Of a DNA stretch of 64,000 nucleotides, positions 1 to 64,000 are shown piece by piece. This stretch comes from Isoetes taiwanensis (Eukaryota > Streptophyta > Lycopodiopsida > Isoetales > Isoetaceae). The position numbers and the translations under genes were made by a program. The stretch's first letter is position 1. The number at the start of each line of letters is the position of its first letter. The notes under the pieces were generated by a model that saw only the letters and a program-made list of their open reading frames with translations, ran no database searches and had not been told where the DNA came from. The DNA is taken from NCBI GenBank assembly GCA_021234155.1, contig JAJEKV010000112.1, positions 1,699,287 through 1,763,286 on the forward strand, written 5' to 3'.

Positions 1-35
1 GGTTAGGTGTATCCAATTTTTACTGGCTAGAACCA

Positions 36-437
36 TCAATATTCTAGAGTTGTAGCATGCTTGAGCATGGCCTCTTTGCGTCTGCTAAAAATTCTTATGC
101 CCTCTGTCAAAAGCAATCCATTGATGCCCCAGAAATCTATAAACTGTAAATCAGCTCCCATTCCTCCTATCAGGACTACAGTGGCCCAAATGAAGGCTAA
201 TTTTCCAAAAGCACTTGCTATTTTTTGGAGAACCACCAGTCTGACTGTAAGCAAAGTGAGCTTTTGCCCAGGAGCTTGGTATTTTTTATCTTCAGGTTGC
301 ATGTTTTTGGAGGATGGATCAGGGGCAGAATGACTCTGGGGAGTTTGCGAGGTTACGAGCAGTGACTCGTGCTGGAAAAGAGCAGGTATGTTTGCTTCAA
401 GGTCGACCTGCTGGGGATCAAAGCTCTTTCCCTCCAT
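36..437 (-). pseudogene. Truncated plant membrane-protein exon, copy 1
   Basis: An ATG-started frame of 133 residues on the minus strand. Residues 68-117 resemble a land-plant family of small membrane proteins of unknown function that share the pattern FGKLAFIWATVVL, then DFW and EGIRIFSR. A hydrophobic segment lies at about residues 80-94 and another near 100-112. In that family the chain continues well past the IFSR motif, but here a stop follows after about 15 residues, so this is probably a first exon cut off from the rest of its gene. It is the best preserved of three tandem copies. The family link is from memory of the motif, not a search. Confidence 0.5.
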
Positions 438-645
438 CGATGCCTCAGATTTGAGAAGAAAGCTATCAACTATGAACTATGGACAATTCTTAGAATTGTC
501 AACATTGAGGGCCCTTATTTTTGACATTCTTTTACTAGGCTGTACCATCAAACAGTTGTAGGTAGCTGGCCTTTACAAAATCCCATAAAACTGGGATAGG
601 TCTCCAAATTGGTTAGGTGTATACAATTTTTACTGGCTAGAACCA

Positions 646-1060
646 TCAATATTCTAGAGTTGTAGCATGTTTGAGCATGGACTCTTTGCGTCTGCTAAAA
701 ATTCTTATGCCCTCTGTCAAAAGCAATCCATTGATGCCCCAGAAATCTATAAACTGTAAATCACCTCCCATTCCTCCTATCAGGACTACAGTGGCCCAAA
801 TGAAGGCTAATTTTCCAAAAGCACTTGCTATTTTTTGGAGAACCACCAGTCTGACTGCAAACAAAGTGAGCTTTTGCCCAGGAGCTTGGTATTTTTTATC
901 TTCAGGTTGCATGTTTTTGGAGGATAGATCCACTGCTTCAAATTGAGGGGCAGAACGACTCTGGGGAGTTTGCGAGGTTACGAGCAGTGACTCGACTGGA
1001 AAAGAGCAGGTATGTTTGCTTGAAGGTCGACCTGCTGGGGATCAAAGCTCTTTCCCTCCA
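646..1060 (-). pseudogene. Truncated membrane-protein exon, copy 2
   Basis: Same coding segment as copy 1, with the FGKLAFIWATVVL to IFSR core at 646-870 and the same terminal stop. The N-terminal part (starting near 1060) is out of frame with the core because of small indels near 940-1000, so no full-length frame is left. Confidence 0.45.
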
Positions 1061-1269
1061 TCGATGCCTCAGATTTGAGAAGAAAGCTATCAACTATGAA
1101 CTATGGACAATTCTTAGAATTGTCAACATTGAGGTCCCTTATTTTTGACATTCTTTTACTAGGTTGTACCATCAAACAGTTGTAGGTAGCTGGTCTTTAC
1201 AAAATCCCATAAAACTGGGATAGGTCTCCAAATTGGTTAGGTGTATCCAATTTTTACTGGCTAGAACCA

Positions 1270-1697
1270 TCAATATTCTGGAGTTGTAGCATGCTTGAGC
1301 ATGGCCTCTTTGTGTCTGCTAAAAATTCTTATGCCCTCTGTCAAAAGCAATCCATTGATGCCCCAGAAATCTATAAACTGTAAATCAGCTCCCATTCCTC
1401 CTATCCCTACACTGATGGCCCAAATGAAGGCTAATTTTCCAAAAGCACTTGCTATTTTTTTGAGAACCACCAACCATCATTAACAAACAAAGTGAGCTTT
1501 TGCCCGGAGCTTGGTATTTTTATCTTGGGTTGCATGTTTTTGAGGATGGATCCACTTTGGGTCAAATTGAGGGGCGAGAATGACTCTGGGGAGTTTATTT
1601 TGTTATTAAAATCAACACCGGTGACTCGTCTTTGGAAAAGAGCAGGTATGTTTGCTTCAAGGTCGACCTGCTGGGGATCAAAGCTCTTTCCCTCCAT
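1270..1697 (-). pseudogene. Truncated membrane-protein exon, copy 3
   Basis: Third copy of the segment. The N-terminal frame (from the ATG at 1697) and the core frame (1270-1473) are offset by a frameshift near 1450-1475. Part of the hydrophobic core is altered compared with copies 1 and 2. This is the most decayed copy of the array. Confidence 0.45.
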
Positions 1698-1964
1698 CGA
1701 TGCCTCAGATTTGAGAAGAAAGCTATCAACTATGAACTATGGACAATTCTTAGAATTGTCAACATTGAGGGCCCTTATTTTTGACATTCTTTTACTAGGC
1801 TGTACCATCAAACAGTTGTAGGTAAGCTGGCCTTTACAAAATCCCATAAAACTGGGATAGGTCTCTAAATTGGTTGTAGTTCTTGCTCTTCATTGAAAAA
1901 TCACTGGATGCTTTTTTTTTTCTTAACTTTGTGCAGTGAAGACTTTCTTGTATCCACTATAATC

Positions 1965-2810
1965 ATGGATAACCTTCGCAGAAAGGTCCGCACTAACAAT
2001 GCACCCAAACCAATGCATGTAGATGAAGAGAGTTGGAAAAGGTTTGTCGAACTTTGTGGGAAGACATATCAGTGCCAAATAGATGCAGCATCCAAACGCA
2101 AGAAGCAACAACGAGCTGGTTCAGGAGGGATCATGTTAATAAAGTCAAAATTTGTAAGTGATTTCCTAATTAGAGAATGGGAATTACCATGTAGTTAATG
2201 AAATATTTCATTCAATTCAATTAATCATCAAAGACATAAAATCAATGTATTCATTTTTGTAATTAATGAAATATTATGCAGTTTCAAGATTGGGGGTCCA
2301 TGCCTACAAATGATCTGATACAAGAAATAATTACAAAAGGGGGATATGAAGCCTTTAGGAAAAGGATGATTGCGAAGGGGTTTGTGCCAAAAAAGGTAAG
2401 TTTATCTTTTTATGGGTTTAAATATATCAAAATTTTAAGAGCTGCATTTATATTATAGCATAAGGCATTGGACTATATAAGAGGATCAAGCCCAGGGATA
2501 ATTTTCAAGACGAAATCCAAGAAGGAGATAGAAGTTATGAACAAAGTAAGTGTATGTAGATTGTTATTTTATAGTCAATTTGAATTTACATTAATCTCAC
2601 AGATGTTATCTTATAAATGTAGAACACATGCTACATTGATAGCGAGTCTGATAAGGAAAAGGTATGAAGTGCCAAATTTGATTCATGTTATTCACCTTTG
2701 TTCAAATAGATCTAACTTCTGATTTGTTAAATTAGGAAGAGGACAATGATGAAGCCAACCAAAATGAGGTCGAAGGCGATAGAAATGATCTTGAGAATGG
2801 AGAGGATTGA
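1965..2810 (+). CDS. Small five-exon gene, possibly plant transposase-derived
   Basis: Five exons can be joined with standard GT-AG introns, all in phase 0: 1965-2153, 2282-2395, 2459-2545, 2623-2661 and 2736-2810. Every donor but one reads GTAAGT (exon 4 has GTATGA). The product is about 167 residues. Exon 1 has a WKRFVELC segment followed by a basic SKRKKQQRAGSGG stretch, reminiscent of the C-terminal part of plant En/Spm-associated (Ptta-type) transposases. The C-terminal exon is acidic (Glu/Asp/Asn-rich). A possible 3' splice site (GTGCAG) just upstream of 1937 means a 5' exon may exist, so the ATG at 1965 is provisional. The five intact phase-0 junctions argue for a real transcript; the family assignment is tentative. 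Confidence 0.5.
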
Positions 2811-3929
2811 AGTTTGTTTTTTGCATTAATTTGAAATTTTAAGTTCTTTGTTTATGAAATTTAAAGTTCTTTATTGACTTTTGAGAAAGAAGGCAATGAA
2901 ACTTGTCATCTCCTTCATGTATGAACTCCATATTTAATGAGAAAAAATGCTTATGTTCACTTCAAGTTATCTCACTTTCATTCTTTCTGCAGCAAATGAG
3001 AAGGTTGCTTTGATATCCTAGTTGGAAGACGAAATGTTGTACATAAACTAGTTAGAAAAAGTGAATACAAACTGTTGCAAGTATTATAGAATTCTGCAAA
3101 TAGAACCTTTAATTTGACGAAGATACTTTGGTACTGTTCTTGCCACCTTTATGACACAAAATTCCATATTGTTTTGTACATACAAATTAATCCCCTTGGT
3201 TTTTAAATTGACAAAACGGGTGCATTATATTTATTACTATCTTGTCATAACGTTGACATTTGTTGTGATACAAAGGTCACTTCCTCATTGATATTATGTT
3301 GACTAAAAGTGTAGGAGGGCATTGCTAAAATCTTGCCATAGTTCCTGACACAAAGTACAATACAAAATTGACACAGGCCATTAAAATATCAACAATATTG
3401 GTGACAATATAACAACACTAAATTGCTATAATAGGTGATACTGCGTTGTTAATCTCAGTGTTGTAAACTTGTTGAAAAGTCTATTTGTGTCAACATTTAT
3501 GACTACATTCTATGTCATAATCTTGATGCAATGCTTGTCAAATGATGACGACAAGTATAGTGTCAAGTTTGTCACAACTATAGGAGTATTGGAAGTTCCT
3601 TTTGTATCACGTTTTTCGACGCTATATTGGACAATAATAGTACCCTCCTCTTGTAGTGAATCTCTCATGCCGGGGGATTCCCTGCCCTCCATCCGTACCC
3701 CAGCGACCTGTCTCAATTCTGAGATGGTGGGACCCTGTTCTCATTGCAGCTATGGCTCTCCGTTTCTTGATAGAGATGTGTGCCTTCAAATATTGGAAGC
3801 TAAGAAAACAAAAAGAAAACGAGGCAAGGGAAGAGTTTCGATTTGATTTCTTGAATTTTATTGCAATCTACATATTCGAAATAGGAATTTATATTGCGAT
3901 GCAAGTTATAAAAGGCAACAAATGGCTAG
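2811..3929. other. AT-rich stretch without a supported gene
   Basis: Nothing recognisable. The open frames between 3469 and 3846 overlap on both strands and look like chance. A slightly GC-rich block at 3650-3760 is the only compositional change. Confidence 0.5.
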
Positions 3930-4127
3930 GAAATTCATCAAGTTGCCAGCAACGATCCAGCAAAAAATGTCGAGGTGGTTGTCGGTGTTCTTGAACATGA
4001 GGTAGAACTTGTTGTTGAATTGCCCGTTGGAAATGTTGATGAATGTTTTGCTAGAGCCATGGATGACTTCCAAGATGAACGACCTAAATCTAGTTACCAA
4101 AATGAAATGTTTGAGCCAAAGAAATGA
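3930..4127 (+). CDS. Possible acidic coding exon, family unknown
   Basis: An open frame of 65 codons follows a CTAG acceptor and ends in TGA at 4125-4127. It is rich in Glu, Val and Asp (EVVVGVLEHEVELVVELPVG) and has coding-like codon texture, but no ATG near its start, so it would be a terminal exon. It may belong with the five-exon gene upstream or the exon at 4438. I do not recognise the family. Confidence 0.25.
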   Translation, partial: EIHQVASNDPAKNVEVVVGVLEHEVELVVELPVGNVDECFARAMDDFQDERPKSSYQNEMFEPKK

Positions 4128-4437
4128 TAATGATAGCACTGTACAAATTGATTGTAGTTTGGAAAACGCCCATGAATTATTCTAGGGGCATCAAATGTCT
4201 GAAATGTGTGATAAACCAGCTAAAACAATTGAAATTTATAAATTCCTTGTATTCACAAGATTTGTTATGAATTGAAAAGCAAAATGGTAAATTGAGCTCT
4301 AGCCTTCTGTTTACTTATTTACTATCTTTACATAATTTGAATGCTCTAATCTTCATCAACTTTGTCACATGATTTGCAAGAATGCCTGATCCCTTTTCCT
4401 TACACGATGCCAAGCTGAGATTTACCTGATTCTATAG

Positions 4438-4641
4438 GTTTTTGGAGGTGATTTGCCGTTCTTGATAAGAATGATCCAAGAATTGCGGGAACACATACCA
4501 ACTTATTTTGACATAATATGGAAGATCAAGGAGGACATGATTCTTTGCCTAATAGGGGAGCAAGAAAAAAAAAAAGGATTCTTGAGAAGAATGGTTCGAG
4601 AAGCTGCAAGAAGGAACGATGATCCACTTACCTTGGCCTAG
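4438..4641 (+). CDS. Possible terminal exon, helical basic C-terminus
   Basis: A 67-codon frame opens right after a TCTATAG acceptor and ends with TAG. It reads as amphipathic helix followed by a basic tail (EKKKGFLRRMVREAARR). No start codon is present, so it could only be a last exon. Family unknown. A run of nine A at 4566 makes the frame sensitive to sequencing error. Confidence 0.22.
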   Translation, partial: VFGGDLPFLIRMIQELREHIPTYFDIIWKIKEDMILCLIGEQEKKKGFLRRMVREAARRNDDPLTLA

Positions 4642-5054
4642 TTTTTTTTAACAACATCAATGTGGAGTTATTGGAAGAGGGCAAACATAAAAATGTGAAA
4701 AAAGTGAGAGTGACTGTTATTAACCGCTAAGATTATGTCAAATACATATATATAGCTTGAAAATGTTGTTAGTGAAGGATACTGTATTCTTGGATAAAAA
4801 TGGCAAATCTAGAAAATTTCAGTAATCAGACGATGATCTCTTCGCTCCTGCAGCTACCCACATGAATCTGCATCGTCCTTCCTCTTACCTTGCCAATCCG
4901 GCAGCATTGTCTCCGTAAATTCTACAAAACAATCGCTCAATTAATATCCCAAACTAAAAAATCGTTGTTCCGAATAAAAAGTCAAGACCCTAATAATTCA
5001 TTCACCCAATCTGATTTTACAGAAAATCAAACACCAAGGCAATAATTCATCGTC
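4642..5054. other. Intergenic, downstream of both neighbours
   Basis: AT-rich sequence between the possible exon at 4438-4641 and the 3' end of the convergent DUF604 gene. It should contain the 3' UTR of the latter. No other feature seen. Confidence 0.5.
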
Positions 5055-6738
5055 CTAAACAGCCCAAATTGTGGGGCAGTTGGAATCTAATACCGATAAA
5101 TTCAAATTTGCTGATGGAAGGATGGCAGATTTTCGTACCAGATGCCAGGATTCGTCGGTAATTTCTTTTTCAACTTGGATCAGATCAATGGAAGAGGGAG
5201 ACGCAGTTTTGATGCTGCACTCTGTTCTGTTATTTTCAGATCTGAAATAGGTGCTCATAGTGCTGGAAATATCTTTGAATCCCAAATTCCTCATAAAAAA
5301 TAAATATGGCTTCTGGCAGGGATCCTTCGGCACATCTCTGCTGCTAAACGGCAGACCCATTTCTTCAATTTTTCTATACCAGTTAAAAAATGTCCTTGCT
5401 GGACGCTCTAAATCCCTGGGCGATATTAGGCCCCTGTAAATTTGAATAACATATCCCCACGAAATTGAAACCGACCATCTTTTCGATCTGTCATAACAGA
5501 TTGATTGCTGTAGCAGCCCTGCCGGATCTGCATCCATTGCTTTCTTCAAATGTTGCAGAGATTCAAGCTGTGTCGTATTGGGAAATAATGGTTTTATCAA
5601 ATCTAGATGATGGATTGAAACAAGTGGGCTTAAAGGATGAGCTGCCAGAATTCCAAATGCATCGCCATAGATATCAAACTGCATAAATTCATACCAAATC
5701 AAATGGATCAGGCTGAAATCCGGTGATTATAAAAAGTAATATGAAACAAAGGTTTTATTCCTTTCTCAGATGCTCCAAATAACTTACCGCACAAAAGGAA
5801 TCTATGATATAATATAATATTGCAGTTTTATTAGATAACAGAAAACAGAGTATTCTAACCTGATGAAATCCCGGCTCCTTTGTAAGAGAAACGCCCAATT
5901 CAGCCATACATGCTTGAATCCGGTCATCGCTGCCATACAAATATGGATATCTCTGAATGCATTGATCCTGCATTTTTTCAAGAGCTTTTGCCAGCGGATA
6001 GCTGATAGCAAATCCTCCTCCTCCATAAGCCATATTGTAAGAAAATCTAATATTCTGAGCATGGCTTTCAGAATGATACCCAATGTAGAAATATTGGCGA
6101 TGGTCATACTTCGAAAGAACCCTAACTAGATTTTCAGGAACAAAAACTGTATCTTCATCTCCCATTACAAACCAGTGCACATCCGGCAGCCCTAATCTAA
6201 ATGTTTCTGAGACAATCCTTGATATTCTTATGGCAGATCTTCGGCCCTTTTTGTGAGAATATTTAAATCTGCTAGTATCCTCAGAAATCTTTGCCGGAGG
6301 AAAAAAATTAGACCAATTTTTCACGGGCTCATCCAACCAAACAAATCCTCGCATTTCTCCTGGTCTCCACCATAATTTAACATAATTTTTGCGCTTATTC
6401 CAGAATCGGGCAGATGCTGCAATGCCAAATACAATATGAGCTAGCCCTGTTTCATGCCCTATTTTCTCAGCTGAATGTACAGAGTCTGATTTTATCGAAA
6501 TAATGCTTTCCCCTTCTTCAGATTTTAGCTCATCGCTTTCTGATCCTGGATCTAAGAACCGAATCGTTTCTAATTGCCGATTATTTAATGACAGATCCTG
6601 CACAAACTGGCGATATGATTCGTCTTTGGACAGAGAAAAATAAAAATGGCAGGGCTGTTTTGTGAGTAAAACGACGCAATATAAGAGGCTAAAGCATGAA
6701 GCGGCTGCGACAAGCAAGGATAGCTTGGATCTGGCCAT
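5055..6738 (-). CDS. DUF604 / GT31-like glycosyltransferase (Fringe-like), Golgi type II membrane protein
   Basis: Two exons, 6738-5860 and 5678-5055, joined by a 181-bp phase-0 intron (CAG|GTTAGA ... TGCAG|TTT), give a 500-residue protein with no stops. Residues 8-26 form one hydrophobic signal anchor, as in type II Golgi enzymes. A GT31-like core follows: HIVFGIAASA at 101-110, WW-PGEMRGFVWLD at 123-136, WFVMGDEDT at 189-197 (DED at 194-196 takes the place of the DxD metal/nucleotide-sugar motif), AYGGGGFAIS at 237-246 and YGSDDR at 268-273. Exon 2 begins with the family's FDIYGD...LAAHPLSPLVSIHHLD block. Length and layout match the plant DUF604 family, for which a glycosyltransferase fold is inferred but the sugar acceptor is generally unknown. 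The start is the first ATG, directly before the anchor. It is one of two clearly intact genes here. Confidence 0.9.
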
Positions 6739-7240
6739 GGAAAGAGCAAATGGGCAAAGGTAATGAGGTCAGGGCACTTTGTTTTGGCGACCCCCGGAAG
6801 AATCCGCCATAGCTGGAAGCTTGCTTCCAAAAAATGATAAATAAAAAGTGGCTTCCGGACAAAGATTTGACACGTTTAATATGCTCATATAATTAATCGC
6901 ATTTTATAAACACTTTTTTAATTTAATATATTTTGGGTGGGCAATGCTGATTATTGTACGTGGAATCCGGTGGTTTTTTTTTTTGTTTTTTTTCTAATCT
7001 AACTGCAATGGATTAACGACCTTTGGTTATGTTTAGAATATTATTTAGCAAAGCATAATATTGCGCGTTCTTATGGTTTTCTCGAAAGACCCAATTTACA
7101 AAGTTTGCTTATGTTTCTGCTTCTGCTTATTGTCTTCACCAATAGAAATCTGCAAAGTATTTCTTATTCCGCTTTTGTGTCTTGGCCAGTAGAAGCATAT
7201 TCAAAACTCTTGTTTACATCATGATTTTTGTTAATCTTGC
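6739..7240. promoter_or_regulatory. Upstream region of the DUF604 gene
   Basis: AT-rich sequence that should hold the promoter and 5' UTR of the minus-strand glycosyltransferase gene. I cannot point to a convincing TATA box. Nothing else recognised. Confidence 0.3.
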
Positions 7241-7590
7241 AGTGTGGGACAAACTCTAAAAACCTAACAAGTATGTTTCCTATATAATTTAAGCTAGGCG
7301 AAAGGGGCCTATGACTAGATTTTATCAAGAAAAGTATAACGAAAGCCACAAATTTTGAAAGAACTTTTTGGAACTTATTTCTCCTATCGAAAATTCTCGA
7401 TTTTAACAGGCAGGATGCTAGAGTTTCTAGAAATTTGTCACATACTACAATCTGGGTATGATTCAGAAGCAAAACAAAAATATTATTAAAGCAATAGAAG
7501 TATGGAAGAGGTCATTTTCACCAACAGAAAATTTTACAGTGAAAATACCCTTATGAGAAAAAGGGACCTTGATTTTATTTCCTTTTTAGC
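7241..7590 (+). repeat. Dispersed repeat R1, long copy
   Basis: This block matches 8937-9191 in the same orientation. Shared words include TTTAAGCTAGGC, GCTAGAGTTTCTAGAAATT, CATACTACAATCTGG and CCTTATGAGAAAAAGGGACC. The long copy has about 90 bp (near 7305-7400) that the other lacks. No coding content. Origin unknown. Confidence 0.8.
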
Positions 7591-8936
7591 ACACCAGCCC
7601 TACCGGGCCTACAGCCTTTCCTCAAATTCTAGCCTATCCACGTGTAATTTCCACCTCATCAAAATCTGAAGTGGCATCAATCTACACTATTGAATCTCTA
7701 GTTTCATAAATCAAGGGTCGAGGAAATTAGAAAATGGCCAAGAAAATAGAACGGAGATGGGAGAAGGCGCAACCTCAGGTAATGGATCATCGTATTCGAC
7801 AGTAACCTCCGTTCCAACTTAATATGAAATGGCTATAGAATTCTGGTGTCCGTTGTTGCCAGTTTTCCAAATTTTATGGCTTTTCAACCTGCATTACCTG
7901 CATCACATCTCATTCCAACCTTCATTTTCCATATTCGTTTTCCATGTTTCCGGCTCTCCAAGCTTTAAAGCTTTGCAACTTTTTTTTGTACGGGTCAGCA
8001 AGATTGACTTTGGGCTATAGATTGATGTTTTATTTAGGGTTAACACGGATCTTAAGCTTTACCGTCTTTACGAAAATACTTCTGCTTCTCCTTGTTGGTA
8101 TCTGATCAAACGGCTGCACCAGGACAATTCTCATTTTCCAAAATGTGAAAAGGCATTGGAAAGGCATTGGATAACTTTACTTATGCTGGCCAGAATGGAA
8201 TTTGCTTATGGCATCCTTTCCAAAAAAAGTATGCGCCATTGGATACACTGGCTTAGGAATCTCTATGTGCTGTTTGTTCTCTTGTAAGGGTTTTGAACTC
8301 CTTGTCTTTTCTATAGACATGTTGGATGGCTAAGCTCTTTACTGACATTCAACTGACGTTTTGAATTGGAAGAAGCATTTGGTAAAGATCGATTCAGCAT
8401 TGATTACGTATGTCAATTCCAGCCCTTGGTTCTATAGAGAGATAAAGTAGAAGAAGAAAAATGCAAGATTATAGTTTGAAAACGTTTTGGGACTTCACAA
8501 GATAATCATTTGCAAGCTTTTGTTGAAGTCTATGCATGATGATCGAATTTTTTTATGGGGATTGATCAACACCAGCAATAGGGAATAATTCCTCAAGAAT
8601 CAGATCACCAGTATCGTCTTGCAAAAGCACAGCCTTGCCTTGAATAGTCTACGTCTTTATTTCCTGCAGTTGCTCTATCGTTGTTTCCAGTTGGGGAGGT
8701 CAATGTTTGCGAGATTGGGCAATGTGTCTCAATCGATCAGTACCAGAGACATTGTTGGTTTATTACATTTTGTTTTGCAAATAAGCACGGGCCAGCTGTA
8801 GCCCAATACTGGACAGGCAGTAAGTATCAGAGATCATTTGACCTCTTTCACCCACGTATGCTCTTCATCTTGATTTTGCAGCTGGATTTTTGTGGTTCAA
8901 TACCACGATTTCTAACTGTTTGCCAAGACATTTTTA
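7591..8936. other. Unassigned sequence between the two R1 copies
   Basis: No gene I can support. Short coding-like stretches occur on the plus strand around 8040-8190 and 8660-8840, but I found no matching splice sites or family. It may be decayed gene sequence. Confidence 0.4.
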
Positions 8937-9191
8937 CTGAACTCTAACAATTATATTTCCTATATTATTTAAGCTAGGCAGAAGGGGCCTGTTAAAATTC
9001 TTGATTTTAACAGGCAGAATGCTAGAGTTTCTAGAAATTCGACACATACTACAATCTGGTCATGATTCAGAAGCAAAAACAAAAATATTATTAGAGCAAT
9101 AGAAGTATGGAAGAGGTAATTTTCACCAACAGAAAATTTCGCAGTGAAAATACCCTTATGAGAAAAAGGGACCTTGATTTTATTTCCTTTT
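8937..9191 (+). repeat. Dispersed repeat R1, short copy
   Basis: Direct repeat of 7241-7590 with an internal deletion of about 90 bp. The two copies end at the same point (TTTTATTTCCTTTTT), which suggests a mobile or duplicated unit with a defined 3' boundary. Confidence 0.8.
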
Positions 9192-9442
9192 TTATTTTTT
9201 CGGCAAGTTTCTAGCAGATTACAACGAGATTGGATGGCGGCATCGTTTAGCAAAGGATGGGGGGTTTCCGGCATGAAACCGGCAGGCGGCGCCGCCGCAA
9301 GGCAGGAAACCCGCAACGACCGGTGGGTTCCCTAGCGTGGCCCACCGTTAGGTGGAAATTTTGTACATGCAGCAGACACCGAAGAAAACTCTGGCAATCG
9401 CCATAGCCAGACTATCGAGGTTCGTGTTTCATATCAGAGCTT

Positions 9443-9826
9443 TCATATCAGAGCTTTCAAAGCTTTCTTGTTGCTAAACTCGTGAAGAAGACGCTCTGCT
9501 TCACCGCCAGACTGCTGCTCCAATGGCGCCATTCGGGAAGCCAAACCGCACCATTCGGGAAGCCAGGCCTCTGTTTTGGGCATATTTCCCAAACCGCGCC
9601 ATGTCTCGTGCTTTTGTCTCAGCTCCTCATCAACCAACCCTCCAATTCTGGCATCCAAATCCTTGAAAGGCTCGTTTAATCCCTGGAATCTGAATGCGTA
9701 CATCAGAGCACGGGGTTCGGGCCTCAAAGACTCGTGTTTCATATCAGAGTTTCTTGGCGGAGCTGAAGAAAGTTTCTTGGCGGAGCCTTCTAGGAGAGAT
9801 GCTTCCCATAGAAGCAGACTTGCCAA
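9443..9826 (-). CDS. Open frame of unknown function, no ATG at its start
   Basis: A 127-codon minus-strand frame, open but without an upstream ATG. The middle reads like soluble protein (FQGLNEPFKDLDARIGGLVD), with many charged residues. I do not recognise it. A GC-rich block with a short CGGTGGG/CCCACCG inverted repeat at about 9318-9345 lies downstream on that strand. It could be an exon, a transposon fragment or chance. Confidence 0.2.
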   Translation of the reverse strand: MASLLLWEASLLEGSAKKLSSAPPRNSDMKHESLRPEPRALMYAFRFQGLNEPFKDLDARIGGLVDEELRQKHETWRGLGNMPKTEAWLPEWCGLASRMAPLEQQSGGEAERLLHEFSNKKALKALI

Positions 9827-10279
9827 AAATTAACTACTATAAGACTGAAGATATGAACAAGAAAATGAAGAAGGAATTAGACTTGTAAGAAATATCATCT
9901 TCCAGAATAGGAATGGCGGAAATGTAATTTGATTCTTTGATTCAATTTGCAATTTAAATTCTTTCATTCTTGACATTATAAACTATCAATATGTGAAGCT
10001 TTTCCATTTGTGGAAAAAATTGCTAGAATTCAATTCAATCTCTCATCCAAAACCTTTATGTAATTGCAGAAATTCTTGTGCATCTAAACGTAGAATACAG
10101 TGTGGATCTGTATTTGAAAACTCCATTGAAGTTAGTTAAATTATGTTGGAGATGTAAGCATTTGAATCAAAATCAAATTTTGGTGGAAGTCAAATCTACT
10201 GTAACTGAATGCGAAATTTCTTGAATAAAGTATTTTGTGAACAGATTTTTTATGTGCTTTATGAACAGGTTAATGTTGT

Positions 10280-10769
10280 GCTGTGTTTTGTGAAAAGGAA
10301 TAGAAAAATGACCACACACTCCACCAATTCCCTCCTTTGAGGGTCAGCATAATTTGCCCTCCACTTCTTCTCCCAGCAGTCAGTGTATTGCTCCTTCAAG
10401 TTGCCCTTCTTGTGTCTCCCAATGGGCTCCCAATATTGAATTTGGAATAGGACGCAACTCCTCTCCATCAGGCATAGTGGTGGTCACATCAGAGAGTGCC
10501 ACCCCTAACCATATTGGACAGTCCTCATCATCAGGCCTTACTAGCACAAAGTATCCTTCCTTGATGTCCTCAAAGGGATCCCACTCAGGAAGATCAAACC
10601 ACTTCGGCCTTGAGGCCTTACTTCCCACAAACCACTTGGAACCCTTGTTGGGACCCAAGTGAGCATTCTTAGACGTGCTTGCACCTTGAGAACCCTCCCA
10701 TCTTGACTCTGGCAAGAACCCGTCTCTTAGCTCCCTCCCACATGGCTGTTCAGTTTCTAAGCATGTCAC
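10280..10769 (-). pseudogene. Transposon-like or host gene fragment with one frameshift
   Basis: Two overlapping minus-strand frames join with a shift near 10445: the first has EGYFVLVRPDDEDCPIWLGV, the second IQYWEPIGRHKKG followed by YTDCWEKKWRANYADPQ. Together they look like one small domain with conserved Trp and aromatic residues, of a kind I associate with plant transposon-encoded or BAH/Tudor-like reader sequences, though I cannot name the family. No ATG opens the frame. It lies downstream of, and on the same strand as, a trihelix-like pseudogene and may be part of the same decayed gene. Confidence 0.35.
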
Positions 10770-11848
10770 AACTGTTGACGTATGTGGAGCTATACACCAA
10801 CAACCACAATACTATTTCCCTTTTGCTAAAACTATCTTAGGGTCAATGCAGTTAAGAGGATTACTGGTCCATTAGCAGTAAAGCTGACAGGATAATAATG
10901 GTTTTATAAGACATTAGCACAGCTCCTTCTATCAAACATTCTGAAATTTGATGAACCAAACTTATAACTCGCATTCAACAACAGATAATTAAGCTGCATC
11001 TGCTTTAGGATGTCATGATTCTTTGCATCTCTACTTAATCTTGTCAAAGGAAATACAATAAAAAGCAAGGTACAACTGGCTCATTTCCAAACCAGAGCAG
11101 AGGCTTATATTCATTCAACAGCATTTTCTCTCTCCTCTCTCTTTTTCCCCTCTCTCTCTCTTTCAGCTCTTGTCTCTCTCTCCTCTCTCCTCTCTCTTCA
11201 TTCCTCATACAATGATATAGCATGGAGGTTGCTCATGGCCTTGTCCATCTCCTTTCTTGGGATCTTGTGTGTGTTGTCTTTTGCAATGTGAGAACTTGGA
11301 TAAACATAATAGATTAATAGAACAAATTACATTATTGAACAGAATACATAGGCCCAGAAGAAATGTATTCACCGAAATGAATTAACAAGTAATAAGCTAA
11401 CAGATATGAAATGTATCAAGTAAGAAAATGTATCAACAAGTAATGAGCTCCAAATGAGCACTGCATCTCTGTTGTATGTTAATAGTAAAAAATATTTTAC
11501 ACATTCATTAACAGAAATTTGTCACATACATCCCTAAAAATTGTGAAGCCAAATTGAATCCTTCATTCCAGCAAACTTGAGTCGGCCTTCAAACTTGTTA
11601 GAAATAAATTTACAGAGCCATTAGAAAGAAAAGAAGCTTTTAATGAAAATACATATATTAGCTTATATTAACAAGTATTGCATTACAAAAAAGACAATTT
11701 TTCGCTGATCTGATTCTACAAAAAGCCATATGGTTGTTTCATATCATACATGTTACTCGAAAAAAAAAAAAAAAAAACTTAAGAACAATAAAAAAAAAGG
11801 TAATCCGGAAGCAGACAGGTTATCAAAAACAAAGAGCCAAAGAAGACA
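10770..11848. other. Non-coding stretch with a pyrimidine-rich tract
   Basis: No supported gene. A CT-rich, imperfect microsatellite lies at about 11128-11200, and an A-run near 11760-11777. Confidence 0.5.
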
Positions 11849-12100
11849 TCAGGTAGGGCAGTTTTTGCATTCAGCTCTTGGGATTTTAACCTTCCATGGG
11901 CACCATCTCCCATGATGCTTGACATGTATAAGCTTTACATGCGCTCTCTGCTTGAAGGGAGCTTGCTCATCCCATGCAACCAGTTCTGGCTCAAGAAACA
12001 CATTTTCCATAGTCCAGTAGCCGAGAATCATTATCTGGCTTACACTTGCATGAAAACTCTGATGTTGGAGCTCTTCAACTTCCTTAAGCCTTGCCATCAT
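11849..12100 (-). CDS. Possible exon of unknown protein
   Basis: An 83-codon minus-strand frame with soluble, aromatic-rich sequence (GYWTMENVFLEPELVAWDEQ) ending in a Cys-containing tail. I do not recognise a domain. It lies between the trihelix-like pseudogene and the fragment at 10280-10769, all on the minus strand, and could be a middle exon of the same gene. Confidence 0.25.
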   Translation of the reverse strand: MMARLKEVEELQHQSFHASVSQIMILGYWTMENVFLEPELVAWDEQAPFKQRAHVKLIHVKHHGRWCPWKVKIPRAECKNCPT

Positions 12101-12439
12101 GCAAAACTCGTAATGAATTCAGAAGCACAGGAATCGAGACACAATTATGGAATTTCAAAAGACAGGCGTACGATATCAAGCTATAAATTCTGAACAAAGG
12201 AATATTACTGCCCCATTCATTAAGATTCTTTCCCATTCGCATAGATCCTATCTAAGATTAAGTGTTTTATTCATTCAACCCCAAAATTGAAGGGGTCAAT
12301 TATTGATCACTTCCATTGACGTGTTTCCAATAGTAGAACAAGACAGTCCTGTCCTAACTAACTTGCAGAAGAACAAAAAAAACTGAAAGCAACAGCAAAA
12401 AAAAAATGAGAAGAGTACCTTAGATTTTGGGATTAGTTA

Positions 12440-13346
12440 GTCTGTTTCGAAGCAGCAAGCTTTGCAATCTCCAGAAGAGTGTCCTTTATCATCTGGTAGA
12501 TGCTTTCTATCATATGGCCATGGATTGAGCAAATTTTAAAGTGTTGGCTAATCTCATTGACTCTAATTCTCTGATCAGTTCATGTTTCTTAATGGATTCT
12601 TCTTTCATGAAATCTGCATGTACTTGGAGTGTCTTTGCTTGAATTTTTTTCTGGGCCACTTGAGTTATCTTTGCTTCTATTTCTTTCATTAGCAACAGGA
12701 CTAACAGGATTGTCCTCTGCAAAGTTTACAACCTCTTCTTCCACAAAAGATTCATTAGTTGCAATTATCTCATAGAAAGCATCAGACATAAATGTGTTCG
12801 GGTACATTTTGGCATCTTCAAATGCCTATGCTCCAAATTCCCCATCATCTCTTGCACTAGGAATGTCCTTCTCATTAGTTACTCCATGTTTTAAGCTCTT
12901 CCATGACATCAAACCATAGCCAGGTAGATGGCTTATCACCTGTTCTCTTGGGTGCTTCTTTCTCATCCCTTCTCAACTGCCTTAATTCTTCCAGACCATG
13001 AACTGTGGCTTGCAATTTCATCATAGTGGCTTGAAGAAAGATTAATACTTCCATTATTGTGTACCTTATACTCCTTCATCAGTGCAAGCATGGTAGAAAT
13101 TGCATTGTCTGACCAATCTACAGGTGTTTTCCTCTTTTTGACCGGTTACGAGCAACAGAACTACTTTCGTGCACAACCATGGACAAATCATTTGGTCTCG
13201 GATTGTACCTCAGCTAATTTATCTTCTGGCTGATCCCTTTTCTTCCCCCTGAGATTGCACTTCGAAACCCTAGAAGGCTTGGAATTTATCTCTATTACAA
13301 CAGATTGTGAAACCGATCCAGGCATCCTCTTATTTCTTAGAGCCAT
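12440..13346 (-). pseudogene. Trihelix / Myb-SANT-like DNA-binding protein pseudogene
   Basis: An ATG at 13346 opens a basic N-terminus that runs 51 codons to a stop. After frameshifts, a second piece reads VKKRKTPVDWSDNAISTMLA then HYDEIA (about 13140-12970), the first and second helices of a trihelix/Myb-SANT-like domain. A further shift leads to RTGDKPSTWLWFDVMEELKT (about 12930), the usual third part with its conserved Trp. From 12807 to 12510 comes an acidic linker and a coiled coil (KEIEAKITQVAQKKIQAKTL), as in the C-terminus of this class. At least three frame changes break the chain. Such proteins are transcription factors or Harbinger-transposon partners; I cannot tell which this was. 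Confidence 0.55.
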
Positions 13347-13894
13347 CATTAGGGATTTTTTGAGATCATAAAAGGGCTTTCTAAGAACTACTGACTAAGC
13401 TATATGAACTACCAATCAAAAAATAGAACTGGTAATCCAGTCAGCAAAACAGTTATAACTAATTTACTGGATCACATTTTTTAGCATAAGTGTTAATAGA
13501 AAAGTCCTAATGAGCTCTTGTTTGGTGCAATTGATAGATCTCATTGAGATCTTTTCAATCTTGGTCATTTACATATCTTTTAGCCCCATAGGATAGTAAA
13601 AAATGTTAAAAACAACATCTTTTGGAGTTTTGACAATCACAAGTGGTTAAAATATGTGCAAAGCGCCTAACATTGGAAAGATCTCAATGAGATCTATCTA
13701 TTACACTAAACGAGAGTTTATTTGGACTTTTCTATCAACAATTATGCTAAAAAATATGATCTAGTGAGTTAATTATAACAGTTTTGCTGGCTGGACCCGT
13801 CAGGCTCTGATTTCTGATTGGTAGTTCATTTATCTTCATTTGACTTAGTTGGCATGTTTTGAAGGCCCTTTTGTAATCTCAAAAAAACCCTAAT
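13347..13894. mobile_element. Foldback (long inverted repeat) element
   Basis: Two arms of roughly 220 bp (13347-13566 and 13676-13894) are inverted copies at clearly recognisable similarity, separated by a ~110-bp spacer. The outer ends read ATTAGGG...TTTTTTGAGAT in both arms, and the inner part shares the small palindrome GATCTCATTGAGATC. No coding content. It resembles a MITE or foldback element, or an inverted duplication. It starts exactly at the first codons of the trihelix-like pseudogene. I see no clear target duplication. Confidence 0.7.
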
Positions 13895-14280
13895 GTTTTT
13901 TGGTCCTTGGGGGAACCAAAGGCTTCGCAGCAACTGGCAAAGAGGATCTGGTTGCCTTTGCCATGATCTTGAGCCTCTATAACCTAATTTACGAGGCAAG
14001 AATGAATTCACCAAGGCGATAACAGAGTGGCTATTACCAAATAATTCTACAAATTCAAGTGAAGAAGGGCAAGAAGTACTTATCGGATTGCCAATGGACG
14101 CGATTACAATGCTTGAAGGGAAGAATTTGGATCTTCAGTTCTTGGAGCTTGCTCAGCTTGACCAGGGACTGGAATTAAGGTCAAAATTTCCGGCCTCCAA
14201 AATTTCTCTCCAAAAATTTTACGGGTCGTTGTCCTTCACGGCCATTGTTGTAATGGAAACGTCCTTCTGAAGAAATCTCT

Positions 14281-15134
14281 TTGGCAGCAATATGGAAAGA
14301 ACTAATTGCATTCCGGCAGGAGTCAGCAATGAGAGAGGATAAACTCATGATGAAAATTCGTAGTCTCAAGACAGAAAACGAAGCATTGAGGGCAAGTCTT
14401 CAACAAATCAGGGAAGAAATTGATGTGGTAAAATCAGATATCAGGGATTTACAAGCAACAAAAGGGGAAGATGAAGAGTCTGATCAAAGGGCAGCAGAAA
14501 TAGCAGACCTAAAACATGACTTTGAAGATTATGTGGAGATGCAGGAGAGAAAACAAAGGGCTTTGAATATTCGCATAGTAGTATGAAGAAACGAAGGCTG
14601 TGGTCTCTAAATTCTTGGAGGAAGAAACGCAGCTGGATGTAGCTAGACTGATAGACGCATTCCATATTGGCAAAAAAGAACATGGAACAAGACATATTTT
14701 GGTGAAGTTCGCAAATATAGAAGACCATTTCCAAGTGCTCAAGCAAAGACATACTCTAAAAGGAAAAAACAGGAAATGATGAAATTCAAAGAAGCAAAAA
14801 TGAATAATCAAAAAGTGAAGACTAATCAGAAAGTGAAGTGGTTTAAGGGAAAAACAGTAATAGGTACTTGCAGGAGTCTGATCAAAGGGCAACAGAAATA
14901 GCAGACCTAAAACATGCCTTTGAGGAATATGTGGAGATGCAGGAGAGAAAACAAAGGGCTTTGAATATTCGCATAGGAGGATCGGCTAAGAAAGAAAATG
15001 AAGAAACGAAGGCTATGGTCTCTAAATTCTTAGAGGAAGAAATGCAGCTGGCTGGAGTTAGATTGAACAGACACATTCCATATTGGCAAAAAAGAACATG
15101 GAACAAGACATATCTTGGTGAAGTTCGCAAATAG
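14281..15134 (+). pseudogene. LINE-1 ORF1 (coiled coil, RNA-binding), internally duplicated
   Basis: The frame from 14281 reads as long coiled coil (MREDKLMMKIRSLKTENEAL) and then EMQERKQRALNIRI, the start of an L1-ORF1p-type RNA-binding domain. It breaks at 14584. The second copy of the duplicated segment (from 14874) restores RALNIRIGGSAKKENEETKA and SKFLEEEMQLAG. An L1-type ORF1 protein binds LINE RNA in a ribonucleoprotein. An upstream piece at about 14000-14270 may be its N-terminus. Confidence 0.6.
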
Positions 15135-15270
15135 AGAAGACCGTTTCCAAGTGCTCAAGCAAAGACATACTCTAAAAGGAAAAAAACAGGAAATGACGAA
15201 ATTCAAAGAAGCAAAAATGAATAATCAAAAAGTGAAGTGGTTTAAGGGAAAAACAGTAATTGAATAGGTA
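14478..15270 (+). repeat. Tandem duplication (396 bp) inside LINE-1 ORF1
   Basis: GAGTCTGATCAAAGGGCA starts at 14478 and again at 14874. The two copies run in parallel to the shared ACAGTAAT...GGTACTTGC boundary near 14870 and 15270. Copy 1 has lost a short stretch, including the GGATCGGCTAAG word seen in copy 2, which destroys its frame. Confidence 0.85.
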
Positions 15271-15279
15271 CTTGCGGGA

Positions 15280-16100
15280 GGCCTTCGAATAGCGGTCTGG
15301 AACATAAACTGATTAACAATTGATAAAGTCCTGAGTATGCATTAGATGACATTGACATAATCTGTTTTGTGGAGACAAAGGAGCATGATCTATATGCTCT
15401 TCCAGATATTGAAGGCTTTGACATGATATATTCAACCTGTAACAAAAGATTCCGAGATAAAGATATGGGAAATGGGGGAATAGCTTGTTTTGCGAGACCG
15501 ATCTATAAAGATTTGATCTGTGGCATAAGAAAAGATCAGCATTGTCAATATATATGGTTGGAAATAAAAGGAAATCAGACTTTGTACTATATGGCAGTGT
15601 GTTATTTTGCCCCAAAACAAAAGAAGATTTACAAAGAAACAGAGACCTCTGATGACGATCTATTCTTTGCACTAGAATAGGATGTCGTGGACTTTCAGGA
15701 GAGAGGCAACGTGATTTTGACAGGAGATTTTAATGGTAGAACAAATAATCTACAAGCCACTGCATTCACAGAGGATAGGGATCCATTATGGTTAATGTCT
15801 ATGGATGACGAGGAACAAGAGCTATCCGGCAGGAAGCGGATATCAAAAGATGCAATAATCACAAAGACAGGTAGACAAATTTTGAGCTTGTGCAGTAGTG
15901 CAAATCTGGTGGTTTGCAATGGGCTAAGCCGATTTCCAAATACCAGAAAGAATACTTGCAGGGAGAGGAGCACGGTTGATTACTTAGCAATATCGGAAGA
16001 ATCCATGGAAGATCTCACTAATTTTGTAGTAAGTGATGAAGAAATAGAATCAGATCATTGCCCTCTATTTTTCAGCCTGCAAGTAGAACACCCTGATAAG
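15280..16100 (+). pseudogene. LINE-1 endonuclease domain
   Basis: Pieces of an apurinic/apyrimidinic endonuclease-type domain in order: GLRIAVWNIN at about 15280, CFVETKEHDLYALPDIEGFD near 15360-15425, GDFNGRTNN at 15724, TVDYLAISEE near 15975 and SDHCPLFFSLQ near 16050. The last carries the catalytic His. The enzyme nicks target DNA so that reverse transcription can prime. Stops at about 15311 and 15678 break the frame. Confidence 0.75.
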
Positions 16101-16251
16101 ATACCATTGCTACCATTACCAGGTACAAGAAAATATTTACTGAAGTCTCATTTACAAATACAATTCCACTATTGCGTTGAACACAAAGTTGCATGCTTAT
16201 CCTGGGATGGAGAGTTAGATGTGCTAACTAGTCAATTGCATAACATCTTAG

Positions 16252-17774
16252 ATGATTCTGCAAGGGAAATATTTATACCACAGAGAGCCAGAAAGGGTTT
16301 ACCATGCAAATCCTGGTTTGATCAAGATTGCCAGATGGCCAAAGCAAACTAGAAAAGAAGTGATGCAACCCAGAAGGCAGTACAAACGAGTAGTGCATAA
16401 TAAGAAGAGATTGTTTATAAAGAATAAACAACTTCTTTGCTGGCGTTATTTGGAGGAGCCAAAGCTTTTTGCGAACGGTCTTAAGAGACACAAAGAAGAA
16501 GCCATACCTCTGGCAGTGCAGGATTTGTGGCAGCATGTAGTAAATTTGTATCATAATGCTGAGATACCAGTTGAAGAAGATAACAGAAAATCAGATTTGG
16601 TGATCACAACTGAAGAAATAGCAGCAGGCATCTCTTCATTAGCGAATGGCAACGCACAGGATCATATGGGCTTGTGTGTAGAACATTTGAAATGGGCATG
16701 CCCTACAATTCATCCCCTTTTGATAAAAATGTTTAATATGGCAGTAGCACATGGGTTCCCATTAGATTGGTGTCAGAATAGGGTGGTTCCAGTATATAAA
16801 GGTGGCATGAGAAAGGATGTCAACAATTATCGAACTATTTTGGTTAGTAGCTTGTTCTAAAAACTCTTTTCCACAATTCTAGAGAAGAAGATGAGTGTTT
16901 GGGCAGAATATAATCATAAACGGGTAGAGGCACAGGCTGGTTTTAGAGCAGGAAGATCTACCTTAGATCATTTGCTAGTATTGAAGACGACATTCGATCA
17001 TGTAAAAGGTTCAACAAAACCGGCCTATATGACAATTGTAGACTTCAAAAAAGTCTTCGATAGGGTGCCGAGAGACCAACTATAGGAGAGATTGAAAAAG
17101 TTAGATGTGCCACAGGATATCAGAGAGGCGGTCAGGGTGCTTTATAAAAAAGTGTTAGTACAACTATCTCAACCGTTTTCCTTGAGCATCTCAGATTGTA
17201 TAGAAAGTAATATTGGGGTTAAGCAGGGATGCCCGCTATCCCCCACGTTATTTGGTTCGTTCATTGACGGCTTGGAAGAATGGCATCATGATAATTGCCC
17301 TTGGGGGGATGCATGGATATGTGATTCAATTGTTAATATATGATGATGATGTAGTCATCTTTGCAGGCTCTATAAAAACACATGCAAAAGCATTTGGATG
17401 GATTGGCAGCCTTCTGTGAACAAACAGGTATGCAGTTAAATCTGGAGAAAACAAGTATCATGACAGTAGGAGTATTGAAGCAAGAACCCGTTTTCAGATA
17501 TAAAGGGAGTGTGGTGGATATGTGTGATTTATACAAATACCTAGGTTTTGTTTTTAGCAGGAACCACAGATGGAATGCATGTATTAGTCAACGGGTTGAT
17601 GGAGGACACAAAGCTTTGTATGCACTTCAAAGTATGTGTAGGAGATCACATCTTAGGTCTTGGCATCTTAAGGTAAGGCTCTTTCAGTCTTTGGTAATGT
17701 CGTACTATATGGATGTGAGATTTGGGGGGCAAGTCTCCCACAATGCTTGTGGGAGGACATTGAGCAAATATTAA
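16252..17774 (+). pseudogene. LINE-1 reverse transcriptase domain (catalytic box reads YDDD)
   Basis: RT blocks in order: VVPVYKGGMRKDVNNYRTI near 16785, AQAGFRAGRSTLDHLL near 16930, DFKKVFDRVPRDQL near 17043, GVKQGCPLSPTLF near 17215, LIYDDDVVIF near 17338 and LNLEKTSIMTVG near 17440. The expected (Y/F)ADD box is YDDD here. Stops at 16858 and 17083 and a frameshift near 17330 make it non-functional. Confidence 0.8.
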
Positions 17775-18012
17775 AGAAGTTCCTAAGATTAGAATTAGGT
17801 GTTAAATCTCAAACACCATATCCCATGATGTTGGCAGAGAGTGGGCTTATGTCTCTAGAGGGGGAAGCACTTCTTATATGTATTCTTTATATTAAGAAGG
17901 TACAGGACATGGTCTAAGACTTCCGCATAAAGCTTTGATGGATAGTAAAGAGAAAGGGTTGTTCAAGGATGTCATGAAATGGCTTGATAAATGGGATATG
18001 ACCTAGGACGAA

Positions 18013-18534
18013 GTGTCTTTAGTGGACTCAGATTTGAGAACATGGCTATCTTCAAGAATTCATAGGAAGATGTGGTCACAACCAAAGACTAAGATGATTT
18101 TATATAAGCAGAATATTAATCCTAAACTAGAACAAGCAGGTCATTTGAGTAGGCACACTATATGTAGGATGCGTTTGAGTTCACATTATTTGAGGATTGA
18201 GGTGGGAAGATGGGGTCATATTGTTCCAAGAGACCAAAGATATTGTCAAATATGTGATACAGATCAGGTGGAAGATGAGGATCATGCATTACTCCGATGC
18301 AAAGCATATGAGATGTTGTGTGATGAATATGGAATTTACTTTGATGATCTTCAAACACTTTTTGCCCTAGATGGTGACATTCTAGGGAAATATCTGATAG
18401 AATTCCTTAGCTACAGGGAGTCTTGCATGGATGCTCTTCGAGTAATTGATATGGTAGACTTAGACAATGTGAGCGAGAGCGAGGAGCTAGATGAGGATTC
18501 AGAAACTCATCTATTATTTTATGATGATGTTTAA
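18013..18534 (+). pseudogene. LINE-1 C-terminal Cys/His region
   Basis: A 173-codon frame after the RT, separated from it by stops. It carries the pattern C-x2-C-x8-H-x4-C (CQICDTDQVEDEDHALLRC), a zinc-knuckle-like element common at the C-terminus of many LINE polyproteins. The tail is acidic (Glu/Asp/Ser) and ends at TAA 18532-18534. Confidence 0.65.
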
Positions 18535-18578
18535 ACAATATTTGTCTAATAGGCCCTTAAGCCTCCCATAGACATAAT

Positions 18579-18581
<3 letters not shown>

Positions 18582-18655
<74 letters not shown>

Positions 18656-18675
18656 CTCTCTCTCGCTCTCTCGCT

Positions 18676-18733
<58 letters not shown>
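18582..18733 (+). repeat. (CT)n microsatellite at the LINE-1 3' end
   Basis: About 150 bp of CT dinucleotides with a few CG interruptions around 18652-18680. It begins right after the GACATAATAAA end of LINE-1. Confidence 0.98.
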
Positions 18734-18737
<4 letters not shown>

Positions 18738-20070
18738 CGATAATTTGTGGAGTTAGAATAAAAACCACATTTTTGTTAAACCTTGGCACTACAGTAAGAG
18801 CCATTACAGGCCTAAATCACAGTTAATTTGAACCCATATCCAAGTTATATATATTGATGTGCTCACCATTTGATGTATTAAAAACATTTTACTGTTTAAC
18901 CCAAGTGAGCCAAGTCCCTGCCCTTATTAAAAACCATAGTCATACACTTATTAAAAAAAAGGCAATATCTTAGAATTATCCCTACAAAAATAAAAAACTT
19001 TAGATTTAAGCATCTGCATCCTATCACAATCCAAAGACCATAGGTATAAGCAAAAGCCTTCATGCCTAAGCCTAAGTATCACTCAAATATATAGCTATGC
19101 AATTGTTTACAAATAAAAAAAATCCTACCTCCAACCGTAGGATAAGTGTGGCCCAATTACTGTGTTTGCAGGGGAATATTTATTTGGATCCCTACCAACA
19201 CAGTTGGGGTCCTACCCTTACCCGATTAATAACGTCTGAAGCTAAAAATTAGAGAAAATAATGCATTTTAAAAAGGTTCAAGACTTGCTGTACCTTAAGA
19301 GAATGTTGCAATTATGTGCATCATGATCAACTTGTCAAATTTGAGCCCTGGAAAATTGTTGTTACATATGTAGCTTGTGATCCTTCTCTTTAGACCTCGA
19401 AGATCAAATCCATTATTTGTGAAGCATTTAATCAATTTCTTAATGCCAGTAGCCGCCTTGAGAGGATATATACCTCCGACATTAATGAACTACAAAATTC
19501 CTTGTAGTTTTCATAGGAATCAAAGAATCAGTCGAGTGGCATCATAAGACATAAAGCCAAGTGGCATCGTGTCAAGTCATACCTTGGGCCGAATGGCAAG
19601 AGCAAGGTATTGGCCAAGTGGCATATTTTTTTACACTTAGAAACAGTAATATGTAACAACTAGAATATCACTGAATAAATCACTAAGCAGCATGCAAATT
19701 CTTACTTGACACTTTATTGCATATAGCCAAATGCTGATTTCATTTCTATAGTTTGTTGTATCTTGTTCCATTTGTATCAGTACCTCCAGATGAGCCAACT
19801 CTACGCTTTAGCCAGCCACATACATGTCACACATGTCATCAAAGACTTTTGTAATCTTGTCAAAGTCCACCCCAGCTTTGTTAATCATTGAAAAAGTACC
19901 AATTCATTGAATACATCCCAAATGCAAGATAATGAATTTTGCAAACTGTCAAATGCAACTTATTAGTTATCCCATAAACTTTGAGACAATTCAACACAGC
20001 AGATCACTTGAGTTTAAGATCCCAATGACACTGGTATAACCAATGATCAGAAATTCCTAAAAACCCAGTC
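18734..20070. other. Non-coding stretch
   Basis: No gene recognised. The word TAGCTATGCAATTGTTTA at about 19091 recurs at 22508, next to the TRIM-like element, so parts are dispersed repeat. Confidence 0.5.
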
Positions 20071-22070
20071 CACGCTAGCCTTAGCAACAACTAGCCATGA
20101 CATCTACCCAGGTCATGGCATCTACCCAGGTCCCTGCGGTAGTCTTATCTGCCCATACTAGGAAATTAATCCATGATGGCACCGAGTTCTCAATCATCAA
20201 GTATTTAGCTCATAACCCAGTCAAATCCATGTTTTAAATTAGATCCAATTCCTAATTAACTATGCACCACTATATTATACACATGTCATAAACCATTGTC
20301 GATCAGATTTTTAAAGGCCACAAGCATGGTAACATCCAGCCTAGTTTCTGCATGTTTACATTAGTCATTATGCATACACATGTGGAAATGACCACCTTAC
20401 TGTTTATAATTAGCACTCAGCCATTGCCAGCCTTATTGTATACATCTTTACTCAACCTGTGTGTCTACATAAAAAATAGAAATATTTTGAAATAAAACTT
20501 GGATCATGTCATTACAATATTTGACAAAGGCTAAAGAGATTCCCGAGGGATTCAAAACCAGAAATATATTATTGTACTTCTGCCATAATGGCCAGCATAA
20601 CTGTAAACCATAAATTTGCCCTATCAGAAAGGCGCAAATATCCTTAAGTCATAGCAAAAATGATTGTATTGTATGATGCTTTTAGAAAATCTATATATTT
20701 GTTTAGCTAAATACATAGAAATAAGACACTACTACAACTAAAAGTAAAATGTAGTTGTTCTTCCCTTAAAAAACTCAGTGGTAGCAACTCCATATGAGCC
20801 TGATTCCATGAGTACTCCATAGTTAATCTTTCCTTTACAGCTAAATCATGAAATTGAAAGCAAAAGGACAACAATAAGAGGAGAAACATGTATCTGCAGC
20901 CAAACAACACAACATTAGCATAAGAATGGTAATGAGTGAAGGGCAAAAAGGTACATTAGGTTTCTCAGCTCTTCGCTGATCATCTATTGTGGCCTTCTTG
21001 CCCTCAAATCAATACCAGTTGAAAGAAGATCAAAAGAAATTAACTATCTAAGAAGCTCCAAGCCTAGTATAAATAGGAGAGGCGAGGAAAGGCATCCCCA
21101 TCCAAGGAATGTCGGTTCTATTGCTAACACAATAGAACCGTGGCATTATTTAGAACCAAGTGGAAGAGCATTTATACCTTACTATTATGCCACAACAGAC
21201 CTAGAACCGTGACTAAATATGCAAGAGATTAAGGGTATACATGCATTATAATGCAATAACTGGAGGTTCAACCCAGAATATCCATACAATATCAAAGCAC
21301 TAGGCTTATGTTCAACTTTCAAATTGCTGTCATGTACCTTTCAGAACCAACTGTATACAACAACAAGAAGAAATACCATGGTTATTTCAAAGAAAGAAGA
21401 TGATTATAAGAGGTTAAAGGAACCCGAACAGAGAAAGACCTTGCATCCTTATGCAAGAAACTGAAGCAAAGAATTTTGAGCTAAAATACGTTTATAGCTT
21501 AACCAAACCTGAATATTCTCAAGTTCACCTTCAAGGTCGTGTGTCTGGGACAGTATTCTTGAAGCAAGATCCAACTTGTTTGCTTCCATTGCCCATATAT
21601 TTCCATTTGTGCCAAGGGCGTTTAATGCCAGCATTTCTCTCAGTATTCATATCTACTTTCTCTAATTCATTGATCTCCAGGCAAACCGGGAATAGCAGGA
21701 AGCCGAGTAAACATCTGTATCATATTCATCTGGACAATCAAACGTCTCGTACAGTATATATCACCAGGGGATTTACTCCCACCCATTGCTTGTAGCAATA
21801 ACAATCATTTGATTCCGGCATGTAGACTTGCCAACTCCACCGAAATCTTAAACCTAGGTCATAGCATAGATTTACACTCCATGTCTAAGGCCTATAGAAT
21901 CAAATAAGTTTCTAGTTGTGGCCATAGTTATGTCAGAATACCACACCTCGAACACCAGCCACTGCATCAGAATTAGACGTTTTGCACAGAATCCCTTACC
22001 ACTGTGGTGCTTAGTCAGGATTAATGGTCGTGGACCCAGCCTTCCTCGTGTAGAGTGTCTCCATAGTTCG
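20071..22070 (+). repeat. Large dispersed repeat R2, copy A (with 1-kb extra segment)
   Basis: 20071-20750 and 21805-22070 together match the reverse complement of 47680-48517. Copy A has an extra 1054-bp block (20751-21804) not present in the other copy. Shared landmarks include the start CACGCTAGCCTTAGCAACA, the CTCATAACC...GTCAAATC region near 20210 and GATTCCGGCATGTAGACTTG near 21811. A ~19-bp word (CATCTACCCAGGTC) is duplicated near 20100-20130. The repeat type is unknown; no transposase or RT motif is visible. Confidence 0.75.
21449..21634 (-). CDS. Possible exon inside the extra segment of R2-A
   Basis: A short minus-strand frame (MLALNALGTNGNIWAMEANK ...) with coding-like composition, lying in the block absent from R2-B. 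It may be a host-gene exon on the minus strand together with the candidate exons near 22.7-23.1 kb and 26.0 kb. No domain is recognised. Confidence 0.2.
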   Translation of the reverse strand: MLALNALGTNGNIWAMEANKLDLASRILSQTHDLEGELENIQVWLSYKRILAQNSLLQFLA

Positions 22071-22076
22071 TCAGCA

Positions 22077-22496
22077 TGTACCTAACGTTCCTAACCAACA
22101 TGCCCTTAACCAACTGGGCAAAACCGTCTAGACATTTATGAGTAGTCACTTCTATCCATTTATGTCGGTGTCTCAGGAACCGCGACACCAAGATCCACTC
22201 GAGCGGTCTCCATGGTCTGTTACAATCTCTCCCACTAGAACTATGCTCGTCCTCGAGCATCACAGACCAAGTCATGACCTACCTTCCAACGGTATCCGAG
22301 TCATACTTGCCCCCATGGAGACTCGAACTCGAGCCCTACTCTAATACCAAATGTAACGTTCCTAACTGACATGCCCTTAATCAACTAGACAAAACCGTCT
22401 AGACGTTTATGAGTAGTCGCTTCTACCCATTTATGCCGGTGTCTCGGAAACGCGACACCAAGATCCACTCGAGCGGTCTCCGATGGGTCCATTACA
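22077..22496 (-). mobile_element. TRIM-like miniature LTR retrotransposon (~420 bp)
   Basis: Two ~145-bp direct repeats, 22352-22496 and 22077-22224, each with TGTA...TTACA-type ends on the plus strand. Read on the minus strand, the right copy is the 5' LTR. Directly after it comes TTTGGTATTAGAGTAG, close to the plant Met-tRNA primer-binding site TGGTATCAGAGC. Just before the other repeat is the purine-rich CTAGTGGGAGAGAT, a plausible polypurine tract. The interior (~125 bp) is non-coding. The left LTR has a CCTA insertion. No clear 5-bp target duplication, possibly because it abuts repeat R2. Confidence 0.7.
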
Positions 22497-23160
22497 GTAT
22501 CACTCAGATATGTAGCTATGCAATTGTTTAAAAAAAAAAAAGGGGGCAGAGAGACCCACACACATACACACATACCTTATACCATAAACTGGTTCAAACA
22601 AAATGCCAATATTGCCACTGTGTGTATAGCTCTTAACATGGACACTACCATCAATAGAACATGCATGAGGAGCATATCTTACTCACCACTCTAGCAGTGG
22701 TGGTTTAGGCAAGTTGTTGTAGAACAATTTGGAAAGGACATAAGATCCGTGCAAATAAGGCAGTCATACATGAAAAGATATTCAAAAATGATAAAACAAC
22801 TAAATGATAGCGCATGTCCATGATAGACAGCATGTGGCTCCATATGAGCAATGGGCTCTTCAGCATAATGTTCACAATATTGTTTTCAAGCCAGTAAAAA
22901 AATCTCCCTCTCTTTAACTCCATAAAGGTAAGTGCAGCCTCAAGTTGCCTAAATTGTTTGATGGGTTTGATGAGTATCTCTGGGTACATGATTATTCAGT
23001 ATGCAATATCCTTCAATTTGCAAGGCCAAGGAAATCTACCACAACTACCTGCATGTTTTGACCATGTTCCTCAGATTCCATCTTCGTAGGTCAAGGATGT
23101 CTTGAAAACTTTCAATCATATGCATCCTTTCAATCTTGACCTTGTAAAAGAAACAACAGA
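22497..23160 (-). other. Stretch with two possible minus-strand exons
   Basis: A candidate exon lies at about 23140-23050 between a TTTACAAG acceptor and a CAG|GTAGTT donor (reads IERMHMIESFQDILDLRRWN). A longer open frame at 22989-22705 follows a CCCAG acceptor and is hydrophobic towards its end. They could belong to one host gene that LINE-2 interrupted. No family recognised. Confidence 0.25.
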
Positions 23161-25535
23161 ATAGAATAGAATATATTTTTTATCGTCCACAGAGACCAAT
23201 TAGCCTATGGGACCCAAACAAAAAGAGAGCAGTAAGCGTATTACTGTTAGGATTAAAAATCCCTTTCCCCGAAGGGTTTTCGAGGGAAAAACCTTAGCAG
23301 TAATAATGCTGGTACACTGTACAATTGTATAGGACAATTTAGTACTGTCCCAGAGGACACAACTGAGTCCGCGTATGCATGATCTCATGGAGGTATGACC
23401 CCAACAAGCCCACAGACGCCATATTCAATAACTCATGCAGCGGCTGGTCAGTCACAACTATCCGAACATACCATGCTCAGATATAGGCAAACGCTGGGCA
23501 GATCTGAAGGGCATGACATTCATCTTCAATGGCGTCCTGGTGGCAATACTGATAAAGCCTATCCTCTCGTGCTTCCCGAGTCCAACGCGCTGTCTCAATG
23601 CAGAGACAATGTGCACCCTTGCGAATGGAAGCTATAAGTCTGCGCTTCTTCATGGGCAAATGGGTGCACAAGTACTAGTGCGGGCCTCTCGTGAGCATAG
23701 GATTGACTTACTGCTAATAGTATGCCATCTTAACTTGTGTCAGAGCATTTGCATCCCAGAGCTTGCGAAGGAAACTAGCATCTAGGTACAGCTTTAGTGC
23801 ATTGTGATCCTTCTTTGTCCATACTTGTACGCATCTTATTGCTTGTACATCCCAACATGAGAACCACTGAGTTTGCTTGTCCTTCCAAGCAGGCTTTGAG
23901 GCGTTGGGGACCCATTGCTACGGCGAAAGCAAGGTTTTGCAAATGTGTATCGCCCATAGCGGCCACCTTCTGGAAGTAAATAATATCGCGTTCCAATGCA
24001 GCCCTTTGAAGGGGTAGAAAACCTGTCTCCTGGAGTAGGATGTGGTATGGAACTGTGGACTTTACCCCAAGGGCTCGTGCCAAGAAGGCTTTCTGCACCT
24101 GCTCGAGGTCATTCCAGGTGGTGAGGGATATCACCAGACCCCATACCTCTACTTTGTACAGGAGAACCGGCTCGACTAAGGCCCTAAACAGGTGTGACTG
24201 GTGGCCCCAGGCATACAGTGCTTTCCAACCCGCCGTGACATGCAACCTGATGGCAGCATCCCAGTGAGTGGTAGTAGAGAACTCGATCCCCAAATACTTG
24301 TAGGTCGGAGCCACCTCCACATCTTGTCCTTGGTAAGTGAATGAGAGAAGCCTTGGCTGATGGGATGACGAAACTAGCAACACCCTAGTTTTGGCCAAGT
24401 TAACTCGCATGCTAGTGAATTGGCAAAAAGTGTCAAGAGCATCTAGGTGATGTTGCATGTCCTCTGGAGTATAGGCCAGGAGGTCTACATCGTCAGCATA
24501 TATGAATTGCCGGATTATGTGGTGCATGAGATGGGCGCGTGCACCTCTGTGCTAAGAAAGCCAGTCTTCCAGCTGTAGGCCAAAGAGTGTGGGGGAAAGG
24601 GGGCAACCCTGACACACTCCAATATTACTGACTACCGGCTGCCTTGATGATGTGAGACGTCATGAGCATGCCTCGTATAGCCTGTATATTGCGTTCTGCA
24701 AGTCCACGGGGGTCCCTAGCTGCCGCAATCTGTCCCATGACTTGTCCCGGTGCACTGTGTCAAAAGCTTTTGTGAAATCCACGAAACAACAGTACAAGTT
24801 TTGCTGGCGATTCCTGCTATCCTCAATCAGCATGCATAGAGTGAAGATATGGTCAATGGTGGAATGCCCGGACCGGAAGCCTGCATGTGTCAGAGCATGC
24901 ACCTTTGCCTCTTCTGCCCATATTGTCAGCCGCTGCTCAAGAATGCCAGCCAACAGTTTTGCAAAGAGAGAACTGACTATAATAGTGATAATTGGCTGGG
25001 CATTGAGGGTCACCTGCCTTGTATATAGGCACAACTCTACTAGTGGTCCACTGCGGAGGGAAGCCTTCTTGCAATACTTTATTGAATAGTGCCGTCAGGA
25101 CAGGCACCATTGGAGGCCCAGCCCACTTCAAAAGTTCTGCCTGCATGCCATCTAAATCTGCTGCCTTCCCATTAGCTAGGTGTTGCAGGCCCATGATGAC
25201 ATCCCCCTCTCTGATGACCAGTGCCAGACCCATCTGTGGAGGCACTGTTTCCCGGCCCCCGAGCAGATCGTAAAGCTGTTGCAAATACTGCACCTATTGC
25301 TCCGAGGTGATGTTCCCTGTGGTTGTATAGCCTTGCTCAATACCTTTCTCCAGAATGTCCTGGGATGCCGATCCAGGAGACCGAATATCTGTTGCTGGTG
25401 CTCTATGAGGTATCTAGCTTTATTGTTCTTGAGGAAGGAGTGGCATAGAGTAGAAAGCTTGCGCATGAAGATGTATTGACAACAACTGCAATAAATTGTC
25501 ATGATATTCCTTAATCTCGACAGATCCAATACGTC
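23160..25535 (-). mobile_element. LINE-2: 5'-truncated non-LTR retrotransposon
   Basis: Minus strand, from a linker just before the RT to a 3' tail of TTCTA repeats at 23160-23175. RT blocks: MQAELLKWAGPPMVP near 25150, AGFRSGHSTIDHIF near 24870, CFVDFTKAFDTVHRD near 24780 and an intact QFIYADDVDLLAY near 24500, then KTRVLLVSS and KYLGIEFSTT. The C-terminal segment near 23530-23600 has the Cys/His knuckle. The RT is split into frames 25293-24937, 25034-24660 and 24527-23775. Endonuclease and ORF1 are missing. It belongs to the same family as LINE-3, -4 and -5. Confidence 0.88.
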
Positions 25536-25997
25536 CAGTAAATGGTGTCCCTTTTTTTACCTATGTTAAATGGTGAACCAAAAATAAACAACCCACTTAG
25601 CTCTATGTAGATATTAATGAATTGGCAGGAAAATGCCTGAAAGCTCCAAGTACACTGCCAAAATATCAAAGAAAACTCCAAATATGCTTAAAGCATATAT
25701 GTATCTCACGCCACAAAATGAATCCCCAACATAATGCTATCCTTGGCATATTTTAATGTAATCTTGGGAATGTTAAGAGGAATGACGTTTTCACACTATG
25801 TAGCTATAAGAAATGATATCTTCGAAATGTGGAAAGAAAATACCATGCAAAATTGTCCAGACTCAGACACATTTGCAGACTGACCTCTGAAAACGACCAA
25901 TAAACTTGAAGACGGGTTCATCTCTATTACAAAATATGGCAAAACAAATGAAGTACAGGTTTCAATACGAAGTGATGCACTGTAATTGCCTTCTAAC

Positions 25998-26097
25998 CTT
26001 GATTTTGTTGTAGAAGAAAGCATGGCACCTCCTAAAGAATGGCCTGCAAATACCAATAGATGCAACATTGCGGTTGCTGACAATATATTGGAAACAA
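25998..26097 (-). CDS. Possible alpha/beta-hydrolase (lipase-like) exon
   Basis: A 100-nt segment between an ATACAAG acceptor and an AAG|GTTAG donor on the minus strand reads LLVFAGHSLGGAMLSSTTKS. The GHSLG pentapeptide after a hydrophobic strand is the nucleophile elbow of lipases and related hydrolases, with Ser as nucleophile. The rest of the gene is not clear. Candidate exons on the same strand lie at 23.1 and 22.9 kb. One exon is thin evidence. Confidence 0.35.
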
Positions 26098-26545
26098 CTT
26101 GTATAAAGTAAAACACACCAAGCTATATTACGTCTCAAAAAAAGAAATTGCACTATGTTCACATCTAATGTGTGCTGATATGTTTACATAAGCACTTAGT
26201 GAGAAGCCATTATCTGAAACATCGAATAGCTTTGGGAATTACACTAGCTCTACTATGAATACACTCATAGGAGGGAGCTCGGGTTTTTTCATTTTGCTTC
26301 CCACAAAAGGCTTTTTTTACCTTGGCTAGCTAGAGATCAACTCTGCAGGGGGGACATAAGTCATACATTATACTTTTGATCTCAACCTCGAAGGTACATG
26401 CTACTTATTTTGTTTTACAAAGAGTTCAAGATTGCAGGGGATGTTCTCATGTATAATATTTATATACGTGAACAACCTTTATCCTTTGCCTATTATAGCT
26501 CAAAGGCTTTTGCCTTTAGAGCCCTCATTGTATACAGTGCATGCT

Positions 26546-26570
26546 CTCGCGGACGTTAAAATCTCTCTAT
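26546..26570 (+). mobile_element. LINE 3'-end relic next to a microsatellite
   Basis: CGCGGACGTTAAAATCTCTC matches the conserved 3' terminus of the LINE family (GTGGACG-TAAAAA before the TTCTA tail in LINE-2, -4, -5). It leads directly into the CTAC/CTAT microsatellite. Confidence 0.55.
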
Positions 26571-26770
<200 letters not shown>

Positions 26771-27829
26771 CTCTCTTCATGTATTTTATTATTAACTTTG
26801 GAATTAACTTACGCTCTCTTTTTCTCTCTGTCTTGCTGCGTCTCTTTCTTCCTTGCATTGTGTGTATAGTCGTGCCTTCCAGACCTTGGATGTTACTGCC
26901 GCTTGATAGGTATGTGCTGCCTGTGTCTGACAGAATCGAAATAGTATAAGGATGGAGGAATTGTCAAACCAAAACTAGACTCGCAACCAGGTGCTGGTTG
27001 AGGGGCCTTGCTAAACTGGGCTGGGCAAATAATGACTGTGCATGCAATAGTTGGTATGCCTACTTTGAACTAAAGCAAATCACCCAGCCTTAAGATTGGA
27101 TGCTATCTAAATTCAAGATAGCTGCAAGTAGGGAAACAGCTAGGCAGCATCCTCGCTTTGATATTTAACAAAATCCAAGGCTGACGAAATCGATGGTTGT
27201 CTAAATTGATTCCAGGCAAAATTGAAGCTGCAGTGATTGACAAAATTGAAATTTGTCAAAGATAAAGCTTGGCAGAATCGTGACTTCCTGGCCTGGCTAA
27301 AGTGGAGCTTGGCAAAACTTTTGCTAAAGGAACCAACAAGATGGAAAGATAGATATTGACAGAGCTGTATCTGGTGAGATCGTGATTGTTTGAACTGAAG
27401 GGCTTGATGCTGGAGGACAATGGCACTTAGGAAAAGACGTTGGATATCTAAAACACTTTACATCTAGAGACTTGGATCATTGGCTGCACTTCATGTTAGC
27501 CAGACATATATTGTTGGAATTAATAGCAATTATACCTTCTTGGGAAGGTATCCTAACCATGAACATAATTTCATATTGCCTTGTACAAAAATATAAATAC
27601 CAAGAATTTTCAAATAAAAAGTAAAAAGTCAAAGATTTGTGATATATTTGAGCTTATGTTTTGCCATAGGCATTTGAGTTTTAGACCATGTTCAAAGAAC
27701 CTTTTACAAATGTACTGTTGACAACTTGGATTTGTTTGAATATGATCAAAATAAAGTTAACTAATAACCCTGGAAAACTTTGAAGACAACCAACATGCAA
27801 TTCTTATAATAGCTCTCTAACAATGCTAC
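26771..27829. other. Non-coding stretch
   Basis: No gene recognised. Several loosely similar TTGGCAAAA/CTGGC words occur between 26980 and 27340, but without a clean period. Confidence 0.45.
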
Positions 27830-29130
27830 ACTAGAATTACACAGGTTCTAGCATCCCAAAACAAATTAGCTCAAGAAACCTGTAGTGTGCAAGTATCTTG
27901 TTACTTAAGGCCTCAATTTTATATGCTATATCATCTGGAGTTACGCCAACGACCCTTTTGCATGTCCCTAAAGCACTGTGCATGGATCCAACATTGCCGA
28001 GTTGAGCATATTCTGCAAGCATTGCACCCTCCTGAGCTCAATTCTTGATCTCGCAGACTGTCAAATACTTTGCCTGCTTCTATTATGCTTTCGCATTTAG
28101 CACAGAAGCCAACAAGGCTATATCCAAATATAATGCCAACACTTGATGATTTGCTGGTGAATTTGCCTGCCATGTTCTATTGTGCCTATATTGCCACATG
28201 CTCTTAAAATGCTCGAAAATGTTGTCTCGTCTGGCTCTACCTGATCATGCTGCATTCTTTTAAAATATTCTAAATCAAGACAACCTTCATCGTGTTGAGC
28301 ACATCCTAAAATCATCACATTCCATGACACCACGTTATGAGTCAATGCATCAAAGGCTCCTTTTGCTTCCTTCAAACTTCTAGACTTTACATGTCAGCGA
28401 GGGTATCCCTACATCAACCTCAGAGTGGAGTCCATATACAAGGATTTGCTCATGAATGCACCTCCCTCGCTTGATATCTTGTATGCTAGTACATGCTTTT
28501 TCAATGCCCAAATATGTCACCTTATCAGGTTCTGTAGCATTGTCTTGCATTTGATCAAAATATTCAGAGGCAACATCATACTTATCATGCTGCAAGCATC
28601 CTCCAATTATTGCATTCCATAATATCACATTTTGATTAATTGAGAGATTACAAATTCCTTGTGCTTCCTGTAAGTTATCGAATTTTGCATACATGTCAAT
28701 AAGAGTGCACTAAACAACAATATATCAGTTTGGAATCTATTTTCAATTATTCACATTTTCTTGAAACATTTCATGGCAAAATCACTTTCACCATGTTGGC
28801 CATAGCCTGCGCATCACAACCCAAGATACAAGATCTGGATTTTGCAACATTTTGAATGTACTCTTTGCCTCCTTCCAGCTATCAAGCTTACCATAAAGAT
28901 CAACAACTGTGTTCCCAAGAACAATGTCATATACAAGGCCATTTCATGAATATATTTGCTATGCTCTGATGCACCTATGCTTGCACATGCTTCCAAAAGA
29001 CTTAAAACCCTGTTTGATTTGAGACCATGTAATCCATCTTATAAAAGCATTTGAAAGCAAGGGCATATCCTGAGATCATTTCTTACCTGACACCACATAT
29101 GCACCTGGCAACCTACCAAAGACTTTTTTT
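27830..29130 (-). pseudogene. PPR (PLS-type) protein pseudogene
   Basis: Minus-strand fragments with pentatricopeptide repeats in several frames: NVILWNAIIGGCLQHDKYDV then EPDKVTYLGIEKACTS (28694-28380), NVVSWNVMILGCAQHDEGCL then EPDETTFSSILRACGN (28375-28118), and YAQLGNVGSMHSALGTCKRV (28022-27837). The 35-residue spacing and the WN / P-D-T-F motifs are those of plant PLS-class organellar RNA-binding and editing proteins. Frames change at least four times and an upstream repeat (28996-28814) is very decayed, so this is not a functional gene. No DYW domain is visible. Confidence 0.8.
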
Positions 29131-29283
29131 GCTTCCTCTAGGCTAGAGGGGATATCTGGATATACCCAAAATATATACCAAAGGTTTGCCCTTTAGGGGC
29201 AACCCAAGAAAAACATAGATTAGACAATACGTGATACTCATCTAGAGGATAATACGTGCTACTCATATAGAGGATATGAATAC

Positions 29284-30313
29284 TTCCTTCCAGGGCTCGA
29301 ATTTGACGGCTTTCACGCTTGTTTTTTGGATTTTTGCCCGTCAAAACAGGTGGAAAATTTGTTTGTATGGCAAATGAAGGGCAGCACTTGGGCAATTGCC
29401 CGTCATAGGGAAGGACAGCTACAAGACATACTCGTCATTTGAAAGGCTAGGAACAGAGAAATGCCCGTCATTTTTTCTTGCTATATATCTATATATAAAT
29501 TCTATAATTTATATTGAAATAGATTATTATCCCATTTTCTAAACGAATTTAAAATATACATTCTAGAAACCAATGAACCATTGACTTAGAAATATCTTGC
29601 ATGCTGTATTGGATGCACTTGCTAGGCGGTTCGAAGATGTGAGTGAGATATTTAATGCCATGAAGTTCTTCAATCCATCTGCATATGCTATGGATGATGT
29701 TGTAAGGGATGACAAGACTAAAGAATGGTTGGCAAAATTGCTTGCCAAGTTTGCTTCAAAAGTAGACATGGCTAGATGTTTGAGTGAGAGGGAGGATTTC
29801 GTTGAGACACTTTTCAGGGCTGCCAAGAAGAAAGGGATGGTGATGGCTTGGACTATTTGTAAAGATGAAAATGGAACATGGGACAGTTGGTGGGAAAGTT
29901 TTCTAGCATTGATGAAATTATGGCAATATTGGTCATTCCTATAAGCATGACCTCTTGTGAGATAGGTTTCTCCCGTCAAAATGCTATTACGAGTGCTATA
30001 AGATCAAGCATGAACGTAGAAACACTTGATGCCACAATGTGTGTGTCATTGTGGAATAAAAAGCATAGATTGGCAAGCATATTACAAGGACTGGTATGAA
30101 GCGAAGCAAAGGAGAGAATGCCACTTGAGTAGCCTTCTTTCTATCCATCTATGTTTTTTGAGGAAAAAAACTGATTTCTGTCATCTTAAATTTTTTTATT
30201 GCATTTGAAAGGCTTGAATTTAGAAACTACCTGTCACGCGAAAAGGGATACATTATTTTGCCCGTCCCTAGAAAATTAAGGGTGGGCCGTCAAATTCGAG
30301 CACTGTTCCTTCC
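29284..30313 (+). mobile_element. hAT-1: internally deleted hAT element with 8-bp target duplication
   Basis: The element spans 29292-30305. Ends are inverted: AGGGCTCGAATTTGACGG at left, and the reverse complement of GCCGTCAAATTCGAGCACTG at right. Both sides are flanked by the 8-bp direct repeat TTCCTTCC (29284-29291 and 30306-30313), the duplication length of hAT transposons. The word TTGCCCGTC recurs inside both ends. The 1-kb interior keeps only part of a transposase. Confidence 0.85.
29600..30099 (+). pseudogene. hAT transposase remnant (C-terminal part)
   Basis: Two frames join with a shift near 29880-29940. The first (29597-29944) is charged and helical (DVSEIFNAMKFFNPSAYAMD). The second has PISMTSCEIGFSRQNAITSA and SMNVETLDATMCVSL, which matches the hAT C-terminal dimerisation region. 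The DDE catalytic core is missing, so the element could only move with help. Confidence 0.7.
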
Positions 30314-30454
30314 CTTGCTGAAATAATGCTAAGAACCATTTCCCTGGAACCCTAAGTAAAGTCCCAACCCAAGAAAATTATTCGACCTTGTCATGACTTG
30401 AACTTCGAAGAACATAAAACAATTTGCAACTTAACAGGAGCGGGAACAGGAGCT

Positions 30455-33209
30455 ATGTCGGAGCTCCCTTCTCTCCGTCTAGCCCATGAGTTAGAGGGTC
30501 ACACGGACAGAGTATGGAGCTTGGCCTGGAAGCCCAATAGTGGCAACGGGAGCCCATCTGTTTTAGCCTCTTGTAGCGGTGATAAAACTGTGAGAATTTG
30601 GGAGTGCCTTACAAATGCAGCAGGTTCTCGAGCTTCATGGACTTGTCAGGTCTGATCTGTTTTCCTTCTGGAATTGTATTATCTATGTTTCTGCAATTGG
30701 TATTTGATTGGATAGCTACTCTATTTTCTTGTAGGCAATTCTGGATGATTCACACACACGCACTGTGAGGTCCTGTGCCTGGTCACCTGATGGGAAATTG
30801 CTTGCAACCGCAAGTTTTGATGCTACAACTGCTATTTGGGAAAACGTTGGTGGAGATTACGAGTGTATTGCTACTTTGGAGGTGAAATACATTGTTGTTG
30901 TCTGTATGCTAGCCCCATCACTTCAGATAAATTAATGAGCTTGATTGATTATTATTTTTCAGGGACATGAAAATGAAGTAAAGAGTGTTGCCTGGAATGC
31001 AGCAGGAACACTATTAGCCACTTGTAGTCGTGACAAGATGGTCTGGATTTGGGACCTTCAACCTGGAAATGAGTTTGAATGTCTGTCTGTTTTGTCGGGG
31101 CATTCTCAAGATGTGAAAATGGTTCTTTGGCATCCGACCTATGAAATCCTGGTCTCATCAAGTTATGATAACACCATAAAGGTAAGAACTCATAGTGATC
31201 CTAGTAAATACTGAGCTTTGTATCTAAGTACACTTCTGCTGTCAGATCTGGATGGAAGATGTGGATGGAGATGATTGGCATTGTGTTCAGACATTGGGAG
31301 ATGCTAGCCAGTACCTGCTCTTCTCTTAATTAGGAACAAATGTTGTTATAAAAGAAAAAATAATTACTATCATGAGGAATGTTACTAATACCAGAGGCAG
31401 TAAGCCTATATGCCAAAAGAAGTGTGTCTGCAGTTTGTAGATTATACTGAACAAAACATTAATGTTCGCAGGGGGCACACTTCCACTGTCTGGCAAGTTT
31501 CGTTTAACATTTCGGGTGATAAAATGGTATCATGTAGGTGCGGCTCTGTTCGCATATCCTGTTTATGTTGAGAAATTATCTGGATGCTATTTTTTTCCTC
31601 TAGCCTATTGTTTCTAAGATTATATTTTACAAGTCATAACGTTTTTTGGTAGTAATGCACTATGATTTCTTTCTTGGCAGTGATGATTTGCAGCTCATGA
31701 TTTGGGACACTAGTGGTGACCCATCTGATACTTCTGGTCGATGGTATAATTTAGATTTTGACATCAAATTTGATAATCTTTCCTAACAATTGGACATGTC
31801 AGGAAACATTTGTACACAATTTCGGGTTATCACGATCGAACAATCTTCTCAGTGGACTGGTCGAGGTACTAGGACTTTATTTTTTACTGGCTAAGTGTAC
31901 TTTTTACAGTCATTTATTCGTAGAGATAATGCTAGGAAGACGAATTTAATAGCCACTGGGGGAGCTGATGATTGTATCCGTGTCTTTGCTGAAGAACAAA
32001 AGCTGGACCCATCTGTGAGTGAACAACTTGATATTTCTAAATATCTTTTGCATGTCTAGTATTTTCAAATTAGTGCTTTCCAGCATGAAACTCATCAGTT
32101 GGATAGCATAAAAAGCTTGTTATTAATGCATTTAGCATAAGAAGTTGAAGTGCATTAGTTGGCTAGAGTGCAGCAGAAAAGTTTCTCACTAATGATTTGA
32201 AGCATGAATGGGAGGTTATAGTTTCTTGTGCTGGCCTTTACATAAAGTGATGGGAGGACTACTCTGAATCTGATAAATTCTTTGCATATTCTAGACTCTT
32301 TTGAGAAGAAAGAAATATTTGATGAACATCTTCAAGCGTCTCCTGGGTCTATGAGCCAATAAATGCAGCGGTAACCGATATAAACTTGGGGGCAAATTAG
32401 AATGCATCCTAAATGTATTTCAAAAACTAAAACTTAGTGGAAATAACTAAATGAAGATGGCCCTGACATTCCTCGTGTTTGGAGCAAATATGAGATGTAG
32501 CTGTTTTTTCCTTCCTTTGAATGGTTGCTTATGATACTGCAAGCTGCCTTTCTTATTCTTTTAAAGACATTCAAGGACATGGCAACCATGTTTTATTGGT
32601 TTTAGTTTTCTCTTGTTGTTCTTTTCGCTGCTGATGAAGAACATTGTAATTTTCATCCTGTATAATCATGTCCTTGGAGTCCACTTAGCTGTTGCTTGAG
32701 CAGGGCTCTCCTATGTTGAGTTTATTGGAAGTACAGTGCCACGTTTGGGGTCTGCAAATCTTACCTTTCAGATTAAAACATGACAAAGAATCTCATGAAA
32801 TGAGGAAGTTAGAGAACATTGTCCTGAAAACCCTCAGCATTAAAACCTGAAAGCCCTTCAGCATCAAAATTAACGTTCTGGATTCAGTATGTCATATATG
32901 TCTAGTCGCTTCAATGACAATGAGATATCTAGGATAGTTTGTTGTCTTGGTTATTGCATTTGCAAATGACTGAATGGCATCTTGTTTGTAGCAGTCTGGA
33001 AGATCTTCCTTTTCATTGGTTTTGAAAAATGATAAATCTCACACTCCGGATGTTAATTGCGTGCGATGGCATCCAGAGGTATTGTCAAATGTGCTTTCAG
33101 CTGTTTTTTTGTCTGTATCCTAATGTGTCTACAGGAAATTGGAGTTTTGGCTTCAACTGGGGATGATGAGATGATCAAGATTTGGGAAGTCCAAGGGTAT
33201 ACGTTCTGA
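30455..33209 (+). CDS. CIA1: Cytosolic iron-sulfur cluster assembly WD40 protein CIA1/CIAO1
   Basis: Ten exons can be joined without a stop: 30455-30649, 30735-30881, 30963-31181, 31246-31310, 31472-31537, 31681-31743, 31803-31865, 31936-32014, 32995-33078 and 33135-33209. All have GT-AG introns and matching phases, giving 351 residues, about the length of Arabidopsis CIA1. The WD40 blades are plain: [14 protein letters not shown]...[88 protein letters not shown]...[10 protein letters not shown] and the final [18 protein letters not shown]1 acts in the cytosol with MMS19 and CIAO2B to hand Fe-S clusters to target proteins such as DNA polymerases and helicases. A short exon-4/5 junction at 31310/31472 and the ATG at 30455 are my choices. 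The intron 8 of ~980 bp is the longest. This is the best-supported gene of the window. Confidence 0.95.
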
Positions 33210-34189
33210 AATAGGCTTTTGAAGGAAAGCTGACACCATAAAGGACATGTCAAAGAGCATTAACATTGAAAATAGAAACAGCAGAAGTAAGTGTCAAATG
33301 CATCATTCCATTCCCAGTGTTGTAGCCCTTAAAAATGTAAGAAACAAGAGAATACAAGGGCAGGACCTTGCAGCTGAATGCAATTGCCTCTGTAGTACAA
33401 GAAACATCAGAGAAGCTTAATAGAAGGATTTGAGCATAGAGATTTATTGGATAAATTAAGCAACGTATCACACTTTAATTTGAACATTTTCCTTTTTTGC
33501 AGCTGCATTTTATTACTTCGTTGGCCCATGTACATAACCTCTGAAATAACACGAGGACTTTTATAGGAGAAATAGGAAAGATATTTTAAACCCTACCATG
33601 ATGCATTCTCCCCTGCTCAGGTATCCTAACAGGTCTTTATATAATGTGTTTCCTAAGCGAAAATTAGAGATTAGCTATATGTGAGTTATTATGTGCAATT
33701 AATTGTAGATAAAACATTAGTAAACCATTGCAATTCAGTTCTTCTTAACCAAGGAATTAAAACTCGGAACATTCGAAGTTGCTACATCATCTTTTCGTCC
33801 ACTTAAAGACACATTCATGAACTAGTATTGCCAACATTGATGAACTAGTATTAGAAATCCAAAGGATTTCTTTGGGTTTGCTTGCAAGTTTTTTACAATC
33901 ACCATTATCAATAGAAGAACCCATTGACCTTGTAACAACGTTACTTGCTGCTAGAATACAATTTTAAGACTTATACTCATTATGTACACTATTTCCCATC
34001 ATTTGGTTCCATAAATCAGTTGTCTCATTCTTTTGGAACCCTATTTTGTATGTCCCTGTTGTCTGTTCTTTTCTGGTATAGATTCCTCTCTTTGGCAAGC
34101 CATTGCTTGTCTTTTTACTTCCCTGTATATTGACTGAGATCTTACTCCAACACAACAGGAGTCCCACAGGTATGAGTTGACCTAGGTTA
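33210..34189. other. Downstream region of CIA1
   Basis: Should include the CIA1 3' UTR. No other gene recognised; short frames on the minus strand look like chance. Confidence 0.5.
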
Positions 34190-35776
34190 AGAGCATTTGC
34201 CATCAAGGGGAAGATGCAGGACTGGTTCGAGCCAAGATGCAGATTTTCCAATCGCCAAACGCTGCTGCAAACCCTCAGGGTCGTTCTGCCGAAGCCCACG
34301 TCTCTTAACTCCGTCCGCTCCAGCTCCACGTCCTGCTCTGACTGCCTCACCTGCCACCATCCATGCGCCGGATACTGCTTCCGATTCTGTCGGCTCTCGC
34401 TCTGCCACCACAATTGAATCTGCATTTGCATCTACAGCCAACAAATAAGAATTGTGCCGCAGGTGGTCTCGGGATTTGTCGGGGTTTTCCAGCTGTAGAT
34501 ATGGATCTCATTTTCTTCGTGGAGACATCCGAACATGCAGGGCACAAGTTACCCGACCTGCCAGGCTATTAGCATTATTACGTCTTCAATACATGCACAG
34601 AGTTACAATTGTGCCCTGTAGAAGTGGCTTGGCGACGACATCAGATGACAGTCAGGTCATACATGATGAGAGGTAGTTACTTTTGCTTTGTATCGGACTT
34701 GGTGATTTGCAATGGACTAGCACAATGGTCGTTCCCTCGCAAGTGCACTTTAAGGCAGGAGAACCAGTGGGTGGATCTAGTGTTGGTGGACTATGTTTTA
34801 GTGGTTGAGAAAGATATGCATGTGGTCAATGACTTTCGGGTAGGCACAAATAATAGAGATGAGGAGGCGAACTTAGATCAGCTGCCACTCTATCTGCAGC
34901 TGGCTTGGCAAGTTGTTTGAATCCTCTATGCAGCAGCTCCTCACATGCCTCTACTGCGATTGGATTATGAACATGTAGAGGCTTACATCAGATGCTCATA
35001 GATGACTTAGGCAGGAATTTTGCAATAGAGCAACAGATGGGCCAGTTGATTGACTTACTCGAGACTGATGTAGAGAGGTGCTTTGGGAGAAGCCACCTGC
35101 GACGGATCACACAGGCCACAACCTTCCCACGTAACCAGTGGTTTGATGCTGAGTGTAAGGAACTAAACACTAGCTTTTCCAGGTCACAGACCCCACCCCC
35201 CCTCCCCCCAGCCACACGCAATTAGACAGTACCGTGCTTTCCTCACGGCTAAGAAAGCCAGGTACGTCGCAAGGCATCAAAGGAAAATGATTTACCTCCG
35301 CAATCATACCAGGACCTTCTGGCAAAAGATGCTCAGAAAGCCAGTACAACATGGAGGGAACATCACTTTCGAGCAGTCGGGGCAATACTTGCAGCAGCTT
35401 TGCAATCCCCAGGGTGCACGAGCAACAATACCCCTGCAAATGGGAAAGCATGAGATTTGGACAATATGTCGTTCAAGTGGACAATGCCATCTATAGTACC
35501 AGTCCTAACTGCCTCGTTCACCAGGGCGTTACAGGAAGGTTTTCCCCGTACTAGCAGGGTTGTTCCCATTCTACAAGATAGGTGACCCGCACTGCCCAAC
35601 CAATTACCAGACAATCATGGGCAGTTCGCTATTTGCAAAATTGCTAGCCAGCATTCTGCAACAACAATTGAGGGAATGGATCGAGATGGCAGAGATACAA
35701 GCCCTCACTTAGGCAAGATTTAGGCCCTGGCACTCAACCATTGATCATATCTTCAAATTGCGAACTTTGGTCAAAA
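34190..35776 (+). mobile_element. LINE-3: internally deleted and 3'-truncated LINE
   Basis: Plus strand, same family as LINE-4. An ORF1 tail (Pro/Ser/Thr-rich) leads into DMDLIFFVETSEHAGHKL (endonuclease start). Most of the endonuclease is missing, then LVICNGLAQWSFPRKC and VDYVLVVEKDMHVVNDFRVG appear with LDQLPLYLQLA replacing the usual SDHLPLYLQ. The linker reads VERCFGRSHLRRITQATTFP. The copy stops in the RT just after STIDHIFKLRTLV (35765), so it lacks the catalytic part and the 3' tail. Confidence 0.85.
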
Positions 35777-36440
35777 CTTGTGTCTAATACTCAAGGTCTA
35801 GATTTACAAATCTAGGGTAAGTCACATATGAACCTAGTAGGATGCAATAAAAAATTCTATGCATGCACGAGATTGATAAATTCCAAAGAATACAATTGAA
35901 AGTTGAAATTCTATATATGTCGAAGTATGGCTAAACCAATTTGAATAGCCCACAAGAAAATTTAAAGCACCCTCCAGAAATCGAAGATGGATAAATCCAT
36001 TGGGTGAGAAATATCTGAGCTGTGAAAAACTCTAGACAATGCGTAAAAGAGATTTTTACCTCTTATGCGACCAAGTACAGGTCTTCTGGAAGTAGCATTT
36101 CAACAAATAAACAGAAAATCTCCAAGTCTTGTAGCCGACCACGCCACGCGGCCAGAGGCTCTGTAGCCGGCCGACATATGAGAACAATAGCCCTAATATT
36201 TCTGTAGAGCAATAGCCCTAATACTTTTGCGTAACCCTATTTTCCTTGCATAATCATATTTTCCTTATAAACTAGCAAGGTTTTTTTCATAATTATTTCG
36301 CCATGAAAATCTTGAACAAGGCCACAAATAACACATAATAAATCTTGTCTTAAATGTCCTAAGGAAAGTTATGGTAGGTATGCTATGTTGTATCACATGA
36401 AGGGACACAATATAAAGTTTGAACAATATTTTTCTTTCTT
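35777..36440. other. Non-coding stretch after LINE-3
   Basis: No gene recognised. A short repeat of TAGCCCTAAT/CAATAGCCCTAATA occurs near 36190-36225. Confidence 0.45.
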
Positions 36441-36930
36441 GTTCTAATTTGTCCATGGGAGTTTGAAGAAGGTACTACCATTACAAATGATATTACAATT
36501 GTTATAAGCATTAACACTTGTATTATCACTATTAAAATCACAACAAGTATTGATAGTAAGAGTGACGTAAGTCATGATATTATCCATGATGCTATTATCG
36601 TCACATATAGCGTCATATGCTAGGACTGATAGAATATTGTCAATCTGTGATACTATAGATGAAGCTATGGGTGATTCTGTAACTGGCATAAGCTATAACA
36701 CTTATATTGTCATTAACAACATTGGAGTAATAAATGATGGTAAACATGATGCAATATGTGATATTGTTCATGACGGTCTTAGTAACACATATATTGTCAT
36801 TAATTACTACTGATATAATTGTTGACAAAAATTATGACGATGTTGATGATGCTATAGATGATAGAATCTTGTAATTGATAGTATCATTGTCGCTTGAATA
36901 TCATTATTTATATCACTTAATACTTTTTGA
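36441..36930. repeat. Cryptically simple, three-base-biased AT-rich stretch
   Basis: About 450 bp dominated by variants of ATT, GAT, GTC and ATA units (ATTGTCATTAA, GATGATGCTATAGATGATAG). Because of that bias, open frames overlap on both strands (36444-36689, 36574-36813, 36640-36828). I read it as decayed simple repeat, not gene. Confidence 0.55.
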
Positions 36931-36944
36931 AAATTTAGGTGATA

Positions 36945-37946
36945 TTAAAGAGATGAAAAATGGCTATCCTCCTGTATTGTTTGCGTAGAGTTGCAATGCC
37001 TCTTGAGCTTCTCAAGTAGCTTCCTCAAGTGTTGGGCATGTTCGTCCAAGGACTTGATGTAGACCAAAATATCATCAAAGAAAACTATGATGATTGTGTC
37101 TACAAACTCGCGAAAAACGTCGTTCATGCGTCTCATGAATGTTGCTGGGGCGTTGGACAACCCAAATGGCATCACTGTGAACTCCTAGTGGCCATATCTC
37201 ATTTTGAATGCAGTTTTATAAATGTCTTTCTCTTTGATCCTGATTTGGTGGTAGCCTGACCTCAAGTCAATTTTGGAGAAGACCTTTGCACCTTGGAGTG
37301 GATCCATAAAGTCGTCTGATTGGGGCAACGCGTACTTGTTCTTGATGGTGTGCTTGTTCAATTGACGATAGTCAATGCACATTCTCAGACTTCCATCCTT
37401 CTTCTTGACAAATAGGATTGGCACCCCGAACAGGGAGACACTAGGTCTCATAAACCCTAGGTCTAGCAACTCCTGCAATCGCTTCTTCAATTCTGTCAAC
37501 TCCTGAGGTGTCATTCTGTAAGGTGTCTTACTTGTGGGTTTAGTCCCTGGTTCAAATGCTATCTCACACTCGACTCCCCTGTAAGGTGGGAGTTGTTTGA
37601 TCTCATCCGAGAATAAATCATGGAATTCCTTCACTAGCTTGGGTATCTGCTTCAGCAGCTTGTTCAACGTTTTATCCTCCTCATCTTCCTCTGTTTCTAG
37701 CTCCTCAACTTCGAGCTTAAAGACATAGGCCACTTGCTCCTTCTTTATGTATCTAAGTAACTTCTTACTAGACATGCATTGCATAATTGGGATGACTTCT
37801 TTACCTATTATCTCAATGACTTTGCCATTTGGCGCCGTTAAGGTCATTTTCCGCTTCCCGCAATCAATCACAGCCCCAGCCAGGCCAAGGTATTCTATGC
37901 CTATGATCAAGTCATACTTGCTAATATTCATGACATCTGCTCCCAT
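36945..37946 (-). pseudogene. Ty3/gypsy reverse transcriptase (Gypsy-1 pol), one nonsense codon
   Basis: A single minus-strand frame from 37946 to 36945 broken only by a TAG at about 37184 (after KMRYGH, where a Tyr codon is expected). RT blocks: [69 protein letters not shown] and FFDDILVYIKSLDEH (the FxDD box). The frame before it is the protease-RT linker. After LLEKLKRH the match ends near 36995, so RNase H and integrase are gone from this copy. Confidence 0.85.
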
Positions 37947-37947
37947 T

Positions 37948-38340
37948 TCAATGTTGATACCTGGAGAGCCTATGGCGAATTGATCCTTTTCCCGCTATGT
38001 ATCGAATTGCTCCACTTGTCAACACAACAAGCCTGGGCTTGGACTTCAAAGGTTTCAGCTTCAATAACTCTACCATCATTGGCGAAGCAAAATTATGGGT
38101 GCTCCCCATGTCTACCAACACTATGAAGGATTTGGCTTTGACTTTCTCTATTGTTGAGATGACCTGATATTGACTCTCGGCATTCTCGAAGTCAATGGCA
38201 GCAAAGATGTGGCACTCAACCTGGATATAGTCGCACCTGTCTTCCTCGTCGTTCTCCGGGGGTGTCTCCCATCCTCCTAGCTCTACTAGTGCCACATTCA
38301 TCACAAAAGGACAGTTGTGTGTCCGATGTCGCGGTTGGAA
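37948..38340 (-). pseudogene. Gypsy-1 aspartic protease and gag C-terminus
   Basis: The frame 38304-37948 carries IVLVDMGSTHNFAS, the retroviral-type protease active-site loop. The usual D-S/T-G triplet reads D-M-G. Just upstream is RCFQPRHRTHNCPF, a worn zinc knuckle of gag. A frameshift near 37980 separates protease from pol (the chain resumes as [19 protein letters not shown]). Confidence 0.7.
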
Positions 38341-38967
38341 GCACCTATCATGTCTCTTCTCCTTCGAATGGAATGCAAGAATTGCTTCACTGCTTTGGAA
38401 TAGTTTGAACTACCTGCTTGCTCTTTGTCCTTGGAGCTGACCTGCTTCTTGTCCTGCTTTCCAAATCTGCCTCCGAAGGCAGCTCCTATTGAGTCATCAT
38501 CTGTAGTATGTTGCTGTAGGCCTCGATGTCGAATAATGACTGCCCCGTGCAGGTGTGGGATTCTCAGATGCTGACGGGGAAGTCTTGAGTTTCCCGATTG
38601 ATGAAGTCATCGAGATGGGGCTGTTGGCGCAGAAGGTGTAGGAGCTCGTCCATCCTGTATCCTCGATCTCTGCACTCTGGAGGATTCTTGATGTCGTGCA
38701 GCAGGAGGTACTCCTAGCCTTCAACCATTATCGGGATTAAGCTGGTGATGCCTAACCCTAGTGGGGCAGCTGTCCTTGTCATCCCTAGGCCCTCATCGAA
38801 GCCCTAAAATTCTTGCTCTGCTTGCTGCTGCTCTTGGATTGGGTCGACATCGATGAATCCTCGATGCCATAGCCGTGTCTGCCTTCTTCTTTGTCCTCAT
38901 GTTTTGAGCCTTCATATTCTAAGAGCAGCTGCTCTTCTGCTGTGGAGGCAGGGCGTTCTATGTTCAT
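38341..38967 (-). pseudogene. Gypsy-1 gag-like region, multiple stops
   Basis: An ATG at 38967 opens an acidic/basic N-terminus (MNIERPASTAEEQLLLEYEG) of 60 codons. Further pieces in other frames include CRDRGYRMDELLHLLRQQP and QSLFDIEAYSNILQMM. Position before the knuckle and protease suggests gag, but I see no clear gag domain. It begins only 15 bp after the stop of the ORF at 38983-39372. Confidence 0.45.
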
Positions 38968-38982
38968 TGGCTGAATAGAGGG

Positions 38983-39372
38983 TTACCCTATTTGAGTTTG
39001 AGCTCTATGGGACAAGAAGATGGCTACAACAGCAATATACGAGAAATATATCTTTCTGTTTATAAATATGGTCATGTAGTCTGGCATGCGAGCAGCTCTA
39101 TTTTCTAAGTATTTGGAAATGTTTGAGACATCGCTCAGTGCGATTTGAAGAGCTATCCTAGGTGCAAAATATCCTATGCATGGAGGAAACTCTACTAAGG
39201 AAGGGCCTACGTTAGCTTGGAACTCTCGCATGATCTCTTGGTAATATAGTGTGGCATTTATGGTGGCATCTACATCAATTTCTTTCTGGAAGATAGCAAA
39301 GACAGAGTTGATGTTGGCGTCTGCCACATGAGTAGTGGCACTGTAGCGTCGCCTGAGGGAAGAAGTGGCCAT
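38983..39372 (-). CDS. Uncharacterised ORF, possible highly diverged histone H3 / CENH3-like protein
   Basis: A 129-codon frame from the ATG at 39372. It has the outline of an H3-type histone fold by eye: FQK at 28-30 (H3 YQK), QEI at 45-47 (H3 REI), a long loop with PP at 63-64 then I (plant CENH3 PPQI), ALQ-x-A at 74-78 (H3 ALQEA), and R-x2-R-MP at 92-97 (H3 RVTIMP) before a hydrophobic/basic end. About seven residues of helix 2 are missing, and a hydrophobic tail follows. These matches are in the twilight zone. Support comes from the upstream module, which resembles that of the H3-like gene at 40084-40488. Other reading: an unrelated retroelement ORF. Confidence 0.35.
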   Translation of the reverse strand: MATSSLRRRYSATTHVADANINSVFAIFQKEIDVDATINATLYYQEIMREFQANVGPSLVEFPPCIGYFAPRIALQIALSDVSNISKYLENRAARMPDYMTIFINRKIYFSYIAVVAIFLSHRAQTQIG

Positions 39373-39427
39373 GATGCTGATGTGAATGGGTTCAACAAAC
39401 AAATATGCAAGCGTCTCTATGAGCAAG

Positions 39428-39493
39428 AAAATCGCCTTAGAGTGAGGAGTGAAACTGTAGTTTGTAAATGAGGGTTATGGATATATTTATAGG
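39428..39493 (-). promoter_or_regulatory. TATA box and shared 11-bp element of the 38983-39372 ORF
   Basis: On the minus strand, CCTATAAATATAT lies at 39493-39481, about 110 bp before the ATG. AAGGCGATTTT lies at 39438-39428, where a 5' UTR would be. Both recur at similar spacing before the H3-like frame at 40488. The telo-box-like TTAGGGTT is just upstream of the TATA. Confidence 0.5.
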
Positions 39494-39674
39494 CAGAACC
39501 CTAATTTGTGAAATTTTTAGGTTTTGGATATATCTATCGCTTTGAGTTCTAACTAGGTATTTTATAGGTAGTCTAGGGTTGTAAACACTTAGAGGACTTC
39601 CTAATGATCCTATTGCAACAAATTTCATCTAATTTGGAGGTGGTTTAAGTGTTTTGTGGCTATTTAATTCGGAC

Positions 39675-39744
39675 CACTCACATAGTGCGCGAGAGGCTCG
39701 AGCTAAATTTTAGCTAAGGGTCTGGCCGCACTCTGTGAGGGGTG
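39675..39744. repeat. Imperfect palindrome P1 (~70 bp)
   Basis: Begins CACTCACATAGTGCGC and ends CCGCACTCTGTGAGG, with GCTAAATTTTAGC at its centre. The arms pair as CTCACA/TGTGAG and AGTGCG/CGCACT. First of four similar copies. Confidence 0.85.
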
Positions 39745-39872
39745 GGCTCCTGTTTGGGTCCTAGATGACTTCAAAATTTTGGTATGAAGGCCTACTTATC
39801 TCGCGAAGTTAAGCCACATTTTACCCTTAGTTTCTTGTTTTGGACTTGCCTAGGTATAGATCAGGGGGCAAA

Positions 39873-39943
39873 CACTCACACAATCTATGAGAGGGCCAAG
39901 CTAAATTTTAATTAAGGCCCTGAGCGCACTCTGTGAGGGGTAG
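39873..39943. repeat. Imperfect palindrome P2 (~70 bp)
   Basis: Same design as P1: CACTCACACA...CTAAATTTTAATTA...GCGCACTCTGTGAGGGG. Starts 198 bp after P1. Confidence 0.85.
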
Positions 39944-40083
39944 GGCTCTATTAGGTTACTTTTTGTCCAAATTTATCAAAATAAATTGCACATGCCATCA
40001 ATACAACTACATCAAAGATATTATCACAGTTTGCAACTCAAATTAAACAACTTTTATATTACAAATTTTTTTATGTACATAGG

Positions 40084-40488
40084 TTAATAGTCTTCCTTTA
40101 TAGATCTGGTCAGCTTCATATCTCTAGGCATACAAGTGACTCTTTTCACATGAAGAGCACATGCTAGAGAGTCTTCAAAATGCTGCACCAACTTCTGCTC
40201 CACTGCTTCCTGCAATACGAGCAACATGTCATATATTACTCACTTCTCCTTCTCGAATTCTGGATTCTCCTGTTGATCAGGATCCTGTTGGTGACCCTGT
40301 TGGTCCTGATCTTGCTGCTCGTGCTCCTGCTGGTTCTCGGGGTTTAGTTAATCCGAATTTGGGTTTTGGGATTCTTCATTTCTGGCTCGTTCTCGAGGCT
40401 CCCTCGCCTTCTGTTCGGCACCGAGGACTTGGACCCTAATCGATCCGTCATCCATAATAACCCTGGCAGTCTGTTTGGTGCGTGCCAT
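40084..40488 (-). pseudogene. Divergent histone H3-derived gene: H3 N-terminus and C-terminus, rewritten middle, two in-frame stops
   Basis: One minus-strand frame of 134 codons plus stop, close to H3 length (136 with Met). It starts MARTKQTAR, the exact first nine residues of H3. Codons 92-134 read [15 protein letters not shown], then C, A, H and KRVT-x-MP-x-D...L-x-R-x-I. By hand, 23 of 43 positions match canonical H3 without a gap, and codon numbers equal mature H3 numbering (C110, H113, R116, D123, L126, I130, which build the H3-H3' four-helix bundle). Codons 10-83 are unlike H3: acidic, then Gln/Asp/Glu-rich (ENQQEHEQQDQDQQ). TAA at codon 47 and TGA at codon 83 interrupt the frame. In another frame, PREPAGARAAR near 40309 echoes H3 PRKQLATKAAR, so frameshifts or a deletion may explain the middle. 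It has its own TATA and telo-box. A spliced or readthrough product cannot be excluded; a decayed gene is simplest. Confidence 0.75.
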
Positions 40489-40522
40489 GTTTTGAAATAA
40501 CGTGATCGCCTTCCGAGCGCCC

Positions 40523-40620
40523 AAAAATCGCCTTGTTGATCGGAGCGCAGCAAGTTGGAGGAGTATGGTGAGAATGAAGAACCCTAAAGGTCTATTTATA
40601 GGTTTGGGGGTTTTAGGGTT
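40523..40620 (-). promoter_or_regulatory. TATA box, telo-box and shared 11-bp element of the H3-like gene
   Basis: On the minus strand: AAACCCTAAAA (telo-box, about 40620-40610), CCTATAAATAGA (TATA, 40602-40591), then AAGGCGATTTT (40534-40524), and the ATG at 40488. Telo-boxes are known in promoters of plant histone and translation genes. The order TATA - 11-bp word - ATG repeats at the neighbouring ORF. Confidence 0.55.
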
Positions 40621-40701
40621 TCGACCTGCATCCCATTATTTAAAACATTAGCATTTGCTGGTCTAAGATAATAGGTTCATGTAGACAAAATTTAATGCTA
40701 C

Positions 40702-40771
40702 CACTCGCACAGTGCGCGGAAGGGCCAAGTGAAATTTTAGCTTGGGGCCCTGACGCACTTTATGAGGGGTC
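40702..40771. repeat. Imperfect palindrome P3 (~70 bp)
   Basis: CACTCGCACAGTGCGCGG...TGAAATTTTAGC...GACGCACTTTATGAGGGG. Third copy, about 100 bp upstream of the TATA box of the H3-like gene. Confidence 0.8.
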
Positions 40772-40912
40772 ACCCCTTTTTAACTCTATTTTAGATTTTC
40801 TAGACACTTTCTTAGGGGTATGACATGTTTCCTAGCTTAAAATCGTGTTCTAAGCTACTTATACTATCAGATTACTCTAATTATGCATCTTTCTGGGTGA
40901 ATGATGTTCAAA

Positions 40913-40981
40913 CACTCACACAATGCATGGGAGCCTCGAGCTAAATTTTAGCTAAGGGTCCAGGTGCACACTGTGAGGTGT
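40913..40981. repeat. Imperfect palindrome P4 (~70 bp)
   Basis: CACTCACACAATGCATGGG...GCTAAATTTTAGC...GTGCACACTGTGAGG. Starts 211 bp after P3, close to the P1-P2 spacing (198 bp). Confidence 0.85.
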
Positions 40982-41205
40982 CACTCTCTGATGAACAAAA
41001 TTTTTAGTTTTTTTTTTTTTTCTTTCCTTAAAGATTTCCAATTATACTTTTGCTAACAAACATTAGCTTAGCTTATTATTCTAAGATAAGAAAAAAAAAT
41101 TTCCCATTTCTCGAGGTTTATGCTTGGGTTGGCATCCCCAAGACTGAAGATCTAAATTGTTAGTACTAATAGGAAATTGACCAGTGCTCGATCTTAATCC
41201 ATCAA

Positions 41206-42955
41206 GATCATTGCTCTAATATCGCTGTGACGTCCCCTGCCCCATCTACGATGCTCCCATCGTATCAGAAGCTGGAGTTCATCCCTCTGGCAACACAAGC
41301 TGACAAAGGCGGTCCACCTGACACCAATCCCTTACTACCTGGCAAGGAATCGATGGGGAAGAATGGATGTGTCATTCATCTCGTCTTCCCTCGGGGCCAT
41401 CCTAGCTGCGGAAGCGTAAGTAAACATGAGCACATGATATCAAATACACATAGCTCCACCTCGAAGGGTGGCTCACCATAGCATACATCTGTAAGAACAT
41501 CAATATCATCAACATGGAAGAAGTCCTACCCAAGGCTCAGACTCAGGGGGAATGGATTGATGGCTTAGATCTCCAGAAGTCATTGCAGACAGAATTCATG
41601 GCAATTGAATTGGGCTGGCATAGAAAGATGGCTGTTGGGTAGTCCTCTCCATCTGCCCCTCCTGTGCATACTTTGCAGAATAGGCTGATAGTCTTGGGAC
41701 TTGACCATAGCCTGTCGGGTGCATAGCCAAGGGGGCTATTCCTGGGTTGCATCTCCCCAGTCCCGATGAGGCAAGAGGAGATCACTCCCTCCAAAGGCAT
41801 GCATGCCCATCACAGGCAGCTAGAGAGCCACTGCTCGTGTACGACTTCAACCCCATTGAAGGTGACGCATCACCCAAGGGGTGTCGAGCCCATGCCTTGT
41901 CCACTCGCAGTGGCAAACCATTAGGCCTAGCCCGCTAAGATCCCTGGTAGGCTTTACACACCAGAGGGATAAATCTGTATTGGGACATGTCCTCCTTATC
42001 TGCCAGTCTAGCCTCGCCACCCACAGCTAGGCGAGCTCTTATGCAAAGGCCGCATTAATTGGAAATTAATGAGGCTATCTAGATACATCAACTACTAAGG
42101 CTTTCAGGGTCTCTACCCCTCTTCGCAATACATAGGAGTGCACATAGAATAGAACATCACCATCCATAGAACTGAAATATAAAGTAACATCTAATCTATC
42201 TACCTAAACATGCATGGTTAGGTTCCTTTGTTAGGGCTTGTGATCTCAGAATCTACAAGGTCTCTAAGGCTAAACTAACATGCTAATCCAGCTCATTGTC
42301 GGACTAAAAGTCGGCATTGCATAACAGAGTTGCTATTTACCTGAATCTTGGCTTGCTCTAGCTCCTCGCAAAGTGTCCACGCTTCTGTTTGGGTCGAAGG
42401 CGGCTGAATCAGGAAGAGCCGTTGTGCAAAGCCAGCTTAGCGGCATCTGACAATACAAAATAGCGCTAGCACTTGGCTGGAATGGCTCAAGGAAGTTGAA
42501 ATGCGAAAAGGAAAAAGGTTTAAGATTTTCCTTCTAGTTCTTTTTACACGACCTTTTAGAATTAGGGCTAAAAGCTCATGTGGGGTTTTGCCATATGGCA
42601 AAGGGCACATGTTTTTAGATATGCGCAACATAAGAAGTTGCCCTCTGGGTGCAACCCTTTACAGTTTCCAAGTACACTAGAAACGTGTGCCAGGCGATGC
42701 CGGGCATTAGTCCTGGATGTGTGATGGCATTTATGTGCTTTAGTTGTAGTTATGTCATGAATGTGCATATAGGAGCTCCTCCCGTCGTGCCGATGGTGGC
42801 GAACATGAATGTGTAAACAAATGCTTACCATGTCTCACACGCGCGACTCAGGTCTACCAACAATAATGTTATACTTTCTTAGAAACTCGAGAAGCTCGTA
42901 ATCACACTACATCATGTGGGATCGATGCCCAAGCCTTAAACTATCTCCCATCACA
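41206..42955 (-). mobile_element. Candidate 5' LTR (1.73 kb) with primer-binding site, Gypsy-1
   Basis: Read on the minus strand, the segment 42955-41226 begins TGTGATGGGAG and ends GGACGTCACA (TG...CA). Directly after it (41225-41206) comes GCGATATTAGAGCAATGATC, similar to the plant Met-tRNA primer-binding site. Strand and position fit the gag-protease-RT at 38967-36945. The partner LTR is not in the window, so the call rests on the ends and the PBS only. About 2.2 kb with the two H3-like frames and four palindromes lies between PBS and gag. Confidence 0.4.
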
Positions 42956-42967
42956 AATACCAATGTT

Positions 42968-43543
42968 TGTAATGCCCCCTGACTTGAAGCAACTTCCCCT
43001 GCATGTATACTTGGAGGGGAACAAATCTTACACTCACCATGGGATGGGGGGAGGAAATGGATAGATGTATTGAGCTTGTAGATGAACTGAGAATTATATT
43101 TGATGTGTGAACTAAAGGTGATAGCTGTAGTTTCTTATCTACTCATGGAATATTGACTTTATCCAACTGCATTGATAAGGTGTTGGTCAACACATGATCA
43201 TCGTAAGTAAGCAAGGATCAAAGTACATGTAAAATCGTCGCTTTGGCATTGGGTGTGTACTTTTCCTAATGATTTTTACCACACCAAAAAGAGTTGAGAA
43301 AAGGGAATGGTTGTCTTGACCTCCAAAATACAATAAATCATAAGAATGGTCTCACTGTTAGCAAATATTTTTGTAATTGTAGTATAAAAAAAGATCAAAA
43401 CATTAGAGCTTTAAAGTAATTGGCGTCGAGTAAAAAGAGAACACATCAAAGAAGTGTACAAAATTTATGTTACACGAATTTCAAACTACAATTTAATACG
43501 AGTATAGTGTTCGTATGATACGAATATCCGTATGGTCGTCACA
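42968..43543 (-). mobile_element. 3' LTR of a chromovirus (Gypsy-2)
   Basis: On the minus strand a purine tract (AGGAGGGGGATGG, 43556-43544) just after the chromodomain stop is followed by TGTGACGACCATACGG at 43543. The segment ends GGGGGCATTACA at 42968. This is the expected order pol stop - polypurine tract - 3' LTR, with TG...CA ends and 576 bp. Confidence 0.7.
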
Positions 43544-44862
43544 CCATCCCCCTCCTACGACGGCAACGTTTCCTCGGAGCTGGGACCGGAGTACTCAAAC
43601 TTGGCTTGTTCGGGTAATGTCGGTGAAACTCCTCAATTTTGTCAGGCGTATTAGTCAGATTCTCGGCAGGCTCCCAGGTTCCATCACTTGGCGAGTAACC
43701 TTCCCAATCGACAAAGTAATACAATCGTCGACGAAGAAACTTGGAGTCCCGAATCTCTTGAACCTCGAACTCCTCATGATCATCAATTTCGACTGGTGGT
43801 GGCGGCGGACGCGATCCGGGAAAGTGTTAAGTATGTAGGGCTCCAATAGAGAAACATGAAATACTGGATGGAGCCGAACAGCTGGAGAGAGCTCGAGCCG
43901 GAATGCCACATTGCTGATTTGAGCCATGATCCGATAAGGACCAAGGCAACGATAGTCAAGTTTGTTGCAAGGATTGCAAGGACATGAGGTAGGAAGGTCC
44001 CTATGAAGAATCCAGACAAGATCACCAACGTGAAATTTAGGAGTTTCTCGATGCAAGTCAGCATAATGCTTATAACGTTCTTATGCTCGATGAAGATGAT
44101 GCTGAAGATCTGATTGAAGAGCCTGGAGTTTTTTAAGTCGAGACTCGGCACTAGGATTGACAGAGTCACCGCCAACGACACTAAGGGACCAACGAGGATG
44201 CTGACCAAAGTTCAGAAGGAATGGAGTCTAGTCAGTGGAGGCATGTATTGAGTTATTATAGGCAAACTTAGCTAATGGAAGATAATCGACCCAATCATCC
44301 TGCTGATAACTGATAAAGCACCTTAAATATTGCTCCAGAGTCTGATTAGTGCACTCCACCTGCCCATTACTTTCTGGATGATGACCAGATGTCAGTGAGC
44401 GGTCAATATGCAATAACTCCAAAAGCCGCTTCCAAAAACCTGCGACGAACTGTGGTCCACGATCACTGATGATAGTATCGGGCAAGCCGTGAAGTCTGAC
44501 TACTTCATGAAGAAGAAGATCTGTTGTTCCTTCTCTGGTGATGGTGACATTGCAGGGAATAAAATGAGCCATCTTAGAGAAACGATCAATAATAACCATG
44601 ATGGCATCATAACCCCGAGAGACAAGCAACTCCGGAATAAAATCTATAGAAATGCTCTTCCAAGGTCCATCTGGTACTGGCAGTGGCTGAAGAAGGCCAT
44701 GAGGAAGATGCCTTGGAACCTTTGCGCGACAGCAAATGTCACAGGATCGAATAAAAGCTTCGAAGAGCGACGAAGCCCAGGCCACCAATACTCTCGACTA
44801 ATAAGTTCAAGAGTCTTGGCTACTCCAAAGTGTCCGATTATAGGTGAATCATGGCTTCCACC
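43544..44862 (-). pseudogene. Ty3/gypsy chromovirus integrase with C-terminal chromodomain (Gypsy-2)
   Basis: Minus-strand pieces in order: SPIIGHFGVAKTLELI (zinc-binding H), FIRSCDICCRAK (CC of the HHCC zinc finger), the integrase core with SISIDFIPELL, ISDRGPQFVAGFWKRL and HPESNGQVECTNQTLEQYL (D-D-E), the GPY/F region with LGPYRIMAQISNVAFRLELS, and a chromodomain (EFEVQEIRDSKF, LYYFVDWEGYSPSDGTWEPA). Frameshifts near 44788, 44228 and 43790 break it. Chromodomains steer integration towards marked histone H3. Everything 5' of the integrase is missing: the match stops at 44862, where another gene's intron begins. Confidence 0.9.
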
Positions 44863-44895
44863 AGGCTACTTTAACCACTGCTCCTTTTGCATTAC

Positions 44896-45997
44896 CTTTG
44901 CTGCAAACCACTTCTCTCCATAAGTCACTGGTGCACTTAATTATTTGCTTCTTAGCTGTATATTCTTGGCCAGGACTACAAATGTCACAATGGCAATTGT
45001 AATTGTCATGAAGTCCACCTGATTTCCTCATGTTGTTCAACCCCTGCATGATGTATTCAAACTTGAAGCGGTAGATACAACAATATATATGCCTTTTGAC
45101 GCATCCTCCTTACAAAACTCAGTTTCAACCTCTCAAAAGTCTGCGATGCAATTCTGATACTAGGATTCTCCTCTTTGAACCTGAGGTAGAATTGCAACTA
45201 TAGGGAATTTATATGAATACCAAATAATTGCCACTTGTAATGAACCTAGAATATTGGACGAATACTTACTTGGCTGACTTCAAGAAGGTGAATTGGATGT
45301 TCCACCTTTATTCCTGTCTTTGATATATATCTCCTCATATCTTTCTTGTATGGAGATACTTTTGTATTGTTTGTCCAGAACTTGATAACAGCTTCTCTAT
45401 TGTAATCTAACATGCTATCCATCTGCTCCTTCCTTCTGAATACTGACCAAGGTCCATCCCCTTTGTTAGCTTGCACCCTTTTTTGAAAAGCATTTGAAAT
45501 TGTTTTTCTGGGGATGCTGAGCAATCTGGCCAATTCTAGTTGGTTCATTGGCTTGATACCATTTGTACCTGTTGTTGCCATTATCAAGTGGACTTTCTTG
45601 CATGAAACATGTCATAATTCCTCTCATACTTATGTTCTTGAATTGTTTCCTTCAAATTCTTCACCATTTGCTCGGCCACAGTAAACTGCTTAGGTTTCTT
45701 TATGGAAGCAATTGGTAAGTCCCTTGCCCTCCAAAGAAGACTGTCAAGGATACGGCCTTTTTCATTGTCATGAACATTTGTAGTCACTTGGCTGAATACT
45801 TTAAAGATTTCTCCTGAAATTTCTCTGATTCTGCAGTCACCCAGTCTCAATTTCTTATTCTTCTTTGAAGGTGAAGCTTTATAAGGGGAATTCTTCTTCA
45901 TTGCTACCTTTTTTGCAGACAATCTCTGCCTATAATCTCTCTTTCGTGCTGCATCAATTGCCCTATAAATTGAAGGGGGGGAGGAATTTGGTTTCAT
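44896..45997 (-). CDS. Unknown helix-turn-helix protein with Cys-rich C-terminus, frameshifted
   Basis: ATG at 45997 opens a basic frame (137 codons, KKNSPYKASPSKKNKKLRLG). A one-base shift near 45590 leads to a second frame with LARLLSIPRKTISNAFQKRV, a helix-turn-helix, then DGPWSVFRRK and VIKFWTNNTKVSPYKKDMRR. It ends at a CAA|GTAAGT donor (45270). After a 72-bp intron, exon 3 (45197-44896) reads FYLRFKEENPSIRIASQTFE and RLKLSFVRRMRQKAY, and after another shift MQGLNNMRKSGGL with CHCDIC, ending at AAAG|GTAATG. I recall similar HTH plus Cys-rich proteins of unknown function in seedless plants and protists, likely transposase-related, but cannot name the family. The chromovirus fragment starts 32 bp into the next intron, so the 3' end is lost here. 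Confidence 0.5.
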
Positions 45998-46440
45998 CTC
46001 TTTCTAATTTATGTGTTTTGCACAATTAGTGTGGGAAAATCGTTGAATTTTGATTTAGGCAATTCTTTGAAATAAATAACCCCTCCATTTTGCTTGAATA
46101 CAAGATGGGCAAGCCCGCCATCCACAAATATGGCGGGATACAAGAATCCATATTTCTGGCACCATTCAAGCTAATGATTCTCTCAGCCTGTCATTTGATG
46201 GGCGCACACCCTACATGTCAGCACGTCAAACATGCATGTCTTGTTTAAAACATGCTAACTTGTAAGCGACATCCGGACGGTGACCCTTATGCATTTCGTA
46301 TTGCTCTTTAGTAAGATCTTCCTTTATCTAGATGTTTGCTCCCTTGAGCTTTGTCTTCTTCTGGAGCACCTTCATTCTACTAGATCTGTTAGCAAATTTC
46401 GTGGTTTAGATCCCTTTGAGCCTGCTCTAAATGTGTTTCC
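45998..46440. other. Upstream region of the HTH gene
   Basis: No gene supported. A palindromic CCATATTTGTGG/CCGCCATCC... area near 46110 is too weak to call. Confidence 0.4.
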
Positions 46441-47565
46441 AACCTCTATGACCCTTCAAGCTTCATTTGGGTTGAGAAAAACCGGGCAACTTCACTCTTT
46501 GTATTTTCATCTTTCATTTCTGGAAGACCTGCAACTCGTAAGTTAAGCGCCCGTTTCTGTCTCTCCTGCTGCTCCAAGATATCATTCATACATGAGTTCA
46601 ATTTATTTACCACGTCTTTAATAGATTCAACGGCTGCGACCAATTCCTCGGATTCCCTTGCCTTCATATTGTCATTTTCCTCCCTAAGGTTTCGAGTTTC
46701 TCGTTTCAGTTCCATTTTCAAAGTAATAAACTCTCCTTCAATGATCTATTATCCTGTTGCAATTCAGATAAGGAGGTAGAGATTTAGCGTAAAGCACCTA
46801 CCATTTCCAAATCCTTGTTTGCTACCTCCTTTCGCATTTGCTCTAGAGTTTCCATTGGTTTCAACATTACTAAGTTCAAATTAACCAGGAGCCTACCAAT
46901 ATCATGTTGTTGCTGCCCAAGCTATTGGAGCAACCCGGATCCAAGCATCCCCTCTGTGTGAATTATGTCGGCATTTAAAAACATGTTTTCAGATTGCTTC
47001 AGGCTTGGGCTAATGCATCCATCTATGGCAGGCTCCAAATCTCCAGACTTAATGTTCGCTTCCTGCAAGTCTTCAGCAGCAACTACCTTGGAGCCCAAGC
47101 TATTGGAACAACTCGGATCCAAGCATCCTCCTGTATGAATTATTCCAGCATTTAGAAACATGTTTTCAGATTGCTTCAGGCTTGGGATAATGCAACCATC
47201 TATGGCAGACTCCAAATCTCCAGACTCATTGTCCGCTTCCTGCAAGTCTTCAGCAGCTATTACCTGGGAGCCCATTTAGATTCCTTGCTGATGATGGTGA
47301 TGCGCTCTTCAACACTGTTCTGACTCCATTCCGACTTGTTAAGCCAGTTCTGACCTCCTTCCCGATGTCTGTTCCAACCTGTATGGAGCCGTCTATGGCA
47401 GTCTCTATTTTGGCTTCAGTGACAACAGGGGCCACAAACGTGACCTCCTTGCTCATAATAGCATCCAATAAAATATTAAAGGTGGTCGTTGTTGCAGGAA
47501 CAGTTCCTGCTGGTGCTCCATCACCAGATTCAGAAAGGACTTTTTTTTGACCTAGTTTGCTTCCT
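46441..47565 (-). pseudogene. LINE ORF1 fragment (coiled coil plus RNA-binding domain) with internal tandem repeat
   Basis: On the minus strand, an N-terminal Thr/Val-rich piece ([20 protein letters not shown] at about 47545) is followed by a shifted frame holding two 54-residue tandem repeats (AAEDLQEADNESGDLESAID and AAEDLQEANIKSGDLEPAID, 47275-46922). Further on come a coiled coil (MKMELKRETRNLREENDNMK) and RQKRALNLRVAGLPEMKDEN, the L1-ORF1p-type RNA-binding domain. The fragment ends near 46446 without endonuclease or RT. It is closer to LINE-1 ORF1 (ERKQRALNIRIGG) than to LINE-4 ORF1. Confidence 0.65.
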
Positions 47566-47566
47566 T

Positions 47567-47678
<112 letters not shown>

Positions 47679-47679
47679 T

Positions 47680-48517
47680 GGACTATGGAGACGCTCTACA
47701 CGAGCAAGGCTGGGTCCACGACCATTAACCCTGACTAAGCACCACAGCGATAAGGGATTCTGTGCAAAACATCTAATTCTGATGCAGTGGCTGGTGTTCA
47801 AGGTGTGGGATTCTGACATAACTATGGCCACAACTAGAATAGGCCTTAGACATGGAGTGTAAATCTATGCTATGACCTAGTTTTAAGATTTCGGTGGAGT
47901 TGGTAAGTCTACATGCCGGAATCAAATGACTGTATAGTTTACTTTCAGTTGTAGTAGTGTCTTATTTCTATGTATTTAGCTAAACGAATATATAGATTTT
48001 CTAAAAGCTCATACAATACAGTCAATTTTGCCATGACTTAAGGATATTTGTGCTTTTCTAATAGGGCAGACTTATGATTTCTAGTTATGCTGGCCATTGG
48101 CAGAAGCACAGTGATATATCATTGCTTTTGAATCCCTCGGGAATATCTTTAGCCCTTGTCAAATACTGTAATGACTGAGTGCTAATTATAGACATTAAGG
48201 TGGTCATTTCCACATGCGTATGCATAATGCCTAGTGTTAACATGCAGAAACTAGGCTGGATGTTACCGTGCTTGTGGCCTTTAAAAATTTGATAGACAAT
48301 GGTCTATGACATGTGTACAACATAATGGTGCATAGTTAATTAGGAATTGGGTCTAATTTGAAACATAGATTTGACTAGGTTATGAGCTAAAATACTTGAT
48401 GATTGAGAACTCAATGCCATCATGGATTGATTTCCTAGTATAGAGATAAGACTACCGCAGGGATTGACCTGGTTATATGTCATGGCTAGTTGGCTATTGT
48501 TGCTAAGGCTAGCGTGG
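47680..48517 (-). repeat. Large dispersed repeat R2, copy B (inverted relative to copy A)
   Basis: Reverse complement of 20071-20750 plus 21805-22070, without the 1054-bp block of copy A. It is cut on one side by the (GA)n tract and ends on the other at GCTAGCGTGG, where a T-run starts. Confidence 0.8.
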
Positions 48518-48830
48518 TTTTTTTTTTTTGGTTGAAGGACGTCAGACTTTATTTAATTCAAAGAGTCAAATACAAGTATAAGTGCAAAGATAGGACTAAA
48601 TACTTAGTGGATAAGCAGAGACCCACCGAGTGAAGCAACCTGCCTAAGCATAAGCGCGCACATCCAAATACTCCTCAAAGATCAATCGCCTCTTACGAGG
48701 GGCAAGTGAAGAACAATGGTACGACTTAGCAATGTGACCTTGAGCTTCTTGGAGAACGCGGTTATCTGCCACATCCAAACCGTTAAAGATTACTAGTCTT
48801 TATCTTTCATATAGTTCAAAGCAACCATCC
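48518..48830 (-). mobile_element. Retroposed 3' mRNA end or LINE tail with poly(A)
   Basis: Plus strand starts with a run of 12-13 T directly at the R2-B boundary. Read on the minus strand this is a poly(A) tail preceded by AAATAAAGTCTGACG, a poly(A) signal. Upstream a coding-like end reads NGLDVADNRVLQEAQGHIAK then PRKRRLIFEEYLDVRAYA and a stop. This fits a 5'-truncated processed transcript. Source gene unknown; the 5' limit is approximate. Confidence 0.4.
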
Positions 48831-51140
48831 TGTTGCAAGATAAAAAGCCTGGCTTTTTAACTTTGTCCAAATACTTGGGTAAATTGCCAAGAGCACTTGT
48901 TGACTTGTTAATGGTATGAAGCATTATGTACTACGAGAACCCTTATACATGAGATTAAGAAGTCAATAATTTATCCTAGACTTATGTGTCTATCATTTTT
49001 TGTGAGTCAATTCTTTTTGCAAGTTTTAGAGAAAAAAGGTTCCAAGACCAAGGTGCATTTTGAAGGGCATGAAAATCCAAATCCAACATACTTGGCTTGT
49101 ACAACTACATGCAATTCGATCTACCTTCGAAAGTTACAATAACTCATCATTTGAGTTTGCACGTTTGTTTTACAGTCTTTGCTTTGCTTATTAGACATTG
49201 TATGGTTGTACATACATAGAAAAAGTATATGAAATTTTAAGCATGTAACCTAGTTTATCAGAGATAAGGAAGATGATATAGCTACTATAATTTCTTGGCA
49301 CTGATCTATACCTCTGCACTATGCATGTAGTGCTGGTGCAAAAGCATTGTATGTCATCTTTGCAGCTTTGTTGGGATGATGCTCTCCTATTTTAGGTAAA
49401 CGTAAATTTTCAGGAATTTTGTTGTCCATCTTGACAAATTAGACATTCAGAGAGCTGAAATCTCCTTTCTGTATGCTGTAGTGGGGCCTATGTAATACAT
49501 TTTTGTCAATACTGTCAATAGATTAGGGCATTATTTGTCTATTACAATAAATTATCTCCCTACTTACATATAGATAATATAAATAGGCACTTGAAAAAAG
49601 TCCATTGTTTATTGCTGGACATGCATTTATCATGTGCAGGAAGTGATTTTGTATCTCTGCCTAAAGTACGACATGTTCATGTAGTTCTGTAATACTGCAT
49701 CAGCTTCTCTTGGTAGAGGAAATCCCACAACAACAAACAGGAGATGATCAATTTACATGTATTCTAAAAAATTGTAATCATTAAGGCACATGCACTTCAA
49801 ATTCTATAATAACATGTAACACTCAATGCGATCTTAGAACCAATTGGGATGATGCATTTGTCGTATGTGTTCAACCATATCTTTGCCATACGAGAATATC
49901 CCATTGCTCCTCATTTACAAATAGTTACAAAAAAAATCATAGATTTCAAAGATTTGTAGAAAGTAAATTGCATAGGTCATTACGTTCCTTGCATTTTTAG
50001 AATCTTTTTATAAAATCAATTGCAATCACAAAATATCGTGCACTTCCACCGCTGCTTTCTTCTAATCAAGGAATTGCTCTAAGCTACGACTTTAATAAAC
50101 AAAAGTAACCAAAGAATAGAAGAATAGAATAGAAAAACCAAATTGACTTAGAAAATGCAAGTGCAAATTTCAATGGAATGTGCCTCTACTAAATAAGATA
50201 AGATAAGAGTAACCAAGAAATAAAAGAAATTGACATGTTGACCTATAAAGTAAAATTGCATGTAGGCCAAATTGATACAAGAAGGTTTCAGGAGTTGGAT
50301 TTTGATTGCCATAAATATTAAAATAGGTTCAAACCATTACGAGGTCAGGAAAACCACAAAAAAATCATGAGAATTGCTACTTTGATATCAAAAGCTCAAA
50401 TGGGCATGTAATATATGCAACAAAGCTTTCTACAATTGCTTCCATCAACGAGTTGCAAAAAATTATATATGTGCATTAGTTTTGGGTTGCTCAAAGGGAA
50501 TACCCTTGCTGGGTGGACAGGAAGAATATTCTTAATTATACCGTCGAATATACCAATTGGACGGTTTAGATGAGTAAACCCCTCAACATTACGTGATGTG
50601 GGTGGTGCATGGGTCACCGTCATCGGCGTGAGCTTGCAACAGGGGGGTATCCTCCCATCGAAACCAGAAGTAGAGGAATAAACAACTATGGAGCTCTCTG
50701 CCCAGAAATACCTTCTTGCCTTTTCCCAAACCAAAACTTCACCGCAGAAGATGTTGTAGCAACAGAGGAGCAGATCGGAAATACAACAGGATCAACTTTC
50801 AAAGAACCCACCGTGGCTCTCAAGATCTGCCATGAAAACGGGATTTCCATGGTTGATATCTCAATATTGAAAAAACTCTACATCATTATACTTAGTAGTA
50901 TTGTACAAGCCAACACTCTCACGTGCAAACATAATGTCCCAATCTCTGTTGTGAATTTGTCTAAGACCTAAAGTTAGGGCATATCAGTGTTGCGAAGTAT
51001 AGGTTAATGCAGCCTACGAACATTACAATTGCTTTTCCTTCAAATTTAGCAAGGTTACAAATACCTACAACGTAGTGGAGACCTACAATAAAATTGCATT
51101 TATGCCCGGCAATGCCTGGCATTCGTTACTAGTAGCAAAA
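48831..51140. other. AT-rich stretch without a supported gene
   Basis: The longest empty stretch of the window. Open frames at 50396-50734 (minus) and 50609-50971 (plus) overlap; neither matches anything I know. Confidence 0.5.
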
Positions 51141-51484
51141 AAACATAGAATATAATAGAATAGAATAGAGTTTTTATCGTCCACGAAGACCAATTGGTCT
51201 ATGGGACCCAAACAGAAGGCGCAGCAAGCGTATTACTGTCCGGGGTAAAAAAAACCCCGTCCCGCCCTAAAGGGTTGTTTGGGGGAAAAACCGTCTCAAG
51301 AATAGATTTGCTATCAAACTCTACAAATACAAATTAAAATACAAATAGAGACAGAAATATGTACATGTATCAGTTAAGTGCCCGAGGACCAAGTTGATCT
51401 CGGCGATCCATGATCTCTTGAATGTATGGCCCAACCTCCGTACCGAGTTCGTGCTCAGCATCTTATGCAGAGGCTGGCCAGGAC

Positions 51485-52200
51485 GGACCAGCTCATCATA
51501 GCATATCCGAATGTTATTATATGCCGGACAACTCTGAAGGGTATGGCATTCGTCTTCCACAGCTCCAACCTTGCAGCGTTGACAAAGTCTCTCCTGACGC
51601 AGCTCCCCAACCCCTCTCCCTGTCTCGATCCGGAGATGGTGTGCACCTGTGCGGATAGAGGAAATGGATCTGCGTATTTTCATGGGTAGATGAGTGCACA
51701 TGTAGCATTGCGGGCCCCGCTCCAATGCATGTGGCGTCGATAATGTGCCGTCTTGACATGTTCAAGGGTGCTAGCATCCTATAGCACCCTATTGCCTGAG
51801 GCTGCAATGATCTGCCTTCGTTTGCACTTGGATGCACCCATGCTCCTGCACATTCCATCTGGCCAGCCACTAAGCTCTCTTTTCCCACCAGCAGGCCCCA
51901 TTGCCACGATGTAAGCGAGGTTAGGGAGACGAGTATCGTCCATGCTGACCACCTTCTGGAAATAGACGATGTGTCTGTCAAGAGCCCACCTTTGAAGAGG
52001 CAAGTAACCTGTTTCCTGCAGCAGTATCTGGTATGAAACTGTGGACTTCACCCCCAGGGCCCATGCCAAGAAAGCTTTCTCCACCTGCTCCAAGTCATTC
52101 CAAGTGGCAGAGGAAATCACCAGCCTCCAGACCTCGACCCCGTACAAAAGCACAGGTTCTACTAGCACCTTGAATAGGTGTGATTGGTGGGTCCAATCAT
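51485..52200 (-). pseudogene. LINE-4 C-terminal region with Cys/His knuckle
   Basis: ALVEPVLLYG-type segment (VLVEPVLLYGVEVWRLVISS, 52351-51779 frame), then LALGVKSTVSYQILLQETGY, and in another frame RLCQRCKVGAVEDECHTLQS (C-x2-C...H-x4-C). The same order is seen in LINE-2 and LINE-5. Confidence 0.75.
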
Positions 52201-52219
52201 ATAGCTCTGGCTTGTGGCT

Positions 52220-53720
52220 ATTGTTCCCCATTGCATAGAGTACCTTCCAACCTACTGCGGCTCGCAGCCGGATGGAATTGTCCCAGTTCATGGCCGACGG
52301 GAATTCTATCCAAATATTTGTAAGCGGACACCACTTCAATATTTTGGCCACGATAAGTGAGGATTGGAGGCCTTGGCTGGCGTGCGGATGATACCAGAAC
52401 CACCTTGATTTTGGCTAAGTTGGCACGCATGTCAGTCACCAGAAAAAATGTGTCCAGAGTATCGAGATGGCGTTGCATGTCTGCCTGAATGTGTGCTAGG
52501 AAGTCCACATCATCAGCATAGATCAGCTGCCTGATGATCTGGTGTAGGAGGTGAGCCCCAGTGCCTCCATTATCAGCGAGCCATCTCTCCAGCTGATCAA
52601 TATACAGGCCAAATAGTGTGGGAGAGATAGGGCACCACTAGCGGACCCCGATACTGCTCTCAAATGGTTGGCCTGCTGTTTGCACCCGGCCGATGCATGT
52701 CTCATATAGCTTGTACACCACGTTCTGCAGTTCGACAGGGATGTCTAGCTGCTGCAATCTTGCCCACAGCTTTTCCCGAGGCACCGTATCAAAAGCCTTG
52801 GCGAAGTCTACGAAGCAGCAATACATATCTTGCCTACGGTTCCTGCTGTCCTCAACCAGAGTCCGCAGCATGAAGATATGATCTATGGTTGAGTGCCTCG
52901 GCCTGAATCCTGCCTGTGTGAGTGCCTGCACTCTTGCTGCATCTACCCATCCTGTCAACTGCCGCTCGAGGATCCCGCCGAGGAGCTTTGCAAACACTGA
53001 GTTGATCATGATGGTCCATTAATTGGCCAGGCAATGCGGATCTCTTGCTTGTAGATTGGGACAACCCTGCTAGTGGTCCATTGCGGGAGGGAGGGAAACC
53101 TTCCCACAATGCCTTGTTGAACATGTCGGTCAGTACCGATGCCATGGATGCAGTATGGTCAATACAGTCAGTACGGTCTGTCCTGCCCACTTGAGTAACT
53201 CTGCCTGCATGCCATCAATGTCTGGTACTTTTCTATTGGCTAGACGTTGCAGCCCCTGTGCTACCTCCGCCTCTGTTATTTCCAGTACTGGGCCCTGCTG
53301 AGGGGGGGAGGGGGTAATGCTGCCCGTGCACCCTCAGGTTGTAGAGCTGCTGCAGGTAATAGCCCCCACTGGTCTGGAGTGATGTTTCCTGTGGGCGACA
53401 TTGGCCTCCTGAGCACTCTCCACTAGAATGTCCTGGGATGACGTTCCAGGAGAAAGAACATTTTTTGTTGACGAGCCGCAATGTACCTGGCCTTTCTAGC
53501 CTTAAGGAAAGCGCGTGCTTCACTGCATCCAAGCGTAGAGTAGGGTCTATAACTTGGCGGCCAGCATTTGCGTTCTTTGCACTCGGCATCGAACCACTGG
53601 TTACGCGGAAAGGCCGTAGCCCTCGAGGTTTGCCTGGGGCGATTTCTCCCAAAACACCTCTCTACAGCAGCCCTGAGGACGTCATGAGCTTGCCTCCCTG
53701 CTGCTCCAGCGTTGAGCATT
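52220..53720 (-). pseudogene. LINE-4 linker and reverse transcriptase
   Basis: The linker has VERCFGRNRPRQTSRATAFP and ARKARYIAARQQKMFFLLER. RT blocks: LTQAGFRPRHSTIDHIFMLR and CFVDFAKAFDTVPREK (53009-52638), then LIYADDVDFLAH near 52505 and NLAKIKVVLVSSARQP. The catalytic YADD is present. Frames change at least four times. Confidence 0.85.
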
Positions 53721-53835
53721 ATAAGATGCTTGTCAGATCCTCCGTAAGCATCTGGGAGTAAATAGGAGCGCGCTCATAGTCCAGTCTGAGCTAGGGCATA
53801 CGAGGAGGTATTGGACAGGCGTCTGGAGCAACATG

Positions 53836-54620
53836 TCAAGCCAGCTGCAAGTAGAGTGGCAGGTGGTCTGAGTCCATTTCTTCATCCCTACCAGCTGTTC
53901 CCACTCGAAAATGTTTGACGAGATGCATGTCCTGCTCGGCCACCAAAACATAGTCTACCATGCTGGACCCACCTCCCTGGTTCTCCTGCCTGCAAGTGTG
54001 CTGGTTGGAGGACGACCACTGTGCTAGTCCATTGCAAATCACAAGGCCAAAGATACTGCAAAGCAGTAGCAACTGCCTCCCAGAGCGCGAGACCTGAATG
54101 TTAGCTGGTGTCCGTGGCCAAGCTCCTGCTAAAGGGCTCAGCAGCAACACATCATCTGCGAGAGGGTCAAACCTCATCGGTTGTTCCATGCCAGTGCGGG
54201 CATTGAAGTCTCCAACAAGCATGACCCTACCCTTCTGCTTGTGCTGCTGTATGTCATCGTATAGATCGACGTAGGGCTCCAACATATCCACACCCGGATG
54301 GTTGTGATAGAAGTTGCTTTCGGCATGTGGGAAGTAGCAGGCCGCCACAAAGAGAGGGCTACCACTGCAATTCTGCATACGCATCCACATGTACCTATTA
54401 TGTTTATCTGTCTTGTACATGGAAACTGATTGTGCCAGGACTGTCCGGTAGTAGCAGGCGACCCCTCCGTGCCATCACTTTCTCGTGCATTCATTGAAGA
54501 CGGAGTAGCAATGTTATCCTGGCAAGTCGGGTAGTCTATGTCAAGCATGCTCCCATGTTTCCATAAGGAAAATGAAGACAGGTAGCAATGTTATCCTGGC
54601 AAGTCGGATAGTCTATGTCA
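53836..54620 (-). pseudogene. LINE-4 endonuclease domain
   Basis: The frame 54420-53836 is open for 194 codons: VAACYFPHAESNFYHNHPG, VMLVGDFNARTGMEQ, LVICNGLAQWSSS, SMVDYVLVAEQDMHLVKHF and MDSDHLPLYLQLA, with the catalytic Asp-His (SDH). The N-terminal part before 54420 is in another frame. It is the best-preserved endonuclease in the window. Confidence 0.85.
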
Positions 54621-54660
54621 ACCATGCTCCCATGTTTCCATAAGGAAAATGAGGTCCATA
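54507..54660. repeat. 77-bp tandem duplication in LINE-4
   Basis: AGCAATGTTATCCTGGCAAG starts at 54507 and again at 54584; both copies end with CCATAAGGAAAATGA. It lies at the start of the endonuclease and helps destroy the frame. Confidence 0.9.
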
Positions 54661-54670
54661 TCGGCGGCAA

Positions 54671-55824
54671 CTAAGTTGAGACTGTCTCCCTTCTACCATG
54701 GGAAGTCCCGACATTTCCAAGGGACCATGCGCAGGCACAATCCCTATTTGCTGACAGGAGCTGCAGCATAGGTTTGGCGGTGGTAGCACAAGGGATGGTG
54801 GTGGAGGTGGAGGCAGCATGTGGCCTGTTGGCAGTGGCAGATGAGGCCATTGTAGCAGGATATGCAGCTGGAGTCGCGGTAGAAGAGCCTCGAGAGTTTG
54901 AGGTGCCTGCATCAGTATTTGATGTCCTGAAGATCTGCATCCTTCCCCGGACCAGCCCTGCTGCTCCTCCCTGTTTGCGGACACTCTTAACTTTCTCTAA
55001 CTCATGCCTGCGGTCCTCCTGATGTGCCGGAGTCAGATCCCGGTCCATGTACATGGCAGTCCCCTTCAACTGCATGCCTTGGCACAGGATGGCTACTCGC
55101 TCTTGCGCGTCCCTGACTGTGAAGATGACTACCCGAGGACGGTCAGGGCACTGGGCCCCATGGCGTGTCGCCCTAACAATGTGTACGGGCGTGTGGAATG
55201 TCATCCGGCCAGGATTCATGTTTGGAGCCGGCTGATGAGGTGCTCTCCTGCCTCCTCTGTCAAGCCGCGCACCACCATATTGTGGCTCATGTATCTCCGC
55301 TCCTACAACTTTGAGGTGGTTGGGCTCGTGGTGGCTGTTGTGGCATTGTACTGTTTTCGATGTGTGGGGCATGGGTTGTGGCCTGTGGTGGGGTGATGGT
55401 GGCATGGGGCAGCTTGGTGATGCAGCGGTGGGCCGCCCTGGTTGGCATCTTGTAGGCTGCCAGGTATGTGGGTCTATCATGTCCCGTGTTGTGGCCTCTG
55501 CTCTTTGTAGTCAGGAGCTCAGCTCCTGCTGGAATTGCTGCTGCCTTGCCAATTCATGTGTGCATCGCCGCAATTATTCATGGGCTTCCGCATGAAGGCC
55601 CTTGCCTTGCTGGGCGACGGTTGCCCGAAGCTCCTGCAACTCTTGGTCTCGTGCAGCGCTCTCAACTCTGACTGACTCGCCTCAAAGGCAGTCTGCATGC
55701 TTCGCATGGTGGTGGCGGCCTCCGCGACCTCTGATTGGAGGTGGGAGATGGTTGCTCTTGTCTCCTGATCAGCACGCTGCCTATCTTGTGCCATGGTCTC
55801 TATGATGGTGGAGAGGGAGTCCAC
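54671..55824 (-). pseudogene. LINE-4 ORF1 (coiled coil, Pro-rich linker, RNA-binding domain)
   Basis: The frame 55824-55519 starts with an ATG and reads as coiled coil (MDSLSTIIETMAQDRQRADQ). The frame 55480-54671 has a His/Pro-rich linker, then RVVIFTVRDAQERVAILCQG, GTAMYMDRDLTPAHQEDRRH and ELEKVKSVRKQGG, the pattern of the L1-ORF1p RRM-like and C-terminal domains. A Ser/Thr/Ala-rich tail follows. It would coat LINE RNA. One frameshift lies between 55480 and 55519. Confidence 0.7.
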
Positions 55825-55830
55825 ACGAAA

Positions 55831-56550
55831 CTAATCACGTTAGCTCGCTGGTTATATTGGTCAAAGTAGTCTTATTAGAACATTGAGTTATTTTGATAGA
55901 GGTTCGAGCCCCCATACTTCATATTCTAAAACCCTAGGTGAAGCTGTATAGAGGTTCTATATTCCATCAAAACCTTAGGCGAACTTATATTTCATATTTC
56001 AAAATCATATGCACTACTACTTATTAATGACCATAGAGAAATGAGAGGTGCCCAAAGGTCCCAACATATAGCCGTAGGATCCACAGACGACTGTAGTAGT
56101 CAGGGTGCATATCATTTAGAATATGTAGCACAATAATAGAGGGCTCCAGGGGGATTTAATTTGGATGTAAAAATGATAAAGCCACAGGCCATATCCCTAA
56201 AATAATTGAATGGGTTGTTATAATAAAAAAAACATAGATTTAAGATAAAAGCTAATCACATTAGCTCACTGGTTATATTGGTCAAAGTAGTTTATTAGAG
56301 CATTGAGTTGTTTTTATAGAGGTTCGAGCCCTCGTACTTCATATTCGAAAACCTTAGGCGAAGTTGTATTGAGGTTTCATATTCCATCAAAAGCTTAGGC
56401 GAACTCGTATTTCATATTTCAAAATCATAGGCATCCCCAATCATAAATGACCATAAGTGAAATGAAAGGTGCCCAAAGGCCCCCATTCCCCAATATACAG
56501 TCCGACCGTAGGATCGACAGATTCAATGACTGTGGTAATCCAGGGTGCAA
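55831..56550 (+). mobile_element. tRNA-related SINE, tandem pair 1
   Basis: Two units start CTAATCAC(G/A)TTAGCTC at 55831 and 56252 (period 421 bp); the second is cut short near 56550. Each begins with an RNA polymerase III A-box-like TTAGCTC(G/A)CTGG and, about 60 bp later, a B box GGTTCGAGCCC. The body is non-coding, and the tail reads AAAAAAACATAGATTTAAGA. The first unit starts directly at the 5' end of LINE-4 ORF1. Confidence 0.65.
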
Positions 56551-57535
56551 ATATACCTATTGGTATTAATTCGATTACGTATATTGTATAATGAAGGCTC
56601 TCGCTGTCTTATATCACCCTCGTAAGAATATGCACCCATACAAAAGAGGTTTTAGGGGGGATTTAAAATTGTAAGAAGTAGTAGTTCGTGTTGTGATTTT
56701 ATCTTTTCCTGTTTTTCCCTCTCAGGGGCCTTAGGAAGGTTTATTGCTACGTATTGTAGAGAAAAATATATAGTATAATATCTACCAAAAAATAGGTTGT
56801 AGACCCTCCAAGAATCGAACCTAGATTACTCCGAATGGTGTTAAAAACATGGCCATTCATGTTTCTAGGTCTCTCATGCCTATAACAAAATCTAGCAATA
56901 TAATAAAACATGTAATTTTGAATTTAATAAAAAGGAACTTTTTTATTTTGCAAGCTATGACGAAAATGCCTTAGCAAACCACATTATCTGCAAATAGAAG
57001 AGTTCATTAAATAAAATGGTGTTCTAAGCATTCGAATGGGGGGATAATGGACCTTACTAGACATTGAGAGTACATAAACCAAGCCAACTACCAGGATCAA
57101 GGATACTTAAAGGTCTTCAATTGATAAAAAGAGAAAATCACAAGCTCATGGTAATTGATTCCATGATACAAATGTTTCTTCACACTTCATAAGTGTCTTG
57201 CTCTTAAATTTTTTTCAACTTATCTAGTCCAAAACGTTTTACATCCAGGCCATGTATGACTGCCAAAGCATGGAGCTGGGGGGGCATTTTTGCACCAGCC
57301 AAGCATACTCTAAGCACTTAATACAGAAAATTTTACTCATTTTTTTCTTTTTTATATAACTCCGACGAAGCTGAAATTTTATATTTCAAGGCACAATATG
57401 AATGCATTTCAGGGAAAAATATCAAAAAAATAAAAAATACAAAGAAAATATCCCCAGAAAGCACCCACTAAGCACCATGTGTCGCTGACACAAAAAGTAT
57501 CCCCCATCTCCATGTTTTGACCCGTGAATAGCTCG
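56551..57535. other. AT-rich stretch without a supported gene
   Basis: Nothing recognised. AGAATCGAACC at about 56812 is a B-box-like word on the minus strand, so an old SINE may lie here. Confidence 0.45.
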
Positions 57536-58933
57536 AATGAATAGAATAGAATAGAATAGATTTTTAATGTCCACTAAGACCAAGAGGCCATGGGACTTAT
57601 AAAATGGCCGAGTACAACTATTACTACTAGGATTAAAAAACCCATGCCTCGAAAGGTTTGCAAGCGAAAAAGCTTTGCATAATGATGATAGTAGACAAGC
57701 AAGAAGAAAATATAAGTAGGCGACGATGACTACTGAGGGCTCAATGATTGAAGACGCTCATCTAGAATCTCAGTTATGTATAATGCCAAGTCATGCACAC
57801 ATGGGGCTCTGAGAAGTTGTGGAAGCGTGGAATGGAATGCTAAGTCAAATAACAATCCCTGACCGTCTCAAAAGCAGGTCATCTTAGCAGAGTATGGCTT
57901 TTATCTTCAATAATCTATAACTGGCAACATGCACATAATCTCGCTTCTCGTGGCAATTGCGGTCGCTCTCATCTACCTGTCTCAATCCGTAGCTTGTAGG
58001 ACCCTGTGCGAATTGATGCAATAGGTACAAGCTTGTGTCCTGGTGCCAAAGTGAGATTTATATATACATGATAATGACCAGTTTTAACTTTGACTAAGGT
58101 AACTGCATCCCACATCGTTTGAGGAAAACGACCATCGAGATACTGTTGCAAAAGCTAAGAAAGCACCATGCAGTGTTCCGGTTTCACGGACTAGGGGGCA
58201 AACCATGCATTACAATTCTCTTTCCAATATCGTTTCTAATGATGGGGAGATTCAGCCATGGCAAGCAGAAGAAGAGGGTACCTATCATCATCCATGTGAT
58301 GCTATAGTGGAGATGATGCTTCGTGGCAGAATATTGAAAAGGCCAACAACCTGTCTCTTGCAAAAGAATAGCATAGGACACTGTAGTTTTAACTCCTAGG
58401 CTGTAAGTGAGAAAGGAATTTTGCACCCATTCTAAGCTCTCCCAAGCACTAGTACTAATGGCAGACCCCCATACTTCAGAACCATACAATAAAATAGGTT
58501 CTACCAAAGCCCAAAACAAATGGGCTTTCCGTGATCAATCATGAATCTCTGCGCGAAAATAATTGTTTTGCATTGCATAGAGTGCTCTCCAGCCAGCAGC
58601 CACATGCTTGGTAATACACTGCTCCCAAAGTGTGTTCTTACATAACTCTACACCAAGATACTTGTAGCTATTTACAACTTCAACTTCGTGGCTATCATAG
58701 TGCAAAGTTGGAATAGTATGCCGAGAAGATTGAACTAGCAAGAGCTTGGCCTTTTGAAGATTAATACGCAGGCCTGTGTTCTCACAAAAATTGTATAGAG
58801 CATGTAAATGTTATTGCATACTAGCAGCAGTATGTGCCATAAACGAAACATCATCAGCATACATAAGTTGCCTAATGATATAGTGTGCTAAATGTGGACC
58901 TCTACCACTATGGTGATAAAGCCATTCTTCTAA

Positions 58934-59329
58934 TTTTTTTTTCTTCGAAAAAGGACTATCTATTATCAAGGAAAATCAAGATACATACAACTCAAAACCT
59001 AGAGAACAAAATAGTCCACCTAAGCAAAATCACCCATAGACAGAACATAATCACTCCTTGTGCCACCTTGAGATGTTTAATAGCCTCATCACAATCATCA
59101 TGTTCTGCGTCATCGAGATGATTATCAACAGACATCAAATTATCATGCCACTGAATAGAACGAGGCAGGAGCCTCGTGAGATGACATAACAAACTTCTTC
59201 CTCGCTGCCTTCTTTCAACTGACCTGTTGCCATGACTCTTTAGCACACTGAAGATTAGGACCATCAGCCATAACAACCTCAGAAGCATGAGAGGCAGAAG
59301 CAACATCGTAGAGAGTAGTAGGACTGCAA
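58934..59329 (-). mobile_element. Poly(A) retroposon inserted in LINE-5
   Basis: A T-run at 58934-58942 marks a poly(A) tail on the minus strand. The ~390 bp upstream of it interrupts LINE-5 between GCCATTCTTCTAA and GATGGTGTTGATCAATATAC. It carries short open pieces (VVMADGPNLQCAKESWQQVS) but no recognised domain. Probably a 5'-truncated L1-type LINE end or processed transcript. Confidence 0.55.
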
Positions 59330-59629
59330 CTGATGGTGTTGATCAATATACAAGCCAAAGAGTGTAGGAGATAGAGGGCGACCTTGTTGTACTCTAATAT
59401 TGCTAGTGATTTGGGTACTCGATGTTGGAAACTCAACAAAGACCCTATTATAGAGTCGATAAACTGCATTTTGAAGGTCTTGTGGAAATCTAAGTGTTTG
59501 CAAGTGCTGTCAAGGAAGCTCGCGAGGTACTGTATCAAAGACAGAAGTGAAATCCACAAAGCATATATGAAGGTCTTCTTTCAAGCTTCGAGTATGTTTA
59601 ATAAGCATGCGCAATGTGAAAATATGGTC

Positions 59630-59821
59630 CTTCATTAGTATGAGGAATAACAGAGAAGTAGAGCTACCTTTGCTCAAGTACTAAGTTAGTGCATCTTATC
59701 CACCCCTCTTCTTGGATGTGGTTCGAATACTTCCTATCTAGCCTATTATGAGGCGTGTAATAAATTCTTGTACTATTTCTTTATTAATAAGATATAAATA
59801 TATTGCCTCCGGGAAAAAAAA
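59630..59821 (+). mobile_element. Short SINE with poly(A) tail and target duplication, inserted in LINE-5
   Basis: The insert lies between two copies of ATGGTC (59624-59629 and 59822-59827), and LINE-5 reads on as expected on both sides. It contains the B-box-like GTGGTTCGAATAC about 90 bp in and ends TTGCCTCCGGGAAAAAAAA. Size (~190 bp) and layout fit a plant tRNA-derived SINE. Confidence 0.65.
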
Positions 59822-59906
59822 ATGGTCTATCTTAGAATGGCCTGGACGAAAGCCTGCCTGTCCTACAGCACCTGCACCAGTATGTTTTGCCCATGATGTC
59901 AACTAC

Positions 59907-59957
59907 TTCTCATGGCCTCTTAGTCTTCGTGGACGTTAAAAAATCTATTCTATTCTC
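59907..59957 (+). mobile_element. Ultra-short LINE 3'-end insertion (~45 bp) in LINE-5
   Basis: CATGGCCTCTTAGTCTTCGT then GGACGTTAAAAAATCTATTC is the reverse complement of the LINE-5-type 3' terminus (57541-57595). It sits on the opposite strand inside LINE-5, flanked by TTCTC on both sides, a plausible short target duplication. Confidence 0.65.
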
Positions 59958-60347
59958 AAATACTGGCTAGAAGCTTGGAAAAGGAACTGATCATGATCAT
60001 GAGATAATTCGAAGGGTCATTCTTATCACCTGCTTTGTGAATTGGTATGACCTTACAAATAACCCAAGTTTCTGGCAATCCTTCTTGCAAAGTTTCATTT
60101 AAAAGAGCAGTGATGATTGGAAGCAATAGCAATCCCCCCTCCAAAACCACATTTAAGCAATTCTGCTTGCAAACCGTGAAGACCAAGAGACTTGCCATTG
60201 GATAGATGTCGCAAACCTTCTTTGACTTCCTCCTCTATAAATTGAAGAATATTACCTACCAAAGGAGACACAGAATTAAGACTCCCAGGATGATCATATA
60301 ATTGGACCAATTGCCAATTGCTCATCCCATTGTTGCAAAGGAATATG

Positions 60348-61277
60348 TAGCAAAATAACAGGGGGTTCCAGGGGGATTTGATATAGATATAATTCTTGAA
60401 ACCATAGACTATATCCCTAAAATAATTCAATGGGTTATTATAAAAAAAAACATAGATTTAAGATAAAAAATAGTCACATTAACTTACTGGTTAGATTGGT
60501 TAAAGTAGTCTTATTAGGACGTTGAGTTATTTTGGTAGAGGTTCGAATCCCCGTATTTCATATTCTAAAAACTTAAGCGAAATCGTATAGAGACTCAATA
60601 TACCATCAAAACCTTAGGCAAACTCGTATTTGACATCTTAAAATCATAGGCGTCCCCAATCATAATTGAGCATAATCGAAACGAGAGGTGTCCAGAGGCT
60701 CCAACATACAGTCTGGGCCGTAGGATTAACAGATCCGACGACTGTGGTAGTCCAAGGTGCACCTCGTTTAGAATATGTAGCAAAATAACAGGGGGTTCCA
60801 GGGGGATTTGATATAGATATAATTCTTGAAACCATAGACTATATTCCTAAAATAATTCAATGGGTTATTATAAAAAAAACATAGATTTAAGATAAAAAAT
60901 AGTCACATTAACTTACTGGTTAGATTGGTTAAAGTAGTCTTATTAGGACGTTGAGTTATTTTGGTAGAGGTTCGAATCCCCATATTTCATATTCTAAAAA
61001 CTTAAGCGAAACCGTATAGAGACTCAATATACCATCAAAACCTTAGGCAAACTCGTATTTGACATCTTAAAATCATAGGCGTCCCCAATCATAATTGAGC
61101 ATAATCGAAACGAGAGGTGTCCAGAGGCTCCAACATACAGTCTGGGCCGTAGGATTAACAGATCCGACGACTGTGGTAGTCCAAGGTTCCAGAGGCTCCA
61201 ACATACAGTCTGGGCCGTAGGATTAACAGATCCGACGACTGTGGTAGTCCAAGGTGCACCTCGTTTAGAATATGTAG
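60348..61277 (+). mobile_element. tRNA-related SINE, tandem array 2, inserted in LINE-5
   Basis: Two copies of the same SINE family as 55831-56550, with period ~430 bp (heads at 60471 and 60900). The A-box-like TTAACTTACTGGTTAGATTGG is followed by the B box GGTTCGAATCCCC. The array is flanked by AGGAATATGT on the left (about 60338-60347) and right (about 61278-61287), and LINE-5 coding sequence resumes directly outside. A 67-bp piece (TCCAGAGGCTCCAACATACA...) is duplicated again at 61119-61254. Confidence 0.75.
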
Positions 61278-61775
61278 GAATATGTCCAAGAGTAGGATGT
61301 GGTCGATATAATATTTCGCCAGAAGGTCCGAGGCTCACGTAACAGTAATTCAAACATTTGCTTTTGATGCTCAGCAACAAAGTGTGCCTTCATATGTTTC
61401 AATACAGCCTTATAATTCTTGATGGCATTATGACGTGTATTTCTACTAGCAGGAGCAGTACTAGAAGCAGGTGTACCAAATTAGGAGATATCAGAAAGAA
61501 GCGAAGCGTCAGCAAATGCAACATTATGTTCTTGAAGAGTTGGGTAATCCGAAATACCTTCAAGTGCAAGAATGGACAAAATGCAAGTATGATCAGGAAT
61601 AGATTTGAGCCTGCTAATTTCTTCATCCTTGTCCTGCAGAGTTTCTATGCAAATTTTACGCAAGAGTGAAGTTCTTTTACCCTTAACCAAGCTAGGAAGT
61701 CCCTTACGATCAAGAGACAAAAGGGCGAGATGCACAAACATCTGATAGCATTTTATATCTTCAAAGTTATTGACC

Positions 61776-62331
61776 TCATTTTTTTGCTCTGCTAAATCAA
61801 GATTTGTAAAAGATCAGTTGGGACACCTCTATCGGGACCCTCTTGATAATCCTTGGTATACAGAAACAAACTAATTGAGGATTTGATTGGCTTGTCACAC
61901 CACACCGAAATTCATACCAGGTCACATCGAATACAATCCTCGCTTCCTTGTGTGTACAACATAAATTTCTGGAGGGATCTATAGCAAAACTCCTGTGAGC
62001 CGAAAATTGGTGTCAATCAAACAAGATCCTTCCCCTTTCATCCATGAACCCTAAAACAAAGATCTTCGCTGGTTGCATGCATTTTTGGCATTTGAAAAAT
62101 GTTTGGTTTATCACAAATGCAAAAAACATATAAAAATACAAAAGAAACCCCATATTATTATGCTAGATATTGATTCAATATTGCATCCTCTATAACTAAA
62201 CCCTGGAGTAGTCCCTCCACTGTGCAATAACAAATAGTTGGAGCTAAGCCACTATAGTAAAAAGAGTGAGGCAAATGGGAATCCTTGGCGAATAGCACAT
62301 CCAATTTAAAGGATCTCTTATCAGGGCTCGA
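61776..62331. other. Short unassigned stretch between LINE-5 and hAT-2
   Basis: No gene recognised. Confidence 0.5.
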
Positions 62332-64000
62332 AAATAGTATGCTAGCTAACCAGCAAAAATGCCACTCAATTTACATTTGACGGATTTTTTTTTCATGTGA
62401 CCGGAAAATCCTTTTCCTCTAAAAATTTACCGGAATATTGCCTTCCAATACAAACTACAAAAGGCAAGAGTTATATTCTTCACTGTATAGTAAATTTGTA
62501 GAATACAAGGTAATAGTTATTGTAAAGATAAACCAGATCTTTATATTGTTGCCTCCAAACAAAAATCTTACAACTGTCCAAAATAAATATAGTATTTTCC
62601 TTCAAAAATATATGCAAAATAGCATGGTAGTTTTGCTCTAAAAACCAGCATGTAAAACATTAACATAGATCTACAAATTGGTTTTATAAGTCTGCTGTAA
62701 AAATCAACATGCTAAATGTTGACTTGGATCGCCTAAGTAAATGTGCCGACCACGATTATCAGCTTTCTTCTTCCATACTTCAATGCTTTCCGTAAAATCA
62801 AACTCCCTTGCTTGAGCAGGACCATTTACAACAATAGAGAGGCATGCGTTCAAGCTCTCTACGTTCAACTTTGAATGCCATCTGCTTTTTATATTAGTTC
62901 TATGGCTCAGAGATTGCATTGCTAGCACATTGTACTAGAGCAATTTGTAACAATGTCATAATATTTTTGAATCGTGCTTCATTTGCTGGACTTGAAGAGA
63001 TCATCAAACAAACTTCTTCCATATTCTTTCGTGGCCAATTAGCTAAAGCATGCATCTTGTAATTATACTCTCTTCTCAATACATTTGGATCAATTAATGG
63101 AGTGGCCTCTTGCTGCAATCCAGTTGCACTCTTTGTCATACCATAAAATCCAATAAGCTTCTCTAAGCTCTCCTCACCGAACTTTCGTGATTGAGTAGCT
63201 ATCCTTGGCATGTTCAAAGGAGCGAAGATATTAAAATGCTTTAAAATGCTTGTGTCTTCAAATCTGATTTTTACACAGTCACAAACAGATCTAGCATATG
63301 CTTTTTGTTGTTCTATAACAACTTCCAAATCCAATAAGTCCTTACTTCTTGATATGCTGAAATTTCTAAATTCGTCTCCATGGATAGAAGAGCGTAAGGC
63401 TGCTAACCAGCCACCTGATAATCTGGAATTATAGGAAAACCTTGTGCATCTTCTTGATATGCATTCAAATCTGTTTGAGGATCAGCAACATAATAAGCTT
63501 GAGTAGCTTCTATTTAGTCTTCACGTGATCCTCAATAACTGTTATATCAACATGATGAGTTTGAAACATCTTACTTAGAATGGTAAGCCCACCAAGTATA
63601 TCAGCAAGGAAATGCAACAATTATATAGTTTTAAAATCAGCCACCTTTCTAAAAATCTCACGAGATTCTAATTCTGTATACCTTAGAACAACAGGCAAGT
63701 CTTCACATAATCTGCTAATTGCATTGTGCCTACTCAACCAACGTGTACTTTGAATGCCCTGCAATCGTAAGATAGGACATGCATATTCTTCAAGCAAGTC
63801 TTGCAATTTTTCTAACCTTTTGCTCCTGCGAGAAAAGTGGGCAGCAATAGTGTTGACAAGCACTTCAATTTCTTCTAACCATTCCATAGAAAGGTGCTTA
63901 GCTGCATCTTGCACAACCAAGTTTTCTCGATGAGCAACACAATGAATAGATGTCATGTAGGGATGCAAATTCTTTAATCTTGTTGCAACACCTATTTTAT
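62332..64000 (-). mobile_element. hAT-2: larger hAT element, runs past the window end
   Basis: The left end starts CAGGGCTCGAAAATAGT at 62332, sharing CAGGGCTCGAA with hAT-1. The preceding TCTCTTAT (62324-62331) would be the 8-bp target duplication. Transposase sequence follows on the minus strand to the window end. Confidence 0.7.
62704..63968 (-). pseudogene. hAT transposase (ZNF862/DUF4371-like), C-terminal two thirds
   Basis: Minus-strand frames in order: SIHCVAHRENLVVQDAAKHL and LQGIQSTRWLSRHNAISRLC (63968-63621), SILKHFNIFAPLNMPRIATQ and EYNYKMHALANWPRKNMEEV (63334-62900), and NVESLNACLSIVVNGPAQAR then EFDFTESIEVWKKKADNRG (62928-62704). C-x2-H and TRW motifs and the ending match the hAT class whose vertebrate relatives are ZNF862-like. 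Frames change at about 63600 and 62920; an intron is possible. The N-terminus lies beyond the window. Confidence 0.75.

Follow-up and report, generated by a model that had tools for sequence, protein, structure and literature searches.

The histone H3-like frame at 40084-40488 is very probably a dead copy of the first open reading frame (ORF1) of an old Ty3/gypsy LTR retrotransposon, here called family A, and this copy of the element is truncated past its reverse transcriptase (RT). The window, as we call the whole stretch of 64,000 nucleotides analysed, comes from Isoetes taiwanensis (contig JAJEKV010000112.1). Our high confidence covers the identity and the history of the element in the window, not a role in chromatin.

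The frame lies on the minus strand and is read from 40488 to 40084. It opens with MARTKQTAR (40462-40488, minus strand), that is, H3 residues 1-8 with the initiator Met, and continues with 37 codons, a TAA (40350-40348), 35 codons, a TGA (40242-40240), 51 codons and a stop. The preliminary description, made from the letters alone, had recognised this exact, in-frame H3 start, and it was equally right that the middle is acidic, Gln-rich coding sequence containing TAA and TGA. The C-terminal H3 match that it claimed holds in a profile search: PF00125 against the last 51 codons alone gave an E-value of 4.2e-9 and 37.2 bits, the cut-off being 26.4, and the same codons matched solved H3 chains at 3.3e-10, H3 being the closest chains. 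Since this C-terminal match and the exact nonamer stand in the same frame at a near-canonical distance, chance is excluded as the source of the H3 likeness. Both ends had been called authentic H3, and this stands; the extent of the match had been set too short, because the homology already begins with a 19-residue stretch that the relatives identify as the end of alpha-1, loop 1 and the way into alpha-2. A six-frame scan of the 64-kb window (ORFs of at least 20 aa, five histone queries) gave no second histone match below E 1, and a protein search with the window frame gave 3 candidates, none of them a match.

Using the 405-base frame as query, a genome search returned 742 first-look candidates, the best 40 of which were scored, with at least 43 matches; among the matches listed, 36 cover only offset 228 onward. 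Such a genome-wide search for copies had been proposed earlier, and it is what revealed the retrotransposon carrying ORF1. Query offsets 1-227 and 228-405 are matched separately in the relatives, 717 nt apart in C1028, and the gaps found between the two halves were 717, 572, 208 and 208 nt. In C1025 (L038) the match runs through both halves, with a deletion of its own. Furthermore, the EF of alpha-1 is at codon 76 in the window copy and at codons 296-326 in L035, L039 and L042, which points to an internal deletion of about 660-750 nt that fused the tail to alpha-1 in the window's ORF1. The middle that had appeared to be rewritten is, judged against these relatives, a deletion scar.

From the frame, the profile match and the relatives, the interval 40084-40488 (minus strand) can be described as the ORF1 remnant of a long-tailed H3 with an internal deletion and two premature stops. 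It consists of MARTKQTAR, kept in part across the relatives, of the acidic, Gln-rich start of the tail with its TAA (40262-40461, minus strand) up to the deletion junction at about 40262/40261, where the relatives split the query, and of the H3 core from the end of alpha-1 to alpha-3 (40084-40261, minus strand; PF00125, H3 chains and relatives), with the TGA near loop 1 and the natural stop at the end. Internally deleted and stop-containing, the window copy is not the working rebuilt H3 variant that had been considered.

Ten relatives combined give an ORF1 made of MARTKQTAR, a tail of about 260-280 codons and a divergent H3 core. After MARTKQTAR the tail continues with VVMEDGSTSVQVLAAEQK and then with acidic, Gln-rich, basic, Ser/Asp and Pro-rich stretches, and alphaN follows the ATG at a distance of 268 codon lengths in L039 and of 289 in L042. 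The L042 core lies inside a 197-codon open stretch (REIGHFQRSYGLLIPRVAFARLTREILQEF and onward); it aligned with H3 chains over residues 34-131 (E 2.4e-19). None of the ten family A relatives has an unbroken full-length ORF1, the breaks being of various kinds, and in L041, L043 and L044 the ORF1 start is absent from the stretch examined. A further family A-type fragment, at L009:1052-1258, adjoins LTR-like sequence.

These relatives bear on the idea of a working mini-H3 from which the middle is spliced out as a 252-nt intron. The best donor and acceptor, scored with a plant weight matrix, do fall in phase where the visible H3 matches stop and resume; nevertheless, the supposed acceptor lies inside alpha-2 coding sequence and is missing from the fragment at L009:1052-1258, and the supposed intron is ORF1 tail and core in the relatives. 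Splicing, which had been suggested for the frame, is hardly credible on these grounds. In plants, introns are present in H3.3 genes and lacking in H3.1 genes, according to the accessible part of PMC4357034, and this is not decisive here.

The surroundings of the frame agree with the retrotransposon reading, since an LTR end, a primer-binding-site-like sequence, ORF1, a protease (PR) and an RT follow one another in this order on one strand, the primer site being degenerate and the LTR partial. The 5' LTR (41226-42246, minus strand), whose extent was set by homology to other loci, has its 3' end CGTCACA at 41232-41226. Its part at 41353-42246 is 72% identical to L022 over 927 nt, a patch near 41523-41688 recurs in 12 loci and falls, in L011 and L026, within an LTR proven by pairing, and the LTR region of the window is 63-66% alike to two LTRs and to a stretch of L034 preceding a primer site. 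Directly past the LTR end, the primer-binding site (41213-41225, minus strand; by eye) shares 10 of 13 bases with GTGGTATCAGAGC of the sister elements. On the other side of ORF1 there are a retroviral-type protease region (37987-38346, minus strand) with 47% amino acid identity to the sister element L014 and a weak Pfam match to RVP_2 (0.049), and a Ty3/gypsy RT (36996-37964, minus strand) with 63% amino acid identity to L014 and a Pfam match to RVT_1 at 3.8e-29. Only the RT and part of the PR remain, and no gag, RNase H, integrase or 3' LTR of the window element was found; we therefore take the element as truncated.

Between ORF1 and the protease there is a 129-codon ORF (38986-39372, minus strand), at the place where the sister elements have their ORF2; at the DNA level, 38979-39689 is 57% identical to L021. 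The ORF itself had no Pfam match and no solved relative. It was rejected as a second histone-like gene, as it had no Pfam or PDB match and its structure model (pLDDT 38) was uninformative, and the ORF2 profile, at -1.5 bits, gave no support for taking it as ORF2. A piece adjoining it scored 3.0 bits against the same profile, a score that 4 of 300 shuffle sets reached.

The regions upstream of ORF1 and of the 129-codon ORF are alike, with 300 nt alignable at 65% and two 69-nt palindromes in each, found by sequence comparison: an imperfect one at 40702-40770 and a second at 40913-40981 ahead of ORF1, and those at 39675-39743 and 39873-39941 ahead of the 129-codon ORF. TATA-like boxes, identified by eye, accompany the palindromes ahead of both ORFs; that of ORF1 is CTATAAATAG (40592-40601, minus strand), about 105 nt ahead of the ATG. 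The four palindromes are possibly an internal promoter or a hairpin element. The family A fragment in L009 likewise has palindromes on either side, at about 890-950 and 1385-1475, which differ from these (by eye).

Other repeats are present in the window. Beside the H3 element, at 43658-44860 (minus strand), there is an integrase with SH3-like and chromodomain parts from another, more distant Ty3/gypsy element. Long simple repeats at 26432-26869 and 47250-47831 give (YLSI)n and (SL)n ORFs, and ORFs at about 15700-18500 (plus strand), 23800-25500 (minus strand) and 51300-55500 (minus strand) resemble, by eye, pieces of elements with a non-LTR reverse transcriptase.

The preliminary description had also pointed to an H3-tail start on a non-H3 body, and this turned out to be real and kept in the family. 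K4 is present in all eight family A starts examined and the exact MARTKQTAR in four of the eight; none of the eight has a lysine at the K9 place. For codons 2-25, pS was 0.50 and pN 0.10 in six of these copies (the other two, L037 and L040, whose frame shifts after codon 7, being excluded), and for the C-terminal block pS was 0.344 and pN 0.074 (11 copies, 55 pairs; five of the 11 copies have a stop in the block, and stop or missing codons were skipped). With pS exceeding pN, K4 found in all eight starts and the nonamer intact in half of them, the tip of the H3 tail, joined to a foreign tail, appears to have been kept in family A.

It had been suggested that the frame is an H3 gene that decayed through compensating frameshifts. 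As a host H3 gene or a processed copy of one, unrelated to any element, it would explain the H3 nature of MARTKQTAR and of the C-terminus and the presence of stops. However, the frame is surrounded in order by the LTR end, the primer-site-like sequence, the PR and the RT, and its non-H3 tail is common to the relatives, which refutes this explanation; moreover, the L042 core is identical to host H3 at only 47 of 96 residues and yet the family A copies look constrained. We regard such an origin as extremely improbable, the window copy being an internally deleted retrotransposon ORF1. An identification as CENH3 was rejected too. Family A resembles CENH3 in the LLIP that follows alphaN and in its long, divergent tail, but the loop-1 insertion is absent, one family A and three family B cores being of H3 length, and the L042 core is nearer to host H3 (the 47 of 96 residues given above) than to a hand-entered Arabidopsis CENH3 sequence (40 of 98).

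The retrotransposon is better preserved in a group of sister elements, family B, in which an ORF1 of about 440 residues lies between the primer-binding site and gag and ends with an H3 core. In nine of the 17 family B loci ORF1 is open from stop to stop over 459-486 codons, and nine of the 17 have the exact primer-binding site TGGTATCAGAGC upstream of it, the identity of the primer tRNA being our assumption. With the exception of L033, the loci (16 of the 17) have gag-pro-RT on the same strand, downstream of ORF1. The ends found in family B elements are LTRs: paired LTRs of 1.60-1.65 kb, with K80 of 0.034-0.063, bound all four elements examined together with their flanks. A target-site duplication of 5 bp, read by eye, is exact in C928 and C1034, shares four of five bases in C1056 and could not be placed in C922. 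L010 carries the Ty3 capsid (gag domain), and L019, which is the continuation of L010, carries RT, RNase H, integrase and chromodomain. One family B element (L009:1538 to L021:5295) sits within an older element of family A, immediately past the H3 fragment of the latter; among the family A relatives, the view was wide enough for their own LTRs in L022/L009 only.

The last 96 residues of the family B ORF1 are the H3 core, 83-86 of them identical to host H3 in three representatives, and PF00125 matches the L010 ORF1 at 141 bits. As in canonical plant H3 and H3.3, the core from alphaN to alpha3 is gapless. The N-terminal tail, in contrast, is replaced in the two families by about 260-360 residues, and MARTKQTAR, present in family A, occurs in none of nine family B starts; in the tail of L010, RVKHPATGG replaces ARKSAPATGG (by eye). 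The N-terminal part of the family B ORF1 comprises 316-358 residues in nine loci. It had no significant Pfam match in the three tested (best E 0.56, far below the cut-off), and a search of 5.8 billion proteins with residues 1-320 of L010 gave 4581 candidates that share short words with it, none of them a relative at E 0.01. When the whole L010 ORF1 protein was searched, the best 120 of 4456 matches covered 21-49% of it, consistent with matches to the H3 end.

Family B shares gag, PR, RT, RNase H, integrase and chromodomain with the chromoviruses (L010/L019), and is set apart from them by its ORF1 with H3, often joined by an ORF2 and, in the case of L010, by yet another ORF in the region from the primer-binding site to gag. 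ORF2 has up to about 500 codons (L032:5151-6662; L029:4600-6039), and neither these two nor the further ORF (L010:6912-7427) had a Pfam match, H3 being the only one of the parts tested between primer-binding site and gag with a significant match. Runs of at least nine A occur within 350 nt past the ORF1 stop in five of the 17 loci, and we dropped a capture of ORF1 as polyadenylated RNA, this evidence being too weak to claim it.

Regarding selection, dN/dS of the H3 core between family B copies was 0 to 0.057 where measurable, and 0.020-0.057 at dS of 0.6 to 1.2; for L010 and L014, for example, dS was 1.20 and dN 0.024. The N-terminal part of ORF1 had 0.08-0.25, and a pair of host H3 genes 0.009. 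Over the 15 usable of 32 pairs the median was 0.024 for the H3 core and 0.041 for RT, and the core had the lower ratio in 14 of the 15, L013-L014 being the pair with the higher one. The other 17 pairs were dropped for saturated H3 synonymous sites, for which no ratio is given, or for too little distance. The pairs share ten loci, so they are not independent. The copies were taken from the 150 top-scoring H3 matches, and ten of the 17 were chosen mostly because their open frames were long, a choice that biases dN downward; setting the core against RT reduces this bias but does not remove it. Read with these limits, the comparison shows the signature of strong purifying selection on the family B core, like that on RT or stronger. 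Synonymous sites are saturated between the three family B lineages, and all three keep the core.

L011 and L023 have an RT nearly equal to that of L032 and a very distant ORF1 H3; for L011 and L032, pS is 0.12 in RT and 0.80 in H3. Exchange of ORF1 and pol between elements may thus have produced mosaics.

Mobile elements with a captured H3 are already known. The available text of PMC3538342 and PMC6710886 describes fungal hAT DNA transposons with H3-like genes in Pyrenophora tritici-repentis (26 H3L copies in the reference) and in Pseudocercospora fijiensis and relatives, respectively, with hundreds of copies in P. fijiensis, all inactivated by RIP save the original gene. There, as here, a mobile element captured and multiplied H3, and the Pyrenophora H3L also has tail insertions and fully matches neither H3 nor CenH3, as far as the same part of PMC3538342 goes. 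In contrast to these DNA transposons with an H3L ORF, as portrayed in the parts available, we deal with a plant LTR retrotransposon in which H3 ends a long fusion protein and its core is apparently under purifying selection inside the element; no hAT transposase domain was found in the plus-strand frames of L010 and L019. What is new here is the other class of element, the fusion and the signs of use.

Additional ORFs (aORFs) of plant LTR retrotransposons are reviewed in PMC7264820, whose accessible part treats aORFs that resemble no sequence outside elements, as well as host sequences transduced in the manner of Bs1. The present ORF resembles them in being additional to gag and pol in an element of the Ty3/gypsy type, and differs from those described there in its recognisable, constrained domain of host type. 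The word histone does not appear in the text of this review, of the papers on the genomes of I. sinensis and I. taiwanensis (PMC8566536) or of the Retand paper (PMC11963269). In the literature searched, whose coverage leaves out most subscription journals, we found no LTR retrotransposon carrying H3.

The captured H3 could be passive cargo of no use to the element, as proposed for the fungal hAT elements. Gene capture by elements is common, H3 capture followed by inactivation has been published in fungi (PMC6710886, in the part available), and our selection was measured on copies chosen by H3 score. Against this, the family B core has the low ratios reported above at considerable dS, lower than RT in all usable pairs except one, and was kept in three lineages with saturated synonymous sites, which makes mere cargo improbable.

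As to what such use would be, plants silence elements of this kind via H3K9 methylation, and integrase chromodomains read such marks. We tentatively favour a leading role in which the element would make its own H3 variant from ORF1. The ORF1 H3 would pair with host H4 and enter nucleosomes, most usefully on the element's own DNA, and the replaced tail, in which the K9 and K27 contexts marked by silencing enzymes are missing, would help the element to escape or to shape heterochromatin. This proposal draws on constraint and tail sequence: a core constrained like RT and complete from alphaN to alpha3 is most simply explained by pairing with host H4 and entry into nucleosomes, and the loss of the K9 and K27 contexts from the tails, set beside H3K9-based silencing, suggests a self-supplied, unmarkable H3.

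About as likely as an unmarkable H3, and just as tentative, is a part for H3 in another step, either packing of the element's nucleic acid into particles or, alongside the integrase chromodomain, anchoring of the integration complex on host chromatin. ORF1 precedes gag, its family A version contains acidic and basic stretches of some length, and the L019 integrase does carry a chromodomain. For packing, however, the family B core keeps more H3 residues (the 83-86 of 96 in three representatives) than nucleic acid binding alone should need, although this is not decisive.

If the reading as an unmarkable H3 is followed to its full extent, a plant Ty3/gypsy lineage would long have depended on its own long-tailed H3 variants without K9 and K27 contexts, family A keeping the authentic K4 tail, and these would sit in nucleosomes with host H4 on the DNA of the element and set its own chromatin state against silencing. 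This wider picture we consider speculative and rather doubtful.

The elements also matter for the annotation of this genome. In the searched assembly (1,658,258,908 bases, 1110 contigs) PF00125 gave 8705 first-look candidates, the best 150 of which were scored. Fifteen of these 150 reached 164-165 bits, and the eight of them examined were all canonical H3; the other 135 were non-canonical, with 144-155 bits. All 37 examined among these 135 were of the element type; they were two hand-picked lots, 17 with their surroundings and 20 cores spread down the list. Annotators should take into account that many strong H3-like matches in the Isoetes taiwanensis genome are ORFs of elements.

Histone marks are a ground of conflict between elements and their hosts, and the present element seems to come with a histone of its own. 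Should ORF1 enter nucleosomes, its H3 with a modified tail, having evolved within an element, would be a natural experiment that separates the H3 residues needed for the nucleosome from those needed for marking, and it would make testable an escape of retrotransposons from H3K9-based silencing by means of a supplied H3.
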